A stretch of 56,019 bases of DNA from a virus, in IMG/VR virus record IMGVR_UViG_3300036402_000107, positions 1-56,019 of that record; one strand, 5' to 3'. The position numbers were made by a program, and so were the translations under genes. The notes under the pieces were generated by a model. It had not been told where the DNA came from, ran no database searches, and saw only the letters and a list, made by a program, of their open reading frames with translations. The stretch's first letter is position 1; each line of letters opens with the position of its first letter. Shown here piece by piece: positions 1 to 56,019 of this stretch.

Positions 1-1
1 G

Positions 2-1177
2 CTGGCCCGTGCTGTCGTGTTCGGCCCGATCCTCTCCAGCGACCTCACCTTCGAGTCCGACGACGACACCCCTCCGCTCGTCGTCGACTTCATCCGATCG
101 CAATACGAGGGCGTCGCCCCCAGCCTGCGTGAGCAGCTCCTCCGCTCGCTCGACTTCGGTGCCCGCTCGCTCGAGCAGTCCTACACCCCCGTCAACTTCC
201 AAGGCCGTCCGCTCGTGGGCATCAAGCGGTTCAAGCCGCTCCGCCCCGAGAACACGCAGGTGCTCGTCGATCCGGACACCGGGGACTACGCGGGTCTCCG
301 CAACGGTGCCGTCGATCTCCTCCCCGAAGAGACGCTGCACTTCGCGTACGACATGGAGGACGACGACTACTACGGGCGTGCTCGCCTCGAGAACGTGCGG
401 GAACGGGCTTGGTGGCCGCACTACTGCCTCGAGAAGAGGCTCGGCCAGCTCGCACAGAAGGTGAGCCAGATCATCCCGATCGTCAAAGGCCCGCTCTCCT
501 CACGCGAGAAGGACACGGAAGGGAACGAGATCAGCGGCTACGACGCGGGCATGGCCCTGCTCAACGCCCTGATCACCGGCGACGGCGTGATGGTCGAGAA
601 CATGGCGTCTTCCATCGACGACGTGATCGGCAACCCGGAACTTGCCAAGATGGCGAAGTGGGACGTCGAGCCGTACGACACCGGGCAGAGTGCGACCGGG
701 ATCAGCGGGATCATCGAAGGTCTCCGCTACTACGACTCGCTCAAGCTGCGTGGCATGCTCCGCCCGGAACGCACCGCCACGGAGGGCCAGCACGGCACCA
801 AGGCGGAAGTCGCCGAGCAGGCGGACGTCGGTCTGGCGGAGGGCGACTCGCTGCACCGCCGGATGCTGCAGGTGATCAACTGGCACAGCGTCAACCGCCT
901 GCTCCTGTGGAACTTCGGCGAGCGGATGGTCGGCAAGGTGCGTCTCGTGGGCTCGCCGCTCATCGACGAGAAGAAAGCGATCTTCCGCTGGATCTGGACG
1001 ACGCTCCTCGCAAATCCGGCTGTCCTCGACCTCGTGGTCGCGAACCTCGACCTCGACGCGATCGCCGAGACTCTAGGCGTGCCGCTCATCGCCTCCGTGA
1101 ACGTGCCTGAGAACAGCCTCGTCACTCCGCCCGTCAACCCGGCACTGGCCGACAACGTGATCGCCGCCGCCGCATGA
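2..1177 (+). CDS. Phage portal protein, C-terminal part (Mu gp29/DUF935-like)
   Basis: Portal subunits form the dodecameric DNA channel at the capsid vertex. The frame is open from base 2, so the N-terminus lies outside; a GTG at 17 is internal. The segment LARAVVFGPILSSDL is typical of the start of the DUF935 portal core, and the protein ends three bases before the minor head gene stop-start overlap. The position upstream of a Mu F-like head protein and a Mu I-like protease fits the Mu-type head order. The missing N-terminus is very probably the partial gene at 55846-56019, which follows the large terminase. Confidence 0.85.
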   Translation: MARAVVFGPILSSDLTFESDDDTPPLVVDFIRSQYEGVAPSLREQLLRSLDFGARSLEQSYTPVNFQGRPLVGIKRFKPLRPENTQVLVDPDTGDYAGLRNGAVDLLPEETLHFAYDMEDDDYYGRARLENVRERAWWPHYCLEKRLGQLAQKVSQIIPIVKGPLSSREKDTEGNEISGYDAGMALLNALITGDGVMVENMASSIDDVIGNPELAKMAKWDVEPYDTGQSATGISGIIEGLRYYDSLKLRGMLRPERTATEGQHGTKAEVAEQADVGLAEGDSLHRRMLQVINWHSVNRLLLWNFGERMVGKVRLVGSPLIDEKKAIFRWIWTTLLANPAVLDLVVANLDLDAIAETLGVPLIASVNVPENSLVTPPVNPALADNVIAAAA

Positions 1178-3471
1178 CCCAGCAGCTCCGCAAAGCCCTG
1201 CAGATGGAAAAGGATCGCCTCCGCTACGAGGCGATCGGGATGATCCATGCCCGTGCCGCCGCCGCCCGTGCCCGGGGTGCCGTGCTCCGTACGTGGCTCC
1301 GCACCGGCGACGCGGGGGCGGTGCAGACCGCACTGGCCGTCCACCTCTCCCCGCTGATCCCCCTCGTCACGGACGGGATGATCGCGGGGCATCTCGCGGG
1401 CGTCTCCCGGACTCAGGAGAGCGTCGTGGAGCGTGGGGAGGGTCGTCGGGGCATCCGGCTGTCCTCCGCGTACGAGAACGCCCTCCGCTTCCTAAGAGAG
1501 CGTACCGGGATGACGGCGGAGCAGCAGGAGAGCTTACGCCTACGCTACGACACGGCGGCGACGCAGGTGGTCGCCGGTGCCACCAAGCAGGCTCAGGACA
1601 AGGTGAGCCAAGCGATCCGCGAGAGCATCGAGGCTGGCGACGGCGTCAAGCGTGGTAGCACCAAGGTCGCCGCCGCAATGGAAGCGGCGGGGCTGGGAGC
1701 ACAGAAGAAGCACACCCTCGAACAGGTCTTCCGGACGCAGACGCAGCTGGCCTACTCCGCCGGGCGGATGAACAGCTTGAGCGACCCGGCGATTCAGGAG
1801 ATCCTGTGGGGCTTCGAGTACGTGACCGTTGGCGACTCCCGCGTACGCCCCGCCCACTGCGAGATGGACGGCCACAAGGCACCGAAGGAAGACCCGATCT
1901 GGTCGAGGTGGACTCCGCCCAACGGCTATAACTGCCGCTGTGCGATCCTCGAGATCTTCGACGGCGGGACGCCTTCAACCAAGACGCCGGACGTCCAGCC
2001 CGACAAGGGCTTCGCGTTCAACCCGGGCGACCTCACCGAGGGCGTGGTGGAGGCGTCGACACCGCAGCCCGTGCTGAAGCCGATGAACACGCACCCGTCC
2101 GCTCCTCCCCCGGGAGCGTCGGGCAGCCAGACGGCACCGGCGGAGTACGACGCCGAGTACGAGATGTGGGCGAACACGCTCACTAAGGACGAGTTCAGGG
2201 CTCTGCGGGAATGGGAAGCGAACCCTGCAGCGATGGCCGACATACGTCAAGTGAGTGCTGGCCTTCCTCCCCTCTACGAGTCGCAGCAGACGGCACGCGA
2301 GAACTACGACCTCTTCACGACTGCGGCCTCGAAGTGCCCGCCGTTCGAGGGCGTCACCTACCGTGGTCTGGCCGACCCGCCCAAAGAACTGATGGATCAG
2401 CTCACGAACGTCGGGGGCGAGGTCTCGATCGACAAGTACTCGTCGGCGACGAAGTCCCGCAACGCGGCGGAGTGGTACGCTTCCCGCGTTCGTGCCATGG
2501 AGCTTGGGGAGGACGTCCCGGCACGGGTCTCCGTCGTCATGAAGATGAAGACCAAGACCGGGATGGATCTCGCGGGCATCACCGGGCAGAAGGCGTCCGA
2601 GGAGGTCGTGCTCCGCCCCGGCGTCCGGTACCGGGTCGTCGGCAAGCCCGTCACCGTCACCAGCCGGATGAAGGATCTGGAGACCAAGGAGGAGAAGAGC
2701 GTCACCTACCAGCAGGTCGAGCTTGAGGAGGTGGATCCCGCCGCTCCCCCCGCACCCACCAAGAACACGCCGGTCATCGCCCCCGCCGCAGAGGAAGCTA
2801 AGCCGGGCGACAAGCCGAAACCTCAACCCGGTCGGTACACCGGAACGTTAACCTACTCTTCGGCGTCGTCCGAGCAGACCCTAACAGACGCACTTAGGGG
2901 TTCAGGGCTAAAGACCGATGACCCTCACGTCGCCATCGCCGCGATGGTGCCCGACGCAGCCCGCTTCCCCGTCTTGAAGGTGCACGCCACGAAGGACGGA
3001 ATCAACGTGAAGGCAGTCACCGGGGACGGGAGCAGGATCGACCGAACCATCCGCTCCATCGGTGGCAGGCCGGTCATGATTAACAACGAGTTCTACATTC
3101 CTAAGGAAGCACAGGGCAAGGGGTACGGCACGCAGTTCTTCTCCGATCAAGTCGAGAATGCACAGCGGGTCGGGATAGCGGAGATCAGAACTTCAGCAGC
3201 TAGAAGTGGCACAGAAAACGGTTACTACACGTGGCCCCGTCTCGGTTACGATGCGAAGCTCGAAGACTTCCGCGACTACCTCCAAGCACGACTACCTGCA
3301 GGCTTTTCATGGACCCAGAACATAAGCGATCTCATGGCGACGCCGGAAGGGCGAGCTTACTGGAAGAAGTGGGGAACCGACGCGTACCTCAAGTTCGACC
3401 TCGACCCCGATAGTCTGTCGCTAAAGGTGCTCAAAGCGTACAAGGCGGAGAAGGCGAAGCGGAATGGCTAA
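1174..3471 (+). CDS. Minor head protein (Mu F/SPP1 gp7-like) fused to ART-like and GNAT-like domains
   Basis: Residues 1-265 match the phage head morphogenesis family: RTQTQLAYSAGRM near 186, DSRVRPAHCEMDG near 220, NGYNCRC near 250. Residues about 330-510 resemble an ADP-ribosyltransferase: YRGL near 394, SIDKYSSATKS near 418, and ASEEVVLRPG near 474 as the catalytic glutamate region, although the position two before that glutamate is Ser rather than the usual Glu or Gln. Residues about 560-765 look like a GNAT acetyltransferase: QGKGYGT near 646, then a YYTWPRLGYD motif common in toxin-linked GNAT domains. At 765 aa it is far longer than a simple Mu F protein. It starts in a 4-base overlap with portal. 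The enzymatic activities are inferred. Confidence 0.85.
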   Translation: MTQQLRKALQMEKDRLRYEAIGMIHARAAAARARGAVLRTWLRTGDAGAVQTALAVHLSPLIPLVTDGMIAGHLAGVSRTQESVVERGEGRRGIRLSSAYENALRFLRERTGMTAEQQESLRLRYDTAATQVVAGATKQAQDKVSQAIRESIEAGDGVKRGSTKVAAAMEAAGLGAQKKHTLEQVFRTQTQLAYSAGRMNSLSDPAIQEILWGFEYVTVGDSRVRPAHCEMDGHKAPKEDPIWSRWTPPNGYNCRCAILEIFDGGTPSTKTPDVQPDKGFAFNPGDLTEGVVEASTPQPVLKPMNTHPSAPPPGASGSQTAPAEYDAEYEMWANTLTKDEFRALREWEANPAAMADIRQVSAGLPPLYESQQTARENYDLFTTAASKCPPFEGVTYRGLADPPKELMDQLTNVGGEVSIDKYSSATKSRNAAEWYASRVRAMELGEDVPARVSVVMKMKTKTGMDLAGITGQKASEEVVLRPGVRYRVVGKPVTVTSRMKDLETKEEKSVTYQQVELEEVDPAAPPAPTKNTPVIAPAAEEAKPGDKPKPQPGRYTGTLTYSSASSEQTLTDALRGSGLKTDDPHVAIAAMVPDAARFPVLKVHATKDGINVKAVTGDGSRIDRTIRSIGGRPVMINNEFYIPKEAQGKGYGTQFFSDQVENAQRVGIAEIRTSAARSGTENGYYTWPRLGYDAKLEDFRDYLQARLPAGFSWTQNISDLMATPEGRAYWKKWGTDAYLKFDLDPDSLSLKVLKAYKAEKAKRNG

Positions 3472-3679
3472 GAAGACCAACGAGATCCCGCTCACCAGAG
3501 ACGACGAAGCCGCCCTGAACGTGGCGTGGGAGTCCATCGGGCCGTCCTACGTGAAGGGCTACAATGACGGCGACGCCGGACGACAGATACAAGACGTTCT
3601 CGACGCCGACTACCTGCGTGGCTACCAAGACGGAAGCGACGTCCGCTCTCGCCGCAAGACTTCACCCCGACGTCGATAG
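3464..3679 (+). CDS. Small hypothetical protein in head operon
   Basis: This is a 71-residue hydrophilic protein whose ATG overlaps the end of the minor head gene by 8 bases, suggesting translational coupling. It carries two similar tandem segments, YVKGYNDGDAG and YLRGYQDGSDV, a short internal duplication of the form YxxGYxDG. The C-terminus is basic. I do not recognise the family; its location suggests a head-assembly accessory role. Confidence 0.65.
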   Translation: MAKKTNEIPLTRDDEAALNVAWESIGPSYVKGYNDGDAGRQIQDVLDADYLRGYQDGSDVRSRRKTSPRRR

Positions 3680-3684
3680 TTACA

Positions 3685-5178
3685 ATGCCACATGGACCTC
3701 TTTACTTACGGCTGGCGGGGCGGGCGAGGACTAAACGTCTGCGTACCTCTCGCATGCCGACGCACAAGACCGTCAAGGTCGGCGGAAAGCGAAAGCAGTT
3801 CCCGGTCGCGTACTTCTGGAAGGACGTAATCGGCGTCGGCAAGTTCCGCCACCCGATCACCGGCCAGACGTTCGAAGTCGACGAGAAGAGGATCGACGGC
3901 TGGGTCAGGAAGTACGAGAAGATGCGTGAGCAGGGGATCGAGATCCCGACGCCGGTAGACCACAGCGACAACGCCGAAGACAATCGGGGTTTCGTGGTCG
4001 GTGCCCGGCGTGTTGGTGATAAGCTTCAGCTTCTCCACCAAGTGATCGGTGAGGACGGAGCACGGCTGGCGTGCCGCAACCGTTGCTCCGTCTACATCGA
4101 CCCCGAGTTTATGGACGAGCACGGCAAGAACTGGGGCGAGGCGATCGCCCATTCGGCATTCACACCCAAACCGGTCATCAGCGGACAGGGCGAGTTCGTC
4201 CCGTTCGCGGCAAGCCGGGCTACCGGTTCGGGTAAGACACGGAAAGTCCCGGTGTTCTACCTATCGCGTTCGAAGGAGTCAGACATGGCAGCGAAGATGA
4301 AGCCCGGTAAGCGTCGCGGGAAGAAGGGCAACAGCGAGAGCAAGCTCTCGCCCAAGAAGGCCAAGAAGGTGCGAAAGCTCCTCAGCATCGAGGACGACGA
4401 GGAGGTCACCGACGAGGAACTCCTCAAGCGTCTGGCGTCCCACCCGGCGATCGCCAAGGCCGCGAAGAGGGCGGTCTCGGGCGACGACGAGGAAGAGGAC
4501 GACGACGATGAACTCGTCGATGAGGAGGAGGACACGGACGAGGACGACGCCGACGACGAGTCGGACGAGGACGACGAGGAGGAGGACGACGACGCGGAAG
4601 CCGACGACGAACTCGAGGAGGACGACTCCGACGAGGACGCCGACGACGAAGAGGACGACGAGGACGAGGACGACACCAAGAAGAAGAAGCGGAGCAAGAA
4701 CCGCAAGCGTATCCTCGCCGAGCGGAGCAAGAACCGCAAGCGGGAACTCGTGGGCAGCATCGGCTCCCTGTCCCGCGTCCCCAAGGGTGCTGACCCCACG
4801 ACCCTGACGCTCCTGCGTCGCTCCTTCAAGACCGAGCGGCAGAAGCTCATCGCCAAGGGTGCCATCACCCCGGAGGTCGATCAGGCTCTCTGCGACCTGC
4901 TGTTCAGCGGCAAGCAGTTCAACGGGCTCGCCCTCTCGCGGATGCCCGGCTCCGAAGACCCGCTCGCCTTCCGCCTGTACAGCATCCTGAAGAAGAACAA
5001 GCCGGTGCCGATGAACGGCGGACGCACCGGGAATCAGGAGGCGATCGCCCTTGGCCGCAAGGTCGTCGGCAGGAACGGCGGCGTGCTCTCCCCGCGTGAC
5101 CGCGAGGCCCTCCGCGAGGAAGTCCGGGCACAGATGGGCGTCGCCTCCAAGAAGAAGGCCAAGAAGGACGACGAGTAA
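3685..5178 (+). CDS. Prohead protease-scaffold fusion (Mu I-like)
   Basis: The N-terminal 190 residues resemble the Mu gpI capsid maturation protease family: PTPVDHSDNAEDNRGFVVG near residue 90, RNRCSVYIDPEF and GEAIAHSAFTPKPVI follow. The C-terminal 300 residues are the scaffold part: a lysine-rich start, a long Asp/Glu tract (about 270-330), a KR-rich stretch, then a helical end. The protease would cut scaffold and itself during prohead maturation. No good ribosome binding site precedes either the ATG at 3685 or the in-frame ATG at 3754; the first 23 residues look unlike the rest, so 3754 may be the true start. Confidence 0.82.
   Translation: MPHGPLYLRLAGRARTKRLRTSRMPTHKTVKVGGKRKQFPVAYFWKDVIGVGKFRHPITGQTFEVDEKRIDGWVRKYEKMREQGIEIPTPVDHSDNAEDNRGFVVGARRVGDKLQLLHQVIGEDGARLACRNRCSVYIDPEFMDEHGKNWGEAIAHSAFTPKPVISGQGEFVPFAASRATGSGKTRKVPVFYLSRSKESDMAAKMKPGKRRGKKGNSESKLSPKKAKKVRKLLSIEDDEEVTDEELLKRLASHPAIAKAAKRAVSGDDEEEDDDDELVDEEEDTDEDDADDESDEDDEEEDDDAEADDELEEDDSDEDADDEEDDEDEDDTKKKKRSKNRKRILAERSKNRKRELVGSIGSLSRVPKGADPTTLTLLRRSFKTERQKLIAKGAITPEVDQALCDLLFSGKQFNGLALSRMPGSEDPLAFRLYSILKKNKPVPMNGGRTGNQEAIALGRKVVGRNGGVLSPRDREALREEVRAQMGVASKKKAKKDDE
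4285..5178 (+). CDS. Nested scaffold protein (internal start of the protease gene)
   Basis: An in-frame ATG at 4285 is preceded by GAAGGAG at 4272-4278, a better ribosome binding site than the protease gene itself has. Translation from here gives about 297 residues containing only the scaffold half. This is the arrangement of Mu I/Z and lambda C/Nu3, where a protease and a free scaffold share a C-terminus. The fusion is visible; separate expression is inferred from the site. Confidence 0.7.
   Translation: MAAKMKPGKRRGKKGNSESKLSPKKAKKVRKLLSIEDDEEVTDEELLKRLASHPAIAKAAKRAVSGDDEEEDDDDELVDEEEDTDEDDADDESDEDDEEEDDDAEADDELEEDDSDEDADDEEDDEDEDDTKKKKRSKNRKRILAERSKNRKRELVGSIGSLSRVPKGADPTTLTLLRRSFKTERQKLIAKGAITPEVDQALCDLLFSGKQFNGLALSRMPGSEDPLAFRLYSILKKNKPVPMNGGRTGNQEAIALGRKVVGRNGGVLSPRDREALREEVRAQMGVASKKKAKKDDE
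4486..4680 (+). repeat. Acidic low-complexity GAC/GAG repeat
   Basis: Within the scaffold half, about 65 codons are almost all GAC or GAG with scattered GCC and TCC, giving an Asp/Glu tract. On the opposite strand it creates a spurious Ser-rich reading frame. Such acidic tracts are common in phage scaffolds and would keep the protein inside the prohead flexible. Confidence 0.9.
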
Positions 5179-5243
5179 GCCTCGAGGCGTCCTAACGTAA
5201 GAGACCACTAGGGGGAAGACACAAGGAAAGAAGGACAGTTACC

Positions 5244-5771
5244 ATGAACCCGATGACGATTCTGCTTCTCATCATCACCATCGCCGCACTGCTGCTCGTG
5301 CTCGGCATGGCGACCCCGGGCATCGGCCCCCGCCCCTACGGTGCCAAGACCGGTGCCCCGCTCCGCGTCTCCGCTGACGGCCAGCCCCGGGCGGTCGTGG
5401 GCGGCATCACCATCGATTGGACGGACGCCAACATACCGACTGGAGCGGCGGGCACCGGCACGACGCTCTTGGACGGTACCTACGTCCCGCCCGGCGTCAA
5501 GTACCTCCGTCTTGGCTCGGTCGTCTTCTGGACGGTCACGGCCAACAAGCGGGACAAAGCCAAGGTCGCCCTGACCGCCACCGCCCTCGTCCGCGACCGC
5601 ACCGCCGTGCTCAACGAGACGGTGGTCGAGGGCGAACAGATGGACCTGCACGCGGGCGGTGCCTTCTACGGCGGGCGAGTCTTCCGCCAGCGTCTCAACG
5701 TCGGCGGTGCGTGGCCCACGGAGGCGGCGTTGCTCACCGCCTGCCCGCTGCTCGAACTCGTCGAGGACTAA
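5244..5771 (+). CDS. Head protein with hydrophobic N-terminus, decoration protein candidate
   Basis: This is a 175-residue protein between scaffold and major capsid, where a capsid decoration or head-fibre protein normally lies. Residues 4-23 form a strongly hydrophobic segment (TILLLIITIAALLLVLGMA), which is odd for a decoration protein and resembles a signal anchor. The rest is Gly/Val/Thr-rich and beta-like. AAGGA ribosome-binding sequences precede the ATG. The function is assigned from position only. Confidence 0.6.
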   Translation: MNPMTILLLIITIAALLLVLGMATPGIGPRPYGAKTGAPLRVSADGQPRAVVGGITIDWTDANIPTGAAGTGTTLLDGTYVPPGVKYLRLGSVVFWTVTANKRDKAKVALTATALVRDRTAVLNETVVEGEQMDLHAGGAFYGGRVFRQRLNVGGAWPTEAALLTACPLLELVED

Positions 5772-5848
5772 CGCAGGACTCGACCGAAACGCGTAAGAGT
5801 GAAGGCCGGTGACGGCCACGAACCGAGACAACGAACAAGGACAGTACA

Positions 5849-6961
5849 ATGGCTCAAGGTTATGACCTACTGGCCGTCACGAGGGTGAACGAGATCACTC
5901 AGACCGTGGCGGAAGAACTCGAGATCCCGGGCTCGCTCCGGTTTCTCGACCGCACGCCCGTGGTCGCCGCCGAAGACGGCGAGATCATGGGGACGCACGA
6001 AGCGTACGTCGTGAGTGCCGACATCGTTGCCGACGATCAGGCGGCAGTCGTGCGTCAGGGCGGACGCTTCGTGCTCAACACGTCGGCGATCCCGAACATA
6101 AAGCAGGGCTCGCACATCACGCAGAGCATGCTGAACTTGCTGCGGCGGATCAACGCCGGTGGCGGCATCCCGAGCGACCGGGGTCTGATCACCGGCTACG
6201 TGACCCGGGAGATGCAGGCCAAGATCGTCTCCAACCGCATCATGATGAACCGCATGATCGCGGGCATGATGACCGATCTCTTCAGCTACACGAAGAACGG
6301 CATCATCTACGCCAACGTCTCGTGGGGCATGCCCGCCGACCTGAAGTTCAACCCGGCCACGCTCTGGACGATCGCGAACAAGGCGACGGCGACGCCGATC
6401 ACCGACCTGCAGCTGTACCTGTCGTACGCACAGCAGACCTACGGCGAGGTCTACAACCGCATCACGCTGTCGCAGACGCTCTTCAACAACGTGGTGGCGA
6501 CGGACAACTTCCGCACGTTCGCCCAGCTGTTCACGTCCGCTGCGAACTCCACCGCGACGTTCCCCACCAACGTCGGCTCCGTGATGCGTCCGCTCTTCGA
6601 GCAGGTCACCGGCCTGCAGGTCGAGATCGAGGACAACGTGTTCCGCGACGAGAACAACGACGGCACCGCAACCACGCAGCGTTTCCAGCCCGTCAACGTC
6701 GCGTACCTCTCGAACTCCGGCGACGACAACAACGCGGGCGTCTTCGACTTCGCCAACGCCATCGTCAACGAGACCGAGGTCGGGATCGTCCCGGGCACGC
6801 AGGTCATCGGGGGCGGGTTCGCCGCCCCGCAGTACGGCCCGGTCGGCTACGCCACCATCAAGGGCGACCTCAACCCCCCGCAGGTCACCCTGTGGGCGGT
6901 CACGCGTGGCTTCCCCCGCAAGAAGCGGGTCACGGCCACCGCCCGGATCACGGCCTACTAG
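5849..6961 (+). CDS. Major capsid protein (lambda gpE-like)
   Basis: At 370 residues and following protease/scaffold, this is the expected size and place for the capsid subunit. The sequence resembles the gpE-type capsid family (N-terminal PGSLRFLDRTPVVAAEDGEI, then the polar mid-region RITLSQTLFNNVVATDNFRTF and a C-terminal DLNPPQVTLWAVTRGFPRKK). AAGGA precedes the start at 5849. It is followed by a strong hairpin, consistent with a high-level transcript ending or being stabilised here. Confidence 0.85.
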   Translation: MAQGYDLLAVTRVNEITQTVAEELEIPGSLRFLDRTPVVAAEDGEIMGTHEAYVVSADIVADDQAAVVRQGGRFVLNTSAIPNIKQGSHITQSMLNLLRRINAGGGIPSDRGLITGYVTREMQAKIVSNRIMMNRMIAGMMTDLFSYTKNGIIYANVSWGMPADLKFNPATLWTIANKATATPITDLQLYLSYAQQTYGEVYNRITLSQTLFNNVVATDNFRTFAQLFTSAANSTATFPTNVGSVMRPLFEQVTGLQVEIEDNVFRDENNDGTATTQRFQPVNVAYLSNSGDDNNAGVFDFANAIVNETEVGIVPGTQVIGGGFAAPQYGPVGYATIKGDLNPPQVTLWAVTRGFPRKKRVTATARITAY

Positions 6962-6972
6962 CCCGTGGTTGG

Positions 6973-7018
6973 CCGGAGGGCGTCCCCGAGGCTCAGGGAG
7001 CGACGGGACGCCCTCCGG
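6973..7018 (+). terminator. Strong hairpin after major capsid gene
   Basis: A perfect 14-bp inverted repeat (CCGGAGGGCGTCCC, 6973-6986; complement at 7005-7018) with an 18-base loop sits just after the capsid stop codon. No T run follows, so it may stabilise the mRNA 3' end or be a partial terminator. Confidence 0.65.
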
Positions 7019-7085
7019 GGTATGCGATGGGGGTCACAGCGGTACAGAAGCTCCGAGACACTAGCACGTACGAAAGGAAGAAGTC

Positions 7086-7646
7086 ATGGCAGGCACGATG
7101 AGCAGGCAGCAGATGCAGGAACTGATCGAGGGTGGACAGTCCGTCTCCTACGGGGGGCGGATCATCCGCGACGTTCGCGACCTCCCCGCCGAGGAGGAGA
7201 TCGCCGTCACCGCCGCCGAGAAGCGGACGGCGATCCAGTCGCTCAAGCAGCAGCACGCCGACCTTGGCGAGCGGATCAAGCTGGCGGAGGCCGACGCCGA
7301 CGAGACCGAGAAGCGGGAGGCGGAGCACCGGCCGAGCAGCACGCCCAAGCCGAACGTCGCCCCCGTCACGCACACCATGGGTGGACAGCCGGCCAACCCG
7401 GTCACGACCCAGCAGCCCCCGGTGACCCGGACGGACGGCAACGTCGGCCCGGTCAAGACCGACGAGGGCACCGGCGAGGGCGAGGATCGCGTCGTCGCGA
7501 ACCGCAAGCTCTCGACCTACCGCAAGGCCGTCGAGAAGGCCGGTGTCGTCAACCGAGACGAGGTCGTCAAGTTCCTCGAAGAGAAGTACGAGGGCGTCGG
7601 CAAGGTTACGGCGGAGGAGATTGCGGACGCCCTCTCCGCCAAGTAG
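7086..7646 (+). CDS. Hypothetical head-region protein
   Basis: This is a 186-residue protein with a good GAAAGGAAG ribosome site. Its N-terminal half is charged and probably coiled-coil (AAEKRTAIQSLKQQHADLG), the middle is a Pro/Thr/Gly-rich linker, and the C-terminal 45 residues form a small helical domain (NRDEVVKFLEEKYEGVGKV). It sits between major capsid and the Mu G-like gene. The family is not recognised; a capsid-associated or connector role is an inference from position. Confidence 0.65.
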   Translation: MAGTMSRQQMQELIEGGQSVSYGGRIIRDVRDLPAEEEIAVTAAEKRTAIQSLKQQHADLGERIKLAEADADETEKREAEHRPSSTPKPNVAPVTHTMGGQPANPVTTQQPPVTRTDGNVGPVKTDEGTGEGEDRVVANRKLSTYRKAVEKAGVVNRDEVVKFLEEKYEGVGKVTAEEIADALSAK

Positions 7647-7652
7647 TCGCCG

Positions 7653-8255
7653 ATGGCCGTCCTCACTCTACAAGTTCGGGACGCGGAAGCTAGACGGGTC
7701 ATCGCTGATGCGGTGAAGATCCTGCGGCAGGGCGGAGATGGTCCCATGAAGGACTATTTCCGTCGTGCCGCAGCCCGCTATCTGGCCTTCATCCGTGCCC
7801 GCTACGTCCGTGCGTCCCGTGGCGACGGAACGTGGAAACCGCTGGCCCTCTCCACCAAGATCAAGCGGCTCCGCCGTCAGCACGGCAAGCGTTTCCACTC
7901 CGTGGTGAGGGCCGCACCGGGCAAGTCACGTGGCGAGCAGCTGGCGTCCCTCGCCGCCGGGACGAGCTTCGCGATCCTGAGGGACACCAGCACTCTCTTC
8001 GGCTCGCTGACCGAGGGTGCACCGGGGAACTCGATCGACTACGTACGCGACGGCATCCTGATCGGCACCAAGGTCTTCTACGCCAAGTACCATCAGGAAC
8101 CGAGCGTGCCGGGCCGTCCGCCCGTCCGCCAGATCTTCGTGCAGCCCGACGCGGCCACGGAGCAGGCGATCGCGATAGAACTAGCCAACGGCATCGTTGC
8201 CGCATTCGGCGGGACGCCGCCAGCAGGAGCAAGCAGTGGCGGAAGCACCCCTTGA
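7653..8255 (+). CDS. Phage virion morphogenesis protein (Mu gpG-like)
   Basis: This 200-residue protein has the hallmarks of the Mu gpG/P2 gpS tail-completion family: WKPLALSTKIKRLRR near 55-70, ILRDTSTLFGSLTEGA near 109-124 and IGTKVFYAKYHQ near 137-148. Proteins of this family act at the head-tail interface or tail completion. It overlaps the next gene by 20 bases, typical of coupled structural genes. Confidence 0.75.
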   Translation: MAVLTLQVRDAEARRVIADAVKILRQGGDGPMKDYFRRAAARYLAFIRARYVRASRGDGTWKPLALSTKIKRLRRQHGKRFHSVVRAAPGKSRGEQLASLAAGTSFAILRDTSTLFGSLTEGAPGNSIDYVRDGILIGTKVFYAKYHQEPSVPGRPPVRQIFVQPDAATEQAIAIELANGIVAAFGGTPPAGASSGGSTP

Positions 8256-8763
8256 TTTCTTCTCGACTCTGCACCGGGCGGTCTGGGCCGCGTTGCAAGA
8301 CTACCAGCCCTTCACCGAACTCGTCGCCGTCCGCAACCGCGTGGACATGACCGACGACGAGTTCGAGTCCTTCCCGCCCAACGCCACCGAGGACGGCACC
8401 CCCGAACTCGTGGTCATCCAAGGCGGGTTCTCGCAGGGGTCATTCAAGACCTCAGACGCAGGCTGCGGGAGAACGCAGACGTTCGCGTTGCTGGTGACCT
8501 CGAACAGGTTGAACCCGAGGGAGATGAACCGCGTAAAGGAGGCGATGCTCGACGCCCTCCTCATGAAGGGCCAGACGCTGGGCTTGACCCAGCCGGTAAA
8601 CGGTAACAAGGTAATCGGGTGGAGCGTGGCAGGCGACGACGTGCTGCTGGCCGGTGCTTCGGAGGCACCGGGAGAAGACCGGGCAGGACAGCTTCGCTCC
8701 CAGTCGATCGGTCGCGTGACCGTCACTTTCATGAAGAACCTGCCCAAGAGGTCAAACCTGTAG
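8236..8763 (+). CDS. Neck or tail-terminator protein
   Basis: The GTG at 8236 has AGGAG at 8224-8228 and is preferred over the upstream in-frame ATG at 8197, which lacks a site. The 175-residue product begins AEAPLDFFSTLHRAVWAAL, a pattern seen in small minor tail or tail-terminator proteins (an N-terminal helix with a later beta sheet). It lies between a gpG-like gene and the tail tube gene, where the tail terminator is expected. The function is inferred from order and size. Confidence 0.65.
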   Translation: MAEAPLDFFSTLHRAVWAALQDYQPFTELVAVRNRVDMTDDEFESFPPNATEDGTPELVVIQGGFSQGSFKTSDAGCGRTQTFALLVTSNRLNPREMNRVKEAMLDALLMKGQTLGLTQPVNGNKVIGWSVAGDDVLLAGASEAPGEDRAGQLRSQSIGRVTVTFMKNLPKRSNL

Positions 8764-8777
8764 GAGAAGCAAAGCCA

Positions 8778-9587
8778 ATGATCGAGAACAATCAACAGCT
8801 GCTCGTCACCGGGTCGATCCTGCACCTCGCACGGATCGACGAGAGCGTCGTCCCGGCGGTGGTCGGCCCGGCACGCGACGTCGGCACCATCACCGTTGTC
8901 AACCCGGGCATGGCGTCGGACGCCATCGAACTTTTCGACGCCCGGGGAGGTCGCCGCTCGCGGATCAGCAGGCGGATTCTGAACGTGAACGAGACGGCGG
9001 AGGTCATGTGCTCCAACCTCAGCCTCGACAACCTCGCCTTCACTTTCGGTGCGGACGCCGTGCAGACCTACACGCAGTCGGCAACGCCGCTCACCGGCGT
9101 CTCGCACTACGTCTACCCCGACTCCAAGCTGCACCTTCACGACAACAGCGGCAACTACCTCTACCCGATCACGTCGGTGCAGAGCATCGGCACCCTCGTC
9201 AACGGCACGGACTTCGTGGTCACGCCCGAGGGTCTGAAGATGGGCTACGTCACCATCCTGCCCACTTCGGCCGTCGCCGCCGCCGGTGCCACCCTCAACG
9301 TCAGCTTCACCCCCGCCGCCGTCTCCGGTGCCCGCTGGTTCGCCCCGCAGAAGCAGCCCTCCGCCAAGTGCGAGGCGTGGATCTACTGGACGAGCGACGA
9401 CTACCAGACCGTCATGCTCCGCGACCACGTGCAGGTCTACGTCACCCCGGCGAACGCCGAGTTCAGCGAGACCGACTACAGCAAGATGCGGCTCAACATA
9501 GCCGTCATCAGCAACCTCGCGAACACGACGCGTCCCGCCGGTCGCTTCGTGCACCCGGTCGGTGCGATCCCGAACCGAACGATCTAG
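8778..9587 (+). CDS. Probable major tail tube protein
   Basis: The ATG at 8778 has TAGGAG upstream and gives 269 residues; the longer open frame from 8619 has no site. The protein is rich in Val/Thr/Ser, beta-like, and lies directly before the chaperone pair and tape measure gene, the usual place for the tube protein. A strong terminator follows, as expected for a highly expressed structural gene. Confidence 0.7.
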   Translation: MIENNQQLLVTGSILHLARIDESVVPAVVGPARDVGTITVVNPGMASDAIELFDARGGRRSRISRRILNVNETAEVMCSNLSLDNLAFTFGADAVQTYTQSATPLTGVSHYVYPDSKLHLHDNSGNYLYPITSVQSIGTLVNGTDFVVTPEGLKMGYVTILPTSAVAAAGATLNVSFTPAAVSGARWFAPQKQPSAKCEAWIYWTSDDYQTVMLRDHVQVYVTPANAEFSETDYSKMRLNIAVISNLANTTRPAGRFVHPVGAIPNRTI

Positions 9588-9614
9588 CACGCCGCAACGT
9601 ACAATCCTCCGTCC

Positions 9615-9658
9615 GCTCGGCGTACCAACTCTCCAAACGCGGTACGCCGAGCTTGTTT
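9615..9658 (+). terminator. Rho-independent terminator after tail tube gene
   Basis: A perfect 12-bp stem (GCTCGGCGTACC, complement at 9641-9652) with a 14-base loop is followed by TTGTTT. Confidence 0.8.
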
Positions 9659-9687
9659 CCGGAGACCCCCGCACCGAGGAGATCGCC

Positions 9688-10230
9688 ATGGAAAACCCGC
9701 AGCAGGAACGCAAGAGATTCGCACTCGTCGTCGACGAGGAGGACGGCTACAAGATCAAGGTCTACCCGCTCGCCTACCACGTGCTCGAGCAGCACGCCGA
9801 TGCCGTGGCCTTCGTCCTCAACTCCGCAATGCGGATGGACGCGAAGGGGCTGGTAGAGGCGGCAGCGAGCGGCGACGGCTCGAAGCTCTGGACGCTGCTC
9901 GCCCCGTTCGCGGGTCGGCAGATCCTGCAGATGGTGAACTCCTGCTGCGTGCCCACGCTGGCCGAGAGCTACGCCGCCCCCGACGTGGTGGCGGAAGCGT
10001 GCGGCAAGTGGATCGAACTGTCTTTTCTCCGGCGAGGCTCTTACGACAGGCTAATCAAGACCGCCGAGAGTCTCGCAAAGGCGGCGACCGGGGAGTCCTT
10101 GGATTTGCGGAGTCGCTTGCAGAGCTTGTTAGCTTCGGCTTCTCCGAGCAGTCAATCTACGACTGTGAACGGCGGGACGGGCACCCCTGCCGAGGATGGA
10201 CAGTCCCGGAGTGGATCGAACGCCGCGTAG
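9688..10230 (+). CDS. Tail assembly chaperone, zero-frame product (G-like)
   Basis: The ATG at 9688 has GAGGAG upstream; 180 residues. It lies between tail tube and tape measure, the invariant place of the G/GT chaperones that load the tape measure protein. The second half (9999-10230) overlaps a reading frame in the -1 phase that continues to 10358 without a plausible start of its own, which is the layout of a programmed -1 frameshift. Confidence 0.7.
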   Translation: MENPQQERKRFALVVDEEDGYKIKVYPLAYHVLEQHADAVAFVLNSAMRMDAKGLVEAAASGDGSKLWTLLAPFAGRQILQMVNSCCVPTLAESYAAPDVVAEACGKWIELSFLRRGSYDRLIKTAESLAKAATGESLDLRSRLQSLLASASPSSQSTTVNGGTGTPAEDGQSRSGSNAA

Positions 10231-10358
10231 CGATGCAGCGGGTCGATAGCCAGCGTCGCGTCAGGGAGATGAGCGACACGACGCTGGCTATCGCCGCCGC
10301 GATCGACAAGGACGGCAACCGGCAGATGCTCCAGTTCCACGCTGATCTCTTGAAGTGA
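9999..10358 (+). CDS. Tail assembly chaperone frameshift extension (T-like)
   Basis: This -1 frame is open from about 9999 and encodes a convincing C-terminal domain beginning GFAESLAELVSFGFSEQSIYD. The leftmost start (GTG 9999) has no ribosome site, so it is probably made only as a fusion to the preceding chaperone by -1 frameshifting somewhere in 10000-10130. I do not see a canonical XXXYYYZ heptamer; candidate stretches are the TTTTC near 10022 and GCAAAGG near 10076. Confidence 0.6.
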   Translation: MRQVDRTVFSPARLLRQANQDRRESRKGGDRGVLGFAESLAELVSFGFSEQSIYDCERRDGHPCRGWTVPEWIERRVAMQRVDSQRRVREMSDTTLAIAAAIDKDGNRQMLQFHADLLK

Positions 10359-10365
10359 GGCATAC

Positions 10366-12636
10366 ATGTCAGAGCAGGAACGCTCCGTAACTTTCAAGAT
10401 GATCATGCAGGAGCTTGTCTCCGAGGCAGCACAGAAGGCCAGTGCTGCGATGGTCAAGACCACCGAGGACGTGAAGAAGGCCGTAGCAGCGGCCAACACC
10501 ACGACCACGGAGATGACCAAGACCGTCGACGAGGCGGCGAGGAAGTTCGAGAACACCAAGGTCGGCGTCGAGAAGACCGCCGAAGCCGCCAAAGTCCGCC
10601 TGATCCCCGCGATGAAGGAGGTCGCCAAGGAGGCGGGCAAGGCGGCGACGGAGACGGGCAGGATCAAGGATGAGGCCGAGAAGGCCACCAAGGCTACGGG
10701 CGGTCTGTTGGCCGGAAGCAAGGAGGTCGGCGACCAGATCCAGAAGATCACCAAGGTCTTCGCCATCGCCGGTGCCGCCGTCAAGGGCGTGGAAGCGGCG
10801 TGGCGTGGCGTGCAGCTCGTGCAGGCGATCGTCTCCAACGACTTCGACAAGCAGGTGGTCGCCGCCAACCGCCTGCAGAGCGTCATCGAGAGCCTGCCCG
10901 GGGGCGGTGCCGTGGTCGGCATTGGTGCCTCGATCAACAATCTGTTCACCGGGAACAAAGACTACGTCGAGGATCTGGAGCGGGCGAACAAGAAGCTCGA
11001 GGCCCACACCGAGCGGATGAAGACCGTGGGCGAGCAACAGAAGCAGATCAACGACGCCGCCAAGGGCTACCTCGAGTCCCTGAACGGGCAGGCCGACAGC
11101 GTCTTCCGCACGCAGGCTGAGATCAACGCCCGGAGTCTGGTCGAGCTTCGCAAGCAGCGTGACCTGATCGCCGAACGGATGGCCGGCACCTTCTCGCCCG
11201 CACAGCGTACGCAATTCCTGAAGGACGCCGACCAGATCATCGACCACATCGCGAACCGGCAGACCAGCGAGATGGCCCTCGCGTGGACGTCGGCCAACCG
11301 AGAGCTGGAGGCGGAGAACCTCAAGCTGATCGGCCGGACGGCGGAGGCAGACCGCGTCACCTTCAACAACTCGCTGCAGGAGAAGCAGATCGCCGCCGCG
11401 AAGATGGGCGACCGCTTCGCGGCACTGCAGGAGAAGATCAACACCGTCCTGCTCGCCGCCTTCGACAAGGAAGCGAACCGCAAGAGGCAGGAGTTCCTCA
11501 CCGGCTTCGACGCCGACCTCGACGCCCGTGCCCTCCGTGCCACGGGAGACCCGGCACAGGGGAGGCGGGCCGACACCGTCGAGCTGCAGTTCCGGCAGCA
11601 GCGGCAGCGGGTCGAGCTGAACCGCTCCATGAACGAGCAGGGCGTCGGTGCCGCCGATCAGGGGGCGATGCGTGGCCAACTGGAGAGCGTGCAGCGTCTC
11701 GAGCTTCAGCACCAGAAGGTCACGCAGGCGATCGACGCCAGCAGCGACGCCGAGCAGCGATTCGCGGAGAAGATCGAGGCGGCGAACGCTCTGGCAGGCA
11801 GCGGCAAGATCTTCGACTTCGAGGCACAGGATAGAATCAAGGACGCACAGGCACGATACAACGCCGAGATCGAGAAGACGATCGCCCTGCTCAAACAGAT
11901 GCAGGCACAGTCCACCGACCCGGCACAGCAGGACGCGATCCAGCGGCAGATCGACAACGTACAGACGTCCCAGATCAAGGCCAACGATCAGGTGCAGTCG
12001 TTCGCCAAGCAGAGTGCGTCAATCCTGCAATCGTCGCTCGAGCCAGCCTTCGCCGGGATCATCGACGGCACCATGTCCGTGAAGGATGCTTTCAAGGGCA
12101 TGCTGAAGAGCATCGCCAAGGGCTTCGCTGAACTCGCCGCTCAGCTTCTCACCAACCTGATCATCAAGAAACTGATCATGGCCGCGATCGGCGGTGGGAG
12201 TGGGGGTGGCGACTTCAGCGGTGGCGGCAGCACCTATGAGGGCGGGGGCGGCGACTTCGCCGGTGGTCAGGGCTACGCGGAGGGCGGACTCGTCACCGGC
12301 GGCGTCAAGGGCGTGGACTCCGTCAACGCCAAGCTGATGCCGGATGAGTACGTGCTCACGCCGCAGATGGTTCCCCACTTCGGCCTTGGCTACCTCGAGG
12401 AGCTTAGGCGTCGCGTCCTCTCGGGGACGGCACCGGTGCCCCGCACTACGGCGGTGGCTGCGTTTGCCACGGGAGGCCCGGTCGTGGGCTCGAGCGTGGG
12501 CACCAGCGTCTCGGGCTACCCGATCCTCCCCGCCGACGAGAGCACGTCCGACAGGCTCTTCGCCGGTGGCCCGAACGCCCTGATCTCCCACATCGGCAGG
12601 AACCGGGACGCCGTTCGCCGAGTCCTAGGCATCTGA
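10366..12636 (+). CDS. Tape measure protein
   Basis: At 756 residues this has long alpha-helical and coiled-coil stretches rich in Ala, Lys, Glu and Gln, and a C-terminal phage pattern: VKDAFKGMLKSIAKGFAE, a Gly-rich linker, then YAEGGLVTGGVKGVDSVNAK and MPDEYVLTP. It sets tail length and is packed in the tube lumen. A hydrophobic glycine-rich segment (GGAVVGIGASINNLF) occurs near residue 185. It follows the chaperone pair. Confidence 0.88.
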   Translation: MSEQERSVTFKMIMQELVSEAAQKASAAMVKTTEDVKKAVAAANTTTTEMTKTVDEAARKFENTKVGVEKTAEAAKVRLIPAMKEVAKEAGKAATETGRIKDEAEKATKATGGLLAGSKEVGDQIQKITKVFAIAGAAVKGVEAAWRGVQLVQAIVSNDFDKQVVAANRLQSVIESLPGGGAVVGIGASINNLFTGNKDYVEDLERANKKLEAHTERMKTVGEQQKQINDAAKGYLESLNGQADSVFRTQAEINARSLVELRKQRDLIAERMAGTFSPAQRTQFLKDADQIIDHIANRQTSEMALAWTSANRELEAENLKLIGRTAEADRVTFNNSLQEKQIAAAKMGDRFAALQEKINTVLLAAFDKEANRKRQEFLTGFDADLDARALRATGDPAQGRRADTVELQFRQQRQRVELNRSMNEQGVGAADQGAMRGQLESVQRLELQHQKVTQAIDASSDAEQRFAEKIEAANALAGSGKIFDFEAQDRIKDAQARYNAEIEKTIALLKQMQAQSTDPAQQDAIQRQIDNVQTSQIKANDQVQSFAKQSASILQSSLEPAFAGIIDGTMSVKDAFKGMLKSIAKGFAELAAQLLTNLIIKKLIMAAIGGGSGGGDFSGGGSTYEGGGGDFAGGQGYAEGGLVTGGVKGVDSVNAKLMPDEYVLTPQMVPHFGLGYLEELRRRVLSGTAPVPRTTAVAAFATGGPVVGSSVGTSVSGYPILPADESTSDRLFAGGPNALISHIGRNRDAVRRVLGI

Positions 12637-12646
12637 GGAACCGACC

Positions 12647-15136
12647 ATGGCAGAACTCCCTGACGGCCCGATCATCCCCTCGCCGCTCGTCGACGCGAAC
12701 CTCCCCGCACTCGACGACCAGCTGTGGACGCCCTCCGCTGCGTTCGTGCACAACTGGCAGCAGGCGTGCCGGGTCTACAGCCAGTACACCACCGACGTCA
12801 AGCACTCCCCGTCGATGGTGAGCAGCAGGGAGGGGTTGCGTGACCGGCCCCGCAAGCTCGTCACCGCCGAGCTGCTGGCGTTGTCGACGCACGAGTTGAA
12901 GACGATGCGTTCCTTTATGTTCAGGCAGGGGCAGGCCCGTTCGCTCGCCCCGCTCTTTTGCGATCAGACCTTCCTGACCCAGCCTACGGGCTGGTCTTGG
13001 GTGGAGGGCTCGAGCGTCGGCAACGGCTCGTGGGCGTACAAGTCCAAGGTCGGCGTCTTCGACCTCTCGCGGGGCGGTCAGACGATCTTCTTCACCCCAC
13101 CCCACGACCTCGTGAAGGGCATGCTCTTCCTGTGTGCGTCCGGGACGACGCCGGTGGTCAACCGCACGACCCCCGGCGAGCCGAACAGCGACGTCGACGT
13201 CATCCTCCCCGCCGCCACGGTGGCGATCCGGCAGAATCAGGGGGCACACAACAACACGACCGGAACCAACTGGCACTTTCACCGTGGAGTCGTCGACTTC
13301 GACGTGCTCGGCGGTGCGGCGATAGACCCCGACTCGTTCGGCATCCCCACCGTGGAGCTTAACGCCCTGACGCTCGACTACCTGCTGGCCCGTGGCTGGG
13401 CGTCCGGCACCCTCGCGAGCGTCCGCTTCATGTACTTCCAGACCAGCGGGTCGTTCATCGACCTCAAGGTGCAGGCGACGGCGACGATCTCCTGCGACAC
13501 CAGCCTGCGACGCTTCTACCGTGGCGGTCGCGTGATGGTCTGCACCCCACCCAACGATTCCGCCGCCGTCCCCCGGTTCGCCATCGGCACCATCGGCACC
13601 GTGCTCTCCGGCGGACTCGCCCTCGAAGACGGCTTCGTCAACGACTTCCCGCTCGGTGCCCGCGTCTACCCGCTCATGGAGGGACGGCCGGTGCTCCGCC
13701 CCGAGATCAGCCTCGAGACCGACACCGCCGGTTCGTTGACGTACAGCGTGCAGGAGGACGTGGGCGTCACGCAGATCCCCGCCACCGCCCTCCCCGGGGA
13801 GCAGACGACGACGCAGGCCGCTTTCGGCCTCCCGGTCTTCCCCTGTCGCGGCGACTGGAAGACCAAGCCAAGGCTCTCGAGCGACCGCTCGGAGACGAGC
13901 ACCCCGAGCGGCATCACCGACGTCTCCAAGCTCAAGGGTCTACGGCCCGTGGTCGTCTGTGCCCTTGACTTCGAGTTCCTGACGAGGCAGGAGGCGTGGG
14001 ACTTCATTCGCTTCTTCGACTCGAGACGCGGGCGTCTCTTCCCCTTCATCCTGCGTCTGCCTTCGTGGGAGCTGGTCGGCGTCAACTACGGCGTAAACGA
14101 CGTCGAGTTCCGGGCGAGCGGGGACGAGCGGGATTGGTTCTTCGCACAGTACGTCTGCTTCGAGCTTGCGGACGGCAGCACGCACTTCCTGAAGGTCGAG
14201 AGCTGGGAGCGGTACGCACCGCCCAACGACAACCTCGACCACGTGACCTTCACCCAGAATCTGCCCGCCGGAGTCAACGCCCTCAACGTCGTCGCCGCCT
14301 ACTTCGCGATCTCGGCCTGCTTCGACTCCGACGCCATGCAGGAGGAGTGGAGCACGGACGAGACGATGCGGACTAGCATGGCGTTCCGCGAGTACCCCTT
14401 TGATCAGGACGTCTCGATTCCGGTGGACGACCCCCGCACCGGCGTCGAGCGGAATCCGGACGGCCCGTTCCCGGGAGACCCGGGCATGCCGCCCCCGGGC
14501 ACCGTGGTCTACTGCCAGCTGCAGGACTGCAACGGGGTGCCTGTCAACAAGTGGGTTCGGAGCAACCCGCCCCCTCCGCCCTACATCTACGACCCGGGCA
14601 CCGGTGCCGTGATGATCGTCGACTGCACGACCACCGTGGTGGGGCAGCCCCCGGGTACGGTCGTTCTCGGCTTCGAGGAGGTGCCCTTCCCCCCGGGCGA
14701 CCCCGCGAACCCGCCGTGGGTTCCGCCCTGCAACCCGGCGTCCCCCTCGTGCTTCGACTACAACTGGATGGTGACCAACTGCCCGTTCACCAAGACCGTC
14801 ACCATCAGCGACCCGTACGCCGACGCCAACAACCCCGACTATTCGTTCTCGGGCACCCACACCGTGACGCTTCAGGCGAGCGGGTCGTGGGTCGGCTACG
14901 CCCCGTCGCCGTCCGGGTCGGGCATGACCAAGCGTATCCAGCTTGCCTGCTCCGAGGGGAGCGGCGTCAAGAAGTGGTTCTGCGACCTGACTACGTCGGT
15001 GGCCGGTTTCGGCCACGGTGCGAGCTTCGAGCAGGCGTCGTCCAACGACTGCCCTGCTGACGGTGGCTACGGCTTCGTCAGCGAGTCGGGCTCGATCTCG
15101 ATGCCGAAGAGTGGGGCTTCCGTTTCCGTCTCCTAG
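12647..15136 (+). CDS. Distal tail/minor tail protein with extended C-terminus
   Basis: This 829-residue protein follows the tape measure and precedes a DUF2163-like hub, matching the distal-tail position in gene transfer agent-like tails. The segment EAWDFIRFFDSRRGRLFPF near 450-468 resembles the DUF2460-type pattern. Beyond residue about 600 it is Pro-rich (PPPPPYIYDPGTG) and then a Cys-containing beta-rich end that could be an exposed adhesion domain. A GAGGA site precedes the start. Confidence 0.65.
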   Translation: MAELPDGPIIPSPLVDANLPALDDQLWTPSAAFVHNWQQACRVYSQYTTDVKHSPSMVSSREGLRDRPRKLVTAELLALSTHELKTMRSFMFRQGQARSLAPLFCDQTFLTQPTGWSWVEGSSVGNGSWAYKSKVGVFDLSRGGQTIFFTPPHDLVKGMLFLCASGTTPVVNRTTPGEPNSDVDVILPAATVAIRQNQGAHNNTTGTNWHFHRGVVDFDVLGGAAIDPDSFGIPTVELNALTLDYLLARGWASGTLASVRFMYFQTSGSFIDLKVQATATISCDTSLRRFYRGGRVMVCTPPNDSAAVPRFAIGTIGTVLSGGLALEDGFVNDFPLGARVYPLMEGRPVLRPEISLETDTAGSLTYSVQEDVGVTQIPATALPGEQTTTQAAFGLPVFPCRGDWKTKPRLSSDRSETSTPSGITDVSKLKGLRPVVVCALDFEFLTRQEAWDFIRFFDSRRGRLFPFILRLPSWELVGVNYGVNDVEFRASGDERDWFFAQYVCFELADGSTHFLKVESWERYAPPNDNLDHVTFTQNLPAGVNALNVVAAYFAISACFDSDAMQEEWSTDETMRTSMAFREYPFDQDVSIPVDDPRTGVERNPDGPFPGDPGMPPPGTVVYCQLQDCNGVPVNKWVRSNPPPPPYIYDPGTGAVMIVDCTTTVVGQPPGTVVLGFEEVPFPPGDPANPPWVPPCNPASPSCFDYNWMVTNCPFTKTVTISDPYADANNPDYSFSGTHTVTLQASGSWVGYAPSPSGSGMTKRIQLACSEGSGVKKWFCDLTTSVAGFGHGASFEQASSNDCPADGGYGFVSESGSISMPKSGASVSVS

Positions 15137-15147
15137 GAGGACTTGCA

Positions 15148-15957
15148 GTGCTAAACCCGCTCGACGTCAAGACAGCGAAACAATTCGTGACCGTGGTGAC
15201 CTTCCAGTGGGGGGTTGCCAACACGTACCGGTACGCCCGCTGGGACAGCAACTTTCTGGACGTGCTCTCCGCCCCCGAACTCGACGTCGAGACCGACAAG
15301 CAGCACGGTGGCGTTCAGGACGTCTCCTACCGGGTGACGCTCCGCACCGACCGCGTCCCGCTCGACATGCTCCTCCGTACGGGCGTCGCGTTCGCCACGC
15401 TGCAGGTGGAGATCGGCGAGTGCGACCCGACCGACTACGCCGCCACCTATCGTGTTCACTTCGTCGGGCGGGTCTCCCAGAGCGTCCGCAACGCCAAGGG
15501 TCTCCCGAACCTCGTGAGGCTCGAGGTCATCGGCTGGAAGGAGCGGATCGGCTACCCTCTCGGCCTCCTCTGCACGTCCACCTGCCAGCACGTCCTAGGC
15601 GACGCGGGGTGCGGCGTCAAGCTCAACCACTACGACTACGAGGGACTATGCAACGCCATCAACAAGGACACGATCAGCATCGTGGGTCTGCCGGACGGGG
15701 ACACGGACAGCTGGTGGGAGTTCGGTCAGGCGAGCTTCGACGGACTCGACCTCATGATCGTCGAGCAGCTCCCGAACAAGGATCTCCGCCTGATCAAGCC
15801 CCCGCCCCCCGAGTGGCTGGGGCACATCGTGCTCTGCCTCCCCGGCTGCAACAAGGAGTACGCGGGAGACTGCAAGAACAAGTGGGGCAACCAGAAGCGG
15901 TTCTTGGGTCTGGGCATCAAGATGCCGCTGCACAACCCGCAGACCGAGCCGGGATGA
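15148..15957 (+). CDS. Tail hub protein, DUF2163/BR0599-like, cysteine-rich
   Basis: The GTG start has a perfect AGGAGG. The 269-residue product matches the hub family found in gene transfer agents and related phages: RVHFVGRVSQSVRNAKGLPN, then a cysteine set in CTSTCQHVLGDAGCGVK and CLPGCNKEYAGDCKNKWGN near the C-terminus. In the gene transfer agent of Rhodobacter, the homologous hub carries an iron-sulfur cluster on such cysteines (recalled knowledge). Its neighbours (peptidase, large baseplate protein) are in the same order as there. Confidence 0.8.
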   Translation: MLNPLDVKTAKQFVTVVTFQWGVANTYRYARWDSNFLDVLSAPELDVETDKQHGGVQDVSYRVTLRTDRVPLDMLLRTGVAFATLQVEIGECDPTDYAATYRVHFVGRVSQSVRNAKGLPNLVRLEVIGWKERIGYPLGLLCTSTCQHVLGDAGCGVKLNHYDYEGLCNAINKDTISIVGLPDGDTDSWWEFGQASFDGLDLMIVEQLPNKDLRLIKPPPPEWLGHIVLCLPGCNKEYAGDCKNKWGNQKRFLGLGIKMPLHNPQTEPG

Positions 15958-16373
15958 ACTGGGTGGAGCAGCTGTCCCACGCCCTGCGTCGCCGGGCACG
16001 CGGGCCGTACGTCTCCTGCTGGTCGTTCGTGGTCGGGGTCATGGACGAGCTGCACGGCATCGCCCTGCCGCTGCCGCGAGCCCTGCCCACGGATCTCGCC
16101 TTCAACCGCCCGATGGAAGCGACGCGGGCGGTCGTCCGGATGCTCCGCCGCTACCCCCACACGAAAGTGGACGGGGAGATCGAGCCGGGCGACCTCGTCC
16201 TCGTGCGGGTCACCAAGGGCGTCGGCCACGCCCTGATCGCCGGGCCGACGCCCAACACGCTGTGGCACTGCGACGTCGGCGGAGTCTGGTACACCGGCGT
16301 CGGCCCGTGGAAGAGTCGCATCGTTCGAGTCGTCCGTTCGCTGTGCCGTGAAGACTGGAGAGCACGACTATGA
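15954..16373 (+). CDS. NlpC/P60-type tail peptidase
   Basis: The ATG overlaps the hub stop codon (ATGA). The 139-residue product has a catalytic Cys in YVSCWSFVVGVM near residue 22 and a His in GVGHALIAG near residue 91, the order of the NlpC/P60 cysteine peptidase fold, followed by WHCD. In gene transfer agent-like tails a peptidase of this type sits between hub and baseplate genes and opens peptidoglycan during entry. Confidence 0.8.
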   Translation: MNWVEQLSHALRRRARGPYVSCWSFVVGVMDELHGIALPLPRALPTDLAFNRPMEATRAVVRMLRRYPHTKVDGEIEPGDLVLVRVTKGVGHALIAGPTPNTLWHCDVGGVWYTGVGPWKSRIVRVVRSLCREDWRARL

Positions 16374-18412
16374 TCGCAGTAATGTACGTTCTGGGCATCA
16401 CCTCGCTGGTCTACATGGTCGTTTACGCGGTCGTCTCGACGGCGATCTCCTACGGCATCAGCTACTTGCTCGGCAGGATGAACAAGCCGAGACAGCAGAC
16501 CGCACAGGAGTCTCAGCCGACGCTCTCCACGCGTGGTTCCCGCCTGACCCTCCTGCTCGGCCGTCGCCGCGTCGCCCCGGTCGTGCCGTGGGTCGGTGGC
16601 CGCACCGTCAAGAAGAACAGCAAGGCACAGTACTACAAAGAGAAGGGGATGCACGCAATCTGCCTTGGCCCGATCGATGCGATCCTCGAGATCTACGACG
16701 GCAGCAAGAAGATCCTCACGCCGACCATCGGCCCGCTCTACCGGGCGACGACGCCAGCCGGGTCACAGTTCACGGTTGAAGACGTCGGCACCTTCCGCGT
16801 CTACTGGGGCGAGAACGAGCAACCCCTCGACCCGATGCTTTACGAAGAGATGGGCATCGGCAGCATGTGGCCCGGCGTCGCCTACGTCGTCTGGGACAAC
16901 AAGGCGGTGAACCCGGGGTGGATCTGGAACGACGTACAGTACGTGGTCGAGCGGATCTTGACGACCGAAACCAATCTGACCGACTCGATCCCCCACCTCC
17001 CCCGCACGACGCGTCCCCGCCGTGGGGCGATCGACGACAGCGGCGTCAACCCCGCTCACGCGATCTGGTACTTCCTCACCGCCCCGAGTCCATACGGGCT
17101 GGGCGTTCCGGCTCAATGGCTCGACGGCGGTGCCTTTGAGTACCTAGGGCAGCTGTGCGTGGCGGAGCACCTGCCCGTCAACATACTGGCGAGGGACGGC
17201 GTCAACGGCGACCAAGTCCTCAGCGAACTCATGCAGGAGGTCGGCTTCTTCATCACGCAGGTCGGCGAGAAGTTGGTGCCGATCGTCGTCCGCCCCCCGG
17301 GCAACACGACGCTCCCGCAGATCACCATCGACGCACAGCAGCAGCCCCTCCCCGAGATCACGAGGCAGCACGGCGAGACGACGCCGACGCGGAGCATGTA
17401 CCGCATCTTCGACGAGGAGATGGGCTGGAAGCTCTCCGACCTCAACGTCGACAACGACGCCGCCGCCCGCTCCCGGGGTGCTCAGCAGTCCAAGGAAGTG
17501 CAGCTGCAGAACGTCACCAACAGGCTCACCGGCACCGAGATCATGCAGCGTATGGTGCGGGACGACTCGATCGACGGCGAGACCTACAGCTTCGAGCTGA
17601 TGCGGGGTGCCCGCGACCTCTGGCCCGGTCAGCTCTTCGTCGTCCCGAACTTCGGCACGCTCCGCGTCGCCAGCAAGAAGCCGAGCTTTATGAACTCAAC
17701 GGTCAGCATCGACGCCGTTCTGGAGAACTACGGGATACGGCTGCACGACCGGTACGTCGACGGCGTCGGCGACCCCCGCACCGACGGCATACAGCCCGTC
17801 GCCCAAGACCCCTATGTGCGTCTCTTCATCGTCCCCGAGGCGATTCTCAGCGTCGGCTCCCTCTCGATGTGGGTGCTCCGCGTCCGTGCCCACGGCGGGA
17901 TCGTCAGTGCAGAGGTTATGTTCAGTGCGACCGGTGCGAGCTACGCCCGGGTCAACCGCGACGAGCCGCACGTGACCGCCGGGACGATCAACCGCCCGAT
18001 CCTGATCGACGAGGCGACCCACAACGGAGGAGTGCTCGACGCCGCCCTGAGCTTCACGCCCTACAACGGCGACACTGACGAGATCGACGACCTCGCTGGC
18101 AACGACGCGGAGTGGGAGGAGGGCGACCAGATCGCCGTGATCGACGACGAGGTGTTCCTTGTGCAGAGGCTCGCACCGGTCGAGGGCGGGTTCAGGATCG
18201 ACGGCTTCCGCCGGGCGGTCTGGGGCACGGTGCCCGCAAACCACCTGCAGGGGACACCGGTCTACATCTTCAGGATCTCCGACCGCATCACCTACACGAG
18301 GCACCTCGTCCGTGCCGGGAACACCCTGCACGTCAAGACCCTGCCCTACACTTCCACCGACGAGATGACCCTCGCCACCGTCGCCGACCACGTGATCGCC
18401 TTCCCGGCGTGA
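16370..18412 (+). CDS. Tail tip/baseplate protein (GTA megatron-like)
   Basis: At 680 residues, the ATG overlaps the peptidase stop. It has an N-terminal hydrophobic segment (residues about 4-35, with ISYGISYLLG), then a phage tail 3/gpJ-like body: RSMYRIFDEEMGWKLSDLNV near 345-365 and LWPGQLFVVPNFGTLRV near 420. The end (VDGFRRAVWGTVP-like) resembles the C-terminal part of tail tip proteins. It is the last gene of the tail operon. Confidence 0.75.
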   Translation: MIAVMYVLGITSLVYMVVYAVVSTAISYGISYLLGRMNKPRQQTAQESQPTLSTRGSRLTLLLGRRRVAPVVPWVGGRTVKKNSKAQYYKEKGMHAICLGPIDAILEIYDGSKKILTPTIGPLYRATTPAGSQFTVEDVGTFRVYWGENEQPLDPMLYEEMGIGSMWPGVAYVVWDNKAVNPGWIWNDVQYVVERILTTETNLTDSIPHLPRTTRPRRGAIDDSGVNPAHAIWYFLTAPSPYGLGVPAQWLDGGAFEYLGQLCVAEHLPVNILARDGVNGDQVLSELMQEVGFFITQVGEKLVPIVVRPPGNTTLPQITIDAQQQPLPEITRQHGETTPTRSMYRIFDEEMGWKLSDLNVDNDAAARSRGAQQSKEVQLQNVTNRLTGTEIMQRMVRDDSIDGETYSFELMRGARDLWPGQLFVVPNFGTLRVASKKPSFMNSTVSIDAVLENYGIRLHDRYVDGVGDPRTDGIQPVAQDPYVRLFIVPEAILSVGSLSMWVLRVRAHGGIVSAEVMFSATGASYARVNRDEPHVTAGTINRPILIDEATHNGGVLDAALSFTPYNGDTDEIDDLAGNDAEWEEGDQIAVIDDEVFLVQRLAPVEGGFRIDGFRRAVWGTVPANHLQGTPVYIFRISDRITYTRHLVRAGNTLHVKTLPYTSTDEMTLATVADHVIAFPA

Positions 18413-18588
18413 CGGAGGCACGGGAGCGGGTCGGGGGCTACCACGACCTTCCCCGGGCGTCTCGGACGCTCCCGGAGGGCAGGACGGACGAACGGAGAGG
18501 GTCGAGGTGGGGGCGGGAGGAGCAGCCGGTAGGCTCACAGGAAAGCGACGAACCATCGTCAACGAAGCCATGGAACGGGCGGGACTAG
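18409..18588 (+). CDS. Possible small protein after tail tip gene
   Basis: A GTG at 18409 overlaps the tail tip stop (GTGA) and opens a 59-residue highly charged frame (many Arg, Glu, Gly). There is no homology I recognise. It contains the first copy of an 18-bp repeat also found at 48417. It could be translated by coupling or be intergenic filler in GC-rich DNA. Confidence 0.3.
   Translation: MTEARERVGGYHDLPRASRTLPEGRTDERRGSRWGREEQPVGSQESDEPSSTKPWNGRD
18436..18453 (+). repeat. 18-bp direct repeat, copy 1
   Basis: GGCTACCACGACCTTCCC occurs here and at 48417-48434. In both places it is followed within 5-15 bases by CGTCTCGGA, so the shared block is longer than the exact match. One frame reads ATTTFP in both copies. 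Confidence 0.8.
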
Positions 18589-18600
18589 TCGCGGGTCATG

Positions 18601-18632
18601 AGGAAGGCAAAGCCCCCTCGTCCCATCTCTGT
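18601..18632 (+). repeat. 32-bp inverted repeat, left copy
   Basis: This segment matches the reverse complement of 51675-51706 at 31 of 32 positions (mismatch at 18621). Both copies are intergenic. The core GGCAAAGCC is itself a short hairpin. Confidence 0.9.
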
Positions 18633-18655
18633 ATGGCAGCAGGAGCAACAAGACC

Positions 18656-18907
18656 ATGAGCAAGAAGGGCTTCACCGTGCCGGTATGGCAAAAGAAACAC
18701 GCACCGGTCTGCGACTGCGGTAACGTCATGTCGCCCTGCATGGTGACCGTGGACGACGAGGGCAGGAAGCCGGAGCGTCTGCCGATGTGGCTCTGCCTCG
18801 AGCCGTCCCACGTGTGCACGGCCTCGCTCTACGTCCGGGCGATCCCCGACGACGAGCTGGAGGAGCAGTGGCGGACGCCCGCTTATAAACGAAAGCGGGC
18901 TTTATAA
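18656..18907 (+). CDS. Small cysteine-rich protein
   Basis: This 83-residue protein has AGGAG upstream. Cysteines in CDCGNVMSPC and later C residues in LCLEPSHVC suggest a zinc-binding fold. The final codons overlap the stem of a terminator, so it is the last gene before the accessory cassettes. The function is unknown. Confidence 0.65.
   Translation: MSKKGFTVPVWQKKHAPVCDCGNVMSPCMVTVDDEGRKPERLPMWLCLEPSHVCTASLYVRAIPDDELEEQWRTPAYKRKRAL
18877..18907 (+). terminator. Terminator before cassette 1
   Basis: GCCCGCTT pairs with AAGCGGGC across an 8-base loop, followed by TTTATAA. Confidence 0.75.
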
Positions 18908-18917
18908 TCGGGGGGAC

Positions 18918-18946
18918 TTGCGTCAACAGACCCCTTGTGGTATAAT
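18918..18946 (+). promoter_or_regulatory. Promoter P1 (cassette 1)
   Basis: TTGCGT, a 17-base spacer ending TGTGG, then TATAAT. The same architecture recurs at 20273, 21461 and 23976, and the bases after the -10 (GCGTC) are also shared. Confidence 0.85.
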
Positions 18947-18953
18947 GCGTCTT

Positions 18954-19002
18954 CGGTCGGGTTTCCCGATCGGCCGATCCGGCGGGTTCCGGGTTGAAAG
19001 GA
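18954..19002 (+). promoter_or_regulatory. Structured 5' leader L1
   Basis: Hairpin A pairs 18954-18961 with 18965-18972 (one G-U); hairpin B is CCGG, loop CGGGTT, CCGG at 18979-18992; then GAAAGGA is the ribosome binding site for the GTG at 19010. Confidence 0.75.
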
Positions 19003-19009
19003 CGAGACC

Positions 19010-19435
19010 GTGCAGACGATCAAGACACTCCAAGGACAGTTTTTCCTCCTCAGCAACTTCGCCCCGACTCCCGTCAGCTTCGAGGGCGTCCTCTTCCCGA
19101 CCGTTGAACACGCCTTCCAAGCCCAGAAGACGCACGACAACGCCGAGCGTCGGCGGATCGCGAGCCTCCCCAAGCCCGGTCAGGCGAAGCACGCCGGGAA
19201 GCGAGTCAAGCTCCGGGAGGATTGGGAGCAGGTCAAGGTCGGGATCATGAAGGCGATTCTCGTCGCCAAGTTCGAGCAGAACGCAGCAGCACGGGACGTC
19301 CTTTATCGAACCGGCGACGCCCGGATCGAGGAGGGCAACCTTTGGAACGACACCTTTTGGGGCGTCAGCCTTAAGACCGGGAAGGGCAAGAACACCCTCG
19401 GGCTCCTCCTCGAAGAGATCCGCAACACGCTTTGA
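19010..19435 (+). CDS. NADAR (YbiA-like) domain protein
   Basis: At 141 residues, this contains FLLSNFAP near 12-19, VEHAFQAQK near 32-40 and NLWNDTFWGVSLKTGKGKN near 109, the conserved blocks of the NADAR/YbiA family. These enzymes are N-glycosidases acting in NAD and ADP-ribose chemistry, and some remove ADP-ribose from nucleobases. In a phage this suggests counter-defence against ADP-ribosylating toxins or NAD handling (inference). It is the first gene of cassette 1, with start GTG after GAAAGGA. A hammerhead ribozyme begins right after its stop. Confidence 0.88.
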   Translation: MQTIKTLQGQFFLLSNFAPTPVSFEGVLFPTVEHAFQAQKTHDNAERRRIASLPKPGQAKHAGKRVKLREDWEQVKVGIMKAILVAKFEQNAAARDVLYRTGDARIEEGNLWNDTFWGVSLKTGKGKNTLGLLLEEIRNTL

Positions 19436-19490
19436 GCCGAAACGCCCGAGAGGGCGTCTGCAGCGATCGACCCCGCTGCACTGACGAGGC
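19436..19490 (+). ncRNA. Type II hammerhead ribozyme HH1
   Basis: Order: GCC (stem II 5' strand), GAAA, stem III CGCCC/GGGCG with loop GAGA, UC cleavage site at 19457-19458, stem I TGCAGCG/CGCTGCA (19459-19465 with 19474-19480), CTGACGA at 19481-19487, GGC (stem II 3' strand). All core nucleotides are present. The stem I loop GACC can pair with GGTT just after stem II. Confidence 0.88.
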
Positions 19491-19515
19491 AGGTTCCTTG
19501 ACTCAGGAGACACCG

Positions 19516-19836
19516 ATGATTCTCGAGATCCAGAAGTGGCAGCAGGACGTGCAGGCCAAGAACCTGCACCGGGCGGACGTCGTGCACAAGTTCAGCGGCA
19601 TTAAGGTCGGCTTCATGACGCAGCAGACCTACAAGTGCAAGGGCGGTCTGGGAGCGACGTTCAAGATGTACGCCCTGCTCTCGAACGGCACCGACACCAC
19701 CTACGTCTGGTCTTCCTCGATCAACGGCGGCGACCTCACCCACGAGAACGAGCAGTGTGCTCGCCGGTGCGGGCTGGAGATCCTGACCCGCTACGTCGAG
19801 AAGCACGGCGTGCCCGGGGTTAAGCAGATCGCTTGA
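19516..19836 (+). CDS. Hypothetical protein, second gene of cassette 1
   Basis: ATG at 19516 with CAGGAG upstream; 106 residues. It is mixed alpha/beta with a central Gly/Lys-rich part (TYKCKGGLGATFKMYALL) and conserved-looking cysteines (ARRCGLEIL). No family is recognised. It lies downstream of HH1, so its mRNA would start with the ribozyme 3' cleavage product. Promoter P2 overlaps its stop codon. Confidence 0.65.
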   Translation: MILEIQKWQQDVQAKNLHRADVVHKFSGIKVGFMTQQTYKCKGGLGATFKMYALLSNGTDTTYVWSSSINGGDLTHENEQCARRCGLEILTRYVEKHGVPGVKQIA

Positions 19837-19861
19837 CACCAACGCGTTCGTGTGGTAGAAT
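19833..19861 (+). promoter_or_regulatory. Promoter P2
   Basis: TTGACA, 17 bases ending TGTGG, TAGAAT. The -35 is a perfect consensus, unlike the TTGCGT of the other cassette promoters. Confidence 0.8.
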
Positions 19862-19879
19862 CCGTGGTTGGGGGTCTGA

Positions 19880-19906
19880 CCCGGCAGGTTCCGGGGTTCG
19901 AGAGGA
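19880..19906 (+). promoter_or_regulatory. Leader hairpin L2
   Basis: CCCGG, loop CAGGTT, CCGGG at 19880-19895, then AGAGGA as ribosome site. The loop CAGGTT is identical to the sequence that follows every hammerhead core. Confidence 0.65.
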
Positions 19907-19916
19907 TCGGTGCTCT

Positions 19917-20180
19917 GTGTTCTTTGTCTTCGCTGAAGATCTCTGCTCCTGCCTCGTCGGCCCGTTCGAGACCCGCGAGGAGGCGGAGGGTCATCTGGCT
20001 TGGTGCCGTGACGAGCGGCACGACGGTGCGACCATGGAGGTCGTGTCTCGGTTCATCGCCGAGCGTCTGTCGCCGGACATGACGATGACCCCCGCCCTAG
20101 ACCGGGCGTCCTCCCCCGTCGCCAGCGACGCCCTGCAGCCGTGGGACGACCTCGACGCGAACGGCCGTCAGGTCTTCTAA
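19917..20180 (+). CDS. Hypothetical protein driven by P2
   Basis: The GTG at 19917 with AGAGGA ten bases upstream gives 87 residues. The N-terminus FFVFAEDLCSCLVGPFETREEAEGHL resembles small phage proteins that begin with a beta hairpin. The earlier in-frame start at 19833 would run through promoter P2 and is rejected. A terminator follows. Confidence 0.6.
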   Translation: MFFVFAEDLCSCLVGPFETREEAEGHLAWCRDERHDGATMEVVSRFIAERLSPDMTMTPALDRASSPVASDALQPWDDLDANGRQVF

Positions 20181-20208
20181 ACCGAACAACAACTTAACGA
20201 AGATCAAG

Positions 20209-20247
20209 AGACCCCTCCCCGTGACCCGGGCGAGGGGTCTTGCGTTA
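20209..20247 (+). terminator. Terminator between P2 unit and P3
   Basis: AGACCCCTC pairs with GAGGGGTCT (20232-20240), followed by TGCGTT. Confidence 0.75.
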
Positions 20248-20272
20248 TAAAGGGCGTCCGCGTCTATACTAC

Positions 20273-20301
20273 TTGCGTTAACGCAAAAGCTGTGGTATAA
20301 T
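20273..20301 (+). promoter_or_regulatory. Promoter P3 (cassette 2)
   Basis: TTGCGT, 17-base spacer ending TGTGG, TATAAT. Confidence 0.85.
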
Positions 20302-20308
20302 CCTCTTT

Positions 20309-20360
20309 CGGTTGCGGATTCGCAACCGGCCGATCCGGCGGTGAGTCCGGACTGAAAGGA
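20309..20360 (+). promoter_or_regulatory. Structured 5' leader L3
   Basis: Hairpin A CGGTTGCG/CGCAACCG (20309-20328); GGCCGA linker; hairpin B TCCGG/CCGGA with loop CGGTGAGT (20334-20351); GAAAGGA at 20354-20360. Hairpin A keeps pairing although its sequence differs from the other leaders. Confidence 0.78.
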
Positions 20361-20364
20361 CTAG

Positions 20365-20769
20365 ATGATGATTCGCCAGTTCATTCCGATCGGCTTCGAG
20401 TTCCCCGGTGGCTACACTTGGTGCGTCGACGACGAAAAGAAGGAATCGCACGCCGTCTACCCTGACGGGTCGTCCAAGCCCGCGACTGAGTCTTACTCCG
20501 GTGACTTCCTGTCCTTTGCCTTAGATTCAGTCGATCAAGAAGTCTGGCTGGAGCTGACCCGCCCTCTCGTCTGGATCGACACCGGCCTCGAAGGCCAGCC
20601 GTACGTCGAGGTCTACGAGGTCTTCGTCTGCACCGCCGTGATCGACGGCGTGAAGGTGGCCCGGTACTCGAACCCGGAGAAGGACGAAATGGTCGAGGTG
20701 CCCGTGAGCGAGATCCGCACCGGTCGCGGGGTCTTCGCCGACAAGAACGTCTTCGACTGCTCCAAGTAA
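20365..20769 (+). CDS. Hypothetical protein, first gene of cassette 2
   Basis: 134 residues, starting after leader L3. It appears beta-rich with acidic patches (GFEFPGGYTWCVDDEKKESH, then PEKDEMVEVPVSEIRTGRG). There is no recognised family. Its stop codon abuts hammerhead HH2, as in cassettes 1 and 3. Confidence 0.65.
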   Translation: MMIRQFIPIGFEFPGGYTWCVDDEKKESHAVYPDGSSKPATESYSGDFLSFALDSVDQEVWLELTRPLVWIDTGLEGQPYVEVYEVFVCTAVIDGVKVARYSNPEKDEMVEVPVSEIRTGRGVFADKNVFDCSK

Positions 20770-20825
20770 GCCGAAACGCCCGCGAGGGCGTCGAGCGAGG
20801 ATTGACCTCCCGCTCCTGACGAGGC
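20770..20825 (+). ncRNA. Type II hammerhead ribozyme HH2
   Basis: GCC, GAAA, stem III CGCCC/GGGCG with loop GCGA, UC at 20791-20792, stem I GAGCG/CGCTC (extendable by AGG/CCT), CTGACGA at 20816-20822, GGC. Loop GACCT can pair with AGGTT after the core. It begins directly after the upstream stop codon. Confidence 0.88.
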
Positions 20826-20852
20826 AGGTTCCTCCTGACGGAGAATGACGAG

Positions 20853-21251
20853 ATGACCATCACCCAGATCAAGCGGAAGCACAACCCCCATCAACCCGTG
20901 GGCCGCTGGATTCGCCCCGCGAAGCGGATGGCGATCTACCTCAGGGATCGCTTCCAGTGCCTTTACTGTGGTGCCGACCTCCACGGCGTCACCGACCCCC
21001 GCCACATCCAGCTCGACCACAAGACCCCGGTGAGCAAGGGAGGCTCGAACCTCGAGCACAACGTCTTCACGACCTGCATGCGTTGCAACTGCTCGCGGGG
21101 ATCGAAGCCCTTCCGGTCGTTCGCGACCACGGGGGCGAAGCAGCGGGCCAAGCGTCAGCTCTCGCTCTCGCTCAAGCCGTACCTCGCCCTCGCCAAGGCC
21201 ATCTGCTCGGGGGCGGTCAGCAGGGAGCAGGCTCTCAGCGAGATCCGCTAG
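20853..21251 (+). CDS. HNH endonuclease
   Basis: This 132-residue protein is the second gene of cassette 2. It has FQCLYCGADL (CxxC), LDHKTPVSKGGSN with the catalytic His, N in EHNVFTTC, and CMRCNCSRG (second CxxC), a complete HNH domain with structural zinc, at residues 30-85. It may be a homing nuclease, a packaging-associated nickase or a host-DNA nuclease. It is not near the terminase, which argues against the packaging role. A GGAG site lies upstream. Confidence 0.85.
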   Translation: MTITQIKRKHNPHQPVGRWIRPAKRMAIYLRDRFQCLYCGADLHGVTDPRHIQLDHKTPVSKGGSNLEHNVFTTCMRCNCSRGSKPFRSFATTGAKQRAKRQLSLSLKPYLALAKAICSGAVSREQALSEIR

Positions 21252-21265
21252 CGTCCGTGAAACGA

Positions 21266-21291
21266 CCGGGCACCCCCGGGGTGATGAAAGG
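21266..21291 (+). promoter_or_regulatory. Leader hairpin L7 without promoter
   Basis: CCGGG (21266-21270) can pair with CCCGG (21275-21279), followed by GAAAGG at 21286-21291. It is the same hairpin-plus-SD design as the cassette leaders, here inside an operon. Confidence 0.5.
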
Positions 21292-21296
21292 TGACG

Positions 21297-21449
21297 ATGA
21301 TCTACCGAATCCTGCAAGCTCGCTTCGGCCGTTGGGGGCGTCGCCTCGCCCTCCTCTGCGTCGCAATCTGGGTCTTCACGCTCCTCTGCTGCCTGCTGGC
21401 CTTTGGCTGGCAGCTGTTAGGGCGTTATAAAAGCGGCGGGGCTTTATAG
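21297..21449 (+). CDS. Small single-span membrane protein
   Basis: A 50-residue frame starting ATG at 21297 with GAAAGG upstream. The N-terminal 15 residues are basic (QARFGRWGRR), followed by one hydrophobic span with LLCVAIWVFTLLCCLLAFGW. Positive-inside orientation would place the N-terminus in the cytoplasm. It could be a holin-like or superinfection protein; the sequence alone does not decide. Confidence 0.55.
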   Translation: MIYRILQARFGRWGRRLALLCVAIWVFTLLCCLLAFGWQLLGRYKSGGAL

Positions 21450-21460
21450 CAGGCAGGGGA

Positions 21461-21489
21461 TTGCGTAGGCTTACAGCCTGTGGTACAAT
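21461..21489 (+). promoter_or_regulatory. Promoter P4 (cassette 3)
   Basis: TTGCGT, 17-base spacer ending TGTGG, TACAAT, then GCGTCCTC as in the sister promoters. Confidence 0.83.
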
Positions 21490-21496
21490 GCGTCCT

Positions 21497-21548
21497 CAGT
21501 CGTGGGATCACGACTGGCCGACCCGGCGGTGAGTCCGGGATGAAAGGA
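21497..21548 (+). promoter_or_regulatory. Structured 5' leader L4
   Basis: Hairpin A CAGTCGTG/CACGACTG (21497-21516), GGCCGA-like linker, hairpin B CCCGG/CCGGG with loop CGGTGAGT (21522-21539), GAAAGGA at 21542-21548. Confidence 0.78.
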
Positions 21549-21556
21549 CGTGCGAC

Positions 21557-21748
21557 GTGAGCGAGACGAACCTCCCCAAGTGGATCGAAGACCTGAAGGC
21601 GGACTTTATCGAGTGGAGCGGCGGCTTCGGCCCCGAGGAGTGCGAGGTCGATGAGATCACCAAGTACCTCGAAGTCAGCGAGATCGACGAGGACGACGAT
21701 CGATTCGGTGCCCTCTGGGATCTCCACAACGGCGAGCTTGAAGACTGA
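21557..21748 (+). CDS. Small acidic protein, first gene of cassette 3
   Basis: GTG start after leader L4; 63 residues, strongly acidic (EVSEIDEDDDRFGAL). Small acidic phage proteins often mimic DNA or bind host enzymes, but nothing here proves that. The stop codon abuts HH3. Confidence 0.65.
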   Translation: MSETNLPKWIEDLKADFIEWSGGFGPEECEVDEITKYLEVSEIDEDDDRFGALWDLHNGELED

Positions 21749-21804
21749 GCCGAAACGCCCGCGAGGGCGTCCGACCGAGACTAACCCCCGGTCGCTGATG
21801 AGGC
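21749..21804 (+). ncRNA. Type II hammerhead ribozyme HH3
   Basis: GCC, GAAA, stem III CGCCC/GGGCG with loop GCGA, UC at 21770-21771, stem I CGACCG/CGGTCG (21772-21777 with 21789-21794), CTGATGA at 21795-21801, GGC. Loop AACC is fully complementary to GGTT after the core. Confidence 0.9.
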
Positions 21805-21833
21805 AGGTTCCTCGATCTCGAAAGGATCACGTC

Positions 21834-22991
21834 ATGGTTGCAGGAAAGATCACCCCCGCTGGTCACATGGTCAAGGGTCTCGACGGCGTTGAGCGTTTCG
21901 TCGCCCACGAGGCCGATCAGGACGGCCCGGTCACCGAGACGACGAAGACCCCGCGTCTCGCCCCCAAGAGCAAGGCCGAGAAGAAGGCCGACAAGGCCGC
22001 GAAGAAGGGCAAGCCGGTCGTCGAGACCGTCGACGCCGGTGGCGGCATCTTGGTCGACGTCGCGGACAGCAAGCCCGCGAAGAAGGCCAAGAAGGTCAAG
22101 ACCGCTGGCCCGCTCTCGACCGAGGTCTCCAACCCGGAGCAGGAGGAAGTGAAGAAGACGACGTGCAACCACGGCGTCAAGTCCAACGAGAGCATCCTCT
22201 GGGAGATCGCCGACAAGTACAGCAACGCCTGTGCGACCCGGATCTCTGACCCGTTCACGGGCGAGAGCACCGGCTTCGCGATGGTGCACGGCTGGGACGG
22301 TGCCGCCGAGCAGTGGCACTCCGTCCGCCCGGTGAGCGACCGGTACAAGCCGATCCGGACACAGGATCTCATCGAGATCGCCGTCGAGCGTCTGCAGGGG
22401 ACGCCGCTGATGGCCGAGAAGATCCGCACCGACCGCTTCGGCACTTCGCTCGAGGTCAAGATCCCGATCAACCGCCCGATCGAGATCGGCAAGGGCGTCG
22501 CGTTCGATCAGGGTCACCCGTGGACTCGCCACGGCGAGCACACCAAGCGGGACGTGCTCTACCCGGTCGTGAACATACGTAACGCCTACGACGCCACCTC
22601 CTCGATCATCGTCGACGTCGGGCTGTTCCGGATGATCTGCAGCAACGGCATGAAGATCATGCTCGCGGGAGTCGGTGCCAAGGCGATCCACACGAAGCAC
22701 GAGGTCGCCCGCGTCATCGAGACCATCGCCAAGCAGGAACTCACCGGCGACCTCGACTTCGTCCGCAAGCTCTCGGTCGCGAAGCTCGACGTCAAGGACG
22801 TCGCGAAGATCATGGGCGACCGCGTCCCCGAGAAGTGGCAGAAGGAGCTAGCGGAGTACGCCAAGCTCGGCGGGAACACCGCTTGGTCGTGGATGAACGG
22901 CCTGAGCTACCTGAGCACCCACGAGTATAGTCTCCTCCGCTCGCGTCAGCTTGACCCGATCATGACGGCGATTCAGAAGCTCGCCGCCTAG
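21834..22991 (+). CDS. DUF932-like phage/plasmid protein
   Basis: ATG at 21834 with GAAAGGA upstream; 385 residues. The first 110 residues are a lysine/alanine-rich tail; the rest resembles the DUF932 (phage/plasmid TIGR03299-like) family: NHGVKSNESILWEIADKY, then LYPVVNIRNAYDATSS and GLFRMICSNGMKI. Its molecular role is not established to my knowledge, though it is frequent near phage replication genes. It is the second gene of cassette 3, downstream of HH3. Confidence 0.75.
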   Translation: MVAGKITPAGHMVKGLDGVERFVAHEADQDGPVTETTKTPRLAPKSKAEKKADKAAKKGKPVVETVDAGGGILVDVADSKPAKKAKKVKTAGPLSTEVSNPEQEEVKKTTCNHGVKSNESILWEIADKYSNACATRISDPFTGESTGFAMVHGWDGAAEQWHSVRPVSDRYKPIRTQDLIEIAVERLQGTPLMAEKIRTDRFGTSLEVKIPINRPIEIGKGVAFDQGHPWTRHGEHTKRDVLYPVVNIRNAYDATSSIIVDVGLFRMICSNGMKIMLAGVGAKAIHTKHEVARVIETIAKQELTGDLDFVRKLSVAKLDVKDVAKIMGDRVPEKWQKELAEYAKLGGNTAWSWMNGLSYLSTHEYSLLRSRQLDPIMTAIQKLAA

Positions 22992-22995
22992 GGCC

Positions 22996-23052
22996 GAGAC
23001 CGCCGACCACGGACGCCCTCCCGACGCGGAGGGCGTCCTGCTCGTTGGTCTC
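22996..23052 (+). terminator. Branched hairpin after DUF932-like gene
   Basis: Outer stem GAGACC/GGTCTC encloses an 11-bp stem GGACGCCCTCC/GGAGGGCGTCC. No T run. Confidence 0.55.
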
Positions 23053-23073
23053 AGACCAGAAGGGAAGCAGGAG

Positions 23074-23346
23074 ATGGACAAGACGAACAGCCACCGCCAC
23101 AAGTGTGCAGTGTGCGGCTTCGTTTGGCGTCACGCGAACGAGTCCCCCGGGCGTGACAACGACGTGGCCCACACGTGCCGGTGCGGCAACCAGCAGTTCT
23201 TCATCTACCGGGGCGAGGACAAGGCACAGGTCGCGACGTGCGGGCGTCCCTGCAGGCAGGGCGACCGACCCGTCCTCGCCCCCGGCGTCGTGTATCAAGC
23301 TTACTTCGGCGACCTGCACCCCGACAACAAACCCGGCGACCTCTAG
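23074..23346 (+). CDS. Zinc-ribbon small protein
   Basis: 90 residues with HKCAVCGFVW (CxxC) near residue 10 and HTCRCG near 33, a likely four-cysteine zinc ribbon, then additional cysteines in ATCGRPCRQG. AGGAG lies upstream. It could bind nucleic acid; no specific function is visible. Confidence 0.65.
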   Translation: MDKTNSHRHKCAVCGFVWRHANESPGRDNDVAHTCRCGNQQFFIYRGEDKAQVATCGRPCRQGDRPVLAPGVVYQAYFGDLHPDNKPGDL

Positions 23347-23353
23347 CCGACGA

Positions 23354-23378
23354 CCCGGCGTGACCCGGGCTGAAAGGA
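23354..23378 (+). promoter_or_regulatory. Leader hairpin L6 without promoter
   Basis: CCCGG/CCGGG (23354-23369) followed by GAAAGGA at 23372-23378. This is an internal copy of the hairpin-B-plus-SD element. Confidence 0.65.
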
Positions 23379-23385
23379 ACGCAAC

Positions 23386-23877
23386 GTGAACGAAGCACAG
23401 AAGAAGATTCTCGAGAAGCACCCCGGAGCCCGGCTGCAGAAGCTGGTCTACGTCGGCGTCCGACCCGGCAACAAGACCAAGCGGGTGTACGGCTACGTCA
23501 AGGTCAGTGACGACGACCTCAAGTCAGGTAACCCGGTGGTCAATGCCGCACAGGCGATGTACTGGAAGAAGAGCCTCTACCCGGGCACGGCGGGGACGGT
23601 CATCGAGATCGTCATGGAGGAGGGGGCGGACGGCGTCTCGATCTGGAAGGCCGTAAACTACGTGGGCCGCTGGCCGAACCGCGAGCAGTGCGTCGCGTGG
23701 CAGGCGGAGCACGACGAGACGGTGGCCGACCTCGACAGCAAGAAGGACGCGATGCACGACTCGATCATCGAGACGCTGGCACCGGTCGCGAAAGCCTACC
23801 GACACTCGAACCGAGCGGGACGGGCCGTGCTCCTCGCCAAGGTCATCCGGTACCTTACGGCCTCGTCCTTCGACTAG
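23386..23877 (+). CDS. Hypothetical protein
   Basis: GTG start with GAAAGGA; 163 residues, likely alpha/beta. The N-terminal half reads like a small beta domain (LQKLVYVGVRPGNKTKRVYGYVK-type), the C-terminal half is helical (KKDAMHDSIIETLAPVAKAY). No family is recognised. A terminator follows at 23921. Confidence 0.65.
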   Translation: MNEAQKKILEKHPGARLQKLVYVGVRPGNKTKRVYGYVKVSDDDLKSGNPVVNAAQAMYWKKSLYPGTAGTVIEIVMEEGADGVSIWKAVNYVGRWPNREQCVAWQAEHDETVADLDSKKDAMHDSIIETLAPVAKAYRHSNRAGRAVLLAKVIRYLTASSFD

Positions 23878-23920
23878 ACGCAACGCGTCCCGACCCCCCG
23901 ACGTACAACCCGGCGAAGAC

Positions 23921-23956
23921 GACCGCTCTCGGGGATTATAGAGAGCGGTCTTCTTT
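23921..23956 (+). terminator. Rho-independent terminator before cassette 4
   Basis: Perfect 10-bp stem GACCGCTCTC/GAGAGCGGTC, 10-base loop, then TTCTTT. Confidence 0.85.
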
Positions 23957-23975
23957 ATAACGCAACAGGAAGTAC

Positions 23976-24004
23976 TTGCGTTGACGACCAGCCTGTGTTA
24001 TAAT
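23976..24004 (+). promoter_or_regulatory. Promoter P5 (cassette 4)
   Basis: TTGCGT, 17-base spacer, TATAAT, GCGTTCTCGG as in P1. Confidence 0.85.
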
Positions 24005-24010
24005 GCGTTC

Positions 24011-24060
24011 TCGGTCGGGGTTTCCGACCGAGCCGACCCGGCGACGAACCCGGGATGACG
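24011..24060 (+). promoter_or_regulatory. Structured 5' leader L5
   Basis: Hairpin A TCGGTCGG/CCGACCGA (24011-24031), hairpin B CCCGG/CCGGG (24037-24054), then GACGGAG before the ATG at 24071. Confidence 0.75.
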
Positions 24061-24070
24061 GAGACGACCA

Positions 24071-24376
24071 ATGACCAACGAGACTTTCAACGCCGCCTTT
24101 TCGCAGAAGTCCGCCTTTGCGGCCATCCGCTCGCTCGGACTGACCGTCAAGAAGACTGAGGACGGCGAGATCCGAGTGAACTTCAAGGGTCACAGCGAGG
24201 AGACCGCCTACTACACCACCGACCTGAAGGACGCTTACGACACCGCCCGTTCGATGGCTGCCCTCAAGGCGAGCAGCAGCCCCAAGAAGAAGTGTCACCT
24301 TTGCGGCGGCACCGACCACACCTCCTCGCAGTGCGAGTTCACCGGCGAAGCCGAAGCCACCGACATGAATCGCTGA
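24071..24376 (+). CDS. Zinc-knuckle protein, first gene of cassette 4
   Basis: 101 residues. The C-terminal part has CHLCGGTDHTSSQC, a CxxCxxxxHxxxxC zinc knuckle that in other proteins binds single-stranded nucleic acid. The N-terminal 70 residues are a small alpha/beta unit. HH4 follows after about 37 bases rather than immediately. Confidence 0.7.
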   Translation: MTNETFNAAFSQKSAFAAIRSLGLTVKKTEDGEIRVNFKGHSEETAYYTTDLKDAYDTARSMAALKASSSPKKKCHLCGGTDHTSSQCEFTGEAEATDMNR

Positions 24377-24412
24377 AACGAGACGACCCGCCCGTGGGTC
24401 ATGAAACGGGAA

Positions 24413-24467
24413 GCCGAAACGCCCTGCGGGGCGTCGGGCGGGAATGACCTCCCGCCCCTGATGAGGC
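24413..24467 (+). ncRNA. Type II hammerhead ribozyme HH4
   Basis: GCC, GAAA, stem III CGCCC/GGGCG with loop TGCG, UC at 24434-24435, stem I GGGCGGGA/TCCCGCCC (24436-24443 with 24450-24457), CTGATGA at 24458-24464, GGC. Loop GACC can pair with GGTT after the core. Confidence 0.9.
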
Positions 24468-24497
24468 AGGTTCCTCGACTCAAGAACGGAGGCCCCC

Positions 24498-25184
24498 GTG
24501 GCCAACAAGCTCGCAGCTGCTATCGCGTTCCGTCAGTACGCCAAGACCAAGACCCGCAAGGTCGGTGACGCCGTCGACGACCCGATCGCCGACAAGCTCG
24601 CCAAGGCCCAGTCCGCCGACGACATGGCCAAGCTCGCCATCGAGTCGGGCATCCCCAAGGACGTTGTCGAGGAGAAGGCCAAGAAGGCCCCGAACCCCGG
24701 TCAGTTCCGCATGACCATCGGGAACCTGATCCGTGGCGTTTACGCCCGGGTCGAGAAGTACCACACCCTCACGGGCGGGCGGGTCGATGCGGCGGACGTC
24801 GGGACGAAGAAGCTCTTTCAGGCGAAGATGGCGGAGTACCGCAAGGCCAACCGCCCCGTGAAGGACGGCCCGAAGCCCTCGACTGGGAAGAAGAAGACCG
24901 AGACCGCCAAGAAGGGCGGCAGGGTCGCTGCCTCCAAAAGCGGCAAGGGCGACGCTGCGGCGACTCCCAAGGGAGCACCCAGCAAGTCCGAGGCCGCTGG
25001 CCGTGGCAAGGGAAAGAAGGGTGGCGACGGTTCTGCCAAGAAGTCCCGCTGGCAGCGGAACGCCAGCAACAAGAAGGGCAAGCCCGCTGCTGACGCTGCT
25101 GACGGTGCGGGCGTGGGCGAGCAGGGCGAGCAGGAGGGCGGGCAGTCCAGTCTTGCCGAGGCAATTGCCGAAGCCAACAGCTGA
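24498..25184 (+). CDS. Lys/Ala-rich basic protein, histone-like tail
   Basis: GTG start with CGGAGG; 228 residues. The first 125 form a helical domain (PIADKLAKAQSADDMAKL); the last 100 are Lys/Ala/Gly/Ser-rich (GKGKKGGDGSAKKSRWQRN) like histone H1 tails, suggesting nucleic-acid binding. It is the second gene of cassette 4, downstream of HH4. The function is not known. Confidence 0.65.
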   Translation: MANKLAAAIAFRQYAKTKTRKVGDAVDDPIADKLAKAQSADDMAKLAIESGIPKDVVEEKAKKAPNPGQFRMTIGNLIRGVYARVEKYHTLTGGRVDAADVGTKKLFQAKMAEYRKANRPVKDGPKPSTGKKKTETAKKGGRVAASKSGKGDAAATPKGAPSKSEAAGRGKGKKGGDGSAKKSRWQRNASNKKGKPAADAADGAGVGEQGEQEGGQSSLAEAIAEANS

Positions 25185-25188
25185 TCTC

Positions 25189-25395
25189 GTGAACGCGTGG
25201 GCGGTGAGGCTGGGTGGCAACCCCCGCCTCACCGCCTTGTTTCTGGACGTCACCTTTAGAGCCTTCCCCGACGAGTGGTGCATGCGAGCTTTTGGCGTCC
25301 CCTACCCTCCGCTCTCCGTGGTCTTCGGCAACGGGTCACAGGAGCGGTACCAAGAGATGATCCGCCGCCCGGGAAGCTACGTGAAGAGAGACTGA
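25189..25395 (+). CDS. Hypothetical protein
   Basis: GTG at 25189, 4 bases after the previous stop; 68 residues, with no clear ribosome site, so coupling is likely. The longer open frame from 25003 overlaps the basic protein and is not credible. Contains EWCMRAFGVPYPPLS. Unknown family. Confidence 0.5.
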   Translation: MNAWAVRLGGNPRLTALFLDVTFRAFPDEWCMRAFGVPYPPLSVVFGNGSQERYQEMIRRPGSYVKRD

Positions 25396-25399
25396 CCCC

Positions 25400-25999
25400 A
25401 TGGCCAAGACCAAGACCCCGAAACCCAAGAAGGATTACGGCGACGGCGAGCGACCCGGCAAAGAGCCACCGCTCGCCGTCGCCGTCCACCGGCGGAAGAA
25501 CCACGAACAGATGATCCTTGAGTGTGCCGAGCAGATCGAGCCGGGCTGTCCGCTCGACCCGATCGCGAGAGCCTACGGACTCCTGCAGGCTCTCGGCCAG
25601 ATGTACGACTCGCTCAGGGTCGCCGTCGACGAAGCGGTCGCCGACAAGATCCGTGCTGACGGCCCGTTTGTTCTCGGTGAGGAGAAGTTCTACGTCGGCA
25701 AGAAGAAGAACACCAAGCAGACCGCCACGCACTCCGACCTCTACCTGTTCCTGATGGACTTGACGGGCGGGGATACGGAGACGGTGATGAGCTGCCTGAG
25801 TTCCAACGCGTGGAAGCACGGCACGATCAAGAAGCTCCTCGAAGAGAAGCTGACGGAGGGGGCGGACGCCGAGATCGCCTTTCTCAAGCTCTTCGAGGTC
25901 AGGGAAGAAGACGAAGTGAAGACGGGCAAGCCGACGAAGAAGGACGGCGACTTGCAGCGAATCCCCGTGGCTCTCCTCAAGAGGCTACAACAGTCATGA
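25400..25999 (+). CDS. Hypothetical protein
   Basis: 199 residues, start ATG four bases after the preceding stop. It has a lysine-rich N-terminus (KTKTPKPKKDYGDGE), then a mostly helical body with EQIEPGCPLDPIARAYGLLQ and a charged C-terminus. It resembles no family I can name. It overlaps the next gene by ATGA. Confidence 0.6.
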   Translation: MAKTKTPKPKKDYGDGERPGKEPPLAVAVHRRKNHEQMILECAEQIEPGCPLDPIARAYGLLQALGQMYDSLRVAVDEAVADKIRADGPFVLGEEKFYVGKKKNTKQTATHSDLYLFLMDLTGGDTETVMSCLSSNAWKHGTIKKLLEEKLTEGADAEIAFLKLFEVREEDEVKTGKPTKKDGDLQRIPVALLKRLQQS

Positions 26000-26658
26000 G
26001 AGTAACACTCCTCAAGCGTCTGCTCGTCAAGAACGATGAGCACTGGTTCCGCAAGGACACGACCCTGCTCGTGCCGCCGCTCGTCGGCGAAGTCCTGTAC
26101 ATCAGGCGTCGCGAGGGCGTCCTTGGCCTCCCCGAGTCCTTCGAGGACACGGTGAGTCCGCTGCTCCGCACCGCCGTGGTCGAGGGCTCGGATCGCCTCG
26201 TGGTCTTCCTCGACTACGTGACCGAGATCTTCGAGTCCGACTACGGCCCGCTAGACCGCTCTTCGCACGAAGCGTGGGGTCACTGGTTCTACTGCTACGG
26301 CTTCGCTCCCACCGAAGAGACCGACCCCATGAAGCTCACGCCGTGGAGCGTCCCCGAGAGCCGTCAGAAGGCGGAAGCACCGAGGCACGCGTCGCCGTGC
26401 TGCGGCATGGAGAGCACCGAGACCGGGCTCGTCGGCACCGCCTACCTGTACACCTGCTACGGCTGCCGCCACATCTGGCACTACGCGGGCGGGCGGAAGG
26501 TCATCGGGACGCCGACCCAGCAGGAACCGGGCGTAAGGCTCTCGGACGCCATGGCACCGCTCGACCCCACGGCACCCCTGCAGTTCGCCGAGCACCCCGA
26601 TGGCTTCCCGGGCACCGACGAGGGCTCGCACTATATGTCCCAGACGAAGCTCCCGTGA
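25996..26658 (+). CDS. Hypothetical protein with zinc-binding segment
   Basis: The ATG overlaps the previous stop; 220 residues. The middle has SPCCGMES and YTCYGCRHIWHY, a Cys4 zinc-ribbon like unit near residues 130-160. The N-terminal domain is hydrophobic/beta (LVVFLDYVTEIFESDYG). It is last in this operon; a terminator follows. Confidence 0.6.
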   Translation: MRVTLLKRLLVKNDEHWFRKDTTLLVPPLVGEVLYIRRREGVLGLPESFEDTVSPLLRTAVVEGSDRLVVFLDYVTEIFESDYGPLDRSSHEAWGHWFYCYGFAPTEETDPMKLTPWSVPESRQKAEAPRHASPCCGMESTETGLVGTAYLYTCYGCRHIWHYAGGRKVIGTPTQQEPGVRLSDAMAPLDPTAPLQFAEHPDGFPGTDEGSHYMSQTKLP

Positions 26659-26689
26659 AACGGCTGCGACCGGTCGCGGGTCAGAGGGG

Positions 26690-26727
26690 GAGGGCGAGTC
26701 GCGTGGCGTGGCTCGCCCTCTCCGTTT
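26690..26727 (+). terminator. Terminator before replication module
   Basis: GAGGGCGAG pairs with CTCGCCCTC (26712-26720), followed by TCCGTTT. Confidence 0.7.
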
Positions 26728-26740
26728 ATGGAGGTCCAAG

Positions 26741-27187
26741 ATGACCGAGGTCGCGAAGATAGCAAAGCAGATCTGGGATCGCACGAGTTTCGACGTCAGG
26801 CAGACGATCCTGACGAGCCTGATCGAGTGGCGTCTCTTCAAGCTAGGCTGGGAGGGGCACGTCACCGAAGACTTGCAAGCGTTGTTCACGGTGTACCACG
26901 AAGGGGATAACCCGTTCGACAAGTTGGAGTGGACGCATGGATTCGACGAAGCGAAAGCAACAAGTGACGCCCTCGCAAGAAGGCAAGGCGACGCCGGACT
27001 GGAGCAGGATCGGCCGGAGGAGCAGGAGGAAGGGGAAGAAGTACGAGAACGTGATCGCGGGGTGCCTCCGAGACTGCATGGGTCTGAACTGGCAGACGAC
27101 GCGAAACAGCGGCCGAACCGACTTGAAGGGAGATCTGTACTGTCTCGATCGTCCGGGCTTCGTCGTCGTGGAGTGCAAGGATCGTGA
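26741..27187 (+). CDS. Hypothetical protein with long overlap into nuclease gene
   Basis: ATG with GGAGG upstream. The first 65 residues look authentic (AKIAKQIWDRTSFDVRQTIL, LIEWRLFKLGWEGHV), but after about 26950 the frame overlaps the nuclease gene and reads as an Arg/Glu-rich shadow. Either the gene truly ends at 27187 with a 251-base overlap, or a sequence error hides an earlier stop. Confidence 0.5.
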   Translation: MTEVAKIAKQIWDRTSFDVRQTILTSLIEWRLFKLGWEGHVTEDLQALFTVYHEGDNPFDKLEWTHGFDEAKATSDALARRQGDAGLEQDRPEEQEEGEEVRERDRGVPPRLHGSELADDAKQRPNRLEGRSVLSRSSGLRRRGVQGS

Positions 27188-27488
27188 CACTTTCCAACCT
27201 CTGTGCATGCTGCAGGAGAATGCGGGGTTCGTCAATGAGCTTGACAAAGTACGCGACGAAACGAAAGGCCAAGGTCGTGTCGTCATCTTCTCGAAAGTCC
27301 GCCTGCTCGGCGACCTCGTCGGCGTCCTCCGCGACCCGGAGGGCAGGACGATCGACGACTTCCTCATCGGCTCGCAGCGGACGGGCATCCACGCGGGGGG
27401 CGTCCTGTGGCGGCTCGTCCGCGACGGCCTCGACTGCGACGAAGCGGAGAGACTCCTCTTCCGTGGCATCGGTGAGTCCGCAGTCTAG
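26937..27488 (+). CDS. PDDEXK-type nuclease, resolvase-like
   Basis: 183 residues. After a basic N-terminus, KGKKYENVIAGCLRDCMG near 35 carries the first Glu, GRTDLKGDLYCL near 60 gives the Asp, and FVVVECKDRDTF near 74 gives the ExK, the pattern of Holliday-junction resolvase and related PDDEXK nucleases. It probably acts in recombination or DNA processing with the neighbouring replication genes. The C-terminal domain (RRLVRDGLDCDEAERLLF-like) is not assigned. Confidence 0.7.
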   Translation: MDSTKRKQQVTPSQEGKATPDWSRIGRRSRRKGKKYENVIAGCLRDCMGLNWQTTRNSGRTDLKGDLYCLDRPGFVVVECKDRDTFQPLCMLQENAGFVNELDKVRDETKGQGRVVIFSKVRLLGDLVGVLRDPEGRTIDDFLIGSQRTGIHAGGVLWRLVRDGLDCDEAERLLFRGIGESAV

Positions 27489-27972
27489 CTACGTCGCGTT
27501 GATCCGTCTAGCCCGCGACGGGCACCGCGGGGCGTGGGAGGCGATGGTGGCCCGGCTCACCCCGATGCTGCGGTCTTTGGCCCGTCGCCTTGGCCCGGTC
27601 GGGCACGAGGAGGACGCCGTGCAGGAAGCCCTGCTACGCGTCGTGCAGCAGATCGGGCGGGTCGATCTCGGCCGCGAGTCCACGGCCCGCACCTTCATCA
27701 TGAACGCGGGCGTGTTCGCGATCCGCACCTTCAACACCAAGATCATGAGGGAGAACCGACGCGACAAGCTGAAGACACACCGCACCGGCGTCGTCCAAGA
27801 CCCCGACCTCGCCGACTTCCCGCCCGTCCTGTCGCTATACTTCCGCTACATCATGGAGCACGGCACGATTCTCGGTGCCCACAAGAGCGTCGGCGACGAG
27901 TTGGGGATTCACAAGGCGTCCGCGTTCCGCCGCTTCCATCAAGAGGCGAAGACTTTCATGGAGGGACTGTGA
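27472..27972 (+). CDS. Sigma-70 family-like factor (ECF type)
   Basis: GTG at 27472 overlaps the nuclease gene by 17 bases; 166 residues. RGAWEAMVARLTPMLRSLARR and HEEDAVQEALLRVVQQ (residues 20-56) match sigma region 2 with its DxEDxxQE signature. The C-terminus has a helix-turn-helix (GDELGIHKASAFRRFHQEAK) in region 4 position. It could redirect host RNA polymerase to phage promoters. It is coupled to DNA polymerase by GTGA overlap. Confidence 0.72.
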   Translation: MSPQSSYVALIRLARDGHRGAWEAMVARLTPMLRSLARRLGPVGHEEDAVQEALLRVVQQIGRVDLGRESTARTFIMNAGVFAIRTFNTKIMRENRRDKLKTHRTGVVQDPDLADFPPVLSLYFRYIMEHGTILGAHKSVGDELGIHKASAFRRFHQEAKTFMEGL

Positions 27973-30311
27973 GAAGAGTAATCGTCGTCGGCGACATGCC
28001 GCAACCAGACCAGCAGCTGCAAGCCATCATGAAGGAGGTCTCCCCCGACTGTCTGTACTGGCACGTCAACGAGGTGGAGAAGTTCAAGCCGGTGACGGGC
28101 GACCTCATGGTGCCGCTCGGCAAGGCCGCGATCGAGACCGTGCTCCGCGTCGACAAGGCCAAGGTAGATGATCTCGTCGGGCAGCAGTACGACGCCAAGG
28201 TCGAGGGGGCGGACGTCAAGGTCATCTGCCAGTACCACCCCGGTTACCTCGCGAGGATGCAGGAGAAGAAGGGCGGAGCGACCGAGCGGGCGGTCAAAGC
28301 GTGGTTCGACGTGTGGGACACCGTGCAGGAGGTCTCCACGGGCGAGGAGGTCAAGATCCCTGAGGTGCTCGTCCTCACCGAGTACGAAGACGTCGTGGCG
28401 TGGCTGGAGTACCTGCGTGACACCGACCACGTGATCGGCTACGACTACGAGACTTGGGGCGTGAACCAGAGCGGGGAGAACACCGCACTCCGGCCGGAAC
28501 TGTGCACCGAGTTCGAGATCCTCACCATCGGCTGTGCCGTCGTCAGGGAAGACGGCACGTGGGACGCCTTCAGCTTCCCCTTCGACTGGCACAGGGAGGA
28601 CGGCACGTGGTACTGGACGGAGGAGCAGCAGCAGGTGATCGCCGACCTGTGGTTCGGGATCTACCTCGGCAAGAGGTCGATCGCTCACTTCTGCAAGTAC
28701 GAGCACAAGTGCAACCTCAAGCGGTTCGGCAGGACGAACGTCTCGCTCATGGACACGATGCTGGAGGACGACACCTACAACGAAGTGAACGACCACAAGC
28801 TTCACCGCGTCGGTGCCCGAATGGGTCTGCGGTGGATGCGGTACAAGAGCCTGAGCGACAAGACCCGCAAGAACCCGAAAGAAGCACCGCTGGACAAACT
28901 GCTGGAGTACAACGCCCTCGACGCCCTCTGCACGATCCTCTCGCACGTCAAGCTCGACGAACTCCTCAGCGAGCAGCAGCTCGACGGCGTGGCCCGGATG
29001 GAAGAGAGCTTCTGCTACTACCTCGCCAAGCTCGAGATGAACGGCATGCAGGTGGACGCGAACGAAGCGTCGATCGTCCGTGCCGAGCTTCGCGACGTCG
29101 AGATCCCCAAGCTGCAGCACGAGTTCAGCACCCTGCCCGAGATCCAGAAGGTGGAGCGGTGGGCACTCCGCACCATGAAGAAGTACCAGACCAAGGCGTA
29201 TCAGGAGGGACGCAAGCAGGTCGTCTTCTCCCCGAAGTCGCCGCCCATGATGAAGTACCTGTGCATGGACGTGCTGAAGCTGCCGATTCAGGAAGTCAAA
29301 GTCAACGGCAAGTACACTCTGAAGTTCGACAAGCGGACGCTCGAGCCATACGAGGAGGACGTCCCCGTCCTGACGCACCTCGTCAACCTTCGCCGCACGT
29401 CGGCGATGCTGACGGGCTTCCTCGACAAGTGGGAAGCCTTCGTCGACTCGCACGGCAAGGTGCACAGCCAGTACAACCAAGGCAAGGTCGTCACCGGCCG
29501 TCTCTCTTCGACCGACCCGCCCCAGCAGAACATACCCAAGAAGCACCGGGTGCGGAAGGTCTACGTCAGCCGGTACAAGGACGGCTGGCTCGTTAACGTC
29601 GACGTCAAGCAGCAAGAACCCCGCTTGCTCGCCGGATGGTCGAAGGACGAGAAGATGATCGAGGCGATCAACGGTGGGTACGACCTCCACGGCTTCGTGG
29701 CCAGCGAGATCTACGGCGTGCCCTACCTCGCCGACCAGACCGAGCACCGCGAGATCGGGAAGCGGATGAATCTCGGCATGATGTACGGGCAGACCGAGTA
29801 CGGGCTCGCCGCCAAGACCGGGATGACCGTCGAGGCAGCGGTGCGTCTCCTGAAGCTGTACGATCGCCGCTTCCCCCGGATCGCCAAGCAGCGTCAGGAG
29901 TGGCAGGCTTTCGCCGCCAAGCACGGCTACGCCGAAGACCTGTTTGGCCGTCGCCGCCACCTCCCCGACGCCCTCTCGAAGGACAAGTGGCTGCGGGAGC
30001 GGGCACTCCGCCAAGCCTGCAACTACCCGATCCAGCGTACCGCCCTCGTCTTCACGATGGTCTCGATGGGCGTGGCGATGCAGACCATCGAAGACGAGGG
30101 GCTCGAAGACGCGATGTGCGTCTGCGGCACCGTGCACGACTCGATCATCGGGGACGCCGCCGACGCCAAGTACCGCAAACGGCTGCAAGAGATCTTGGTG
30201 TACGGCGTGGAGATCCATAACAAGGCCGAGTACTGGAAGGACAGCGGCGTGCCCATGAAGGCGGACGTCGAGTGGGGGCGGAACCTCTACCAGCTGGAGA
30301 AGGCCGCATGA
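27969..30311 (+). CDS. Family A DNA polymerase with 3'-5' exonuclease
   Basis: GTG at 27969 overlaps the sigma stop; 780 residues. Residues 1-115 resemble the C-terminal half of a uracil-DNA glycosylase (VPLGKAAIETVL near 47, HPGYLAR near 90). The exonuclease domain has GYDYETW near 157 and EYNALDAL near 313. Polymerase motif A is VDVKQQEPR near 543, motif B REIGKRMNLGMMYG near 593 (Leu where E. coli Pol I has Phe762), motif C VHDSI near 721 (Ser instead of the usual Glu). It is the replicative polymerase, and a DpoZ-type candidate given the nearby PurZ-like gene. Confidence 0.92.
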   Translation: MRRVIVVGDMPQPDQQLQAIMKEVSPDCLYWHVNEVEKFKPVTGDLMVPLGKAAIETVLRVDKAKVDDLVGQQYDAKVEGADVKVICQYHPGYLARMQEKKGGATERAVKAWFDVWDTVQEVSTGEEVKIPEVLVLTEYEDVVAWLEYLRDTDHVIGYDYETWGVNQSGENTALRPELCTEFEILTIGCAVVREDGTWDAFSFPFDWHREDGTWYWTEEQQQVIADLWFGIYLGKRSIAHFCKYEHKCNLKRFGRTNVSLMDTMLEDDTYNEVNDHKLHRVGARMGLRWMRYKSLSDKTRKNPKEAPLDKLLEYNALDALCTILSHVKLDELLSEQQLDGVARMEESFCYYLAKLEMNGMQVDANEASIVRAELRDVEIPKLQHEFSTLPEIQKVERWALRTMKKYQTKAYQEGRKQVVFSPKSPPMMKYLCMDVLKLPIQEVKVNGKYTLKFDKRTLEPYEEDVPVLTHLVNLRRTSAMLTGFLDKWEAFVDSHGKVHSQYNQGKVVTGRLSSTDPPQQNIPKKHRVRKVYVSRYKDGWLVNVDVKQQEPRLLAGWSKDEKMIEAINGGYDLHGFVASEIYGVPYLADQTEHREIGKRMNLGMMYGQTEYGLAAKTGMTVEAAVRLLKLYDRRFPRIAKQRQEWQAFAAKHGYAEDLFGRRRHLPDALSKDKWLRERALRQACNYPIQRTALVFTMVSMGVAMQTIEDEGLEDAMCVCGTVHDSIIGDAADAKYRKRLQEILVYGVEIHNKAEYWKDSGVPMKADVEWGRNLYQLEKAA

Positions 30312-30553
30312 AACGGATCATCGGGCTGCGGACGAGAGACCTTGCTACGTTGATGGCCGCTCTCAGCGATGCTGTGCGTGACCGCGAGGGGCTGGTCGAA
30401 GCTTACACGGTCACCGACTACGGGACGAGGAGGGAGTCTCTTGACCGGGGCAGTGCTCACGCCGTTCAGGGGGCGAAAGGGGCGATCAAGAGATACGTGC
30501 GTCTTCGCTCGATGATCGCTCAGGAGCTTCGCCTAAGGAGGAACCAAGAGTGA
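30308..30553 (+). CDS. Hypothetical protein
   Basis: The ATG overlaps the polymerase stop; 81 residues, basic and helical (MKRIIGLRTRDLATLMAALS). The ending is Arg-rich. No family is recognised. It is translationally coupled on both sides. Confidence 0.6.
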   Translation: MKRIIGLRTRDLATLMAALSDAVRDREGLVEAYTVTDYGTRRESLDRGSAHAVQGAKGAIKRYVRLRSMIAQELRLRRNQE

Positions 30554-30924
30554 ATGCAGGAAGGCAGAAGCTCATCGAGCGGACGTGCGGCCTCCTGCAC
30601 GTCTGCCTCGAGCCTCACCAGCAGGAGAAGGACGTCGAGCGGATCTTGCGGACGTGCTCGACCGACCTCGAGATGTGGGGCATCGGCGAGGACGAGATCA
30701 TTGAACAAGACCCCGATGCGTGGCTCTGCCTGCTACTGGGCGTGGAACGAGCGGAGCATCTCGGGGGTCATGACGGAGGAGACAGACTATGGCACTCAGC
30801 CCCAAAGCAAGAGCAGCAGCCAGCAGCGAACTTTCGTACACCGGAGCGGCACAGTCCTACGACGTCCCGCTCCGCAACAGTTCGCCTCTGGCTAAGGACG
30901 TCGCCCGCGTGGCCAAGCAGGTAG
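30550..30924 (+). CDS. Hypothetical protein, C-terminus uncertain
   Basis: GTG at 30550 overlaps the previous stop. The first 80 residues look real (RQKLIERTCGLLHVCLEPHQ, EKDVERILRTCSTDLEMW), but from 30789 the frame overlaps the next gene by 136 bases and becomes a Ser/Arg/Pro shadow. The true end may be affected by a sequence error. Confidence 0.5.
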   Translation: MNAGRQKLIERTCGLLHVCLEPHQQEKDVERILRTCSTDLEMWGIGEDEIIEQDPDAWLCLLLGVERAEHLGGHDGGDRLWHSAPKQEQQPAANFRTPERHSPTTSRSATVRLWLRTSPAWPSR

Positions 30925-31994
30925 CCGACGACTGGCACCGGGAGAACCCCAACGCCAAGCGTCCGGCGATGGTGCAGGTGACTGATGCCCTCATGAAGAA
31001 CGCCGCCGACAAGCTCGGTCTCGAGCACGGCGTCCCTCAACTGGGCAACCACACCTTGGCGAAGCCGACCCTTGCCTCCCTCTTCGAGCCCGCGAAGCCG
31101 GGCGAGCGTCCCGACCCCCTTGCCTCTTGGAACAGGGCACGCAACGCCAGCTTCAACGGCAAGCCAGCCGTCTCCGTGCAGCCCGAGGATCAGGCATTCT
31201 ACAGCACCGAGGCCGACCCAAAGGGCACCGCTTACGCGGTCGGCAGTCTCGATCAGGACAGACTCCCGGGCTTCGGTGCAGGCCCATTCAAACAACTACA
31301 GGACGCCTTGGAATGCGTTGGACACGAGGGCGAAGCTGTGTGGCGTATCGTCCCCGGTCAGGAACCTTCAGTTATCGACGTGTGGGTTGGTGCCCGTGAG
31401 ATCAGGGGCGAGCGTTTCGTCCCGGGATGGGCTGTCAATCAAGCACGCGAGGAGTGTCATGTTATCATGGCTAAAGCAGCAGCCCCCAAGAAGAACTTCG
31501 GAGCAACAGCGGCGACGGCGTCCGCACCGACGCGACCCCCTGCGTCACCGCCTGCCCGCCCCCAACGGCAGGCGGCACCGGTGACGGAGGAAGACTTCAA
31601 GCCTTCCGACAACGACCCGCAGGACGACGACGTCAGCGGTGCGGAGGACGACGCCCCCGAGCAGGAGGCCCCCGCCGCCCCCGCCGTCCCCGCCAAGACG
31701 GCCAAGAAGCGTCCGACCGGCTCGGCACCCGCCGTGCAGGAGGGCGAGACGCTGGACGACCTCAAGCGTCGGGCGGGGGCTCCGGGCAACGGCCAGCAGG
31801 TCTTCGTCTCGGTCGGCAAGACCATCAACATAGGCGACTATGAGTCGGTGCGGATCGACGTCGGCATCTGCCGCCCGGTGGAGGACGGCCAGACCCGCGA
31901 GGAGGTCACCAACGAGGTGATCGACGAGGTCTTCGCCACCATCAACAACCTGAAGACCGACGTGCTCGCAGCCGTCGAGAGCGGAGGGTTCTAG
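30789..31994 (+). CDS. Hypothetical protein of replication region
   Basis: 401 residues with GGAGGAG upstream. The N-terminal 215 residues form one domain (AKDVARVAKQVADDWHREN), then a Pro/Ala linker (residues 235-310), then a C-terminal domain VFVSVGKTINIGDYESVRID that resembles small beta domains in phage single-strand annealing or recombination-associated proteins. An internal ATG at 31467 (MAKAAAPKKN), with GAGGAG upstream, could give the C-terminal half separately. The family is not identified. Confidence 0.6.
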   Translation: MALSPKARAAASSELSYTGAAQSYDVPLRNSSPLAKDVARVAKQVADDWHRENPNAKRPAMVQVTDALMKNAADKLGLEHGVPQLGNHTLAKPTLASLFEPAKPGERPDPLASWNRARNASFNGKPAVSVQPEDQAFYSTEADPKGTAYAVGSLDQDRLPGFGAGPFKQLQDALECVGHEGEAVWRIVPGQEPSVIDVWVGAREIRGERFVPGWAVNQAREECHVIMAKAAAPKKNFGATAATASAPTRPPASPPARPQRQAAPVTEEDFKPSDNDPQDDDVSGAEDDAPEQEAPAAPAVPAKTAKKRPTGSAPAVQEGETLDDLKRRAGAPGNGQQVFVSVGKTINIGDYESVRIDVGICRPVEDGQTREEVTNEVIDEVFATINNLKTDVLAAVESGGF

Positions 31995-31996
31995 CC

Positions 31997-32443
31997 ATGG
32001 ATCAACGGCAGTATGACAGCATCGTCTCCGACCTCGCCCCCGACCTCGCGATCTCCCGCGACAACGTGAGCGAGGCGATGATGAACCAGCCCGAGAAGTA
32101 CGTGCACTACGCACTCGCCTACCAGCGGGCTGTGAAGCACTGCAAGCTTCTTGAGTTCAGGCTCGAGGAGGTCGAGGCCAGCATCGACCGCTGGCTCGTG
32201 AAGCGGTTCAACAAGGTGACGGAGAAGATGCTGCGTACTGCCTGCCTGACCCGGGACAACTACAAGCAGATGAAGCGTGAGCTGATCGACGCGGAAGACC
32301 GCCGAGATTCGCTCGAGTCGATCGTCAGAGCGATGGAGCACCGAAAGGACATGCTAGTCAACTTCGGTGCCACCGTCCGCGAAGAGATCCGCCTGACGTC
32401 GGGCGGTGACCACGTGAACAAGACTAGCAGCAGGAACAGGTAA
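31997..32443 (+). CDS. UvsY-like recombination mediator candidate
   Basis: 148 residues, nearly all helical. The pattern KVTEKMLRTACLTRDNY followed by DSLESIVRAMEHRKDMLVNF resembles phage UvsY-like mediators, which load recombinase on SSB-coated DNA. It sits immediately before a gp32-like SSB, as expected for this role. The assignment is from pattern and context. Confidence 0.55.
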   Translation: MDQRQYDSIVSDLAPDLAISRDNVSEAMMNQPEKYVHYALAYQRAVKHCKLLEFRLEEVEASIDRWLVKRFNKVTEKMLRTACLTRDNYKQMKRELIDAEDRRDSLESIVRAMEHRKDMLVNFGATVREEIRLTSGGDHVNKTSSRNR

Positions 32444-32447
32444 GACT

Positions 32448-33389
32448 ATGGCACTCAATCGTGAAAAGTTGCAGCAGGACATGGAGAAGAGCAAGAGCGA
32501 GCGTGGCGGCTCGGGCATCAACTTCGTGGGCAAGGGCACGCTTGTGCTCCGCGTCCTCGAGTTCACGGATCAGGACGGCGACCAGCAGTTCGCCCGCAAG
32601 GTCGTCAAGTGGGGCAGCACCGGGGCGGGCAACAAGCGGAAGGATCTGTGCGTGCACCGCTCGGCGACGTTCGGTGAGGACGTGCCCGACGCCGTGCAAG
32701 CCTACGGCGACCTCCTCGCCTCCCGTGGGCAGGACTCGCCCTACACCGCCCGCAAGCAGTACTTCGTCAACGGCATCGACGTCAACGCCAAGCAGAAGAA
32801 AGTCGAAATCTGGGGTCTGCCCACGAGCGTCTGGGAGCAGATCAGCGTGGTCGCCATCAATGAGCAGTGGTCTGACGTGCTCGAGCCGGAGACCGGGCAC
32901 GCGTTCGTGATTGTCGGCACCGGCGACGGGCTGGATCGCGAGTACACCGTCACCGTCGATCGCAACCCGTGGCCTGTCAGTGCGGAGCTGATGCAGCAGG
33001 TCATCGACCCGCTCGAGAAGGCCGTCGACGTCGGGCTCGAGGCCCAGTGCCGCCTGCTCGGCGTCAGCATGGAGGAGATCTTCCCGGACGGCGTGGAGTT
33101 GGAGAACGTCGACAGCATGACTGGCCCGCCCCCCGCCGCCGAGACCCCCGCCCCGCCGCCCCCGACCCGCTCGACACCCCCCGCCACGACCCGGACGGCC
33201 CCCGCTGCGGGGGGTGCACCGGCCCGGCAGGCTCAGGGAGGTACTTCCCGGGCAGCGGGAGGCCCTCCGGCACCCCGACCCCTGCCGCCACCTTCCCGGA
33301 CGGCCCCGACGCCTCCCGTGGCCCCCGGGAACAAACCGGCAGCGTCCGGCGGTCTCATCCGAGGTCTGGCCCGGGGAGCGGGTCGGTAA
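32448..33389 (+). CDS. Single-stranded DNA-binding protein (T4 gp32-like)
   Basis: 313 residues. The core (1-220) has FVGKGTLVLRVLEF, DLCVHRSATFG, QYFVNGIDVNAKQKKVEIW and DGLDREYTVTVDRNPWPV, as in gp32-like OB-fold SSBs; the zinc-site cysteines of T4 gp32 are mostly absent. The last 90 residues are Pro/Ala/Thr-rich rather than acidic, unusual for an SSB tail. It would coat replicating single strands. A terminator follows. Confidence 0.7.
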   Translation: MALNREKLQQDMEKSKSERGGSGINFVGKGTLVLRVLEFTDQDGDQQFARKVVKWGSTGAGNKRKDLCVHRSATFGEDVPDAVQAYGDLLASRGQDSPYTARKQYFVNGIDVNAKQKKVEIWGLPTSVWEQISVVAINEQWSDVLEPETGHAFVIVGTGDGLDREYTVTVDRNPWPVSAELMQQVIDPLEKAVDVGLEAQCRLLGVSMEEIFPDGVELENVDSMTGPPPAAETPAPPPPTRSTPPATTRTAPAAGGAPARQAQGGTSRAAGGPPAPRPLPPPSRTAPTPPVAPGNKPAASGGLIRGLARGAGR

Positions 33390-33433
33390 ACGAGATCGTG
33401 TAACGACAGTACCCACCTGAGGGTTATAGAGAC

Positions 33434-33480
33434 GGGCGGAGGTACAGCGGTGAGTTGCCGTTGCCTCCGCCCCTTTTGTT
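33434..33480 (+). terminator. Rho-independent terminator before purZ-like gene
   Basis: GGGCGGAGG pairs with CCTCCGCCC (33464-33472) with an inner CGG/CCG pair, followed by CTTTTGTT. Confidence 0.88.
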
Positions 33481-33487
33481 CGGGAGG

Positions 33488-34585
33488 ATGACCTTGATCA
33501 AGCGGAACAAAGCTAACGTGATTATCGACGGCCAGTGGGGCAGCACCGGGAAGGGTCTGCTCGCTGGCTACCTTTACGACCGGTACCCCAGCATCCTCGC
33601 TGGCGTCTGCGACTTCATGCCGAACGCGGGTCACACCGTGCACCTTCCCAACGGCACGGTCTTCGTCTCGCGGCACGTGCCGATCGCTGCGGCCTACGGG
33701 CGGATGGCCTTCATCGGCCCCCACGCCGCGATCGACATGAACACGCTGAAGAACGAGATGCGGCATCTGCGGGACTGCCGCTCCGAACCGGGCGAGGTGT
33801 ACGTGCACCCGCTCGCCTCCGTGATCTCCCCGGACGACCTGACGGCCGAGCGGATCATCTTGGGGCGGATCGCCAGCACGCAGAAGGGTGGTCACGCCTC
33901 GACGGCCCGCAAGACGATGAGGACGAAGGACGCGTCGATCGCCGGTGACTACAAGACGGCCCTCCGCGAGATCGGCGTGAACGTCGCCGACACGCACGAA
34001 TGCGTGCAGCGGACGCTGGCCCACGGCGGGACGGTGTTGATCGAGACGGCACAGGGCTTCGATCTCGGGTTGAACCACGGCAAGGAGTGGCCCTACGTCA
34101 CGGGCCGCGACTGCCTCGTGGGTCGGGCACTCGACAACGCGGGCGTCCCGATCCGCGACTGCGGCAGCGTCATCGGCTGCATGCGTACCTTCCCCATCCG
34201 CGTCGGCAACACCGACAACGGGAACAGTGGCCCGCACTACGAAGACCAGCGGGAGCTGACGTGGGAGCAGGTCTCCGAGATCGCGGGCGAGAAGATCGAG
34301 GAGCGGACGACCGTCACCAACCGCGTCCGTCGCGTCTTCACCTTCAGCGATACGCAGGCTCGTCGCTTCTTTACGTTCGTCCGCCCCGACTACCTGTTCC
34401 TCAACTTCTGGAACCAGACCAACGCCGAGCCTCAGGGCGAGCGGAGCAAGCGTCTCTGGCACATCAAGGCACTGGCGGCTCACCACGGCTGCCAGCTCCG
34501 CCTGATCGGCACCGGCCCGAAGTCCGGCGACGTGATCGACCTCGAAGACCCGACCGCCTCACAGATTGGAGTGCTGCACCTTTGA
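33488..34585 (+). CDS. purZ: Adenylosuccinate synthetase-like enzyme, PurZ type
   Basis: GGAGG precedes the ATG at 33488; 365 residues. The P-loop reads DGQWGSTGKG (residues 15-24) where PurA has GDEGKGK: the catalytic Asp is replaced by Ser, the change reported for PurZ enzymes. NAGHT keeps the His near 47, and IETAQGFDLGLNHG and TTVTNRVRRVFTF with RPDYLFLNF are shared with phage PurZ proteins as I recall them. PurZ joins dGMP to aspartate in the route to 2-aminoadenine. Adjacent kinase and dUTPase genes fit. Confidence 0.78.
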   Translation: MTLIKRNKANVIIDGQWGSTGKGLLAGYLYDRYPSILAGVCDFMPNAGHTVHLPNGTVFVSRHVPIAAAYGRMAFIGPHAAIDMNTLKNEMRHLRDCRSEPGEVYVHPLASVISPDDLTAERIILGRIASTQKGGHASTARKTMRTKDASIAGDYKTALREIGVNVADTHECVQRTLAHGGTVLIETAQGFDLGLNHGKEWPYVTGRDCLVGRALDNAGVPIRDCGSVIGCMRTFPIRVGNTDNGNSGPHYEDQRELTWEQVSEIAGEKIEERTTVTNRVRRVFTFSDTQARRFFTFVRPDYLFLNFWNQTNAEPQGERSKRLWHIKALAAHHGCQLRLIGTGPKSGDVIDLEDPTASQIGVLHL

Positions 34586-35124
34586 CACTCGTCTCCTACA
34601 TCGGTTCCGTGGGTTCGGGCAAGACGACCCGCGTGAAGGACTACCCCAAGAAGGAAGGGCGTGGGGACGGCTGCATCCTCTTCATGCCCGGTCAGATCCT
34701 CCGGGCTGCGATCGGCCCGGGGTTCTTTGCGACGGAGGACGGAAACGCACCGCGTGTCTGCGATGAGTTCGTGTTCGGGCAGTGGCTGCAGCACTTCGAG
34801 TTTGCCCGGAAGACGGGGGCGGTGACGGTCGTCTCGGACGGCTGGCCGCGAACCGCCCTGCAGGCTGCAGCCCTCGTGCAGTGGCTCCACCGGAGCGGGA
34901 ACCGCATCACCGTCTACCCGCACCACCTGATCTGCTCGGAGGACGAGTGGGAGCGTCGTCTCAAGGGAGACCGTTGGCTGCAGAACCCCGAGCTGGAGGC
35001 GATCGACCGCCGACGTTACGCACAGAGCATCGAGGACTCGCTCGGCTCGATCTCTGTGCTCCGCTCCACCGGCGAACCCTTCGTCAAGGCCGTACAGATT
35101 CACATGGAGAACGCACCCCAATGA
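34582..35124 (+). CDS. P-loop nucleoside monophosphate kinase-like protein
   Basis: TTG at 34582 overlaps the PurZ stop, with GGAG upstream. The 180-residue product begins SYIGSVGSGKTTR, a Walker A (GxxGSGKTT), and has SDGWPRT near 85, the Asp-Gly-x-Pro-Arg pattern of adenylate kinases. It could phosphorylate the PurZ pathway product or ordinary dNMPs (inference). Confidence 0.72.
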   Translation: MTLVSYIGSVGSGKTTRVKDYPKKEGRGDGCILFMPGQILRAAIGPGFFATEDGNAPRVCDEFVFGQWLQHFEFARKTGAVTVVSDGWPRTALQAAALVQWLHRSGNRITVYPHHLICSEDEWERRLKGDRWLQNPELEAIDRRRYAQSIEDSLGSISVLRSTGEPFVKAVQIHMENAPQ

Positions 35125-35774
35125 AGACCGTTCAAGAGATCATCTCAACGCTCGCGAGATCCGTGCAGACCATGAACGGTCGGCACGGCTCGTCTCACGC
35201 CGTGACCGCTCAACTCGAGTTTGAAGAGAGCATGCTGGAACTCTTCAGGGCTAGGAACGGTGACGCCGAGTTTCGCGAGCCGATGCAGGTCATGTACCGC
35301 GACGATCTGGTGCGGACGCTGGCACCGCTGAAGCACGCCAAGCCGGGCGATTGCGGCTTCGACCTCGCCTACGCCCCCGAGAACTCGAGCGGGTCGGGGT
35401 CTTCCGCCGCGATGCTCCCCATCCGCATCCTGCCCGGCACTTTCAAGCTCATCCCCACCGGCGTCTACGTCAAGATCCCCGATGGCTACTTCGGCCTGCT
35501 CTGCGGTCGCTCCTCGACTTTCGGGAAGCGTGGCCTCTTCGTGGTCGAGTCCCGCATCGACAGCGGGTACACCGGCGAGCTGTTCGTGAAGCTCTGGCAC
35601 CCCGCTGTCTCCGGGGGCGACTTCGAGCAGCCGGTCGTCCCCGCCGTCATCGAGCCTTGGCAACGCGTGGCTCAGCTTGTGTTGATCCCCTTCAACTCGC
35701 CCCTTCTGGAGATCGTCGATGCCCTCCCCGCAACGCAACGAGGAAACACGGGTTTCGGCTCAAGCGGAGTTTGA
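35121..35774 (+). CDS. dUTPase-family protein
   Basis: The ATG overlaps the kinase stop; 217 residues. The five dUTPase motifs appear in order: GDCGFDLA near 75, GRSSTFGKRG near 128, RIDSGYTGELFVKL near 146, QRVAQLVLIP near 180, RGNTGFGSSGV at the C-terminus. An N-terminal 65-residue helical extension is extra. It would remove dUTP and supply dUMP; a different base preference cannot be excluded given its neighbour. Confidence 0.82.
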   Translation: MKTVQEIISTLARSVQTMNGRHGSSHAVTAQLEFEESMLELFRARNGDAEFREPMQVMYRDDLVRTLAPLKHAKPGDCGFDLAYAPENSSGSGSSAAMLPIRILPGTFKLIPTGVYVKIPDGYFGLLCGRSSTFGKRGLFVVESRIDSGYTGELFVKLWHPAVSGGDFEQPVVPAVIEPWQRVAQLVLIPFNSPLLEIVDALPATQRGNTGFGSSGV

Positions 35775-36999
35775 GCTTGACCCGGAGTTCGAGTCCGCCG
35801 TCATCAGGGCGATGCTGCTCTCGCCGGGCTTCGTGTCGTCCTACCGCTCGCTGCTGACGGAGGATCTCTTCACCCGCCCGCACAACAAGTACCTGTGCAC
35901 CGTCCTGCTCCGCTTCTTCGACGAGTACCGCGAGTCCCCGAGCGTCGACGTGCTGGTCGACCTCATCCGGTGCGGCGAGTACCGGGCTCGCGGCTCGCTG
36001 GTCGAGGAGGTCAAAGAGCTGCAGCCCGTCGAGAACCTGCAGTACGTCGCCGACCGGGTCACCCAGTGGGCGAGGTGGCAGAAGATCACTTACGTGCTCG
36101 ACAACGACACGAGGGACGACCCCCGCCGCTTCGGCATCCTGATCGAGGAGGCGTCGCGGACGGGCGAGCACCTCAAGGGCGGCGAGATCGTCATGGGCTC
36201 GGGGCTGCCCGACGAGCACATCGAGTACGAGCGTACCAAGATTCTCACGCCGTGGGCCAGCCTGAACGAGCGTCTACGCGGTGGCCCCGAGTACGGTCAT
36301 CTCTGCATCATCGAGAGCTTCATCAACGTCGGCAAGACCGCCCTCCTCGTGAACGTCGGGGCAGCGGCACTCGCTCAGGGCGAGATCGTCTGCTACGGCG
36401 TCTTCGAGGACGGTGAACTCGAGATCCGCCGCCGCTTCCACCAGCACATCTCGGGGATGACGCAGGAGGAGATGATCAGCTGGCCCGAAGAGAGCCGACG
36501 CCGCGTGCAGGATTGGCTGAGCATGCACAACGGGAAGCTGTACATCAAGCGTCTCCGCTCGCGTCGTTCCTCAGTGGAGGACTTCGCGGGCTGGGTTCGC
36601 TCGGTGACGGAGCGTGAGGGCCGCGAATGCAGGCTGGCGATCTCCGACTACGCCGACCGCTTCGCGGCACCGAGGCGACGCAGCGAGGACAGGCAGGAGT
36701 ACCGCGAGATCTACGAAGAGTGCAAGCTCATGGCTCAGGATCTCGACCTCGTGCACTGGACTGCCCTACAGGCGAACCGCTCGAGCCACAATCAAGACGT
36801 CGTCGGTCTGGAGTTCACGGGCGAGAGCATCGGCAAGGCCGAGGGTGCCGACCTCGTGCTCGGTGCCGGGCAGACGGCGGAGGACGTCGAACTAGGGATC
36901 ATCAACCTGTTCTCCGCCAAGGTGCGGGGAGCGAGGAAACACGAACAGTGGAGGCTCAATGCCGACTTCGAAAGGCAACGAATCACCGAGATTGACTGA
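35719..36999 (+). CDS. Replicative DnaB-like helicase
   Basis: 426 residues; starts inside dUTPase (56-base overlap). The N-terminal 160 residues are DnaB-N-like helical; the RecA-like core has SFINVGKTALL near 203 (Walker A with Ser in place of the first Gly) and LAISDYADRF near 305 (Walker B), then ALQANRS and GADLVLGAGQ. It is expected to form the replisome with the polymerase and primase. Confidence 0.8.
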   Translation: MPSPQRNEETRVSAQAEFELDPEFESAVIRAMLLSPGFVSSYRSLLTEDLFTRPHNKYLCTVLLRFFDEYRESPSVDVLVDLIRCGEYRARGSLVEEVKELQPVENLQYVADRVTQWARWQKITYVLDNDTRDDPRRFGILIEEASRTGEHLKGGEIVMGSGLPDEHIEYERTKILTPWASLNERLRGGPEYGHLCIIESFINVGKTALLVNVGAAALAQGEIVCYGVFEDGELEIRRRFHQHISGMTQEEMISWPEESRRRVQDWLSMHNGKLYIKRLRSRRSSVEDFAGWVRSVTEREGRECRLAISDYADRFAAPRRRSEDRQEYREIYEECKLMAQDLDLVHWTALQANRSSHNQDVVGLEFTGESIGKAEGADLVLGAGQTAEDVELGIINLFSAKVRGARKHEQWRLNADFERQRITEID

Positions 37000-37198
37000 C
37001 AGCCAGAGGACGCTCCTGCAGCTGGCCCACGTCTCCTCGATCCTGCTCAGGTATGACGAACCGCGACTTAGGACTGCCTTTAGTGCGTACGAGGGGCTGG
37101 AACAGGACGGGTACGTCAGTCTCGTCCACGTTTCCCCCGGTAAACTGCACGTCCGTCTCACCCCCAAAGGTAAGGAAGCCATCAGCTATGCATGCTAG
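36959..37198 (+). CDS. Small winged-helix-like protein
   Basis: 79 residues, overlapping helicase by 41 bases. LTDSQRTLLQLAHVSSIL and the ending GYVSLVHVSPGKLHVRLTPK resemble a winged helix (helices then a beta wing ending LTPKGKEA). It is possibly a DNA-binding regulator. Confidence 0.55.
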   Translation: MPTSKGNESPRLTDSQRTLLQLAHVSSILLRYDEPRLRTAFSAYEGLEQDGYVSLVHVSPGKLHVRLTPKGKEAISYAC

Positions 37199-37664
37199 CA
37201 ACACCACCATGAAGTCGTTACCGCTCGAGATCCTGCACCAGATCGCCCGGACTCCCCGGGACGGCAGCAACCTGCCGATGGCCCGCAAGCTCCTGCTCTG
37301 GATGAGGTTGCAGCACGAGAGGGCGGTCAAGCTCCCGCCCGCGTGGTACGCCAAGGCGGGCACCGCCAAGGCTTGGTGGGTCGTCGCCGACCTCCCCAAC
37401 CCGAGCGGCAAGAGCGAGAGCAACGTCGTGCAGGTCGCCTTCGTCGTCGTCGGCTTCGAGTACGGGAGGGCGATGAGCACGTGCCCGGTGACGCCCGTGG
37501 TGCACTTCGCCTGCTTCTGGGACGGACTGCCCCAGACGGTGCGGGGTTGGGGCGTGAAGGAGTACGGCGAGCAGATCGTTGAGACCGAGAAGTACGAAGC
37601 GGAGGAGCAGGTCACCTACGACGCCCCCGACAACGGCAGACCCGACAAACCCAAAAGGAAGTGA
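37188..37664 (+). CDS. Hypothetical protein
   Basis: ATG at 37188 with AAGGA upstream gives 158 residues, overlapping the previous gene by 11 bases. The N-terminal helices (PLEILHQIARTPRDGSN) are followed by a beta domain with a Trp-rich ending (WGVKEYGEQIVE). Unknown family. Confidence 0.6.
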   Translation: MHASNTTMKSLPLEILHQIARTPRDGSNLPMARKLLLWMRLQHERAVKLPPAWYAKAGTAKAWWVVADLPNPSGKSESNVVQVAFVVVGFEYGRAMSTCPVTPVVHFACFWDGLPQTVRGWGVKEYGEQIVETEKYEAEEQVTYDAPDNGRPDKPKRK

Positions 37665-37667
37665 CCC

Positions 37668-38060
37668 ATGGCCAAGGGACGCGGAATGATCGACCTATCG
37701 TGCCGCTCGTGCGGACGCCGCTACGGCTTCACGTGGATCGAGGGAGAGCCGATCCCGCCCTGCCCGCACTGCAGGGCGATGCCGAACGAGAAGACGCAGC
37801 GGGACATGGCCCACGTCTTCGCAGTGGAGGCACTTTTGGAAAAGAACGCTCACGGCATGACCCCGTGCGAGCTGCAGAGGGCGAGGATCGCCGCCGGTCT
37901 CTCGATCGGCCAAGCCGCCAAGATCCTTGGAATCACCGTCGACGATCTGGAGAGGATCGAGGGCGGGACGCGTAAGCTCGACGTCGCCCTCGCCGTCGCC
38001 ATCGACAACGCGTATTGGCTGGCGAAACAGACGAGCGATCCCACGGGTCATGAGAGGTAG
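37668..38060 (+). CDS. Zinc-ribbon and HTH regulator
   Basis: 130 residues. CRSCGRRYGF and CPHCRAMP form a Cys4 zinc ribbon (residues 12-40). The C-terminal half, ARIAAGLSIGQAAKILGI followed by DLERIEGG, is an XRE-type helix-turn-helix. This is one of few clear DNA-binding regulators in the genome. Confidence 0.72.
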   Translation: MAKGRGMIDLSCRSCGRRYGFTWIEGEPIPPCPHCRAMPNEKTQRDMAHVFAVEALLEKNAHGMTPCELQRARIAAGLSIGQAAKILGITVDDLERIEGGTRKLDVALAVAIDNAYWLAKQTSDPTGHER

Positions 38061-38072
38061 GAGGATCTGCCC

Positions 38073-38387
38073 ATGCCCATCGGTTCGATTTTCAGCGTTA
38101 CGTTCTTCGGTCTGGAGCGGAAGGACGGCAGCGACGAGGGGGAAGTCCCCTGCGTCCTCGTCTCCGTCCGCAGTTCTTCGGAGATGATCGCTACCGACGT
38201 CCGTACCGACGAGACCTTCACGGTCTCCGTCCCCCCGGGCGAGCGGTTCGACGCCCTCGTGCTAGTGACTTGGATCTTGCGGCACCTCAAGCGTCCGCAA
38301 TACGAACTGAACGAAGTGAGCATGCCGATCGTCGGGCTGCTGCACGTCGTCAGCGGCGGGGCTGTCCCCGTGAAGGAGGTAGACTGA
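38073..38387 (+). CDS. Hypothetical protein
   Basis: 104 residues, beta-rich (VTFFGLERKDGSDEGEVPCV), with no family recognised. Its stop overlaps the start of the next gene, so the genes are coupled. Confidence 0.6.
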   Translation: MPIGSIFSVTFFGLERKDGSDEGEVPCVLVSVRSSSEMIATDVRTDETFTVSVPPGERFDALVLVTWILRHLKRPQYELNEVSMPIVGLLHVVSGGAVPVKEVD

Positions 38388-38641
38388 TGGGACGCCCGAT
38401 CACCGAGGACGAGCGGCTGTTCATCGTGCGAGTCCTGAAGGACGCGACGCAGAACGTCATGCTTCTGAGCGACTTCGAGCGATCGTTCGTGTTCGAGGTC
38501 GCGACGTCCTACGCTCGCTTCGGCTCGAAGCTGCAGACCAGCAATGCTCGAATGAGGACGCTCTACAACGTCGCCGTCAAGCTCTGCACCGACTTGACTG
38601 GCGTTCCCGAGATCGACTGGGAAGAGATGGCGGAGGAATAA
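38387..38641 (+). CDS. Hypothetical protein
   Basis: AAGGAGGT lies 6 bases upstream of the ATG at 38387; 84 residues, helical (ERLFIVRVLKDATQNVMLL). Unknown. Ends in an overlap with the next start. Confidence 0.6.
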   Translation: MGRPITEDERLFIVRVLKDATQNVMLLSDFERSFVFEVATSYARFGSKLQTSNARMRTLYNVAVKLCTDLTGVPEIDWEEMAEE

Positions 38642-39234
38642 TGAACTGTTCAGAGTGCAACGGCAACAACGCTTGTACGTGCAAGGCCACGAACCTCAGG
38701 CAGAAACGGCGGAAGCTGCGAATGATCGACCGTCTCGGAGGGAGGTGCCACACGTGCGGGTGCTCCGACCCGGCTAAGCTCACGTTCGACCACATCCACG
38801 GCGGAGGCAACGTGCATCGACGCGAGTCCGGGCGGGTGACGACCCACGCCCTCGCGGCTCAGGAGAAGGACCCCAGCAAGAAGTTCCGCCTTCTCTGTCG
38901 AACCTGCCACGCGTTCGAGGACATGCCTCGCATCCTCCACGGCGTCTCGCAGGGCGGAGACTCTGCGTTCATCAAGCAGCTGCGGAGTCTGAAGAACAAC
39001 CCGCTCCTGTGGGCCATCTTCAGCAGCGACCTGCGGGAGATGGTGCGTCTCCTCTTCCTCTGTCTTCCTGAGAACGTCCAAAAGGATGCTGGCGTGTCGG
39101 AGGAGAACGACTACTACCACACCGAGATGCAGATTGACGACTTCGACTTCGTCTCGGAGACGCTGGGTGAAGCCTACCCGGCGTTCAAGTTCATCTTCCG
39201 CGTGGCCGGTTTGGAGGAGGAGATTCAGGCGTGA
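38641..39234 (+). CDS. HNH-like zinc-binding protein
   Basis: 197 residues. The N-terminus has CSECNGNNACTC; then CHTCGCSD, LTFDHIHGGG (His in the HNH position) and LLCRTCHAF, giving a treble-clef/HNH fold at residues 35-100. The C-terminal 90 residues are helical and unassigned. It may be a mobile or accessory nuclease between replication genes. Confidence 0.65.
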   Translation: MNCSECNGNNACTCKATNLRQKRRKLRMIDRLGGRCHTCGCSDPAKLTFDHIHGGGNVHRRESGRVTTHALAAQEKDPSKKFRLLCRTCHAFEDMPRILHGVSQGGDSAFIKQLRSLKNNPLLWAIFSSDLREMVRLLFLCLPENVQKDAGVSEENDYYHTEMQIDDFDFVSETLGEAYPAFKFIFRVAGLEEEIQA

Positions 39235-40211
39235 GCACTCGAGAGCTTAACAAGACGATCCTCGAGTACGTGAGGAGGGCGGTGGAGCTTGGGGACTACG
39301 AAGTCTCCGGCTTCCGCCTTCTCATGCGGTGCCCGCTCCCCGAGTGCCAAGAGGCCCGCAAACAGGAGCACTTCTACGTTAACCGCGAGTGGTATGGCTG
39401 GAAGTGCTACCGGCAGGGGGTGCAGGGCTCGCTGCGGGATCTCGTGCTGGCGAACCCCCTGCTCTGGGCACCGGTGCGGTCGCTGGACGACCGGGGGCAG
39501 GCTCGGCTCTCCGCCGACGTCCACCGGCTGCCCGACGACCTCGTCCCCCTCACCGAGGTCTCCGACCGCATCTTCGCCTCCCACCGGCGACGGGCTTATG
39601 AATACGCACTGCGGCGGGGCATCTCCCCGGCACAGATCCACGACTACAAGCTCGCCGTCAAGCAGGCCGACCCCCGCCTGTGGTTCCCCTTCTGGACGCC
39701 CGAGGGCGAGACGGTCTTCCGCATGGGCAGGCTCATCGAGACGCCGGGCGACCCGCCCGTCGAGGCGATCAAGACGTGGGACGAGGGCGTGCCCGACAAG
39801 CCGCTGTACGGCTCGCACGTCCGGAAGCCCACGGGGTTCCTCGCCCTCGTCGAGGGCGTCGTCGATCACTTCGTGACGCCGCACAGCTGCAGCCTGATGG
39901 GGAGCACGATCACGACCTCGCAGGCGGACACCGTCGAGCAGTGGTGCCGCGACGGGCTGGTCGACCGCGTCTTCGGGCTGTTCGACCCCGACGCCAAGGA
40001 CAAGGCCCGGCGTGAGATCCTGAAGCTGAGGAGGAGGGGCGTGAACGCGGCGGCGTGCTTCCTCGAGCGGACGGACAGCGACCCGGGGAAGCTTGGGGCG
40101 GGGGTGATGGGGCGGGTCAGCCGTGCTCTCGGGGCTGTGGCTTGCTCGACTCTTGCATCAAGACCGTTTCTAACACTTCACGTGCCTCCGCCAGCGTTCG
40201 CGACACCGTAG
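39231..40211 (+). CDS. DNA primase (CHC2 and TOPRIM-like)
   Basis: GTG overlaps the previous stop; 326 residues. The zinc-binding part (MRCPLPECQEARKQEHFYVNREWYGWKCYRQ) is followed by TOPRIM-like FLALVEGVVDHF near 200 with GLFDPDAKDKARR near 245 giving the DxD-type motif. With the helicase and polymerase it forms the replisome. Its end overlaps the convergent sigma-like gene on the other strand by 95 bases. Confidence 0.75.
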   Translation: MSTRELNKTILEYVRRAVELGDYEVSGFRLLMRCPLPECQEARKQEHFYVNREWYGWKCYRQGVQGSLRDLVLANPLLWAPVRSLDDRGQARLSADVHRLPDDLVPLTEVSDRIFASHRRRAYEYALRRGISPAQIHDYKLAVKQADPRLWFPFWTPEGETVFRMGRLIETPGDPPVEAIKTWDEGVPDKPLYGSHVRKPTGFLALVEGVVDHFVTPHSCSLMGSTITTSQADTVEQWCRDGLVDRVFGLFDPDAKDKARREILKLRRRGVNAAACFLERTDSDPGKLGAGVMGRVSRALGAVACSTLASRPFLTLHVPPPAFATP

Positions 40212-40659
40212 CGAGCGACAGGCCGCTGATCCTCGCCAGCTGACGCTGCGTCGCCGCACAGGGCGTCGGCGGGAAGAGACGGGCGTGGACGACCCGCGTC
40301 TGCCGACCGGAGAGACGCATGACCGCTTCCTTGAGGGCGAGGATCGAGAGCGGGTCGGGCCGCTGGTGCGGCAGGAGCGGGGAGACCTCGCCCACGGTGA
40401 AGCGGTACTGCTCGTGCCTGCGTATGTTCTTGCACTTGTTGCGGATCGCCGCGATCACCGACCCGGGGTGCGTCTTGCAGACCCGCCCCTCGTGGTACTT
40501 GCTCCGCGTCGGCCTCGCCGTCCAGTTCTGGCGGGAGAGGTGGATCAGGACTTCCTGCCTTATGTCGTCGGCGTCCCAGATGCCGGTCACGAACTTGCTC
40601 GCCTGATGCCGGATCATCTCGCCGAACCACAGGTCGAGGTACTCGATGGTGAGCTTCAT
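40117..40659 (-). CDS. Sigma-70 family-like factor, leftward
   Basis: ATG at 40659 (minus strand) with GGAGGA upstream; 180 residues. The N-terminal part has FVTGIWDADDIRQEVLIHLS (region 2-like), and the C-terminal LSGRQTRVVHARLF with QLARISGLSLATVSRTL is a region 4 helix-turn-helix. An alternative longer start at 40710 lies inside a hairpin. It is transcribed with the 134-residue gene from promoter PL. Confidence 0.68.
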   Translation of the reverse strand: MKLTIEYLDLWFGEMIRHQASKFVTGIWDADDIRQEVLIHLSRQNWTARPTRSKYHEGRVCKTHPGSVIAAIRNKCKNIRRHEQYRFTVGEVSPLLPHQRPDPLSILALKEAVMRLSGRQTRVVHARLFPPTPCAATQRQLARISGLSLATVSRTLAEAREVLETVLMQESSKPQPREHG

Positions 40660-40669
40660 GCTTCCTCCG

Positions 40670-40710
40670 TGAACAAACAGGTGCCCGGGGCAGCACGACA
40701 CCCCGGGCAC
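40670..40710 (-). terminator. Leftward terminator/attenuator
   Basis: A perfect 10-bp stem GTGCCCGGGG/CCCCGGGCAC (40681-40710) is followed on the minus strand by CTGTTTGTT. It lies between the two leftward genes, so it could limit read-through into the sigma-like gene. Confidence 0.75.
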
Positions 40711-40728
40711 CGCACCTAGGAACGCCGA

Positions 40729-41133
40729 TCAGAGGGCGAAGCCGGACTCCACCAGACGCCACTCCTTGAGGAGGGCGAGGACGCGATCCCGGATCGTCAT
40801 GTTGCGGAAGCGACCGAGGAACTTGCAGATCGCCGTCTCGTGGGTCATCGGCTCCTCGAAGTCGCTGGCCCGAAACACGATCGTCGGCGAGTCGACGGGC
40901 TGATCGACGATCACGAAGTCGATGCCGTGGCCTCCTGAGCCGATCAGGGCGATCGTGTTCTCCCGGTAGACGGTGGCGACGAGGCAGATGCCGAAAGCGA
41001 CGGCCCGATAGTCGAGGGTGAAGTCCCAGTCGGCGGACGCGGGATTGGCGGGATCAGCCTTGACGCTCTCGCTGACGTGACGGTCTTGACGATCCCAGTA
41101 GTCGACGGCGAGGGGAACAGCGGACGAACCCAT
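40729..41133 (-). CDS. Hypothetical protein, first gene of leftward operon
   Basis: On the minus strand GGAGG lies 5 bases before the ATG at 41133; 134 residues. FGICLVATVYRENTIALIGSG and CKFLGRFRNMTIRD are notable. No family is recognised. It is driven by the strong promoter at 41194-41222 and may be an early or regulatory protein. Confidence 0.62.
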   Translation of the reverse strand: MGSSAVPLAVDYWDRQDRHVSESVKADPANPASADWDFTLDYRAVAFGICLVATVYRENTIALIGSGGHGIDFVIVDQPVDSPTIVFRASDFEEPMTHETAICKFLGRFRNMTIRDRVLALLKEWRLVESGFAL

Positions 41134-41193
41134 GACAACCTCCATGGTGAGGGAAAGGCGGGACACGACGGCAACACGCCGCCGAGATCACTC

Positions 41194-41222
41194 ATTGTAC
41201 CAGACCCGGTACCCCTTGTCAA
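41194..41222 (-). promoter_or_regulatory. Strong leftward promoter PL
   Basis: Read on the minus strand: TTGACA (41217-41222), 17-base spacer, TACAAT (41194-41199). The closest match to the sigma-70 consensus in the window. Confidence 0.85.
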
Positions 41223-41275
41223 GCATGCAAAAGCGGAGGGCGAACCTCGTGCAGGTAGACAGCGTATAACCGGGT

Positions 41276-41752
41276 ATGGCAGCAGCGACCATGGAAGCGA
41301 AGAAGCCCAACCCCTACGAAGCCCCGAAGATCGACTGGCACGCGGCCGAGCGGTTCTTCCTCTTCGACCCGTCCCTCCCGTCGATCAAGGACGTCGCCGT
41401 CAAGTACGGCGTCAGCTACCTGACGGCCCACAAGCACGCGACCCGTGGCCGGTGGGTGAAGCGGCGGAGCACGGAGCACAAGAGGCTGCACGAGAGGGCG
41501 TTGGAGGAGTGCCGCAAGCTGTACGTCGAGGATCGCGTCCTCCGTCTGCGTAGGCTGACGAGGCTGATCGACGCGGCACTCGACGACGCGGTGACCGAAC
41601 CGGGCGAGGCGGTGCCCCACATCCTCAAGCTCATACGGGTCGAGCAGGAGATCATCGAGGGGCTGCCGTCCGATCGGGCACGCGACCGAGTACTACGTGA
41701 ACACGTCGATCGAGCACTGACGCTCGGCGGCTTACACAGGAGAGAAGAATGA
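41276..41752 (+). CDS. HTH DNA-binding protein
   Basis: 158 residues. IKDVAVKYGVSYLTAHKHATRGRW near 35-60 is a helix-turn-helix; the rest is helical and Arg-rich. It starts 54 bases from the leftward promoter PL and is divergent to it, the place of a regulator. It also resembles small terminase-type HTH proteins, but a better terminase small subunit exists at 53716. Confidence 0.6.
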   Translation: MAAATMEAKKPNPYEAPKIDWHAAERFFLFDPSLPSIKDVAVKYGVSYLTAHKHATRGRWVKRRSTEHKRLHERALEECRKLYVEDRVLRLRRLTRLIDAALDDAVTEPGEAVPHILKLIRVEQEIIEGLPSDRARDRVLREHVDRALTLGGLHRREE

Positions 41753-42489
41753 GCGACGAGACAGGGAACGCGGGGAAGCAGAACCCCAAGCACCGGGCCA
41801 AGTACCGCGTCTTCGTGAGCGGACGGTACGCGAGCAGGAAGCGGGCGTCGGACTTCACGCAGGCCATGTGCCAGCAGAACGACCAGACCGTCTGCCCGCT
41901 GTACTGGTTCCTGCACGACCGGGACGACGACCAGCTCACACCGGCCGAGAAGCTGGGGCTGTCCACGACGATCCTCCGGGCGATCCGGGAGTGCGACTAC
42001 TTCGTGCACCTCCACGAGAACGTGCCGCAGCGGGGCGGGAACCTCGTGGAGCTGGGGATGGCCCTCGCACTCGGCAAGACCGTAATCGCCGTCCTCCCGC
42101 ACGTCGACGCCCTCGTCGCCCCGCCGACCCCGACAAAGGACGTCCCGAACCAGAAGATCCCGCCCGTCACCCGTCAGATGGTCCCCATGGGCGGCGTCTT
42201 CCACGAGCTTCCCCAGTGCTACGTGGTGAGGACGGACGACGAAGCCCTCGCCACGCTCCACCGCTGGATCGTCCGGAAGGCCAACCCCTCCCCCGAGTCC
42301 CGTGGGGTGCAGCTCGTGCCCTCCCATGTGGCCGACGTCGGGGAGGAAGGTCAGGTGGTCTACGGCGGCCTAGGGCTCGTCCCCAAGCCCGCGTCGATGA
42401 ACACGCCCGTTCTCGGCCCGGTCGCCGTGGAGTACCGGGCGGACGCGGCGGAGCAGAAGTCGCCCAAGAGTCGTAAACGCAACACGTAG
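41749..42489 (+). CDS. Nucleoside 2-deoxyribosyltransferase-like protein
   Basis: The ATG overlaps the previous stop; 246 residues. The core YRVFVSGRYASRK, ECDYFVHLHENV and GGNLVELGMALALGKTVIAV matches the deoxyribosyltransferase fold (flavodoxin-like, with Glu in the NLVELG motif). These enzymes swap or remove nucleobases of deoxynucleosides. In this phage it could adjust nucleotide pools, possibly linked to the modified-base pathway (inference). Confidence 0.68.
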   Translation: MSDETGNAGKQNPKHRAKYRVFVSGRYASRKRASDFTQAMCQQNDQTVCPLYWFLHDRDDDQLTPAEKLGLSTTILRAIRECDYFVHLHENVPQRGGNLVELGMALALGKTVIAVLPHVDALVAPPTPTKDVPNQKIPPVTRQMVPMGGVFHELPQCYVVRTDDEALATLHRWIVRKANPSPESRGVQLVPSHVADVGEEGQVVYGGLGLVPKPASMNTPVLGPVAVEYRADAAEQKSPKSRKRNT

Positions 42490-42515
42490 ACTTCTCACTC
42501 AAAGGATAAACACGC

Positions 42516-42752
42516 ATGGCTAAGCAGCGACCGATCAGGATAGAGCGTGGGGGGCAGATCGTGCGTCTCAACCCCGAGTGCTCGCTCTGCCACCAGCCCA
42601 CACCTTTGCACATGCTCTCAAGTGGAGTGTGCTACGACTGCCAGACCCCGGTCACGGCGTCCACCCCCATCGTGCTCTCCCGTTCCCTCGTGAACGTCGC
42701 CGCCATGAAGTCCGCCATCAAGCGGGGCGAGCATTCTGCGGGAGGTCTGTGA
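42516..42752 (+). CDS. Small cysteine-containing protein
   Basis: 78 residues. CSLCHQP and CYDCQTP form two CxxC knuckles near residues 22-45, likely a zinc ribbon. It overlaps the next gene start by one base. Confidence 0.6.
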   Translation: MAKQRPIRIERGGQIVRLNPECSLCHQPTPLHMLSSGVCYDCQTPVTASTPIVLSRSLVNVAAMKSAIKRGEHSAGGL

Positions 42753-42985
42753 TGAAGAAGCTGTACGGCAACTGTGTCGGTTGCCAGCACGACCTGACCA
42801 CCGGCCCGTGCGGTGGCTGCGGAGCAGAACAAGAGGTCAAGGATGAGCCTAGTACCCGTACTGCCAATCCGCTCGACGTCCCGCACCCTGCTGAACCTGA
42901 GACCCCGCACCCGAGTGCGGATCAAGACGGGCTGGATGACGGCGGGGAGCGTGGGCGTCGTGATCGGGGCGTCGATCCTCGTTGA
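42752..42985 (+). CDS. Small zinc-ribbon protein
   Basis: 77 residues; CVGCQHDL and CGGCGAEQE form a CxxC pair near residues 8-24. Beyond 42843 the frame overlaps the next gene and may be a shadow extension without a stop. Unknown function. Confidence 0.5.
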   Translation: MKKLYGNCVGCQHDLTTGPCGGCGAEQEVKDEPSTRTANPLDVPHPAEPETPHPSADQDGLDDGGERGRRDRGVDPR

Positions 42986-43070
42986 CACGGTCTGGTGGAC
43001 GCCCGTAGTGTGGGAAGATCAGGACGAGCCGGACTGGTTCCGGTCTCATGGGCTGGAGATCATCAAGTGA
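42843..43070 (+). CDS. Small membrane-associated protein
   Basis: ATG at 42843 with AGAGG upstream; 75 residues. A hydrophobic segment GWMTAGSVGVVIGASILVD lies near residues 31-50. It overlaps both neighbours, as expected of compressed small genes. Confidence 0.5.
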   Translation: MSLVPVLPIRSTSRTLLNLRPRTRVRIKTGWMTAGSVGVVIGASILVDTVWWTPVVWEDQDEPDWFRSHGLEIIK

Positions 43071-43144
43071 CGCACACTGACTGGCTCATGACGGCCCTCT
43101 GTGTGGCCTTGACGATCCTTGCCCTGAGGAGACCGAGACGATGA
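43067..43144 (+). CDS. Possible tiny membrane peptide
   Basis: GTG at 43067 overlaps the previous stop; 25 residues with a hydrophobic core TALCVALTILAL and a basic C-terminus (RRPRR). The stop overlaps the next ATG. Short, hence uncertain. Confidence 0.35.
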   Translation: MTHTDWLMTALCVALTILALRRPRR

Positions 43145-43584
43145 GCGACGTATGGTACGACCACCTGCACTGCAGCACCGTGGTGAAGGAAGGCGAGCAG
43201 TACATCGGGACGCTCTTCCCCGACACCGGCAAGCTGGCCCACGCTCGGCCGACCTACACCGAGGAGGACAGGGCACGGGCCGTCGCTCTCGGCTACGGGG
43301 AGGAGGGCGTCTGGCTCATGCACGTCGAACACGAGCTGCTGCACACCATCGTCTCGGAGGGCTTCGTCTACCTGTGGTCTCCCGTCCTGTACGCCGCCGC
43401 CCACGACCAGCTGGGGCAGCTCGACCGGGTCACCGGGATCGAGGACTACGGGCGACTGGAGGAGTGCAGGGTGTTCGCAGCACAGCGGCTCGTCCGGACG
43501 GGCGAACCCCAACCCCTCTGGCTCCCGGCGTGGATGACGAGAGAGTCCCTGCAGTACAAGATCGAGGGGAGGAGACGGCGGTGA
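43141..43584 (+). CDS. Putative zinc metallopeptidase-like protein (HELLH)
   Basis: 147 residues. HVEHELLHTIVSEGF near 61-75 contains HELLH, the HExxH zinc-protease motif, and the later sequence may supply a third ligand. The rest does not reveal a family. It could be a small protease or just a metal-binding fold. Confidence 0.55.
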   Translation: MSDVWYDHLHCSTVVKEGEQYIGTLFPDTGKLAHARPTYTEEDRARAVALGYGEEGVWLMHVEHELLHTIVSEGFVYLWSPVLYAAAHDQLGQLDRVTGIEDYGRLEECRVFAAQRLVRTGEPQPLWLPAWMTRESLQYKIEGRRRR

Positions 43585-43619
43585 GAAGGTGGCCCAAACC
43601 GACAGGACACGGAGGCAGC

Positions 43620-44021
43620 ATGGCACTCTGGAGCGAGACACGACGTGAGTGGTACGAAGAGGATCGCAGGCTCTTTGTCCCGGTGCACCACGGGTCGGAC
43701 GGTCTCAGCTCGTCGATTGTCGACCCCTGCAAGCCCTGCAGCCCCATCGAGCGAGGGGAGGCGAGAGGGATCGAGATCCACCCCGCTCTCGTCGAGGATC
43801 TCCTGCGGCGGGCTTGTCCCCACGCGGGCAACCCTGAACACGCATTCTACTGCCGCTTCTGCGGCGAAAGGCTCTACCGTGGTGCTCTCCCCCCGAACCG
43901 TCAACCACCAGAACGTACCCACCCGCCGACTCCCCGTCCCGCACCTCACCGAGGATCTGCAGGTCTCCTTGCCCGGCTACGTCTGGCCGCAAGTACGCTT
44001 CTCGGCCGACCCGGGCGGTAA
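43620..44021 (+). CDS. Hypothetical protein with zinc-binding segment
   Basis: ATG at 43620 with CGGAGG upstream. CKPCSP and FYCRFCGERLY suggest metal binding. The last 45 residues overlap the nuclease gene and are Pro/Arg-rich, probably a shadow. An alternative GTG at 43581 overlaps the previous stop. Confidence 0.5.
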   Translation: MALWSETRREWYEEDRRLFVPVHHGSDGLSSSIVDPCKPCSPIERGEARGIEIHPALVEDLLRRACPHAGNPEHAFYCRFCGERLYRGALPPNRQPPERTHPPTPRPAPHRGSAGLLARLRLAASTLLGRPGR

Positions 44022-44388
44022 GGTCTTCGAGTACGAGGCCAAGGTCGAGCGGGTCGTCGACGGCGACACCCTGTGGGCTCTCCTCAAAGAGTCCCGCGAC
44101 TTCGGCTTCGATCAGGTCGTCACCGTCGAGAAGCGTATCGACCTCCGCCTGTTCGGGCTGGACGCCAAGCACAAAGACACGCTGGAAGGGAAGGACGCCA
44201 TGCAGATGCTCATCGACGAGACGCTCCGCCCGGGTCTCCGAGTCCAGACCATCAAGGACAAGAGGGAGAAGTTCGGCCGGTTCCTCGCCGTGCTCTGGGT
44301 GGGGGACGAGGTGAAGAGCGTAAACCAGCGGATGATCGAGGCGGGCTTGGCTCTGCCGTGGAATGGTAAAGGACCGCACCCGGTATGA
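43879..44388 (+). CDS. Staphylococcal nuclease-like (SNase) protein
   Basis: GTG start; 169 residues. RVVDGDTLWALL near 58 (DGDT motif), RIDLRLFGLDAKH near 88, and KREKFGRFLAVLW near 128 match the thermonuclease fold, with the Asp and Arg residues that bind calcium and phosphate. It would degrade nucleic acid; host DNA degradation is a typical role. The gene ends in an ATGA overlap with the next. Confidence 0.78.
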   Translation: MVLSPRTVNHQNVPTRRLPVPHLTEDLQVSLPGYVWPQVRFSADPGGKVFEYEAKVERVVDGDTLWALLKESRDFGFDQVVTVEKRIDLRLFGLDAKHKDTLEGKDAMQMLIDETLRPGLRVQTIKDKREKFGRFLAVLWVGDEVKSVNQRMIEAGLALPWNGKGPHPV

Positions 44389-44570
44389 GCGACGTGGATC
44401 TATCGATCGTCGGTGAAGACCTCTGCGTGCTGCCGCTGAAGAACGGGCTGTGGAAGTGCAGGCGGATGACGCCGTCCCGGGTCGAGCGGTGGCGTAGGGC
44501 GTGGAAAGGATGGTGGGACAGGAAGGGCGTAAGACTCGCGATCAGCCCCGAGATGTGGAGAAGAGGATGA
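44385..44570 (+). CDS. Small Trp/Arg-rich protein
   Basis: 61 residues beginning in an ATGA overlap with the nuclease. Contains WRRAWKGWWDRKG. No family known. Ends in an overlap with the next start. Confidence 0.5.
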   Translation: MSDVDLSIVGEDLCVLPLKNGLWKCRRMTPSRVERWRRAWKGWWDRKGVRLAISPEMWRRG

Positions 44571-44731
44571 GCGACGTGATCCACCCGATGTACCCCGTTG
44601 ACTGCGACATGCTGGGCGATCCGTCCGAAGACCATCATAAAGGAGAGCACCGTGGCCGAAACCGTTACACTCATGCGACCGAACTACGGGCAGCACGCCC
44701 TGCGGCTCGTTCCCGATCAGGACAACTATAA
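44567..44731 (+). CDS. Possible small protein overlapping protease gene
   Basis: ATG overlaps the preceding stop (ATGA) with AGAGG upstream; 54 residues, His/Arg-rich in the second half, where it overlaps the protease gene. Real if coupled; uncertain otherwise. Confidence 0.35.
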   Translation: MSDVIHPMYPVDCDMLGDPSEDHHKGEHRGRNRYTHATELRAARPAARSRSGQL

Positions 44732-45479
44732 GGGCACCGGGCGTCTGCGGGCAATCGACCTGCGAGACGACCGCTTCCGTCTGGGCAAGGTAGACCGCCA
44801 GCTCAAGGCCGCTCGCGTCCTCAAGACCAGCAACGCGGGCAAGACCTTCCGGCATTGGTGGATCGACCGGGATCTCCCCATCGACCAGATGCAGACCTCC
44901 GCCTGCACCGGCTTCTCGACGGCTGGCGTGATCATGGTCGGCCCCGTTACGCACGAGGGCTACCGGACGTTCGAGGAGGGCAACAAGCTTGGGAGGAGGC
45001 TGTACGCCGGTGCCCTCGACAACGACGAGTGGCAGGGCAACGACCCGTGCTGTGGCTCCTCCGTCCGTGCCGCCGTGAAGACCGCCGTGGACGCCGGGTT
45101 CTTCAAGAGCTTCGCGTGGGCGTACACCGTGGACGAGATCGTCGAGTGGCTGCTCCGCTTCGGCCCGGGGATCTTCGGCATCGTCTGGCCCGACTCCTTC
45201 ATGCGTACCGACAAGCACGGCTACCTGCAGATCGGCGACACCGCAACGCTGAGCAACCCGCACGCGGCGGGCCACGCGATCGCAGCGGTCGGCGTGAACA
45301 CGAGCTACCGCAACCCGGACGGCACCAAGGGCTTCGTCGAGCTGCTCAACTCGTGGGGCAAGCCGTGGGGCAGGGAGGGCAACGGCACCGCCCGTCTCAC
45401 CTTGGCCACCGTGCCCGCCCTCCTCGCCGCCGATGGGGAGTTCTGCTGCCCGGTCGATCAGAAGATCAAGGCGGCGTAA
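44652..45479 (+). CDS. Papain-like cysteine protease (C1 type)
   Basis: GTG at 44652 with AAGGAG upstream; 275 residues. MQTSACTGFST near 80 holds the catalytic Cys after Gln, GHAIAAVGVN near 206 the His, and LLNSWGKPWGREGNG near 231 the Asn of papain-like peptidases. No signal peptide is seen, so it may act in the host cytoplasm. It is unusual for a phage genome. Confidence 0.8.
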   Translation: MAETVTLMRPNYGQHALRLVPDQDNYKGTGRLRAIDLRDDRFRLGKVDRQLKAARVLKTSNAGKTFRHWWIDRDLPIDQMQTSACTGFSTAGVIMVGPVTHEGYRTFEEGNKLGRRLYAGALDNDEWQGNDPCCGSSVRAAVKTAVDAGFFKSFAWAYTVDEIVEWLLRFGPGIFGIVWPDSFMRTDKHGYLQIGDTATLSNPHAAGHAIAAVGVNTSYRNPDGTKGFVELLNSWGKPWGREGNGTARLTLATVPALLAADGEFCCPVDQKIKAA

Positions 45480-45569
45480 CGATCTCTGGAAGTGCCAGCA
45501 GGACTGATCTGATCCCTGCGTTTGGCGTCCAAACCTCCGCGTCCGGCTTCACCGCTGGGCGTGGATTTA

Positions 45570-45608
45570 GGGCCGAGAGCTTTGACGGGCTCTCGGCCCT
45601 TCTCTTGT
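45570..45608 (+). terminator. Terminator before tail spike gene
   Basis: 11-bp stem GGGCCGAGAGC/GCTCTCGGCCC with loop TTTGACGG, then TTCTCTTGT. Confidence 0.85.
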
Positions 45609-45620
45609 CCGGCTACGGGT

Positions 45621-47336
45621 ATGACGAGACAAGAAATCATTGACCGCATCAACCTAGGTGAAACCGTCAGCATCTTCACCGGGGACACAACGATGCTCCT
45701 GCATAGCGTGGCGGAGGTGCCGACGCAGGCGGTGCTTGACTCCTACTCTTACCTGAAGGCGGGGGGACGCGTGGAGTTGCTGCCCGGGGTCACGGGCAGG
45801 GGGACTCGCAGCAACCCCTACAAGGGCTGGCACACCTATCTTGCTGCGTCGACGGGGGGAGAAGTCTGGTCGTTCAGTGCCGCTTGGTACTACACCCCCG
45901 TAGAAATCCGCATCAGCAGCAGCCAAGTCAAGCTTATCGGGGTGGCCGTGGGTGCAACCTTCTTGGTGGGCGGGGATGCTAGGCCGTTCAAAGCCATCAT
46001 CCGCGTCGCCCGGCAAGACGCAGGCGAGATGACCCACGTCGAGGTCAAGGGCATCACATTCGACGGTGACGGCGTGACCGACTACGGCCTGATCCTGAGG
46101 AACGTGAACTACTCCACGTTCGACGTGGACTTCCGCAACGCGAAGTCTTGGTGCATGCGGACGAGCCGGGGGATCTGCAACGGTGGCCGCATAAGGGCGA
46201 TTGCCAGCTTGATGGACAAGCTCGTGACGCCGAACGGGCTGTACTTGGGCGAAGCACCGTTCACGATCCCCTACATCGACACCCCGGGCAGGGCGGTCGG
46301 GACTTATCCCGGAGAGGACAATTCGCCCGCTTCGTCCGACTACTACACGACCTGCAGCACGTGGGACACCATCGAGATCCAGTCGCTGCCGGGGACGGGT
46401 CTGGAGATCAACCAATCGTTCTCCGTTCTGTTCGACGCGGGGGCGGTCGAGGGGTGCAGCATCAACCTCAAGCTGCACGACAACACCTACTTCTGCATCT
46501 TCAACGGCATTAACTTCGAGCAGGCGACGTCGTCGCCCGGGATGATCGTCAGCGGCAACTCACACCACTTCAACCGGTGCGAGTGCGTCAACACGGACGT
46601 CCTGTTCGACGCGGGGAGCATGGGCGGGCACCAGTTCGACTTCTGTCGGGTGCGGGACGTCGTCGACAACGGCTCGCTGACCGCCGCGAATTATTGGCGG
46701 TGGGCGAACCCGTCGGCGATGCTCCCCGTGACGGGCACAAACCGCGACAACAACGTCCTAATCGACGGAGCGGGGCATCGGCGAAGGTACGGGACGAACG
46801 TCTACGTGGCCGAGAGCCAAGGAGGCGGGACGGTAGGTTTCACGATGCTGGTCGGCGGCGTCGCCGAAGGCGGCATGCATGCGACGACGTCCGGGTGGCT
46901 GTACCTGTCGAATCACGGGACGCTGTTCAACTATGACGACGCCTCGCTCAAAGCCAAGGCTGCGATCGCCGTCAAGGGCACGGACGTCAAGATCAACAAG
47001 AAGCTGATCGGGCACACGGGAGAACTTTCGTTCGTCGGCCTGCTGGGCGACGGCGTCACGGAGATCGCCGGTCGTCTGAACGTGATCCCCGACAACAACG
47101 ACGTATACCTGCAGAACGCCGTGGCGGGCGGGCGGGTGTACATCACCGCACCCGGGATCACCGACCTTGGGGGCGTCATCATTAAGGCGACTTACTTTCG
47201 TACGACCGGGAAACTCGGCGTCGGCGGGATCACGGCGGCGACTGGCCCGGTAGGGGCGATCGTCGGCAAGATGGAAGTCACGGACGGAGAGGGCGTCGCC
47301 AAAGGCTTCATCCCGATCTACAACGCCATCACGTAA
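45621..47336 (+). CDS. Tail spike/fibre protein, pectate-lyase-like beta-helix
   Basis: ATG at 45621 lies after the terminator; the longer frame from a TTG at 45522 would run through it and is rejected. The 571-residue product has repeated short segments such as VEVKGITFDGDGVTDYGLILRN and beta-helix-like spacing (residues 120-380), then a C-terminal part LNVIPDNNDVYLQNAVAG. It is likely a receptor-binding or depolymerase spike. No strong ribosome site is visible. Confidence 0.72.
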   Translation: MTRQEIIDRINLGETVSIFTGDTTMLLHSVAEVPTQAVLDSYSYLKAGGRVELLPGVTGRGTRSNPYKGWHTYLAASTGGEVWSFSAAWYYTPVEIRISSSQVKLIGVAVGATFLVGGDARPFKAIIRVARQDAGEMTHVEVKGITFDGDGVTDYGLILRNVNYSTFDVDFRNAKSWCMRTSRGICNGGRIRAIASLMDKLVTPNGLYLGEAPFTIPYIDTPGRAVGTYPGEDNSPASSDYYTTCSTWDTIEIQSLPGTGLEINQSFSVLFDAGAVEGCSINLKLHDNTYFCIFNGINFEQATSSPGMIVSGNSHHFNRCECVNTDVLFDAGSMGGHQFDFCRVRDVVDNGSLTAANYWRWANPSAMLPVTGTNRDNNVLIDGAGHRRRYGTNVYVAESQGGGTVGFTMLVGGVAEGGMHATTSGWLYLSNHGTLFNYDDASLKAKAAIAVKGTDVKINKKLIGHTGELSFVGLLGDGVTEIAGRLNVIPDNNDVYLQNAVAGGRVYITAPGITDLGGVIIKATYFRTTGKLGVGGITAATGPVGAIVGKMEVTDGEGVAKGFIPIYNAIT

Positions 47337-47420
47337 AACCGGTCGCCGATGGAACTTCCAGCTGACCCACGGCGTAGAAACCGCATAAGTCGAACCTTTA
47401 CCCAACGAAAGGAGGTAGAG

Positions 47421-47606
47421 ATGGCAAACCAAACCCCGAGCAACCCGGTCGCCCGCGAGCTTGTGAAGTCGCAGCCGAGCGGGAACGCCCAAGCGGCAGC
47501 GGCACTGATCGCCGCCACGCGACGGAACGGCCCGTTCGTCAACGTGCCCGTCCGCCCCGAACCGCTGAGTGCGGCGGCAGCAGCCCGACGCAAGGCCGGT
47601 GCCTGA
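47421..47606 (+). CDS. Small Ala-rich protein
   Basis: AAAGGAGG precedes ATG at 47421; 61 residues, unstructured-looking (NAQAAAALIAATRRNGPF). Unknown. A terminator follows. Confidence 0.55.
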   Translation: MANQTPSNPVARELVKSQPSGNAQAAAALIAATRRNGPFVNVPVRPEPLSAAAAARRKAGA

Positions 47607-47633
47607 CCCGGCGACCCACTAAAGAGATCCACG

Positions 47634-47667
47634 GACGGGAGGGTCGAACCAGATCCTCCCGTCTTCG
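47634..47667 (+). terminator. Hairpin after Ala-rich gene
   Basis: GACGGGAGG pairs with CCTCCCGTC (47655-47663), followed by TTCGT. Confidence 0.65.
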
Positions 47668-47679
47668 TAGAGGTGAACG

Positions 47680-47916
47680 ATGAGCGACCCCACAGTCCCT
47701 CTCTTCGAACTGGACGTCAACCAACCGTGGAGCACCCCGGTCTTAGTGCGGGATCAGTACACGCATCCCGAGCGACTGGAGGAGCGGTTCGTCGCCGCCC
47801 GGGAAGCGTCGCTCAGCACACAGCAGAACCGGCGAGCGTACCTCGACGCAATCCGCCTGCACAGAGAGAGGAGTGAGCAATGGGCAAGGCACTACCGACG
47901 AATGCTCTCGCTCTAG
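47680..47916 (+). CDS. Hypothetical protein
   Basis: 78 residues with AGAGGTG upstream; helical, Arg-rich second half (RRAYLDAIRLHRERSEQW). It overlaps the next gene by 37 bases. Confidence 0.55.
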   Translation: MSDPTVPLFELDVNQPWSTPVLVRDQYTHPERLEERFVAAREASLSTQQNRRAYLDAIRLHRERSEQWARHYRRMLSL

Positions 47917-48410
47917 CCCGCGAGATCAAGGCCGTCATCGCCACCGAGAACCTGCACGTTCTCTGCCTCGAGAACAGCGGCGAGATCGTCCCGCTCGAAC
48001 GGCTGGTGGACGACCGGGACAAGCACCTGCAGCACCTCTCGTTCTGCTGGCACCCCGACGCCGAGATGGGCATCGCCAAGGTCGTCAAGTCGCACCTCGT
48101 CGAAGCGGAGTGCTCCAGCCTACAGGACGTCTCCTCCGACGCCCTCATGCTCGAACTCAAGCGGCGTTCCGACCTGTTCTTCTGCGTGATGACCCCGGCG
48201 ATCACCGACGACTGGGAGTGGCGACGTTCCTACAAGGGCGGTCACGCTTGGCCGCTGCTCGGCTTCGTGAAGCTGCACCTCGACGCCATGTCGCAGAAGT
48301 GGGCCAAGGAGGGGGAGATGACCCCCCGGGACGACGACGTCACCGACCACATGGACGACCAGAGCCCCGAGGAAGGTGCCGGAGAGGGGTCTCCGGGCGA
48401 CCGACCATAG
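47880..48410 (+). CDS. Hypothetical protein
   Basis: 176 residues, mixed alpha/beta with a Trp-rich stretch (WEWRRSYKGGHAWPLLGF) and an acidic C-terminus. No family is recognised. Confidence 0.6.
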   Translation: MGKALPTNALALAREIKAVIATENLHVLCLENSGEIVPLERLVDDRDKHLQHLSFCWHPDAEMGIAKVVKSHLVEAECSSLQDVSSDALMLELKRRSDLFFCVMTPAITDDWEWRRSYKGGHAWPLLGFVKLHLDAMSQKWAKEGEMTPRDDDVTDHMDDQSPEEGAGEGSPGDRP

Positions 48411-48416
48411 GGGGAT

Positions 48417-48434
48417 GGCTACCACGACCTTCCC
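48417..48434 (+). repeat. 18-bp direct repeat, copy 2
   Basis: Second copy of GGCTACCACGACCTTCCC (first at 18436). It lies between two genes, in a short frame starting ATG at 48415 (37 residues) that would end inside the sigma-like gene. Confidence 0.8.
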
Positions 48435-48475
48435 GGAACCCTTCCCGCGTCTCGGAGACCCCAGAGCTTATAAAC

Positions 48476-48820
48476 GTGACCAACCCCACCCCAGAGAAGA
48501 AGCGAGGAGGACGACGCGTCGCCCGTAGCAAGCGGACGAAGCGGAAGGGCTTCACTCGCACGGCGAGTTTTGACGCAGCAAAGAGTCTGGCCAAGGTGCA
48601 ACGCGTGTTGAACCCGGCACAGATCGAGGTCTTGGTTTGGTACTACGTCGACGGCATGGACATGTCCGACATAGGGATGCTCCTAGGATGCGGCAAGAAG
48701 GCGGTCAACCACAGGCTCAACGTGATCGACCGCAAGCTGAGAAAGGCAAGGATTCGGCTCCCTAGGAGAGTTGAGCACCCGTACGCCACCGACAGCGTAT
48801 CGAACTACAACGTGATGTGA
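48476..48820 (+). CDS. Sigma region 4-like transcription factor
   Basis: GTG at 48476 gives 114 residues; the upstream part of the longer open frame overlaps another gene. LNPAQIEVLVWYYVDGMDMSD and GCGKKAVNHRLNVIDRKLRK (residues 45-95) look like sigma-70 region 4 with the HTH. The N-terminus is Lys/Arg-rich. It is the third sigma-like protein in the genome, in the late region near lysis candidates. Confidence 0.65.
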   Translation: MTNPTPEKKRGGRRVARSKRTKRKGFTRTASFDAAKSLAKVQRVLNPAQIEVLVWYYVDGMDMSDIGMLLGCGKKAVNHRLNVIDRKLRKARIRLPRRVEHPYATDSVSNYNVM

Positions 48821-48829
48821 GGTCGCACC

Positions 48830-49735
48830 ATGACGAGTCCCTACGATCCCAGCAACCCGCTCGGCTACGGCACCCCGGACTACCCGCCCCCGGGCTCCAG
48901 CCCCGAGCAGTACGCCCCCGACTACGGATTCGCGGAGCAGATGAGGGGGAGTCGTCGGCTCTCCGCCGACCTCGATCCCCAGCCCATCGGCCAGCTGCAG
49001 AGCACGACGATCATCGCCGCCATCACCGGCATCGCCGCCATGCTCGCGGGCTTCGGCGTGAAGTGGGGCGTGACCGACGAACAGAAGCGGCAGATCTCCG
49101 AGGGCATCCTCTCGCTGGTCGCGATCGGCTCGTTCGTGTGGGCGTGGGTCGGCCGAGTGCGAGCCACCAAGCAGGTTTCCGCCACCAAGCTCCTCACCGA
49201 CGCCAGCAAGAGGACGCTGCCCCTGCTCTTCGTGCTCTCCATGTGCACGGGCTGTCTGGGCAACCTCAAACAGTCGCCGATGATCCAGCTGTACGCCGCC
49301 AAGCAGGCTTACGCCGAGTCTCTGGATCAGTTCAAAGCTGCGGTGCAGTCCCGGATGATCACCGACCCGAAGGTGCTCAATGCATTCTTGAAGCTTAACC
49401 CCGAGATCCAGAGCACGCTGCTCGAGGCGACGATCAAGGCGAAGGCCGGTGACGGTCTGGGCTATCAGTTCCTCTGGGAGCAGCTGCAGGGCAAGCTGAC
49501 CCGCTTCCTCGAACTTCAGGCGTTGCCGAAGCAACAGCCGCAATCACTCCTTCAGGAACGTGACCTATGGATCCGGCCCTCATGGCTCTCATCGCTAAGG
49601 CAGCACTCTCTCTGTTTCACCTTACCGAGGCAGGACAGACGCTCGCCAACGGCGGCACTCTCAGCGAGACGCAACAACAACTCGTCGATCTTCATCTCCA
49701 GAACGCGAGCGACGGAACTACGGCTGCTGTCCTAG
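48830..49735 (+). CDS. Membrane protein with lipobox-like segment, holin candidate
   Basis: ATG 48830, 9 bases after the sigma-like stop. Two hydrophobic spans (IIAAITGIAAMLAGFGV near 62 and ILSLVAIGSFVWAWVG near 93) suggest a holin; then KRTLPLLFVLSMCTGC near 127-142 resembles a lipoprotein signal with a cysteine, followed by a helical domain. From about 49567 the frame overlaps another gene and looks like a shadow. It could be a fused holin and spanin-like lipoprotein (inference). Confidence 0.55.
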   Translation: MTSPYDPSNPLGYGTPDYPPPGSSPEQYAPDYGFAEQMRGSRRLSADLDPQPIGQLQSTTIIAAITGIAAMLAGFGVKWGVTDEQKRQISEGILSLVAIGSFVWAWVGRVRATKQVSATKLLTDASKRTLPLLFVLSMCTGCLGNLKQSPMIQLYAAKQAYAESLDQFKAAVQSRMITDPKVLNAFLKLNPEIQSTLLEATIKAKAGDGLGYQFLWEQLQGKLTRFLELQALPKQQPQSLLQERDLWIRPSWLSSLRQHSLCFTLPRQDRRSPTAALSARRNNNSSIFISRTRATELRLLS

Positions 49736-49779
49736 CGGAGCTGGAGCGGCAGCGGCAGGGCAACAGGCCGACTGCCTGA
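49567..49779 (+). CDS. Hypothetical small protein
   Basis: 70 residues in a different frame from the upstream gene, which it overlaps by 169 bases. Composition (MALIAKAALSLFHLTEAGQTL) is more protein-like than the overlapping frame. AGGAA lies upstream. A strong hairpin follows. Confidence 0.5.
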   Translation: MDPALMALIAKAALSLFHLTEAGQTLANGGTLSETQQQLVDLHLQNASDGTTAAVLAELERQRQGNRPTA

Positions 49780-49805
49780 AACCGACTGCGGGTCTGGTCG
49801 CGGGA

Positions 49806-49848
49806 ACGGGCCGTCTCCTCAGTTGCCGAGTGAGACGGCCCGTGTTGT
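49806..49848 (+). terminator. Terminator in lysis region
   Basis: 12-bp perfect stem ACGGGCCGTCTC/GAGACGGCCCGT with a 14-base loop, followed by GTTGT. Confidence 0.75.
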
Positions 49849-49867
49849 ACCCTGAAAGGTGTAGAAG

Positions 49868-50464
49868 ATGCCGCCAGTCTCCCTGATGAACGACGACGAG
49901 AAGAAGGCGTACCTGATCCAGCTGCGGCGGGAAGCCGCTCACCGCTTCAAGATGCTCTGGATCAGCTCGCTCACCACCATCATCGTGACCATGCTCCTGT
50001 GCACCGTGCTGGTGGTCACGCACAACTCCGCACAGACGATCACCCTGACGGCAGTCGGCGGTCTGGCCCTCTCGAACCTCTGGCCCATGCTCAAGCGGGA
50101 GCAGAACGACCGGATCGCCGAGTACCACCGCTCGATCATCGAAGCCAAGGTGGACGTCGCCGCCACCAAGGCCCTCGAGGTCGCCGACAAGGTGAGCAGC
50201 ATCGAGGAGAAGACCAACGGCAACCTCACCAAGGCCGTGCACGAGGTCGGCAAAGAGATCATGAACGCCAAGAACTCACCGGCACCGGGGCAGGAGGCGA
50301 TGCCCAAGACCAAGGAGGAGCTGGAACAGGTCATGACCAGCTTCGCTAAGCGTTTCTGCGACGACGTGGTGCTGGCCAACCTCGAGGAGAAGATCAAGAT
50401 AGCGTTCGAGAGGGAGAAGCAGGAGAGGGAGATGAACGAACGCAACAAGGCCGAGAACATATAA
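49868..50464 (+). CDS. Two-span membrane protein with coiled coil, holin/spanin candidate
   Basis: 198 residues. Spans SLTTIIVTMLLCTVLVV near 34 and TITLTAVGGLALSNLW near 57, then a long charged helical part (EEKIKIAFEREKQEREMNE). It is adjacent to other lysis candidates. Holin or spanin functions are guesses from topology. Confidence 0.55.
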   Translation: MPPVSLMNDDEKKAYLIQLRREAAHRFKMLWISSLTTIIVTMLLCTVLVVTHNSAQTITLTAVGGLALSNLWPMLKREQNDRIAEYHRSIIEAKVDVAATKALEVADKVSSIEEKTNGNLTKAVHEVGKEIMNAKNSPAPGQEAMPKTKEELEQVMTSFAKRFCDDVVLANLEEKIKIAFEREKQEREMNERNKAENI

Positions 50465-50478
50465 CCACGGAGACCGAC

Positions 50479-51669
50479 ATGCTCAAGACACGTTACAACG
50501 CGGTGTACGCGATGGCAGAGGAGGACGGCAAGGGCAGGAAGCTCCTGCAGGAGTGGTACGCCCGGGGTGCCCGCCTCTTCATCGGCTGGGCGTCCCGCCT
50601 GCAGACCAGCGGCAGAGACCCGGCGAAGGACAGGGCGGAGCAGCTGAAGTGGCGGCAGGCCGTCCGTGCTCTCGGCCCGGACGCCCGCTACGTCGACTAC
50701 CCCCTGCCCGACTGGCAGGTTCGCAACCTCGACCCGGTGACCGGAAAGGTCGTTAACACCGGAGTCCCCGCGATCCCCACGCAAGCCGACCTCGACCTCA
50801 TGCTCGACGACCCGCAGTGTCTCGGCTTCTTCGGCCCGGACGAGCCGAACCTCTCGCCGCCCACGGGCGGGAACGTCTGGCGGATCAGCCCGGCGACGTG
50901 GCACGCGTTCTGGGCACCGATCCTCGCCGCCGACCCGTTCGACGAGAAGGAGCGATTTGCCGACTTCGCGGGCCCGAAGCTCACGGGCGGGTGGCAGTAC
51001 GGCTACAAGGCCCTCGACGTCGTCCCCTACCTGACCATGCCGATGAACTACGCTGGCGGTCTGGGCGGACGGCGGATCGCCACCGTGAAGCTGTGCAACT
51101 GGCACCCCAAGAACGCCGAACCCGCCCGGTACGGCAACGACCTTCCCGCCAAGGCCGTCCGTGCTCTGGGCTGGGTCGGCGATCCGAGCGACGCCCGGGG
51201 CGTCATCCTCGAGTGTGCCGACGAGGATCTCAACAACGCGACGGGGCGTGGGCCGACCGACGCGGAGATTTGGGAGCAGAGCGAGACGGTGGACGCCGAG
51301 CGGGTCATCAAGGACGGCGGGGAGACGCAGCCCATCCTGATCAAGGCTTACTTCCCGCAGAAGCCCAAGCCCAACGCCTCGCACGAGTTCGACAACTGCG
51401 ACGATTCGCAGCACGCGATGGTCGAGCAGGTCTACCAGAAGTGGGCACCCACCGTCCTCACCCCCGAACCGTCCGAGCCGAGCAGCGACTACGAGGCCCT
51501 GCTACAGGACGTCGAAGACCTCAAGCACCTTGTCTCCCAGCAGCAGCTTCTCATCGCGTCCCAGCGTTCGACGCTCACCGTGCTGCAGGAGCAGGCGAAA
51601 GCCAACTACGGCGAGATCCAGCGTCTTGGCGATCCCTTCACTGCCAGCATAGCCAGAGTCCAGACCTGA
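50479..51669 (+). CDS. Possible TIM-barrel glycoside hydrolase-like protein
   Basis: 396 residues. RLFIGWASRLQTSG near 31, RYVDYPLPDWQ near 73 and CLGFFGPDEPNLSPP near 114 resemble the beta-strand ends and the DEP motif of glycoside-hydrolase barrels (GYxxxDEP). The C-terminus (310-396) is coiled-coil. It sits after membrane lysis candidates, so it could be the endolysin or a virion enzyme. No known endolysin domain is certain. Confidence 0.5.
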   Translation: MLKTRYNAVYAMAEEDGKGRKLLQEWYARGARLFIGWASRLQTSGRDPAKDRAEQLKWRQAVRALGPDARYVDYPLPDWQVRNLDPVTGKVVNTGVPAIPTQADLDLMLDDPQCLGFFGPDEPNLSPPTGGNVWRISPATWHAFWAPILAADPFDEKERFADFAGPKLTGGWQYGYKALDVVPYLTMPMNYAGGLGGRRIATVKLCNWHPKNAEPARYGNDLPAKAVRALGWVGDPSDARGVILECADEDLNNATGRGPTDAEIWEQSETVDAERVIKDGGETQPILIKAYFPQKPKPNASHEFDNCDDSQHAMVEQVYQKWAPTVLTPEPSEPSSDYEALLQDVEDLKHLVSQQQLLIASQRSTLTVLQEQAKANYGEIQRLGDPFTASIARVQT

Positions 51670-51674
51670 GCGGG

Positions 51675-51706
51675 ACAGAGATGGGGCGAGGGGGCTTTGC
51701 CTTCCT
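51675..51706 (-). repeat. 32-bp inverted repeat, right copy
   Basis: Reverse complement matches 18601-18632 at 31 of 32 bases. It lies just after the glycosidase-like gene. Confidence 0.9.
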
Positions 51707-51751
51707 TGTAACCCACGGACGTATCCGGTCGTTTCACGTGCGAGTTGACGT

Positions 51752-52630
51752 ATGAGCAGAGCATCCATTCCGCCTTCACTTCCCGGGCTCGTCGCCAAAG
51801 AAGCCCTCCTGCTCTCGGCCAAGGGTCCACCCGTCCCCGAGACCCGGGGCGTCACCGTCCGCTTCATCGACGCCGCTGCCCGTGCGGCGTCGGTTCCGGC
51901 GATGCTCGGGCAGCTGGGGTTACAGTTGGACAACGGCACCCTGTGGCGATCGGTGGGGATGGACGCCGGAGACTGGGCGTCCGTCGCCGTCTCGACGGGT
52001 GCCTCGCCCTTCGTCGTGGGGCCGCTGTCCATCGACAACGGGACGATTCTGACCACGGGCGACATAGGCTTGCAGTTCGGCAGCTCTTCGACGCGGATCT
52101 TCAGCATCGGGATGGACGGTTCACTCACTGCGGGCAGGACTGCGATCATGAGGTTCGGGGACGGTGCGAATCAGCTGGAAACCTCCAACGGCGGGCCGAT
52201 GATCTTCAAGGGTCACAACGGCTTCGAGTGGTACACCTTCTTCGGCTATAACCTCGTCGCCAAGCTCGATTACAACAGCACGTTTACGGTCGGCAAGGTG
52301 CGGACGCTTACGGCGTCGAAGCCCTACGCCGCCACGATCACCCCCAACGCGGACGTGCACCAGAAGCTAAAGGTAGCCCCGCTCACCGGGGCCGTCACCT
52401 TTGACACGCCCACAGGAACCCTCTACGACGGCGACCGCCTCGAGCTGGTGTGGTCTCAGGACGCTGTCGGCGGGAGGGCGGTCGGTTTCAGCACGGGCTA
52501 TCTCTTTCCGCCCTCTGTCCCCGCTTCGCTCATCACCCTCACCGCGTCGAAGTTTTGTTACGCTACGTTCGAGTACAACGCCGATCTCGGCAAGATGGTC
52601 TGCATGCGGATCATCCCCGACGTCGGCTAA
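51752..52630 (+). CDS. Tail fibre-like structural protein
   Basis: 292 residues. The middle has repeated short beta motifs of fibre proteins (GDIGLQFGSSSTRIFSIGMDG, then SLTAGRTAIMRFGDG), and a C-terminal ending with CYATFEYNADLGKMVCMRII. The order before the neck protein suggests a virion protein. Function not certain. Confidence 0.55.
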   Translation: MSRASIPPSLPGLVAKEALLLSAKGPPVPETRGVTVRFIDAAARAASVPAMLGQLGLQLDNGTLWRSVGMDAGDWASVAVSTGASPFVVGPLSIDNGTILTTGDIGLQFGSSSTRIFSIGMDGSLTAGRTAIMRFGDGANQLETSNGGPMIFKGHNGFEWYTFFGYNLVAKLDYNSTFTVGKVRTLTASKPYAATITPNADVHQKLKVAPLTGAVTFDTPTGTLYDGDRLELVWSQDAVGGRAVGFSTGYLFPPSVPASLITLTASKFCYATFEYNADLGKMVCMRIIPDVG

Positions 52631-52647
52631 CACGCAGGAGTCCAACT

Positions 52648-53703
52648 ATGGCACAGCTCGCAGCCCCCACAAACTTCGTCGCCACCCAGCAGGGCTACCG
52701 CGTCGGCTTCACGTGGAGCGGCGGATTACCCCAGTACACCGCCGTCCTGCAGTTTCGGGAGACCGGGAAGGAGTGGGGCACCGGCGGGTTCGTCTACAAC
52801 GGTGCCGCCGACGTCTTCCCCTACCCCTTCTTCGCGATCAACCACAAGAGCTATGACTACCGCCTGCAGTTCGTCGACTCCTCGCTCACCAACGACCCGT
52901 CGAACTGGGTGGAGATCAGCTTCACCAGCAACTTCACGCAGGTCGCCCCGGACGCCGCCCGAGCACGCGTGAACGCGGACGGGTCGATCGAGGTGCCCTT
53001 CACCGGGCTGGCCCACGTCGGCGGCTTCGACAACCCGGGGTGGAGAGTCCGCGTCAACACCCGCTACGTCATGACGCCGGGCGGGACGCAGGTCGCCGAC
53101 GTCAACGGCGTGACCGTCTTTACCCTCGTCTTCTACGACTTCGAGATCCTGCCCACTGACAAGATCGACGTGCTGATCAGTAACCCGGGGGTGATCCTCA
53201 ACGCCGACAACAACCCGACCAGCCCGTTCACCCTGACGCAGATCGCGAACTACAGCGAGATCACGCCCAAAGGCGAGTTCCGCTACGCGACGTCAGACGA
53301 CTTCATCAGCGATTGGGGCTCGAAGTTCGCCGTCGAGTGGACGAACCTGAACCCCAGCAGCACCATCGTCGATCTCGTTCGCCTCAACTCCGCGATCTGG
53401 TGGGCACAGGACGAGGTCGATCGCCGCCTGTTCCACAGCGTCTACGCGGTGCCGCTCGAGGAGATGAGCGACGGCGACGCCCGGCTCATTCGCGACCTCA
53501 CCAACAAGCTCGCGTTGGTCTGGCTGTACGACCATCGGCCCGGCAAGGCCGTCGACAACGAGGGACGCCCGGTCAACGTGAGTACGCCGGTGCGGAAGGA
53601 AGTCGACCGGATCTTCCGGCAGATCACCAGCAACCAGACGTCTCTCTCCGCCAAACGCAGAGTGAACCGTCCCAGCGTCGTCGGCGTACAACTCCCGTTA
53701 TAG
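52648..53703 (+). CDS. FN3-like protein fused to DUF1320-like neck domain
   Basis: ATG with CAGGAG; 351 residues. Residues 1-90 have an FN3-like pattern (AAPTNFVATQQGYRVGFTWS). Residues about 235-335, with RLNSAIWWAQDEVDRRLFHS and YAVPLEEMSDGDARLIRDL, match the DUF1320 (Mu gp36) head-tail connector family. The middle is a second beta domain. It precedes the terminase genes, far from the other head genes unless the genome is circular. Confidence 0.72.
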   Translation: MAQLAAPTNFVATQQGYRVGFTWSGGLPQYTAVLQFRETGKEWGTGGFVYNGAADVFPYPFFAINHKSYDYRLQFVDSSLTNDPSNWVEISFTSNFTQVAPDAARARVNADGSIEVPFTGLAHVGGFDNPGWRVRVNTRYVMTPGGTQVADVNGVTVFTLVFYDFEILPTDKIDVLISNPGVILNADNNPTSPFTLTQIANYSEITPKGEFRYATSDDFISDWGSKFAVEWTNLNPSSTIVDLVRLNSAIWWAQDEVDRRLFHSVYAVPLEEMSDGDARLIRDLTNKLALVWLYDHRPGKAVDNEGRPVNVSTPVRKEVDRIFRQITSNQTSLSAKRRVNRPSVVGVQLPL

Positions 53704-53715
53704 GAGACGCAACCG

Positions 53716-54282
53716 ATGGCTATGTCAACGCCCAACAAGTACAACCCCGAGATCCACCCCGTGGCGATCCGCTACATGGCCCGTGCTGGCCTCACCAACC
53801 AGCAGATGGCGGACGAGCTGGAGATCTCGCGGCGGACGCTGCAGAGCTGGCAGAACGAGTACGCCGCCGTGCATCAGGCTCTCACCGAGGGCAAGCAGCA
53901 CGTCGACAACCTCGTTGAAGAGAGCCTGCTCGCCCGTGCTCTCGGCATGGACTACGAGGAGGTCGTCACCAAGCAGGTCTTCCCCGCCGCAGACGTCGAG
54001 GAACCGGCGGGATCGACGCCCGACGTCCCGCCCGTGATCGAGCGGACGATCAGGAAGAAGAAGCTCGCCCCCGACGTCACCGCATGCATCTTCTGGCTGA
54101 AGAACAGACGGCCCGGTACGTGGCGGGACGTGCAGGATCACCGCTTCAGCGGCAAGGTGAAGGGCGAACGGGACAAGCAGAAGAAGCTGCTGCGTCCCAC
54201 GCTCCGCGACCCCAAGACCCTGCGTATCGCCAATGAGCTTGCTCGGGCCGTACAGAACGACCGCCATGCCTCGCATAACTAA
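53716..54282 (+). CDS. Terminase small subunit
   Basis: 188 residues. The HTH NQQMADELEISRRTLQSWQNE near 29-50 and FWLKNRRPGTWRDVQ near 127 are typical of small terminases. It recognises the packaging site and pairs with the large subunit, whose gene overlaps by 14 bases. Confidence 0.82.
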   Translation: MAMSTPNKYNPEIHPVAIRYMARAGLTNQQMADELEISRRTLQSWQNEYAAVHQALTEGKQHVDNLVEESLLARALGMDYEEVVTKQVFPAADVEEPAGSTPDVPPVIERTIRKKKLAPDVTACIFWLKNRRPGTWRDVQDHRFSGKVKGERDKQKKLLRPTLRDPKTLRIANELARAVQNDRHASHN

Positions 54283-55843
54283 AGAACAACGGGCAGCGAG
54301 CGAGGAGATGGCGGACGCGGCGTGGCTCGCCACCCCCGCCGCGATGGCCCGCTACCTCACCTCGCAACGCTGCACCGGATGCGTGAACGGGAGCACCGAC
54401 CCCCATGAACACCGCTGTTGGCAGTGGCCGCATCACCTCGACGTGCTCTCGCTGTACCTCGCCGAGGTTGCGGCAGGCACCATTCCGCGTCTGCTGGTGC
54501 ACGCTCCGCCCCGTCATGGAAAGTCTGAACTCATCAGCAGACGCTTCCCGCTCTGGTTCCTTGAGTGGCAGCAGCATCAGCGAGTCATCCTCTGCTCCTA
54601 CCAAGCAAAGATCGCGAGCCGCTGGGGACGCCGAGTCCGCAACGACATAGTCGAGTTCGAGGACGACCTCACCGTCCGCATCGCTCAGGACTCCTCCGCC
54701 GCCGACGACTGGAGCACCACCGAGGGCGGGGGCATGAAGACGGCGGGCGTCGGTGGCCCGATCACCGGCGAGGGTGCCAACGTCCTGATCGTGGACGACC
54801 CCTACAAGAACTGGGAGCAAGCGGCGTCGCAGGTCTACCGCGACACGCTCTGGGATTGGTGGGTCACCACCGCCATGACCCGCCTTGAGCCTAAGGCTGG
54901 CGTCGTGCTCGACATGACGAAGTGGCACAGCGACGACCTCTCGAGCCGGATCATCGAGAACGAGGAGGACGAAGAGGACTGGGTCGTGCTCAGCATGCCT
55001 GCGATCGCCGAAGAGAACGACCAGCTGGGGCGGAAGGTCGGCGAGCCGCTGTGGAAGGAACGCTACGACGTGCCCGACCTGCAGAAGATCATGGGACGCA
55101 GCCACTATACGTGGCACTCGCTCTACCAGCAGCGTCCCCCCGACCTCACCGGCAAGCGAGTCTACGGCGAGTACACCGGCAGGAACCTCGACGAGATCGA
55201 GCTTACGGACGAGCTGCCCCTTGACCTCTCGATCGACTTCAACATAGACCCGGGCATGCACGGCGTCCTAGGTCAGCACGATACAGACCTCGACCTCCTG
55301 ACCGCCCGTCACGTCATCCACGAGCGGGACATGAACGTGCGGCAGATGATCGACGCGATGGCCAAGCTCATCCGAACCCGGTACCGCAAGTTCCGCTGGC
55401 CGACCTTGCGGGTCTTCGGCGACGCTTCCGGGCGTGGACGCTGGGAGGGCACCGGGGAGTCGGCTTGGCAGATCGTCAAGCAGAAGCTCGAGGAGCACAA
55501 GATCCCGCACCGCTTCCTGCTCCGGGCCAACAACCCGCCCGTCGCCGATCGCGTGGAGGCGATGAACGCGGCACTCTGCGACGTGCTCGGCAAGGTGCAC
55601 TACCTGATCCACCCCGACTGCGTCCCGCTGATCGAGGACTTCACGAAGCTGAAGTGGGAGAACGGCGAGATCGGCAAGAAGGACAGGAAGCGAAGCCATC
55701 CCTCCGACGCTGAAGGGTACAGAATCCACCGTGTTCGCCCGATCTACAAGCTTCGCCAGACGATAGGCAAGGTGGGATCGGCGGACGGCACCGGACTCGC
55801 AGCGGTTGGTGCTCACGTGAAAACGACACTGTACAGGAGATGA
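54269..55843 (+). CDS. Terminase large subunit
   Basis: ATG at 54269 chosen (524 residues); ATG 54233 is an alternative. Walker A HAPPRHGKSELIS near 80, Walker B NVLIVDDPYKNW near 170, then TKWHSDD near 215 and the nuclease residues LSIDFNIDPG near 318, VFGDASGRG near 386 and HPSDAEGYRI near 479. It packages DNA into proheads and cuts concatemers. Confidence 0.92.
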   Translation, partial: PRITKEQRAASEEMADAAWLATPAAMARYLTSQRCTGCVNGSTDPHEHRCWQWPHHLDVLSLYLAEVAAGTIPRLLVHAPPRHGKSELISRRFPLWFLEWQQHQRVILCSYQAKIASRWGRRVRNDIVEFEDDLTVRIAQDSSAADDWSTTEGGGMKTAGVGGPITGEGANVLIVDDPYKNWEQAASQVYRDTLWDWWVTTAMTRLEPKAGVVLDMTKWHSDDLSSRIIENEEDEEDWVVLSMPAIAEENDQLGRKVGEPLWKERYDVPDLQKIMGRSHYTWHSLYQQRPPDLTGKRVYGEYTGRNLDEIELTDELPLDLSIDFNIDPGMHGVLGQHDTDLDLLTARHVIHERDMNVRQMIDAMAKLIRTRYRKFRWPTLRVFGDASGRGRWEGTGESAWQIVKQKLEEHKIPHRFLLRANNPPVADRVEAMNAALCDVLGKVHYLIHPDCVPLIEDFTKLKWENGEIGKKDRKRSHPSDAEGYRIHRVRPIYKLRQTIGKVGSADGTGLAAVGAHVKTTLYRR

Positions 55844-55845
55844 CG

Positions 55846-56019
55846 ATGGCAGAAGCAGCAACGCCCCCTCCCATGGGCAGCAAGACCGGCCCGCAGTCGG
55901 GCAGGAACGGCAACAGGCTCGGTGCCCTAGGGGTTCCGATCGCCTACTTCGGCGGAGACACGGCGGCGACGCCCGGGAAGCGGACGCGTAAGCTCCTCTA
56001 CGGCCAATCGTTCGGCAAC
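55846..56019 (+). CDS. Portal protein, N-terminal part (truncated by window end)
   Basis: The ATG follows the terminase stop by 2 bases. The 58 visible residues end KLLYGQSFGN at the last base and the frame is open. They would continue into the frame at base 2 of the window (LARAVVFGPIL), except that direct joining puts them out of frame; 2+3n bases are missing. Confidence 0.75.
   Translation, partial: MAEAATPPPMGSKTGPQSGRNGNRLGALGVPIAYFGGDTAATPGKRTRKLLYGQSFGN

Follow-up and report, generated by a model that had tools for sequence, protein, structure and literature searches.

A 56,019-nucleotide stretch of viral DNA (IMGVR_UViG_3300036402_000107, referred to here as the window) carries four motifs, at positions 19436, 20770, 21749 and 24413, that are, judged from their sequence, true type II hammerhead ribozymes of a tailed phage. 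We consider it probable, at roughly 80%, that these ribozymes split the A–B mRNAs of promoter-led units with hairpin leaders into independently decaying halves, acting as a divider and not as a switch. The four copies are on the same strand at spacings of 1.0–2.7 kb, each between one A gene and one B gene (Table 1), as an initial annotation of the window had placed them. The same annotation had identified all four as type II hammerheads, and this is borne out by comparison with Rfam, by structure, by covariation and by the pseudoknot test described below.

The sequence from 18000 to 26000 was read directly, and the whole window was compared with Rfam on both strands. The Hammerhead_II model (RF02276, gathering score 37 bits) matched at 24412–24475 with 45.3 bits, at 19435–19498 with 40.4, at 20769–20833 with 37.9 and at 21748–21812 with 36.4. 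The match to this model, which had been proposed as a check in the initial annotation, was therefore obtained above the cut-off for ribozymes 1, 2 and 4, while ribozyme 3 misses it by 0.6 bit (E = 1.2e-4 over 7.6 kb). No other Rfam family reached its own cut-off anywhere in the window, and miRNA and CRISPR families, to which there were weak matches in the region, were rejected as identities with scores far under their cut-offs. A structural scan that required the core letters and three stems found exactly four matches on the plus strand and no hammerhead on the minus strand, and when the window was shuffled 60 times with a first-order Markov model, the same scan found a mean of 0.0 hammerheads. 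The minimum-energy (MFE) fold is the hammerhead fold for all four copies, with loops closing stems I and III and stem II left open.

The elements follow a common order in the four copies, GCC–GAAA–stem III ACGCCC/GGGCGT–C–stem I–CTGAYGA–GGC, confirming the shared core that had been read from the sequence earlier. Stem II (GCC/GGC), GAAA, stem III and the cleavage-site C are identical across the copies, and the conserved core of CUGANGA, GAAA and the cleavage-site UH is present in each of them. The covariation claimed for stem I also holds: its five core-proximal pairs (TA/GC/CG/GC, GC/AT/GC/GC, CG/GC/AT/GC, AT/CG/CG/CG and GC/GC/CG/GC over the four copies) are Watson–Crick in 20 of 20 cells, with at least one two-sided (compensatory) change at every pair. 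Furthermore, GACC or AACC in loop I can pair with GGTT after stem II in each copy, a potential loop I/3′-tail pseudoknot of at least four pairs that the initial annotation did not mention. Among viral hammerheads more widely, loop I and the tail are complementary over four or more pairs in 55%, compared to 24% when tails were swapped between ribozymes. Stem I was paired over at least 5 bp in 81% of matches, all found without demanding stem I pairing, compared to 6% with swapped arms. The copies share the core, the open stem II, the pseudoknot potential and the phage gene-flanking setting with known type II hammerheads (RF02276; PMC3088659), but differ from them in a stem II of 3 bp. The pseudoknot letters are also different, with ACC/GGU here, whereas the letters of the RF02276 consensus can pair UGG/CCA.

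Table 1. Genes, ribozymes and putative control elements around the four hammerheads (window coordinates)
Feature	Position	Strand	Remarks
Terminator-like hairpin	18877–18910	+	Intrinsic type, T-rich tail; upstream of cassette 1
Promoter 1	18918–18946	+	TTGCGT-17 nt-TATAAT; extended -10 TGTGG
Leader 1	18947–19009	+	Two hairpins, then GAAAGGA ribosome-binding site; homologous part 18947–19004
Gene A1	19010–19435	+	NADAR domain protein, 141 aa; Pfam NADAR E 3e-27
Type II hammerhead ribozyme 1	19436–19495	+	Predicted cleavage after C19458; A1 stop ends 19435
Gene B1	19516–19836	+	106 aa, no family match
Promoter of C1	19833–19861	+	TTGACA-17 nt-TAGAAT with TG; overlaps B1 end
Gene C1	19917–20180	+	87 aa; no ribozyme ahead
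Terminator-like hairpin	20210–20239	+	After C1; read from sequence
Promoter 2	20273–20301	+	TTGCGT-17 nt-TATAAT
Leader 2	20302–20367	+	Homologous part 20302–20361
Gene A2	20368–20769	+	133 aa, no family match; alternative ATG 20365
Type II hammerhead ribozyme 2	20770–20830	+	Predicted cleavage after C20792; preceding stop ends 20769
Gene B2	20853–21251	+	HNH endonuclease, 132 aa
Promoter 3	21461–21489	+	TTGCGT-17 nt-TACAAT
Leader 3	21490–21556	+	Homologous part 21490–21550
Gene A3	21557–21748	+	63 aa, acidic, no family match
Type II hammerhead ribozyme 3	21749–21809	+	Predicted cleavage after C21771; preceding stop ends 21748
Gene B3	21834–22991	+	DUF932 protein, 385 aa; Pfam E 3e-7
Gene C3	23074–23346	+	90 aa
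Gene D3	23386–23877	+	163 aa; leader-like hairpin without promoter ahead
Terminator-like hairpin	23921–23958	+	GACCGCTCTC/GAGAGCGGTC, then TTCTTTAT; read from sequence
Promoter 4	23976–24004	+	TTGCGT-17 nt-TATAAT
Leader 4	24005–24070	+	Homologous part 24005–24064
Gene A4	24071–24376	+	101 aa, Cys/His-rich near C-terminus; weak match phrog_7884
Type II hammerhead ribozyme 4	24413–24472	+	Predicted cleavage after C24435; 36 nt past A4 stop (24376)
Gene B4	24498–25184	+	228 aa, lysine/alanine-rich C-terminal half, no family match

All four units have, upstream of the A gene, a near-repeat of ~90–110 nt made up of a promoter with an extended -10, a two-hairpin leader and a ribosome-binding site. 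A promoter-like site thus precedes every A gene, while none was recognised between A and B, and terminator-like hairpins precede units 1, 2 and 4. A fifth promoter (19833) serves C1, which has no ribozyme ahead of it. A simple promoter scan picked up just one of these five sites, and the promoters and terminators are putative elements read from the DNA itself. The repeated leaders, which could be cis-regulatory, had no match in Rfam, and the exact promoter–leader pattern was absent from the other viral contigs searched. In the four homologous 5′ leaders, the first hairpin covaries, with two-sided changes at columns 9, 12 and 14, and the second is conserved ahead of the ribosome-binding site; in leaders 1–3, the GGA within this site is a further possible pairing partner for the 5′ end. 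Palindromic stretches that contain TTATAA or TTTATAA occur repeatedly upstream of the promoters (18883, 18902, 20245, 21425 and 23955), and some of these are terminator tails.

The gene pairs flanking the ribozymes are a NADAR protein with an uncharacterized protein, and uncharacterized proteins with an HNH endonuclease, with a DUF932 protein and with a lysine-rich protein. The A and B proteins show no resemblance to one another; thus, the non-coding parts look copied but the genes do not, and gene duplication was rejected as the origin of the cassettes. A search of viral contigs with the DUF932 protein returned no relative. The capsid protein search gave three contigs at 39% identity, none of which contains a hammerhead, and no close relative that conserves these four positions was found. 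A close ribozyme pattern was absent from the bacterial genomes searched.

In the mechanism we propose, host RNA polymerase would transcribe A and B together from the sigma-70-like promoter, a co-transcription suggested by the promoter-like sequences. The ribozyme would fold, with the loop I/tail pseudoknot locking the fold, and would be expected to cut after the UC in the infected cell; the four cut positions predicted in the initial annotation are correct (Table 1). Hammerhead cleavage leaves a 2′,3′-cyclic phosphate and a 5′-OH. By this chemistry, the A mRNA would keep its stop codon and a 23-nt tail (longer for A4), with the stem III hairpin and a 2′,3′-cyclic phosphate end, and the B mRNA would begin with a 5′-OH and the stem I hairpin immediately after it. 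The two halves, each with structure near both ends, would then be translated and degraded separately. The cutting of bicistronic mRNAs proposed earlier for this window fits the anatomy of the units, as well as earlier results, in vitro and in E. coli, for hammerhead arrays of other phages (PMC3088659).

Three of the ribozymes directly follow a stop codon and the fourth lies 36 nt past one, in agreement with the initial reading. To place this in context, we used a sample of 144 distinct viral hammerheads whose flanks were long enough, counting only stops that close open frames of 50 codons or more. In 114 of the 144, such a stop ends no more than 8 nt upstream of GAAA, and in 79 it lies at exactly -2 or -3, where ~0.4 would be expected (background 0.22 per offset); in the next 12 nt, no long-frame stop was found in this sample. 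The placement is kept in 99 of 125 clusters after related upstream sequences were collapsed. Stops at -2 are always UAG, the G of which is the first stem II base (UAG-CC-GAAA). UAG makes up 48% of hammerhead-adjacent stops compared to 23% for long ORFs at the same loci, an excess that is due mostly to this fused geometry. The downstream start codon follows at a median of 26 nt. The phrase 'stop codon' is absent from PMC3088659, and no paper in our full-text literature search reports the placement rule; subscription literature was outside its scope, and we claim no priority. Tight abutment to the stop is not essential, as ribozyme 4 shows by its distance. The 36-nt insert (24377–24412) between the A4 stop and ribozyme 4 contains a small hairpin, GACCC/GGGTC.

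This geometry could also mean that division is coupled to translation. A ribosome terminating at the A stop would cover the 5′ strand of the ribozyme (the stem II arm, GAAA and part of stem III), cleavage would occur only without heavy translation of A, and B expression or mRNA stability would track A translation. The sharp peak of the stop-to-GAAA distance at 2–3 nt, with the empty 12 nt that follow, points this way, as does the footprint of bacterial ribosomes, which reaches ~10 nt beyond the stop. However, compaction explains the spacing equally well, since the gap just fits the ribozyme, the pseudoknot and the ribosome-binding site, and ribozyme 4 begins 36 nt past the stop; we regard such coupling as unlikely. 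We are likewise doubtful of a more general formulation, in which terminator, promoter, two-hairpin leader, A, hammerhead and B form a standard module used in at least four copies with unrelated genes, and phage ribozymes are generally fused to stops, linking ribosome termination to ribozyme folding. That the ribozyme chiefly sets B translation, through access to the ribosome-binding site upon cleavage, appears very improbable. CCTC, TCCT or CTCC, which are complementary to ribosome-binding sites, do occur in 23% of post-stem II tails against 9% when shuffled, but the predicted accessibility of the site in precursor and product (0.32/0.38, 0.48/0.48, 0.50/0.62 and 0.45/0.19) changes little or in opposite directions among the four copies, and tail-to-site complementarity is 19% against 17% for shuffled tails. 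Sequestration of the site by the ribozyme tail was rejected, with no excess over shuffles and no consistent effect of cleavage.

Hammerheads that follow one another on a strand would yield RNA with 5′-OH and 2′,3′-cyclic phosphate ends, which are substrates for ligation, and the ribozymes might on these grounds delimit RNA units that become circular or ligated, as in viroids or retrozymes. Against this, terminator- and promoter-like sites lie between ribozymes that are 1.0–2.7 kb apart, one transcript need not span two of them, and spliced or circular products were sought in other arrays and not found (Perreault et al., PMC3088659); we consider this outcome highly improbable. The lowest probability, close to nil, goes to the motifs being decayed or chance look-alikes without activity. 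The shortfall of ribozyme 3 against the Rfam gathering score would suit such a reading, but the core letters are intact in all four copies, stem I carries compensatory changes and the shuffles contained none.

Division of A–B mRNAs by self-cleavage, the reading that we favour, has precedents. Prophage hammerhead clusters that flank genes have been described, with a proposed function in mRNA processing (Perreault et al. 2011, PMC3088659), and the cutting of gene-length mRNAs from long phage transcripts has already been proposed for them (PMC3088659). Clustered prophage hammerheads cleave in vitro, and the triple array of Agrobacterium cleaves in E. coli (PMC3088659). The prophages of Clostridium scindens, Azorhizobium and Agrobacterium in that study share with the window an arrangement of several ribozymes around individual genes or small gene blocks; in contrast, each ribozyme here is in a separate promoter-led gene pair. 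Together with the Streptomyces phages below, these prophages support the earlier statement that hammerheads are known in phages.

A search of IMG/VR with the core pattern matched at least 119 stretches. In the contigs behind 50 loci among the matches listed, RF02276 counts reach 9, 7, 6 and 5 per contig, and further viral contigs contain 8 and 6. The cultured Streptomyces phages Issmi and Alvy have 11 hammerheads per genome, VieEnRose and Puginator 10, and Tefunt 8. With 5–9 per uncultured contig and 8–11 per Streptomyces phage, four copies are nothing out of the ordinary in a phage of this type, and the initial view that such a family is unusual has to be given up. The Streptomyces phages share with the window type II hammerheads between small genes, often starting at an annotated stop, but their copies are in one tightly packed block. 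VieEnRose (ON526983.1), the only genome for which the whole block was read, has ten unannotated type II hammerheads at 41117–48713, all on one strand and amid tightly spaced genes that share this strand, and similar arrays are present in Issmi, Alvy, Puginator and Tefunt. The distances from the VieEnRose ribozymes to the nearest annotated CDS end are 0, 0, 3, 3, 5, 8, 11, 26, 41 and 44 nt.

The RAGATH concept describes small phage-type genes beside self-cleaving ribozymes of several classes; the window likewise has phage genes beside ribozymes, but holds hammerheads only. In another viral contig (IMGVR_UViG_3300034980_000253), four twister-P5 ribozymes alternate with type II hammerheads in the same stop–ribozyme–start slots, which points to self-cleavage between genes, and not to one fold, as the property that they share. 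TAG is the nearest upstream long-frame stop at 8 of 8 Rfam-listed elements of this contig.

Clustered phage hammerheads and the idea of mRNA processing were known before; what is worth following here is the layout of the module and the stop-codon rule. The module in the window suggests that self-cleaving RNA is a routine phage means of separating neighbouring mRNAs, and the stop-codon placement, together with cultured Streptomyces phages that carry 8–11 copies, offers a direct route to testing the role of the hammerheads. Among 11 loci with at least three hammerheads, only in this window does a repeat of promoter and leader precede all the gene pairs with a ribozyme, as judged with a crude promoter pattern; the promoters of other phages may be different. 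Repeated short leaders were seen at locus L045, and a repeated leader hairpin at locus L105. In the latter, a hammerhead-bearing contig, the hairpin leader (CTGACCTCCCCAGAGGGTGGGG...) stands before genes at 2978–3048, 3384–3443 and 5960–6033.

What the first reader, a model, noticed from the sequence alone, without database searches (positions are those of the whole stretch)
33488..35774. PurZ-like 2-aminoadenine gene cluster
The adenylosuccinate synthetase-like protein has GSTGKG where PurA has GDEGKGK, i.e. the catalytic Asp is lost as in PurZ. It is co-expressed with an NMP kinase and a dUTPase and lies near a family A polymerase. That suggests replacement of adenine by 2-aminoadenine in the genome. 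No DatZ-type HD dATPase or MazZ is evident, so either a different enzyme does that job or Z is partial.
Basis: partly seen in the sequence, partly recalled or inferred. Interest (0 to 1): 0.88.

Follow-up and report, generated by a model that had tools for sequence, protein, structure and literature searches.

The report
Third gene set for Z-DNA phages
This phage carries the enzyme thought to let some phages replace adenine (A) with 2-aminoadenine (Z) in their DNA, but its neighbours are a dUTPase-family enzyme and an adenylate-kinase-like gene not described before for this pathway, instead of the usual partner enzymes, which points to a third, widespread way of assembling the Z-DNA pathway.

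Summary
ORF 33488-34585 is a PurZ-type adenylosuccinate synthetase: the catalytic Asp is Ser (GQWGSTGKG), the PurZ diagnostic pocket residues are present, and it groups with S-2L, phiVC8 and SH-Ab PurZ rather than PurA or PurZ0. It overlaps by 4 nt with an adenylate-kinase-like gene, which overlaps by 4 nt with a dUTPase-family gene. DatZ, MazZ and DUF5664 are absent by sequence search. The kinase is the new part. In 79 IMG/VR PurZ loci it is the next gene in 37 and DatZ occurs in 33, with no overlap. In relatives it is fused to a dUTPase, to a dUTPase_2-like domain, or in one case also to a deoxyribosyltransferase-like domain. The family A polymerase is a third Z-associated lineage, outside both DpoZ clades, and keeps the steric-gate Tyr. 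Best reading: a third Z-DNA cluster (PurZ + dedicated dZMP kinase + DutZ-like dATP/dGTP hydrolase). Z in the genome and the kinase's substrate are inferred, not shown.

The parts
33488..34585 (+). purZ-type succino-2-amino-deoxyadenylate synthetase (365 aa; GQWGSTGKG, Ser19 for the PurA Asp). Start uncertain: TTG 33455 is an alternative.
34582..35124 (+). adenylate-kinase-fold NMP kinase (180 aa), proposed dZMP kinase; 4-nt overlap with the purZ stop
35121..35774 (+). dUTPase-family protein of the DutZ-containing clade (217 aa), proposed dATP/dGTP (and dUTP) pyrophosphohydrolase; 4-nt overlap with the kinase stop
27969..30311 (+). DNA polymerase family A with 3'-5' exonuclease motif (YDYET) and a weak type-4 UDG-like N-terminal region; third Z-associated PolA lineage, not DpoZ-1 or DpoZ-2
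41749..42489 (+). nucleoside 2-deoxyribosyltransferase-superfamily-like protein (246 aa; GGNLVELGMALALGK); weak candidate for a DmtZ-like role, linkage to the cluster not shown in the window

Best explanation
The region is a third kind of Z-DNA gene cluster. Proposed pathway: (1) PurZ joins dGMP and aspartate, using (d)ATP, to make N6-succino-2-amino-dAMP. (2) The host's PurB cleaves this to dZMP. (3) The phage adenylate-kinase-like enzyme phosphorylates dZMP to dZDP, a step otherwise left to a host kinase, and the host's nucleoside diphosphate kinase makes dZTP. (4) The dUTPase-family enzyme works as DutZ: it hydrolyses dATP to dAMP, removing the competitor, and dGTP to dGMP, feeding PurZ, so no DatZ or MazZ is needed. 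(5) The phage's own PolA incorporates Z. Shown by sequence, structure prediction and phylogeny: PurZ identity, the clade membership of the dUTPase, the AK fold of the kinase, its co-occurrence and fusions, and its mutual exclusion with DatZ. Inferred: substrates, direction of the kinase reaction, and the presence of Z in phage DNA. Most specific guess: the kinase prefers dZMP, because its invariant Gln sits where E. coli Adk Gln92 reads the 6-amino/N1 edge shared by A and Z (Adk contact from general knowledge).
For: PurZ: Asp-to-Ser, PurZ-type residues S19, T274, N306, F307, N309 where E. coli PurA has D, G, T, K, D; PDB ranking phiVC8 PurZ 7e-47, S-2L PurZ 5e-34, archaeal PurA 2e-18, PurZ0 1e-17, E. 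coli PurA about 1e-8; separated from PurA at 100/100 and in the kinase clade at 100/99. Dut: one Z-associated clade at 96/96 apart from canonical dUTPases; window Dut to Goodman Dut 41%; assayed DutZ hydrolyses dATP and dGTP (PMC12884076). Kinase: next gene in 37 of 79 viral PurZ loci, DatZ in 33, both in 0; often 4-nt overlaps; fused to a PF00692 dUTPase in L074, to a dUTPase_2-like domain in L035, L037, L045 and others; reverse search from a kinase subfamily returns 11 loci, all with PurZ; AK fold, pLDDT 90.8 and Z 15.9. Polymerase clade follows the kinase clade.
Against: No measurement of Z in this uncultured phage's DNA. The PurZ score (210.5) is below NCBIfam's cut-off of 300. The PolA lacks the Tyr-to-Phe signature common to both DpoZ clades, so no Z preference of the polymerase is indicated. 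The kinase/DatZ split needs only 2 changes on the PurZ tree, so the exclusion is essentially two lineages and the Fisher value overstates independence. A kinase that also took dAMP would undo the dATPase. The dUTPase may still be mainly a dUTPase: DutZ enzymes also hydrolyse dUTP, and the tree does not resolve window Dut as sister to DutZ (a joint clade is not rejected, AU p 0.456).
Confidence: 0.7

Rival explanations
1. A Z-DNA phage in which PurZ makes Z, but the kinase is a general purine or dNMP kinase that boosts nucleotide supply (for example recycling ADP/dADP or dGMP) and the dUTPase is an ordinary dUTPase; dATP is lowered only by PurZ using dATP as energy source.
For: AK-like kinases and dUTPases are common phage nucleotide genes; S-2L PurZ can act as a dATPase (PMC8342488); the ATP-pocket residues are conserved in the window.
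Against: The kinase subfamily tested is found only at PurZ loci in the reverse search, is mutually exclusive with DatZ and is fused to dUTPase-type domains; the Dut clade is confined to PurZ phages apart from its sister Dulem virus 40.
Confidence: 0.17
2. Partial or regulatory Z: the pathway yields a mixed A/Z genome because the PolA is not Z-selective and dATP is only partly depleted.
For: PolA keeps the steric-gate Tyr and is outside DpoZ-1 and DpoZ-2; no DatZ.
Against: S-2L replaces all its adenine with a PrimPol that takes both A and Z, helped by dATP removal (PMC8065100 abstract; PMC8342488); the kinase-clade PolAs are a coherent lineage that could have evolved selectivity independently.
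Confidence: 0.1
3. The enzyme is a PurA relative with ordinary or other function (host purine supply), and the phage DNA is normal.
For: Many bacterial and archaeal genomes carry Ser-variant homologues (mostly GSEGKGK) with no Z-cluster partner detected in the stretches fetched, some beside a normal PurA elsewhere in the genome, so Ser alone does not prove Z-DNA.
Against: The window enzyme is nested with characterised PurZ, not with most of those cellular forms, and has DutZ-clade and PolA partners.
Confidence: 0.03

Closest known systems
PurZ (phiVC8, S-2L, SH-Ab 15497) Z-cluster: purZ-mazZ-datZ, with DpoZ-2 in phiVC8 and SH-Ab
   Same: PurZ with Ser for Asp, same dGMP- and ATP-pocket residues, replication-gene setting
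   Different: No DatZ and no MazZ/DUF550; kinase and dUTPase-family gene instead; PolA outside DpoZ-2
PurZ0 cluster of actinophages: purZ0-dutZ-dmtZ(-DUF5664) with DpoZ-1 (Ghobes, Wayne, Archimedes; PMC12884076)
   Same: A dUTPase-family enzyme of the same clade takes the place of DatZ and MazZ
   Different: PurZ0 is a separate branch (GSEAKG); no kinase found there; DpoZ-1 is a different PolA clade; no clear DmtZ in the window
Bacillus phage vB_BpsS-140 (MH884512)
   Same: Has a PurZ-like gene plus an adk-dut pair
   Different: purZ is about 9 kb from adk-dut; GSEGKG motif; a deeper PurZ branch
Cellular adenylate kinase
   Same: Fold (Z 15.9), P-loop, R, DGxPR, Q motifs
   Different: About 20% identity, shorter NMP-binding region, the Thr before the conserved Gly (E. 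coli Adk T31) replaced in nearly all members; in the loci read here it is next to PurZ or fused to dNTP hydrolase domains

Membership tests
PurZ | Ser in place of the PurA catalytic Asp | tested here: met
   S19 in GQWGSTGKG; all PurA controls have D
PurZ | Groups with characterised PurZ and not with PurA | tested here: met
   100/100 split from PurA; nested in the PurZ side with phiVC8, S-2L and SH-Ab
PurZ | NCBIfam NF038379 curated cut-off (300 bits) | tested here: not met
   210.5 bits; best-scoring model by far but below the cut-off, which is a naming threshold rather than a functional feature
PurZ | dGMP + Asp + ATP activity | not testable with these tools
   pocket residues conserved; needs an assay
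PurZ0 | Member of the PurZ0 clade (GSEAKG) | tested here: not met
   PurZ0 is a separate 100/100 clade
DutZ | Groups with Ghobes/Wayne DutZ apart from canonical dUTPases | tested here: met
   Z-associated clade 96/96; exact sister relation unresolved, AU p 0.456
DutZ | Occurs with PurZ0 | tested here: not met
   Here with PurZ of the kinase clade
DutZ | dATP and dGTP pyrophosphohydrolase activity | not testable with these tools
   needs an assay
DpoZ (DpoZ-1 / DpoZ-2) | Membership of either PolA clade | tested here: not met
   Third clade, SH-aLRT 99; NCBIfam DpoZ 78.6 of 500 bits
DpoZ (DpoZ-1 / DpoZ-2) | Helix O Tyr-to-Phe shared by both clades (PMC8599892) | tested here: not met
   Window NLGMMYG keeps Tyr
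Adenylate kinase family | AK fold with P-loop, Arg, DGxPR and Gln motifs | tested here: met
   Profile vs PDB AK 8e-16; Z 15.9; G13, K14, P89, R90, Q94 invariant, R41 and D86 nearly so
DatZ / MazZ / DUF5664 | Gene present in the record | tested here: not met
   No hit by homemade HMMs or Pfam models; the record may be incomplete
DmtZ | Sequence relation to Ghobes/Wayne DmtZ | tested here: inconclusive
   PF05014 25.5 bits (cut-off 28.8); no direct match to DmtZ; model too poor to compare folds

The most novel reading that the evidence does not exclude
The kinase is the first dedicated dZMP kinase: an adenylate-kinase descendant that tells 2-aminoadenine from adenine. With DutZ and a third, independently recruited Z-using PolA it forms a third and possibly ancestral Z-DNA pathway, widespread in environmental phages including genomes of well over 100 kb, and later replaced by DatZ in the S-2L/phiVC8 lineage.
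Probability: 0.45. Interest if true: 0.85.

Novelty: new variant of a known kind. Interest (0 to 1): 0.72.

Why it matters
Two partner sets for Z-DNA synthesis are described in the papers read here (DatZ/MazZ with PurZ; DutZ/DmtZ with PurZ0). This finding adds a third, large lineage with a phage-encoded kinase at the dZMP step, which those papers leave to the host. It supplies a dUTPase-family candidate for the missing dATPase, a third polymerase lineage to test for Z preference, and candidate enzymes for making Z-DNA in vitro or in cells. The fusions give small, testable proteins.

Tried and rejected
(1) A shorter uracil-reading hairpin as a DutZ signature: nearly all Z-associated Duts in which the stretch could be read have RSS-x13-ID (Bps140 x12; the Galactica Dut is longer), but lentiviral dUTPases and PurZ-less Arthrobacter phage Beagle also have the short form, so it is not diagnostic. 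(2) AlphaFold of the NDT-like protein from a single sequence failed (pLDDT 36); no relatives found in viral contigs or phages. (3) A collection search with the whole kinase alignment was impossible (no conserved 7-10 column stretch); with the window kinase alone it found only the same phage; with a close subfamily it found only PurZ loci. (4) PurZ0 membership rejected by the tree. (5) DpoZ membership rejected. (6) The genes just downstream of purZ0 in Ghobes, Archimedes, Wayne and Goodman were checked as kinase homologues: no match to the kinase model.

Full report
What is in the sequence. The window is a whole IMG/VR record of 56,019 bases, 64% G+C. The ORF at 33488-34585 reads GQWGSTGKG at the P-loop-like site where E. 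coli PurA reads TQWGDEGKG. The next gene, an NMP kinase (34582-35124, TTG start), overlaps its stop by 4 nt; the dUTPase-family gene (35121-35774) overlaps the kinase stop by 4 nt. A family A polymerase lies 3 kb upstream at 27969-30311.

PurZ identity. The NCBIfam PurZ model scores 3e-62 (210.5 bits, below its cut-off of 300) and PurA models score far lower. Against the PDB, phiVC8 PurZ (7e-47) and S-2L PurZ (5e-34) lead; archaeal PurA is 2e-18, PurZ0 of Archimedes 1e-17 and E. coli PurA about 1e-8. Residues named for S-2L PurZ in PMC8342488 map to S19, T274, N306, F307, N309 and P344 in the window. The first five are PurZ-type; E. coli PurA has D, G, T, K and D there. N309 is Asn in phiVC8 and SH-Ab and Asp in PurA and PurZ0, so (d)ATP is the likely energy donor; this is inference. 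In a careful tree of 64 proteins PurA splits off at 100/100. The window sits in a 13-row clade (100/99) on the side that also holds phiVC8, S-2L and SH-Ab; PurZ0 is elsewhere (a 118-row quick tree agrees).

A third partner set. The scan of IMG/VR with a PurZ alignment found 449 relatives; the best 80 were fetched with up to 10 kb on each side. Six-frame HMM searches and inspection of the downstream ORFs show that the loci fall into two sorts. In 37 of 79 loci (the window's own phage left out) the gene after purZ is an adenylate-kinase-like protein, often with a 4-nt overlap. In 33, a DatZ is present. None has both; 9 have neither, some on short or truncated contigs. After removing PurZ proteins over 90% alike the counts are 29, 30, 0 and 7. 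The two states need only 2 changes on the PurZ tree, so this is a split of lineages, not 37 independent events, and the Fisher value should not be read as such. Collecting with a PurZ query biases the sample towards PurZ loci, so the reverse search matters: a close subfamily of the kinase (A5) used as query returned 11 loci, all with PurZ next to it, including a truncated one checked by tblastn. The whole, more divergent kinase family could not be searched in this way.

Fusions. In L074 and L077 the kinase and a trimeric dUTPase (PF00692, 1e-24) are one ORF. In L035, L036, L037, L039, L040, L045 and L051 the kinase is followed in the same ORF by a dUTPase_2-like domain (PF08761, 1e-8 to 2e-7 in the four tested), and L047 carries a similar but more divergent domain; L038 and L048 have it as a separate gene. 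L051 adds a third domain that looks by eye like a deoxyribosyltransferase (VYLAGPI ... GAHAEIFQA), though Pfam does not name it. So the kinase is tied to dNTP hydrolysis. Three large phages of the window's clade (126-136 kb) have no dut detected beside the kinase but carry a PF00692 protein elsewhere.

The dUTPase as the missing dATPase. PMC12884076 shows that dUTPase-family enzymes of PurZ0 phages (DutZ of Ghobes and Wayne) hydrolyse dATP and dGTP as well as dUTP, in place of DatZ and MazZ. The window protein's best phage matches are the dUTPases of Microbacterium phages such as Goodman, which carries purZ0, at E down to 3e-24 against about 2e-13 for T5-like dUTPases. In a careful tree all Z-associated dUTPases (window, kinase clade, PurZ0 DutZ, vB_BpsS-140, and Streptomyces phage Galactica, which also has a PF00709 protein) form one clade at 96/96, apart from the dUTPases of E. 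coli, other bacteria and PurZ-less phages, with Dulem virus 40 (no PurZ) as sister. The window and DutZ are not resolved as nearest neighbours. Activity is therefore likely but not shown.

The kinase. The window protein alone has no Pfam hit, but 25 of 32 family members hit ADK; the profile finds adenylate kinases in the PDB at 8e-16; AlphaFold with the 32-row alignment gives pLDDT 90.8, and the best structural match is adenylate kinase at Z 15.9, rmsd 3.2 over 158 residues, with UMP/CMP kinases within about 1. G13, K14, G37, P89, R90 and Q94 are invariant, and G8, R41, D86, R126 and R130 nearly so. From general knowledge of adenylate kinase, Q94 corresponds to E. coli Gln92, which reads N1 and N6 of adenine; that edge is the same in Z and differs in G. 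The Thr that precedes the conserved Gly in Adk is replaced by Pro, Val, Ile, Met and others here. This fits a kinase for dZMP (or dAMP) better than for dGMP. A dAMP kinase would undo the dATPase, hence the proposal of dZMP. The open papers on PurZ do not mention a kinase: 'kinase' occurs 0 times in PMC12884076 and PMC8342488 and 'adenylate kinase' 0 times in the PurZ papers found. The founding papers in subscription journals are not in the library.

The polymerase. Kinase-clade PolAs form their own clade (SH-aLRT 99, which also takes in two PurZ loci with neither kinase nor DatZ, L042 and L044) with the window inside a 100-supported subgroup, apart from DpoZ-1, DpoZ-2 and from PolAs of four phages without PurZ. 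PMC8599892 names one change shared by both DpoZ clades, the helix-O Tyr to Phe; the window keeps Tyr (NLGMMYG). It should not be called DpoZ. It may be a third recruitment, or may not discriminate; S-2L has a polymerase that takes both A and Z and yet replaces all its adenine (PMC8065100 abstract).

Limits. The phage is uncultured. No step of the pathway, and no Z in DNA, has been measured here. The record may be incomplete, so absence of DatZ or MazZ is absence from this record, though relatives agree. Only the best 80 of 449 loci were read.

Verdict. An ordinary PurZ by identity, in an undescribed and widespread partner set. New variant of a known kind.

Noticed in passing
L096, L097, L098, L101, L103, L104, L107, L109, L110, L092-L095 and others (bacterial and archaeal genome contigs): Chromosomal adenylosuccinate-synthetase homologues with Ser for the catalytic Asp (mostly GSEGKGK) in Paenibacillus, Heliobacterium, Granulicella, Mesorhizobium, Nanoarchaeota and others; five of the seven genomes searched also hold a normal full-length PurA, and no Z partner gene was seen nearby. 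Their role is unclear.
   Followed up: partly
window 27969-28330: The N-terminal part of the polymerase has weak similarity to type-4 uracil-DNA glycosylases (4e-4), so PolA may carry a UDG-like domain.
   Followed up: no
window 27544-27972: A sigma-70 region-2 protein just upstream of the polymerase; Bacillus phage vB_BpsS-140 also has sigma factor genes near its purZ and dut.
   Followed up: no
window 44652-45479: Protein with a papain-like look by eye (QTSACTGFS, GHAIAAVG, NSWGKPWG), possibly a phage-encoded C1-type cysteine peptidase.
   Followed up: no
L002 (IMGVR_UViG_3300041409_000393): An 11 kb contig whose PurZ is 100% identical to the window's, so this phage is in at least one more assembled contig.
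   Followed up: no
L147 (Dulem virus 40): A short 'nucleotide kinase' gene overlaps a dUTPase that is sister to the Z-associated dUTPases, in a phage without PurZ.
   Followed up: partly
L042 / L043: A PurZ locus with a DUF5664-like protein and a dUTPase but no kinase and no DatZ: possibly a fourth arrangement.
   Followed up: no
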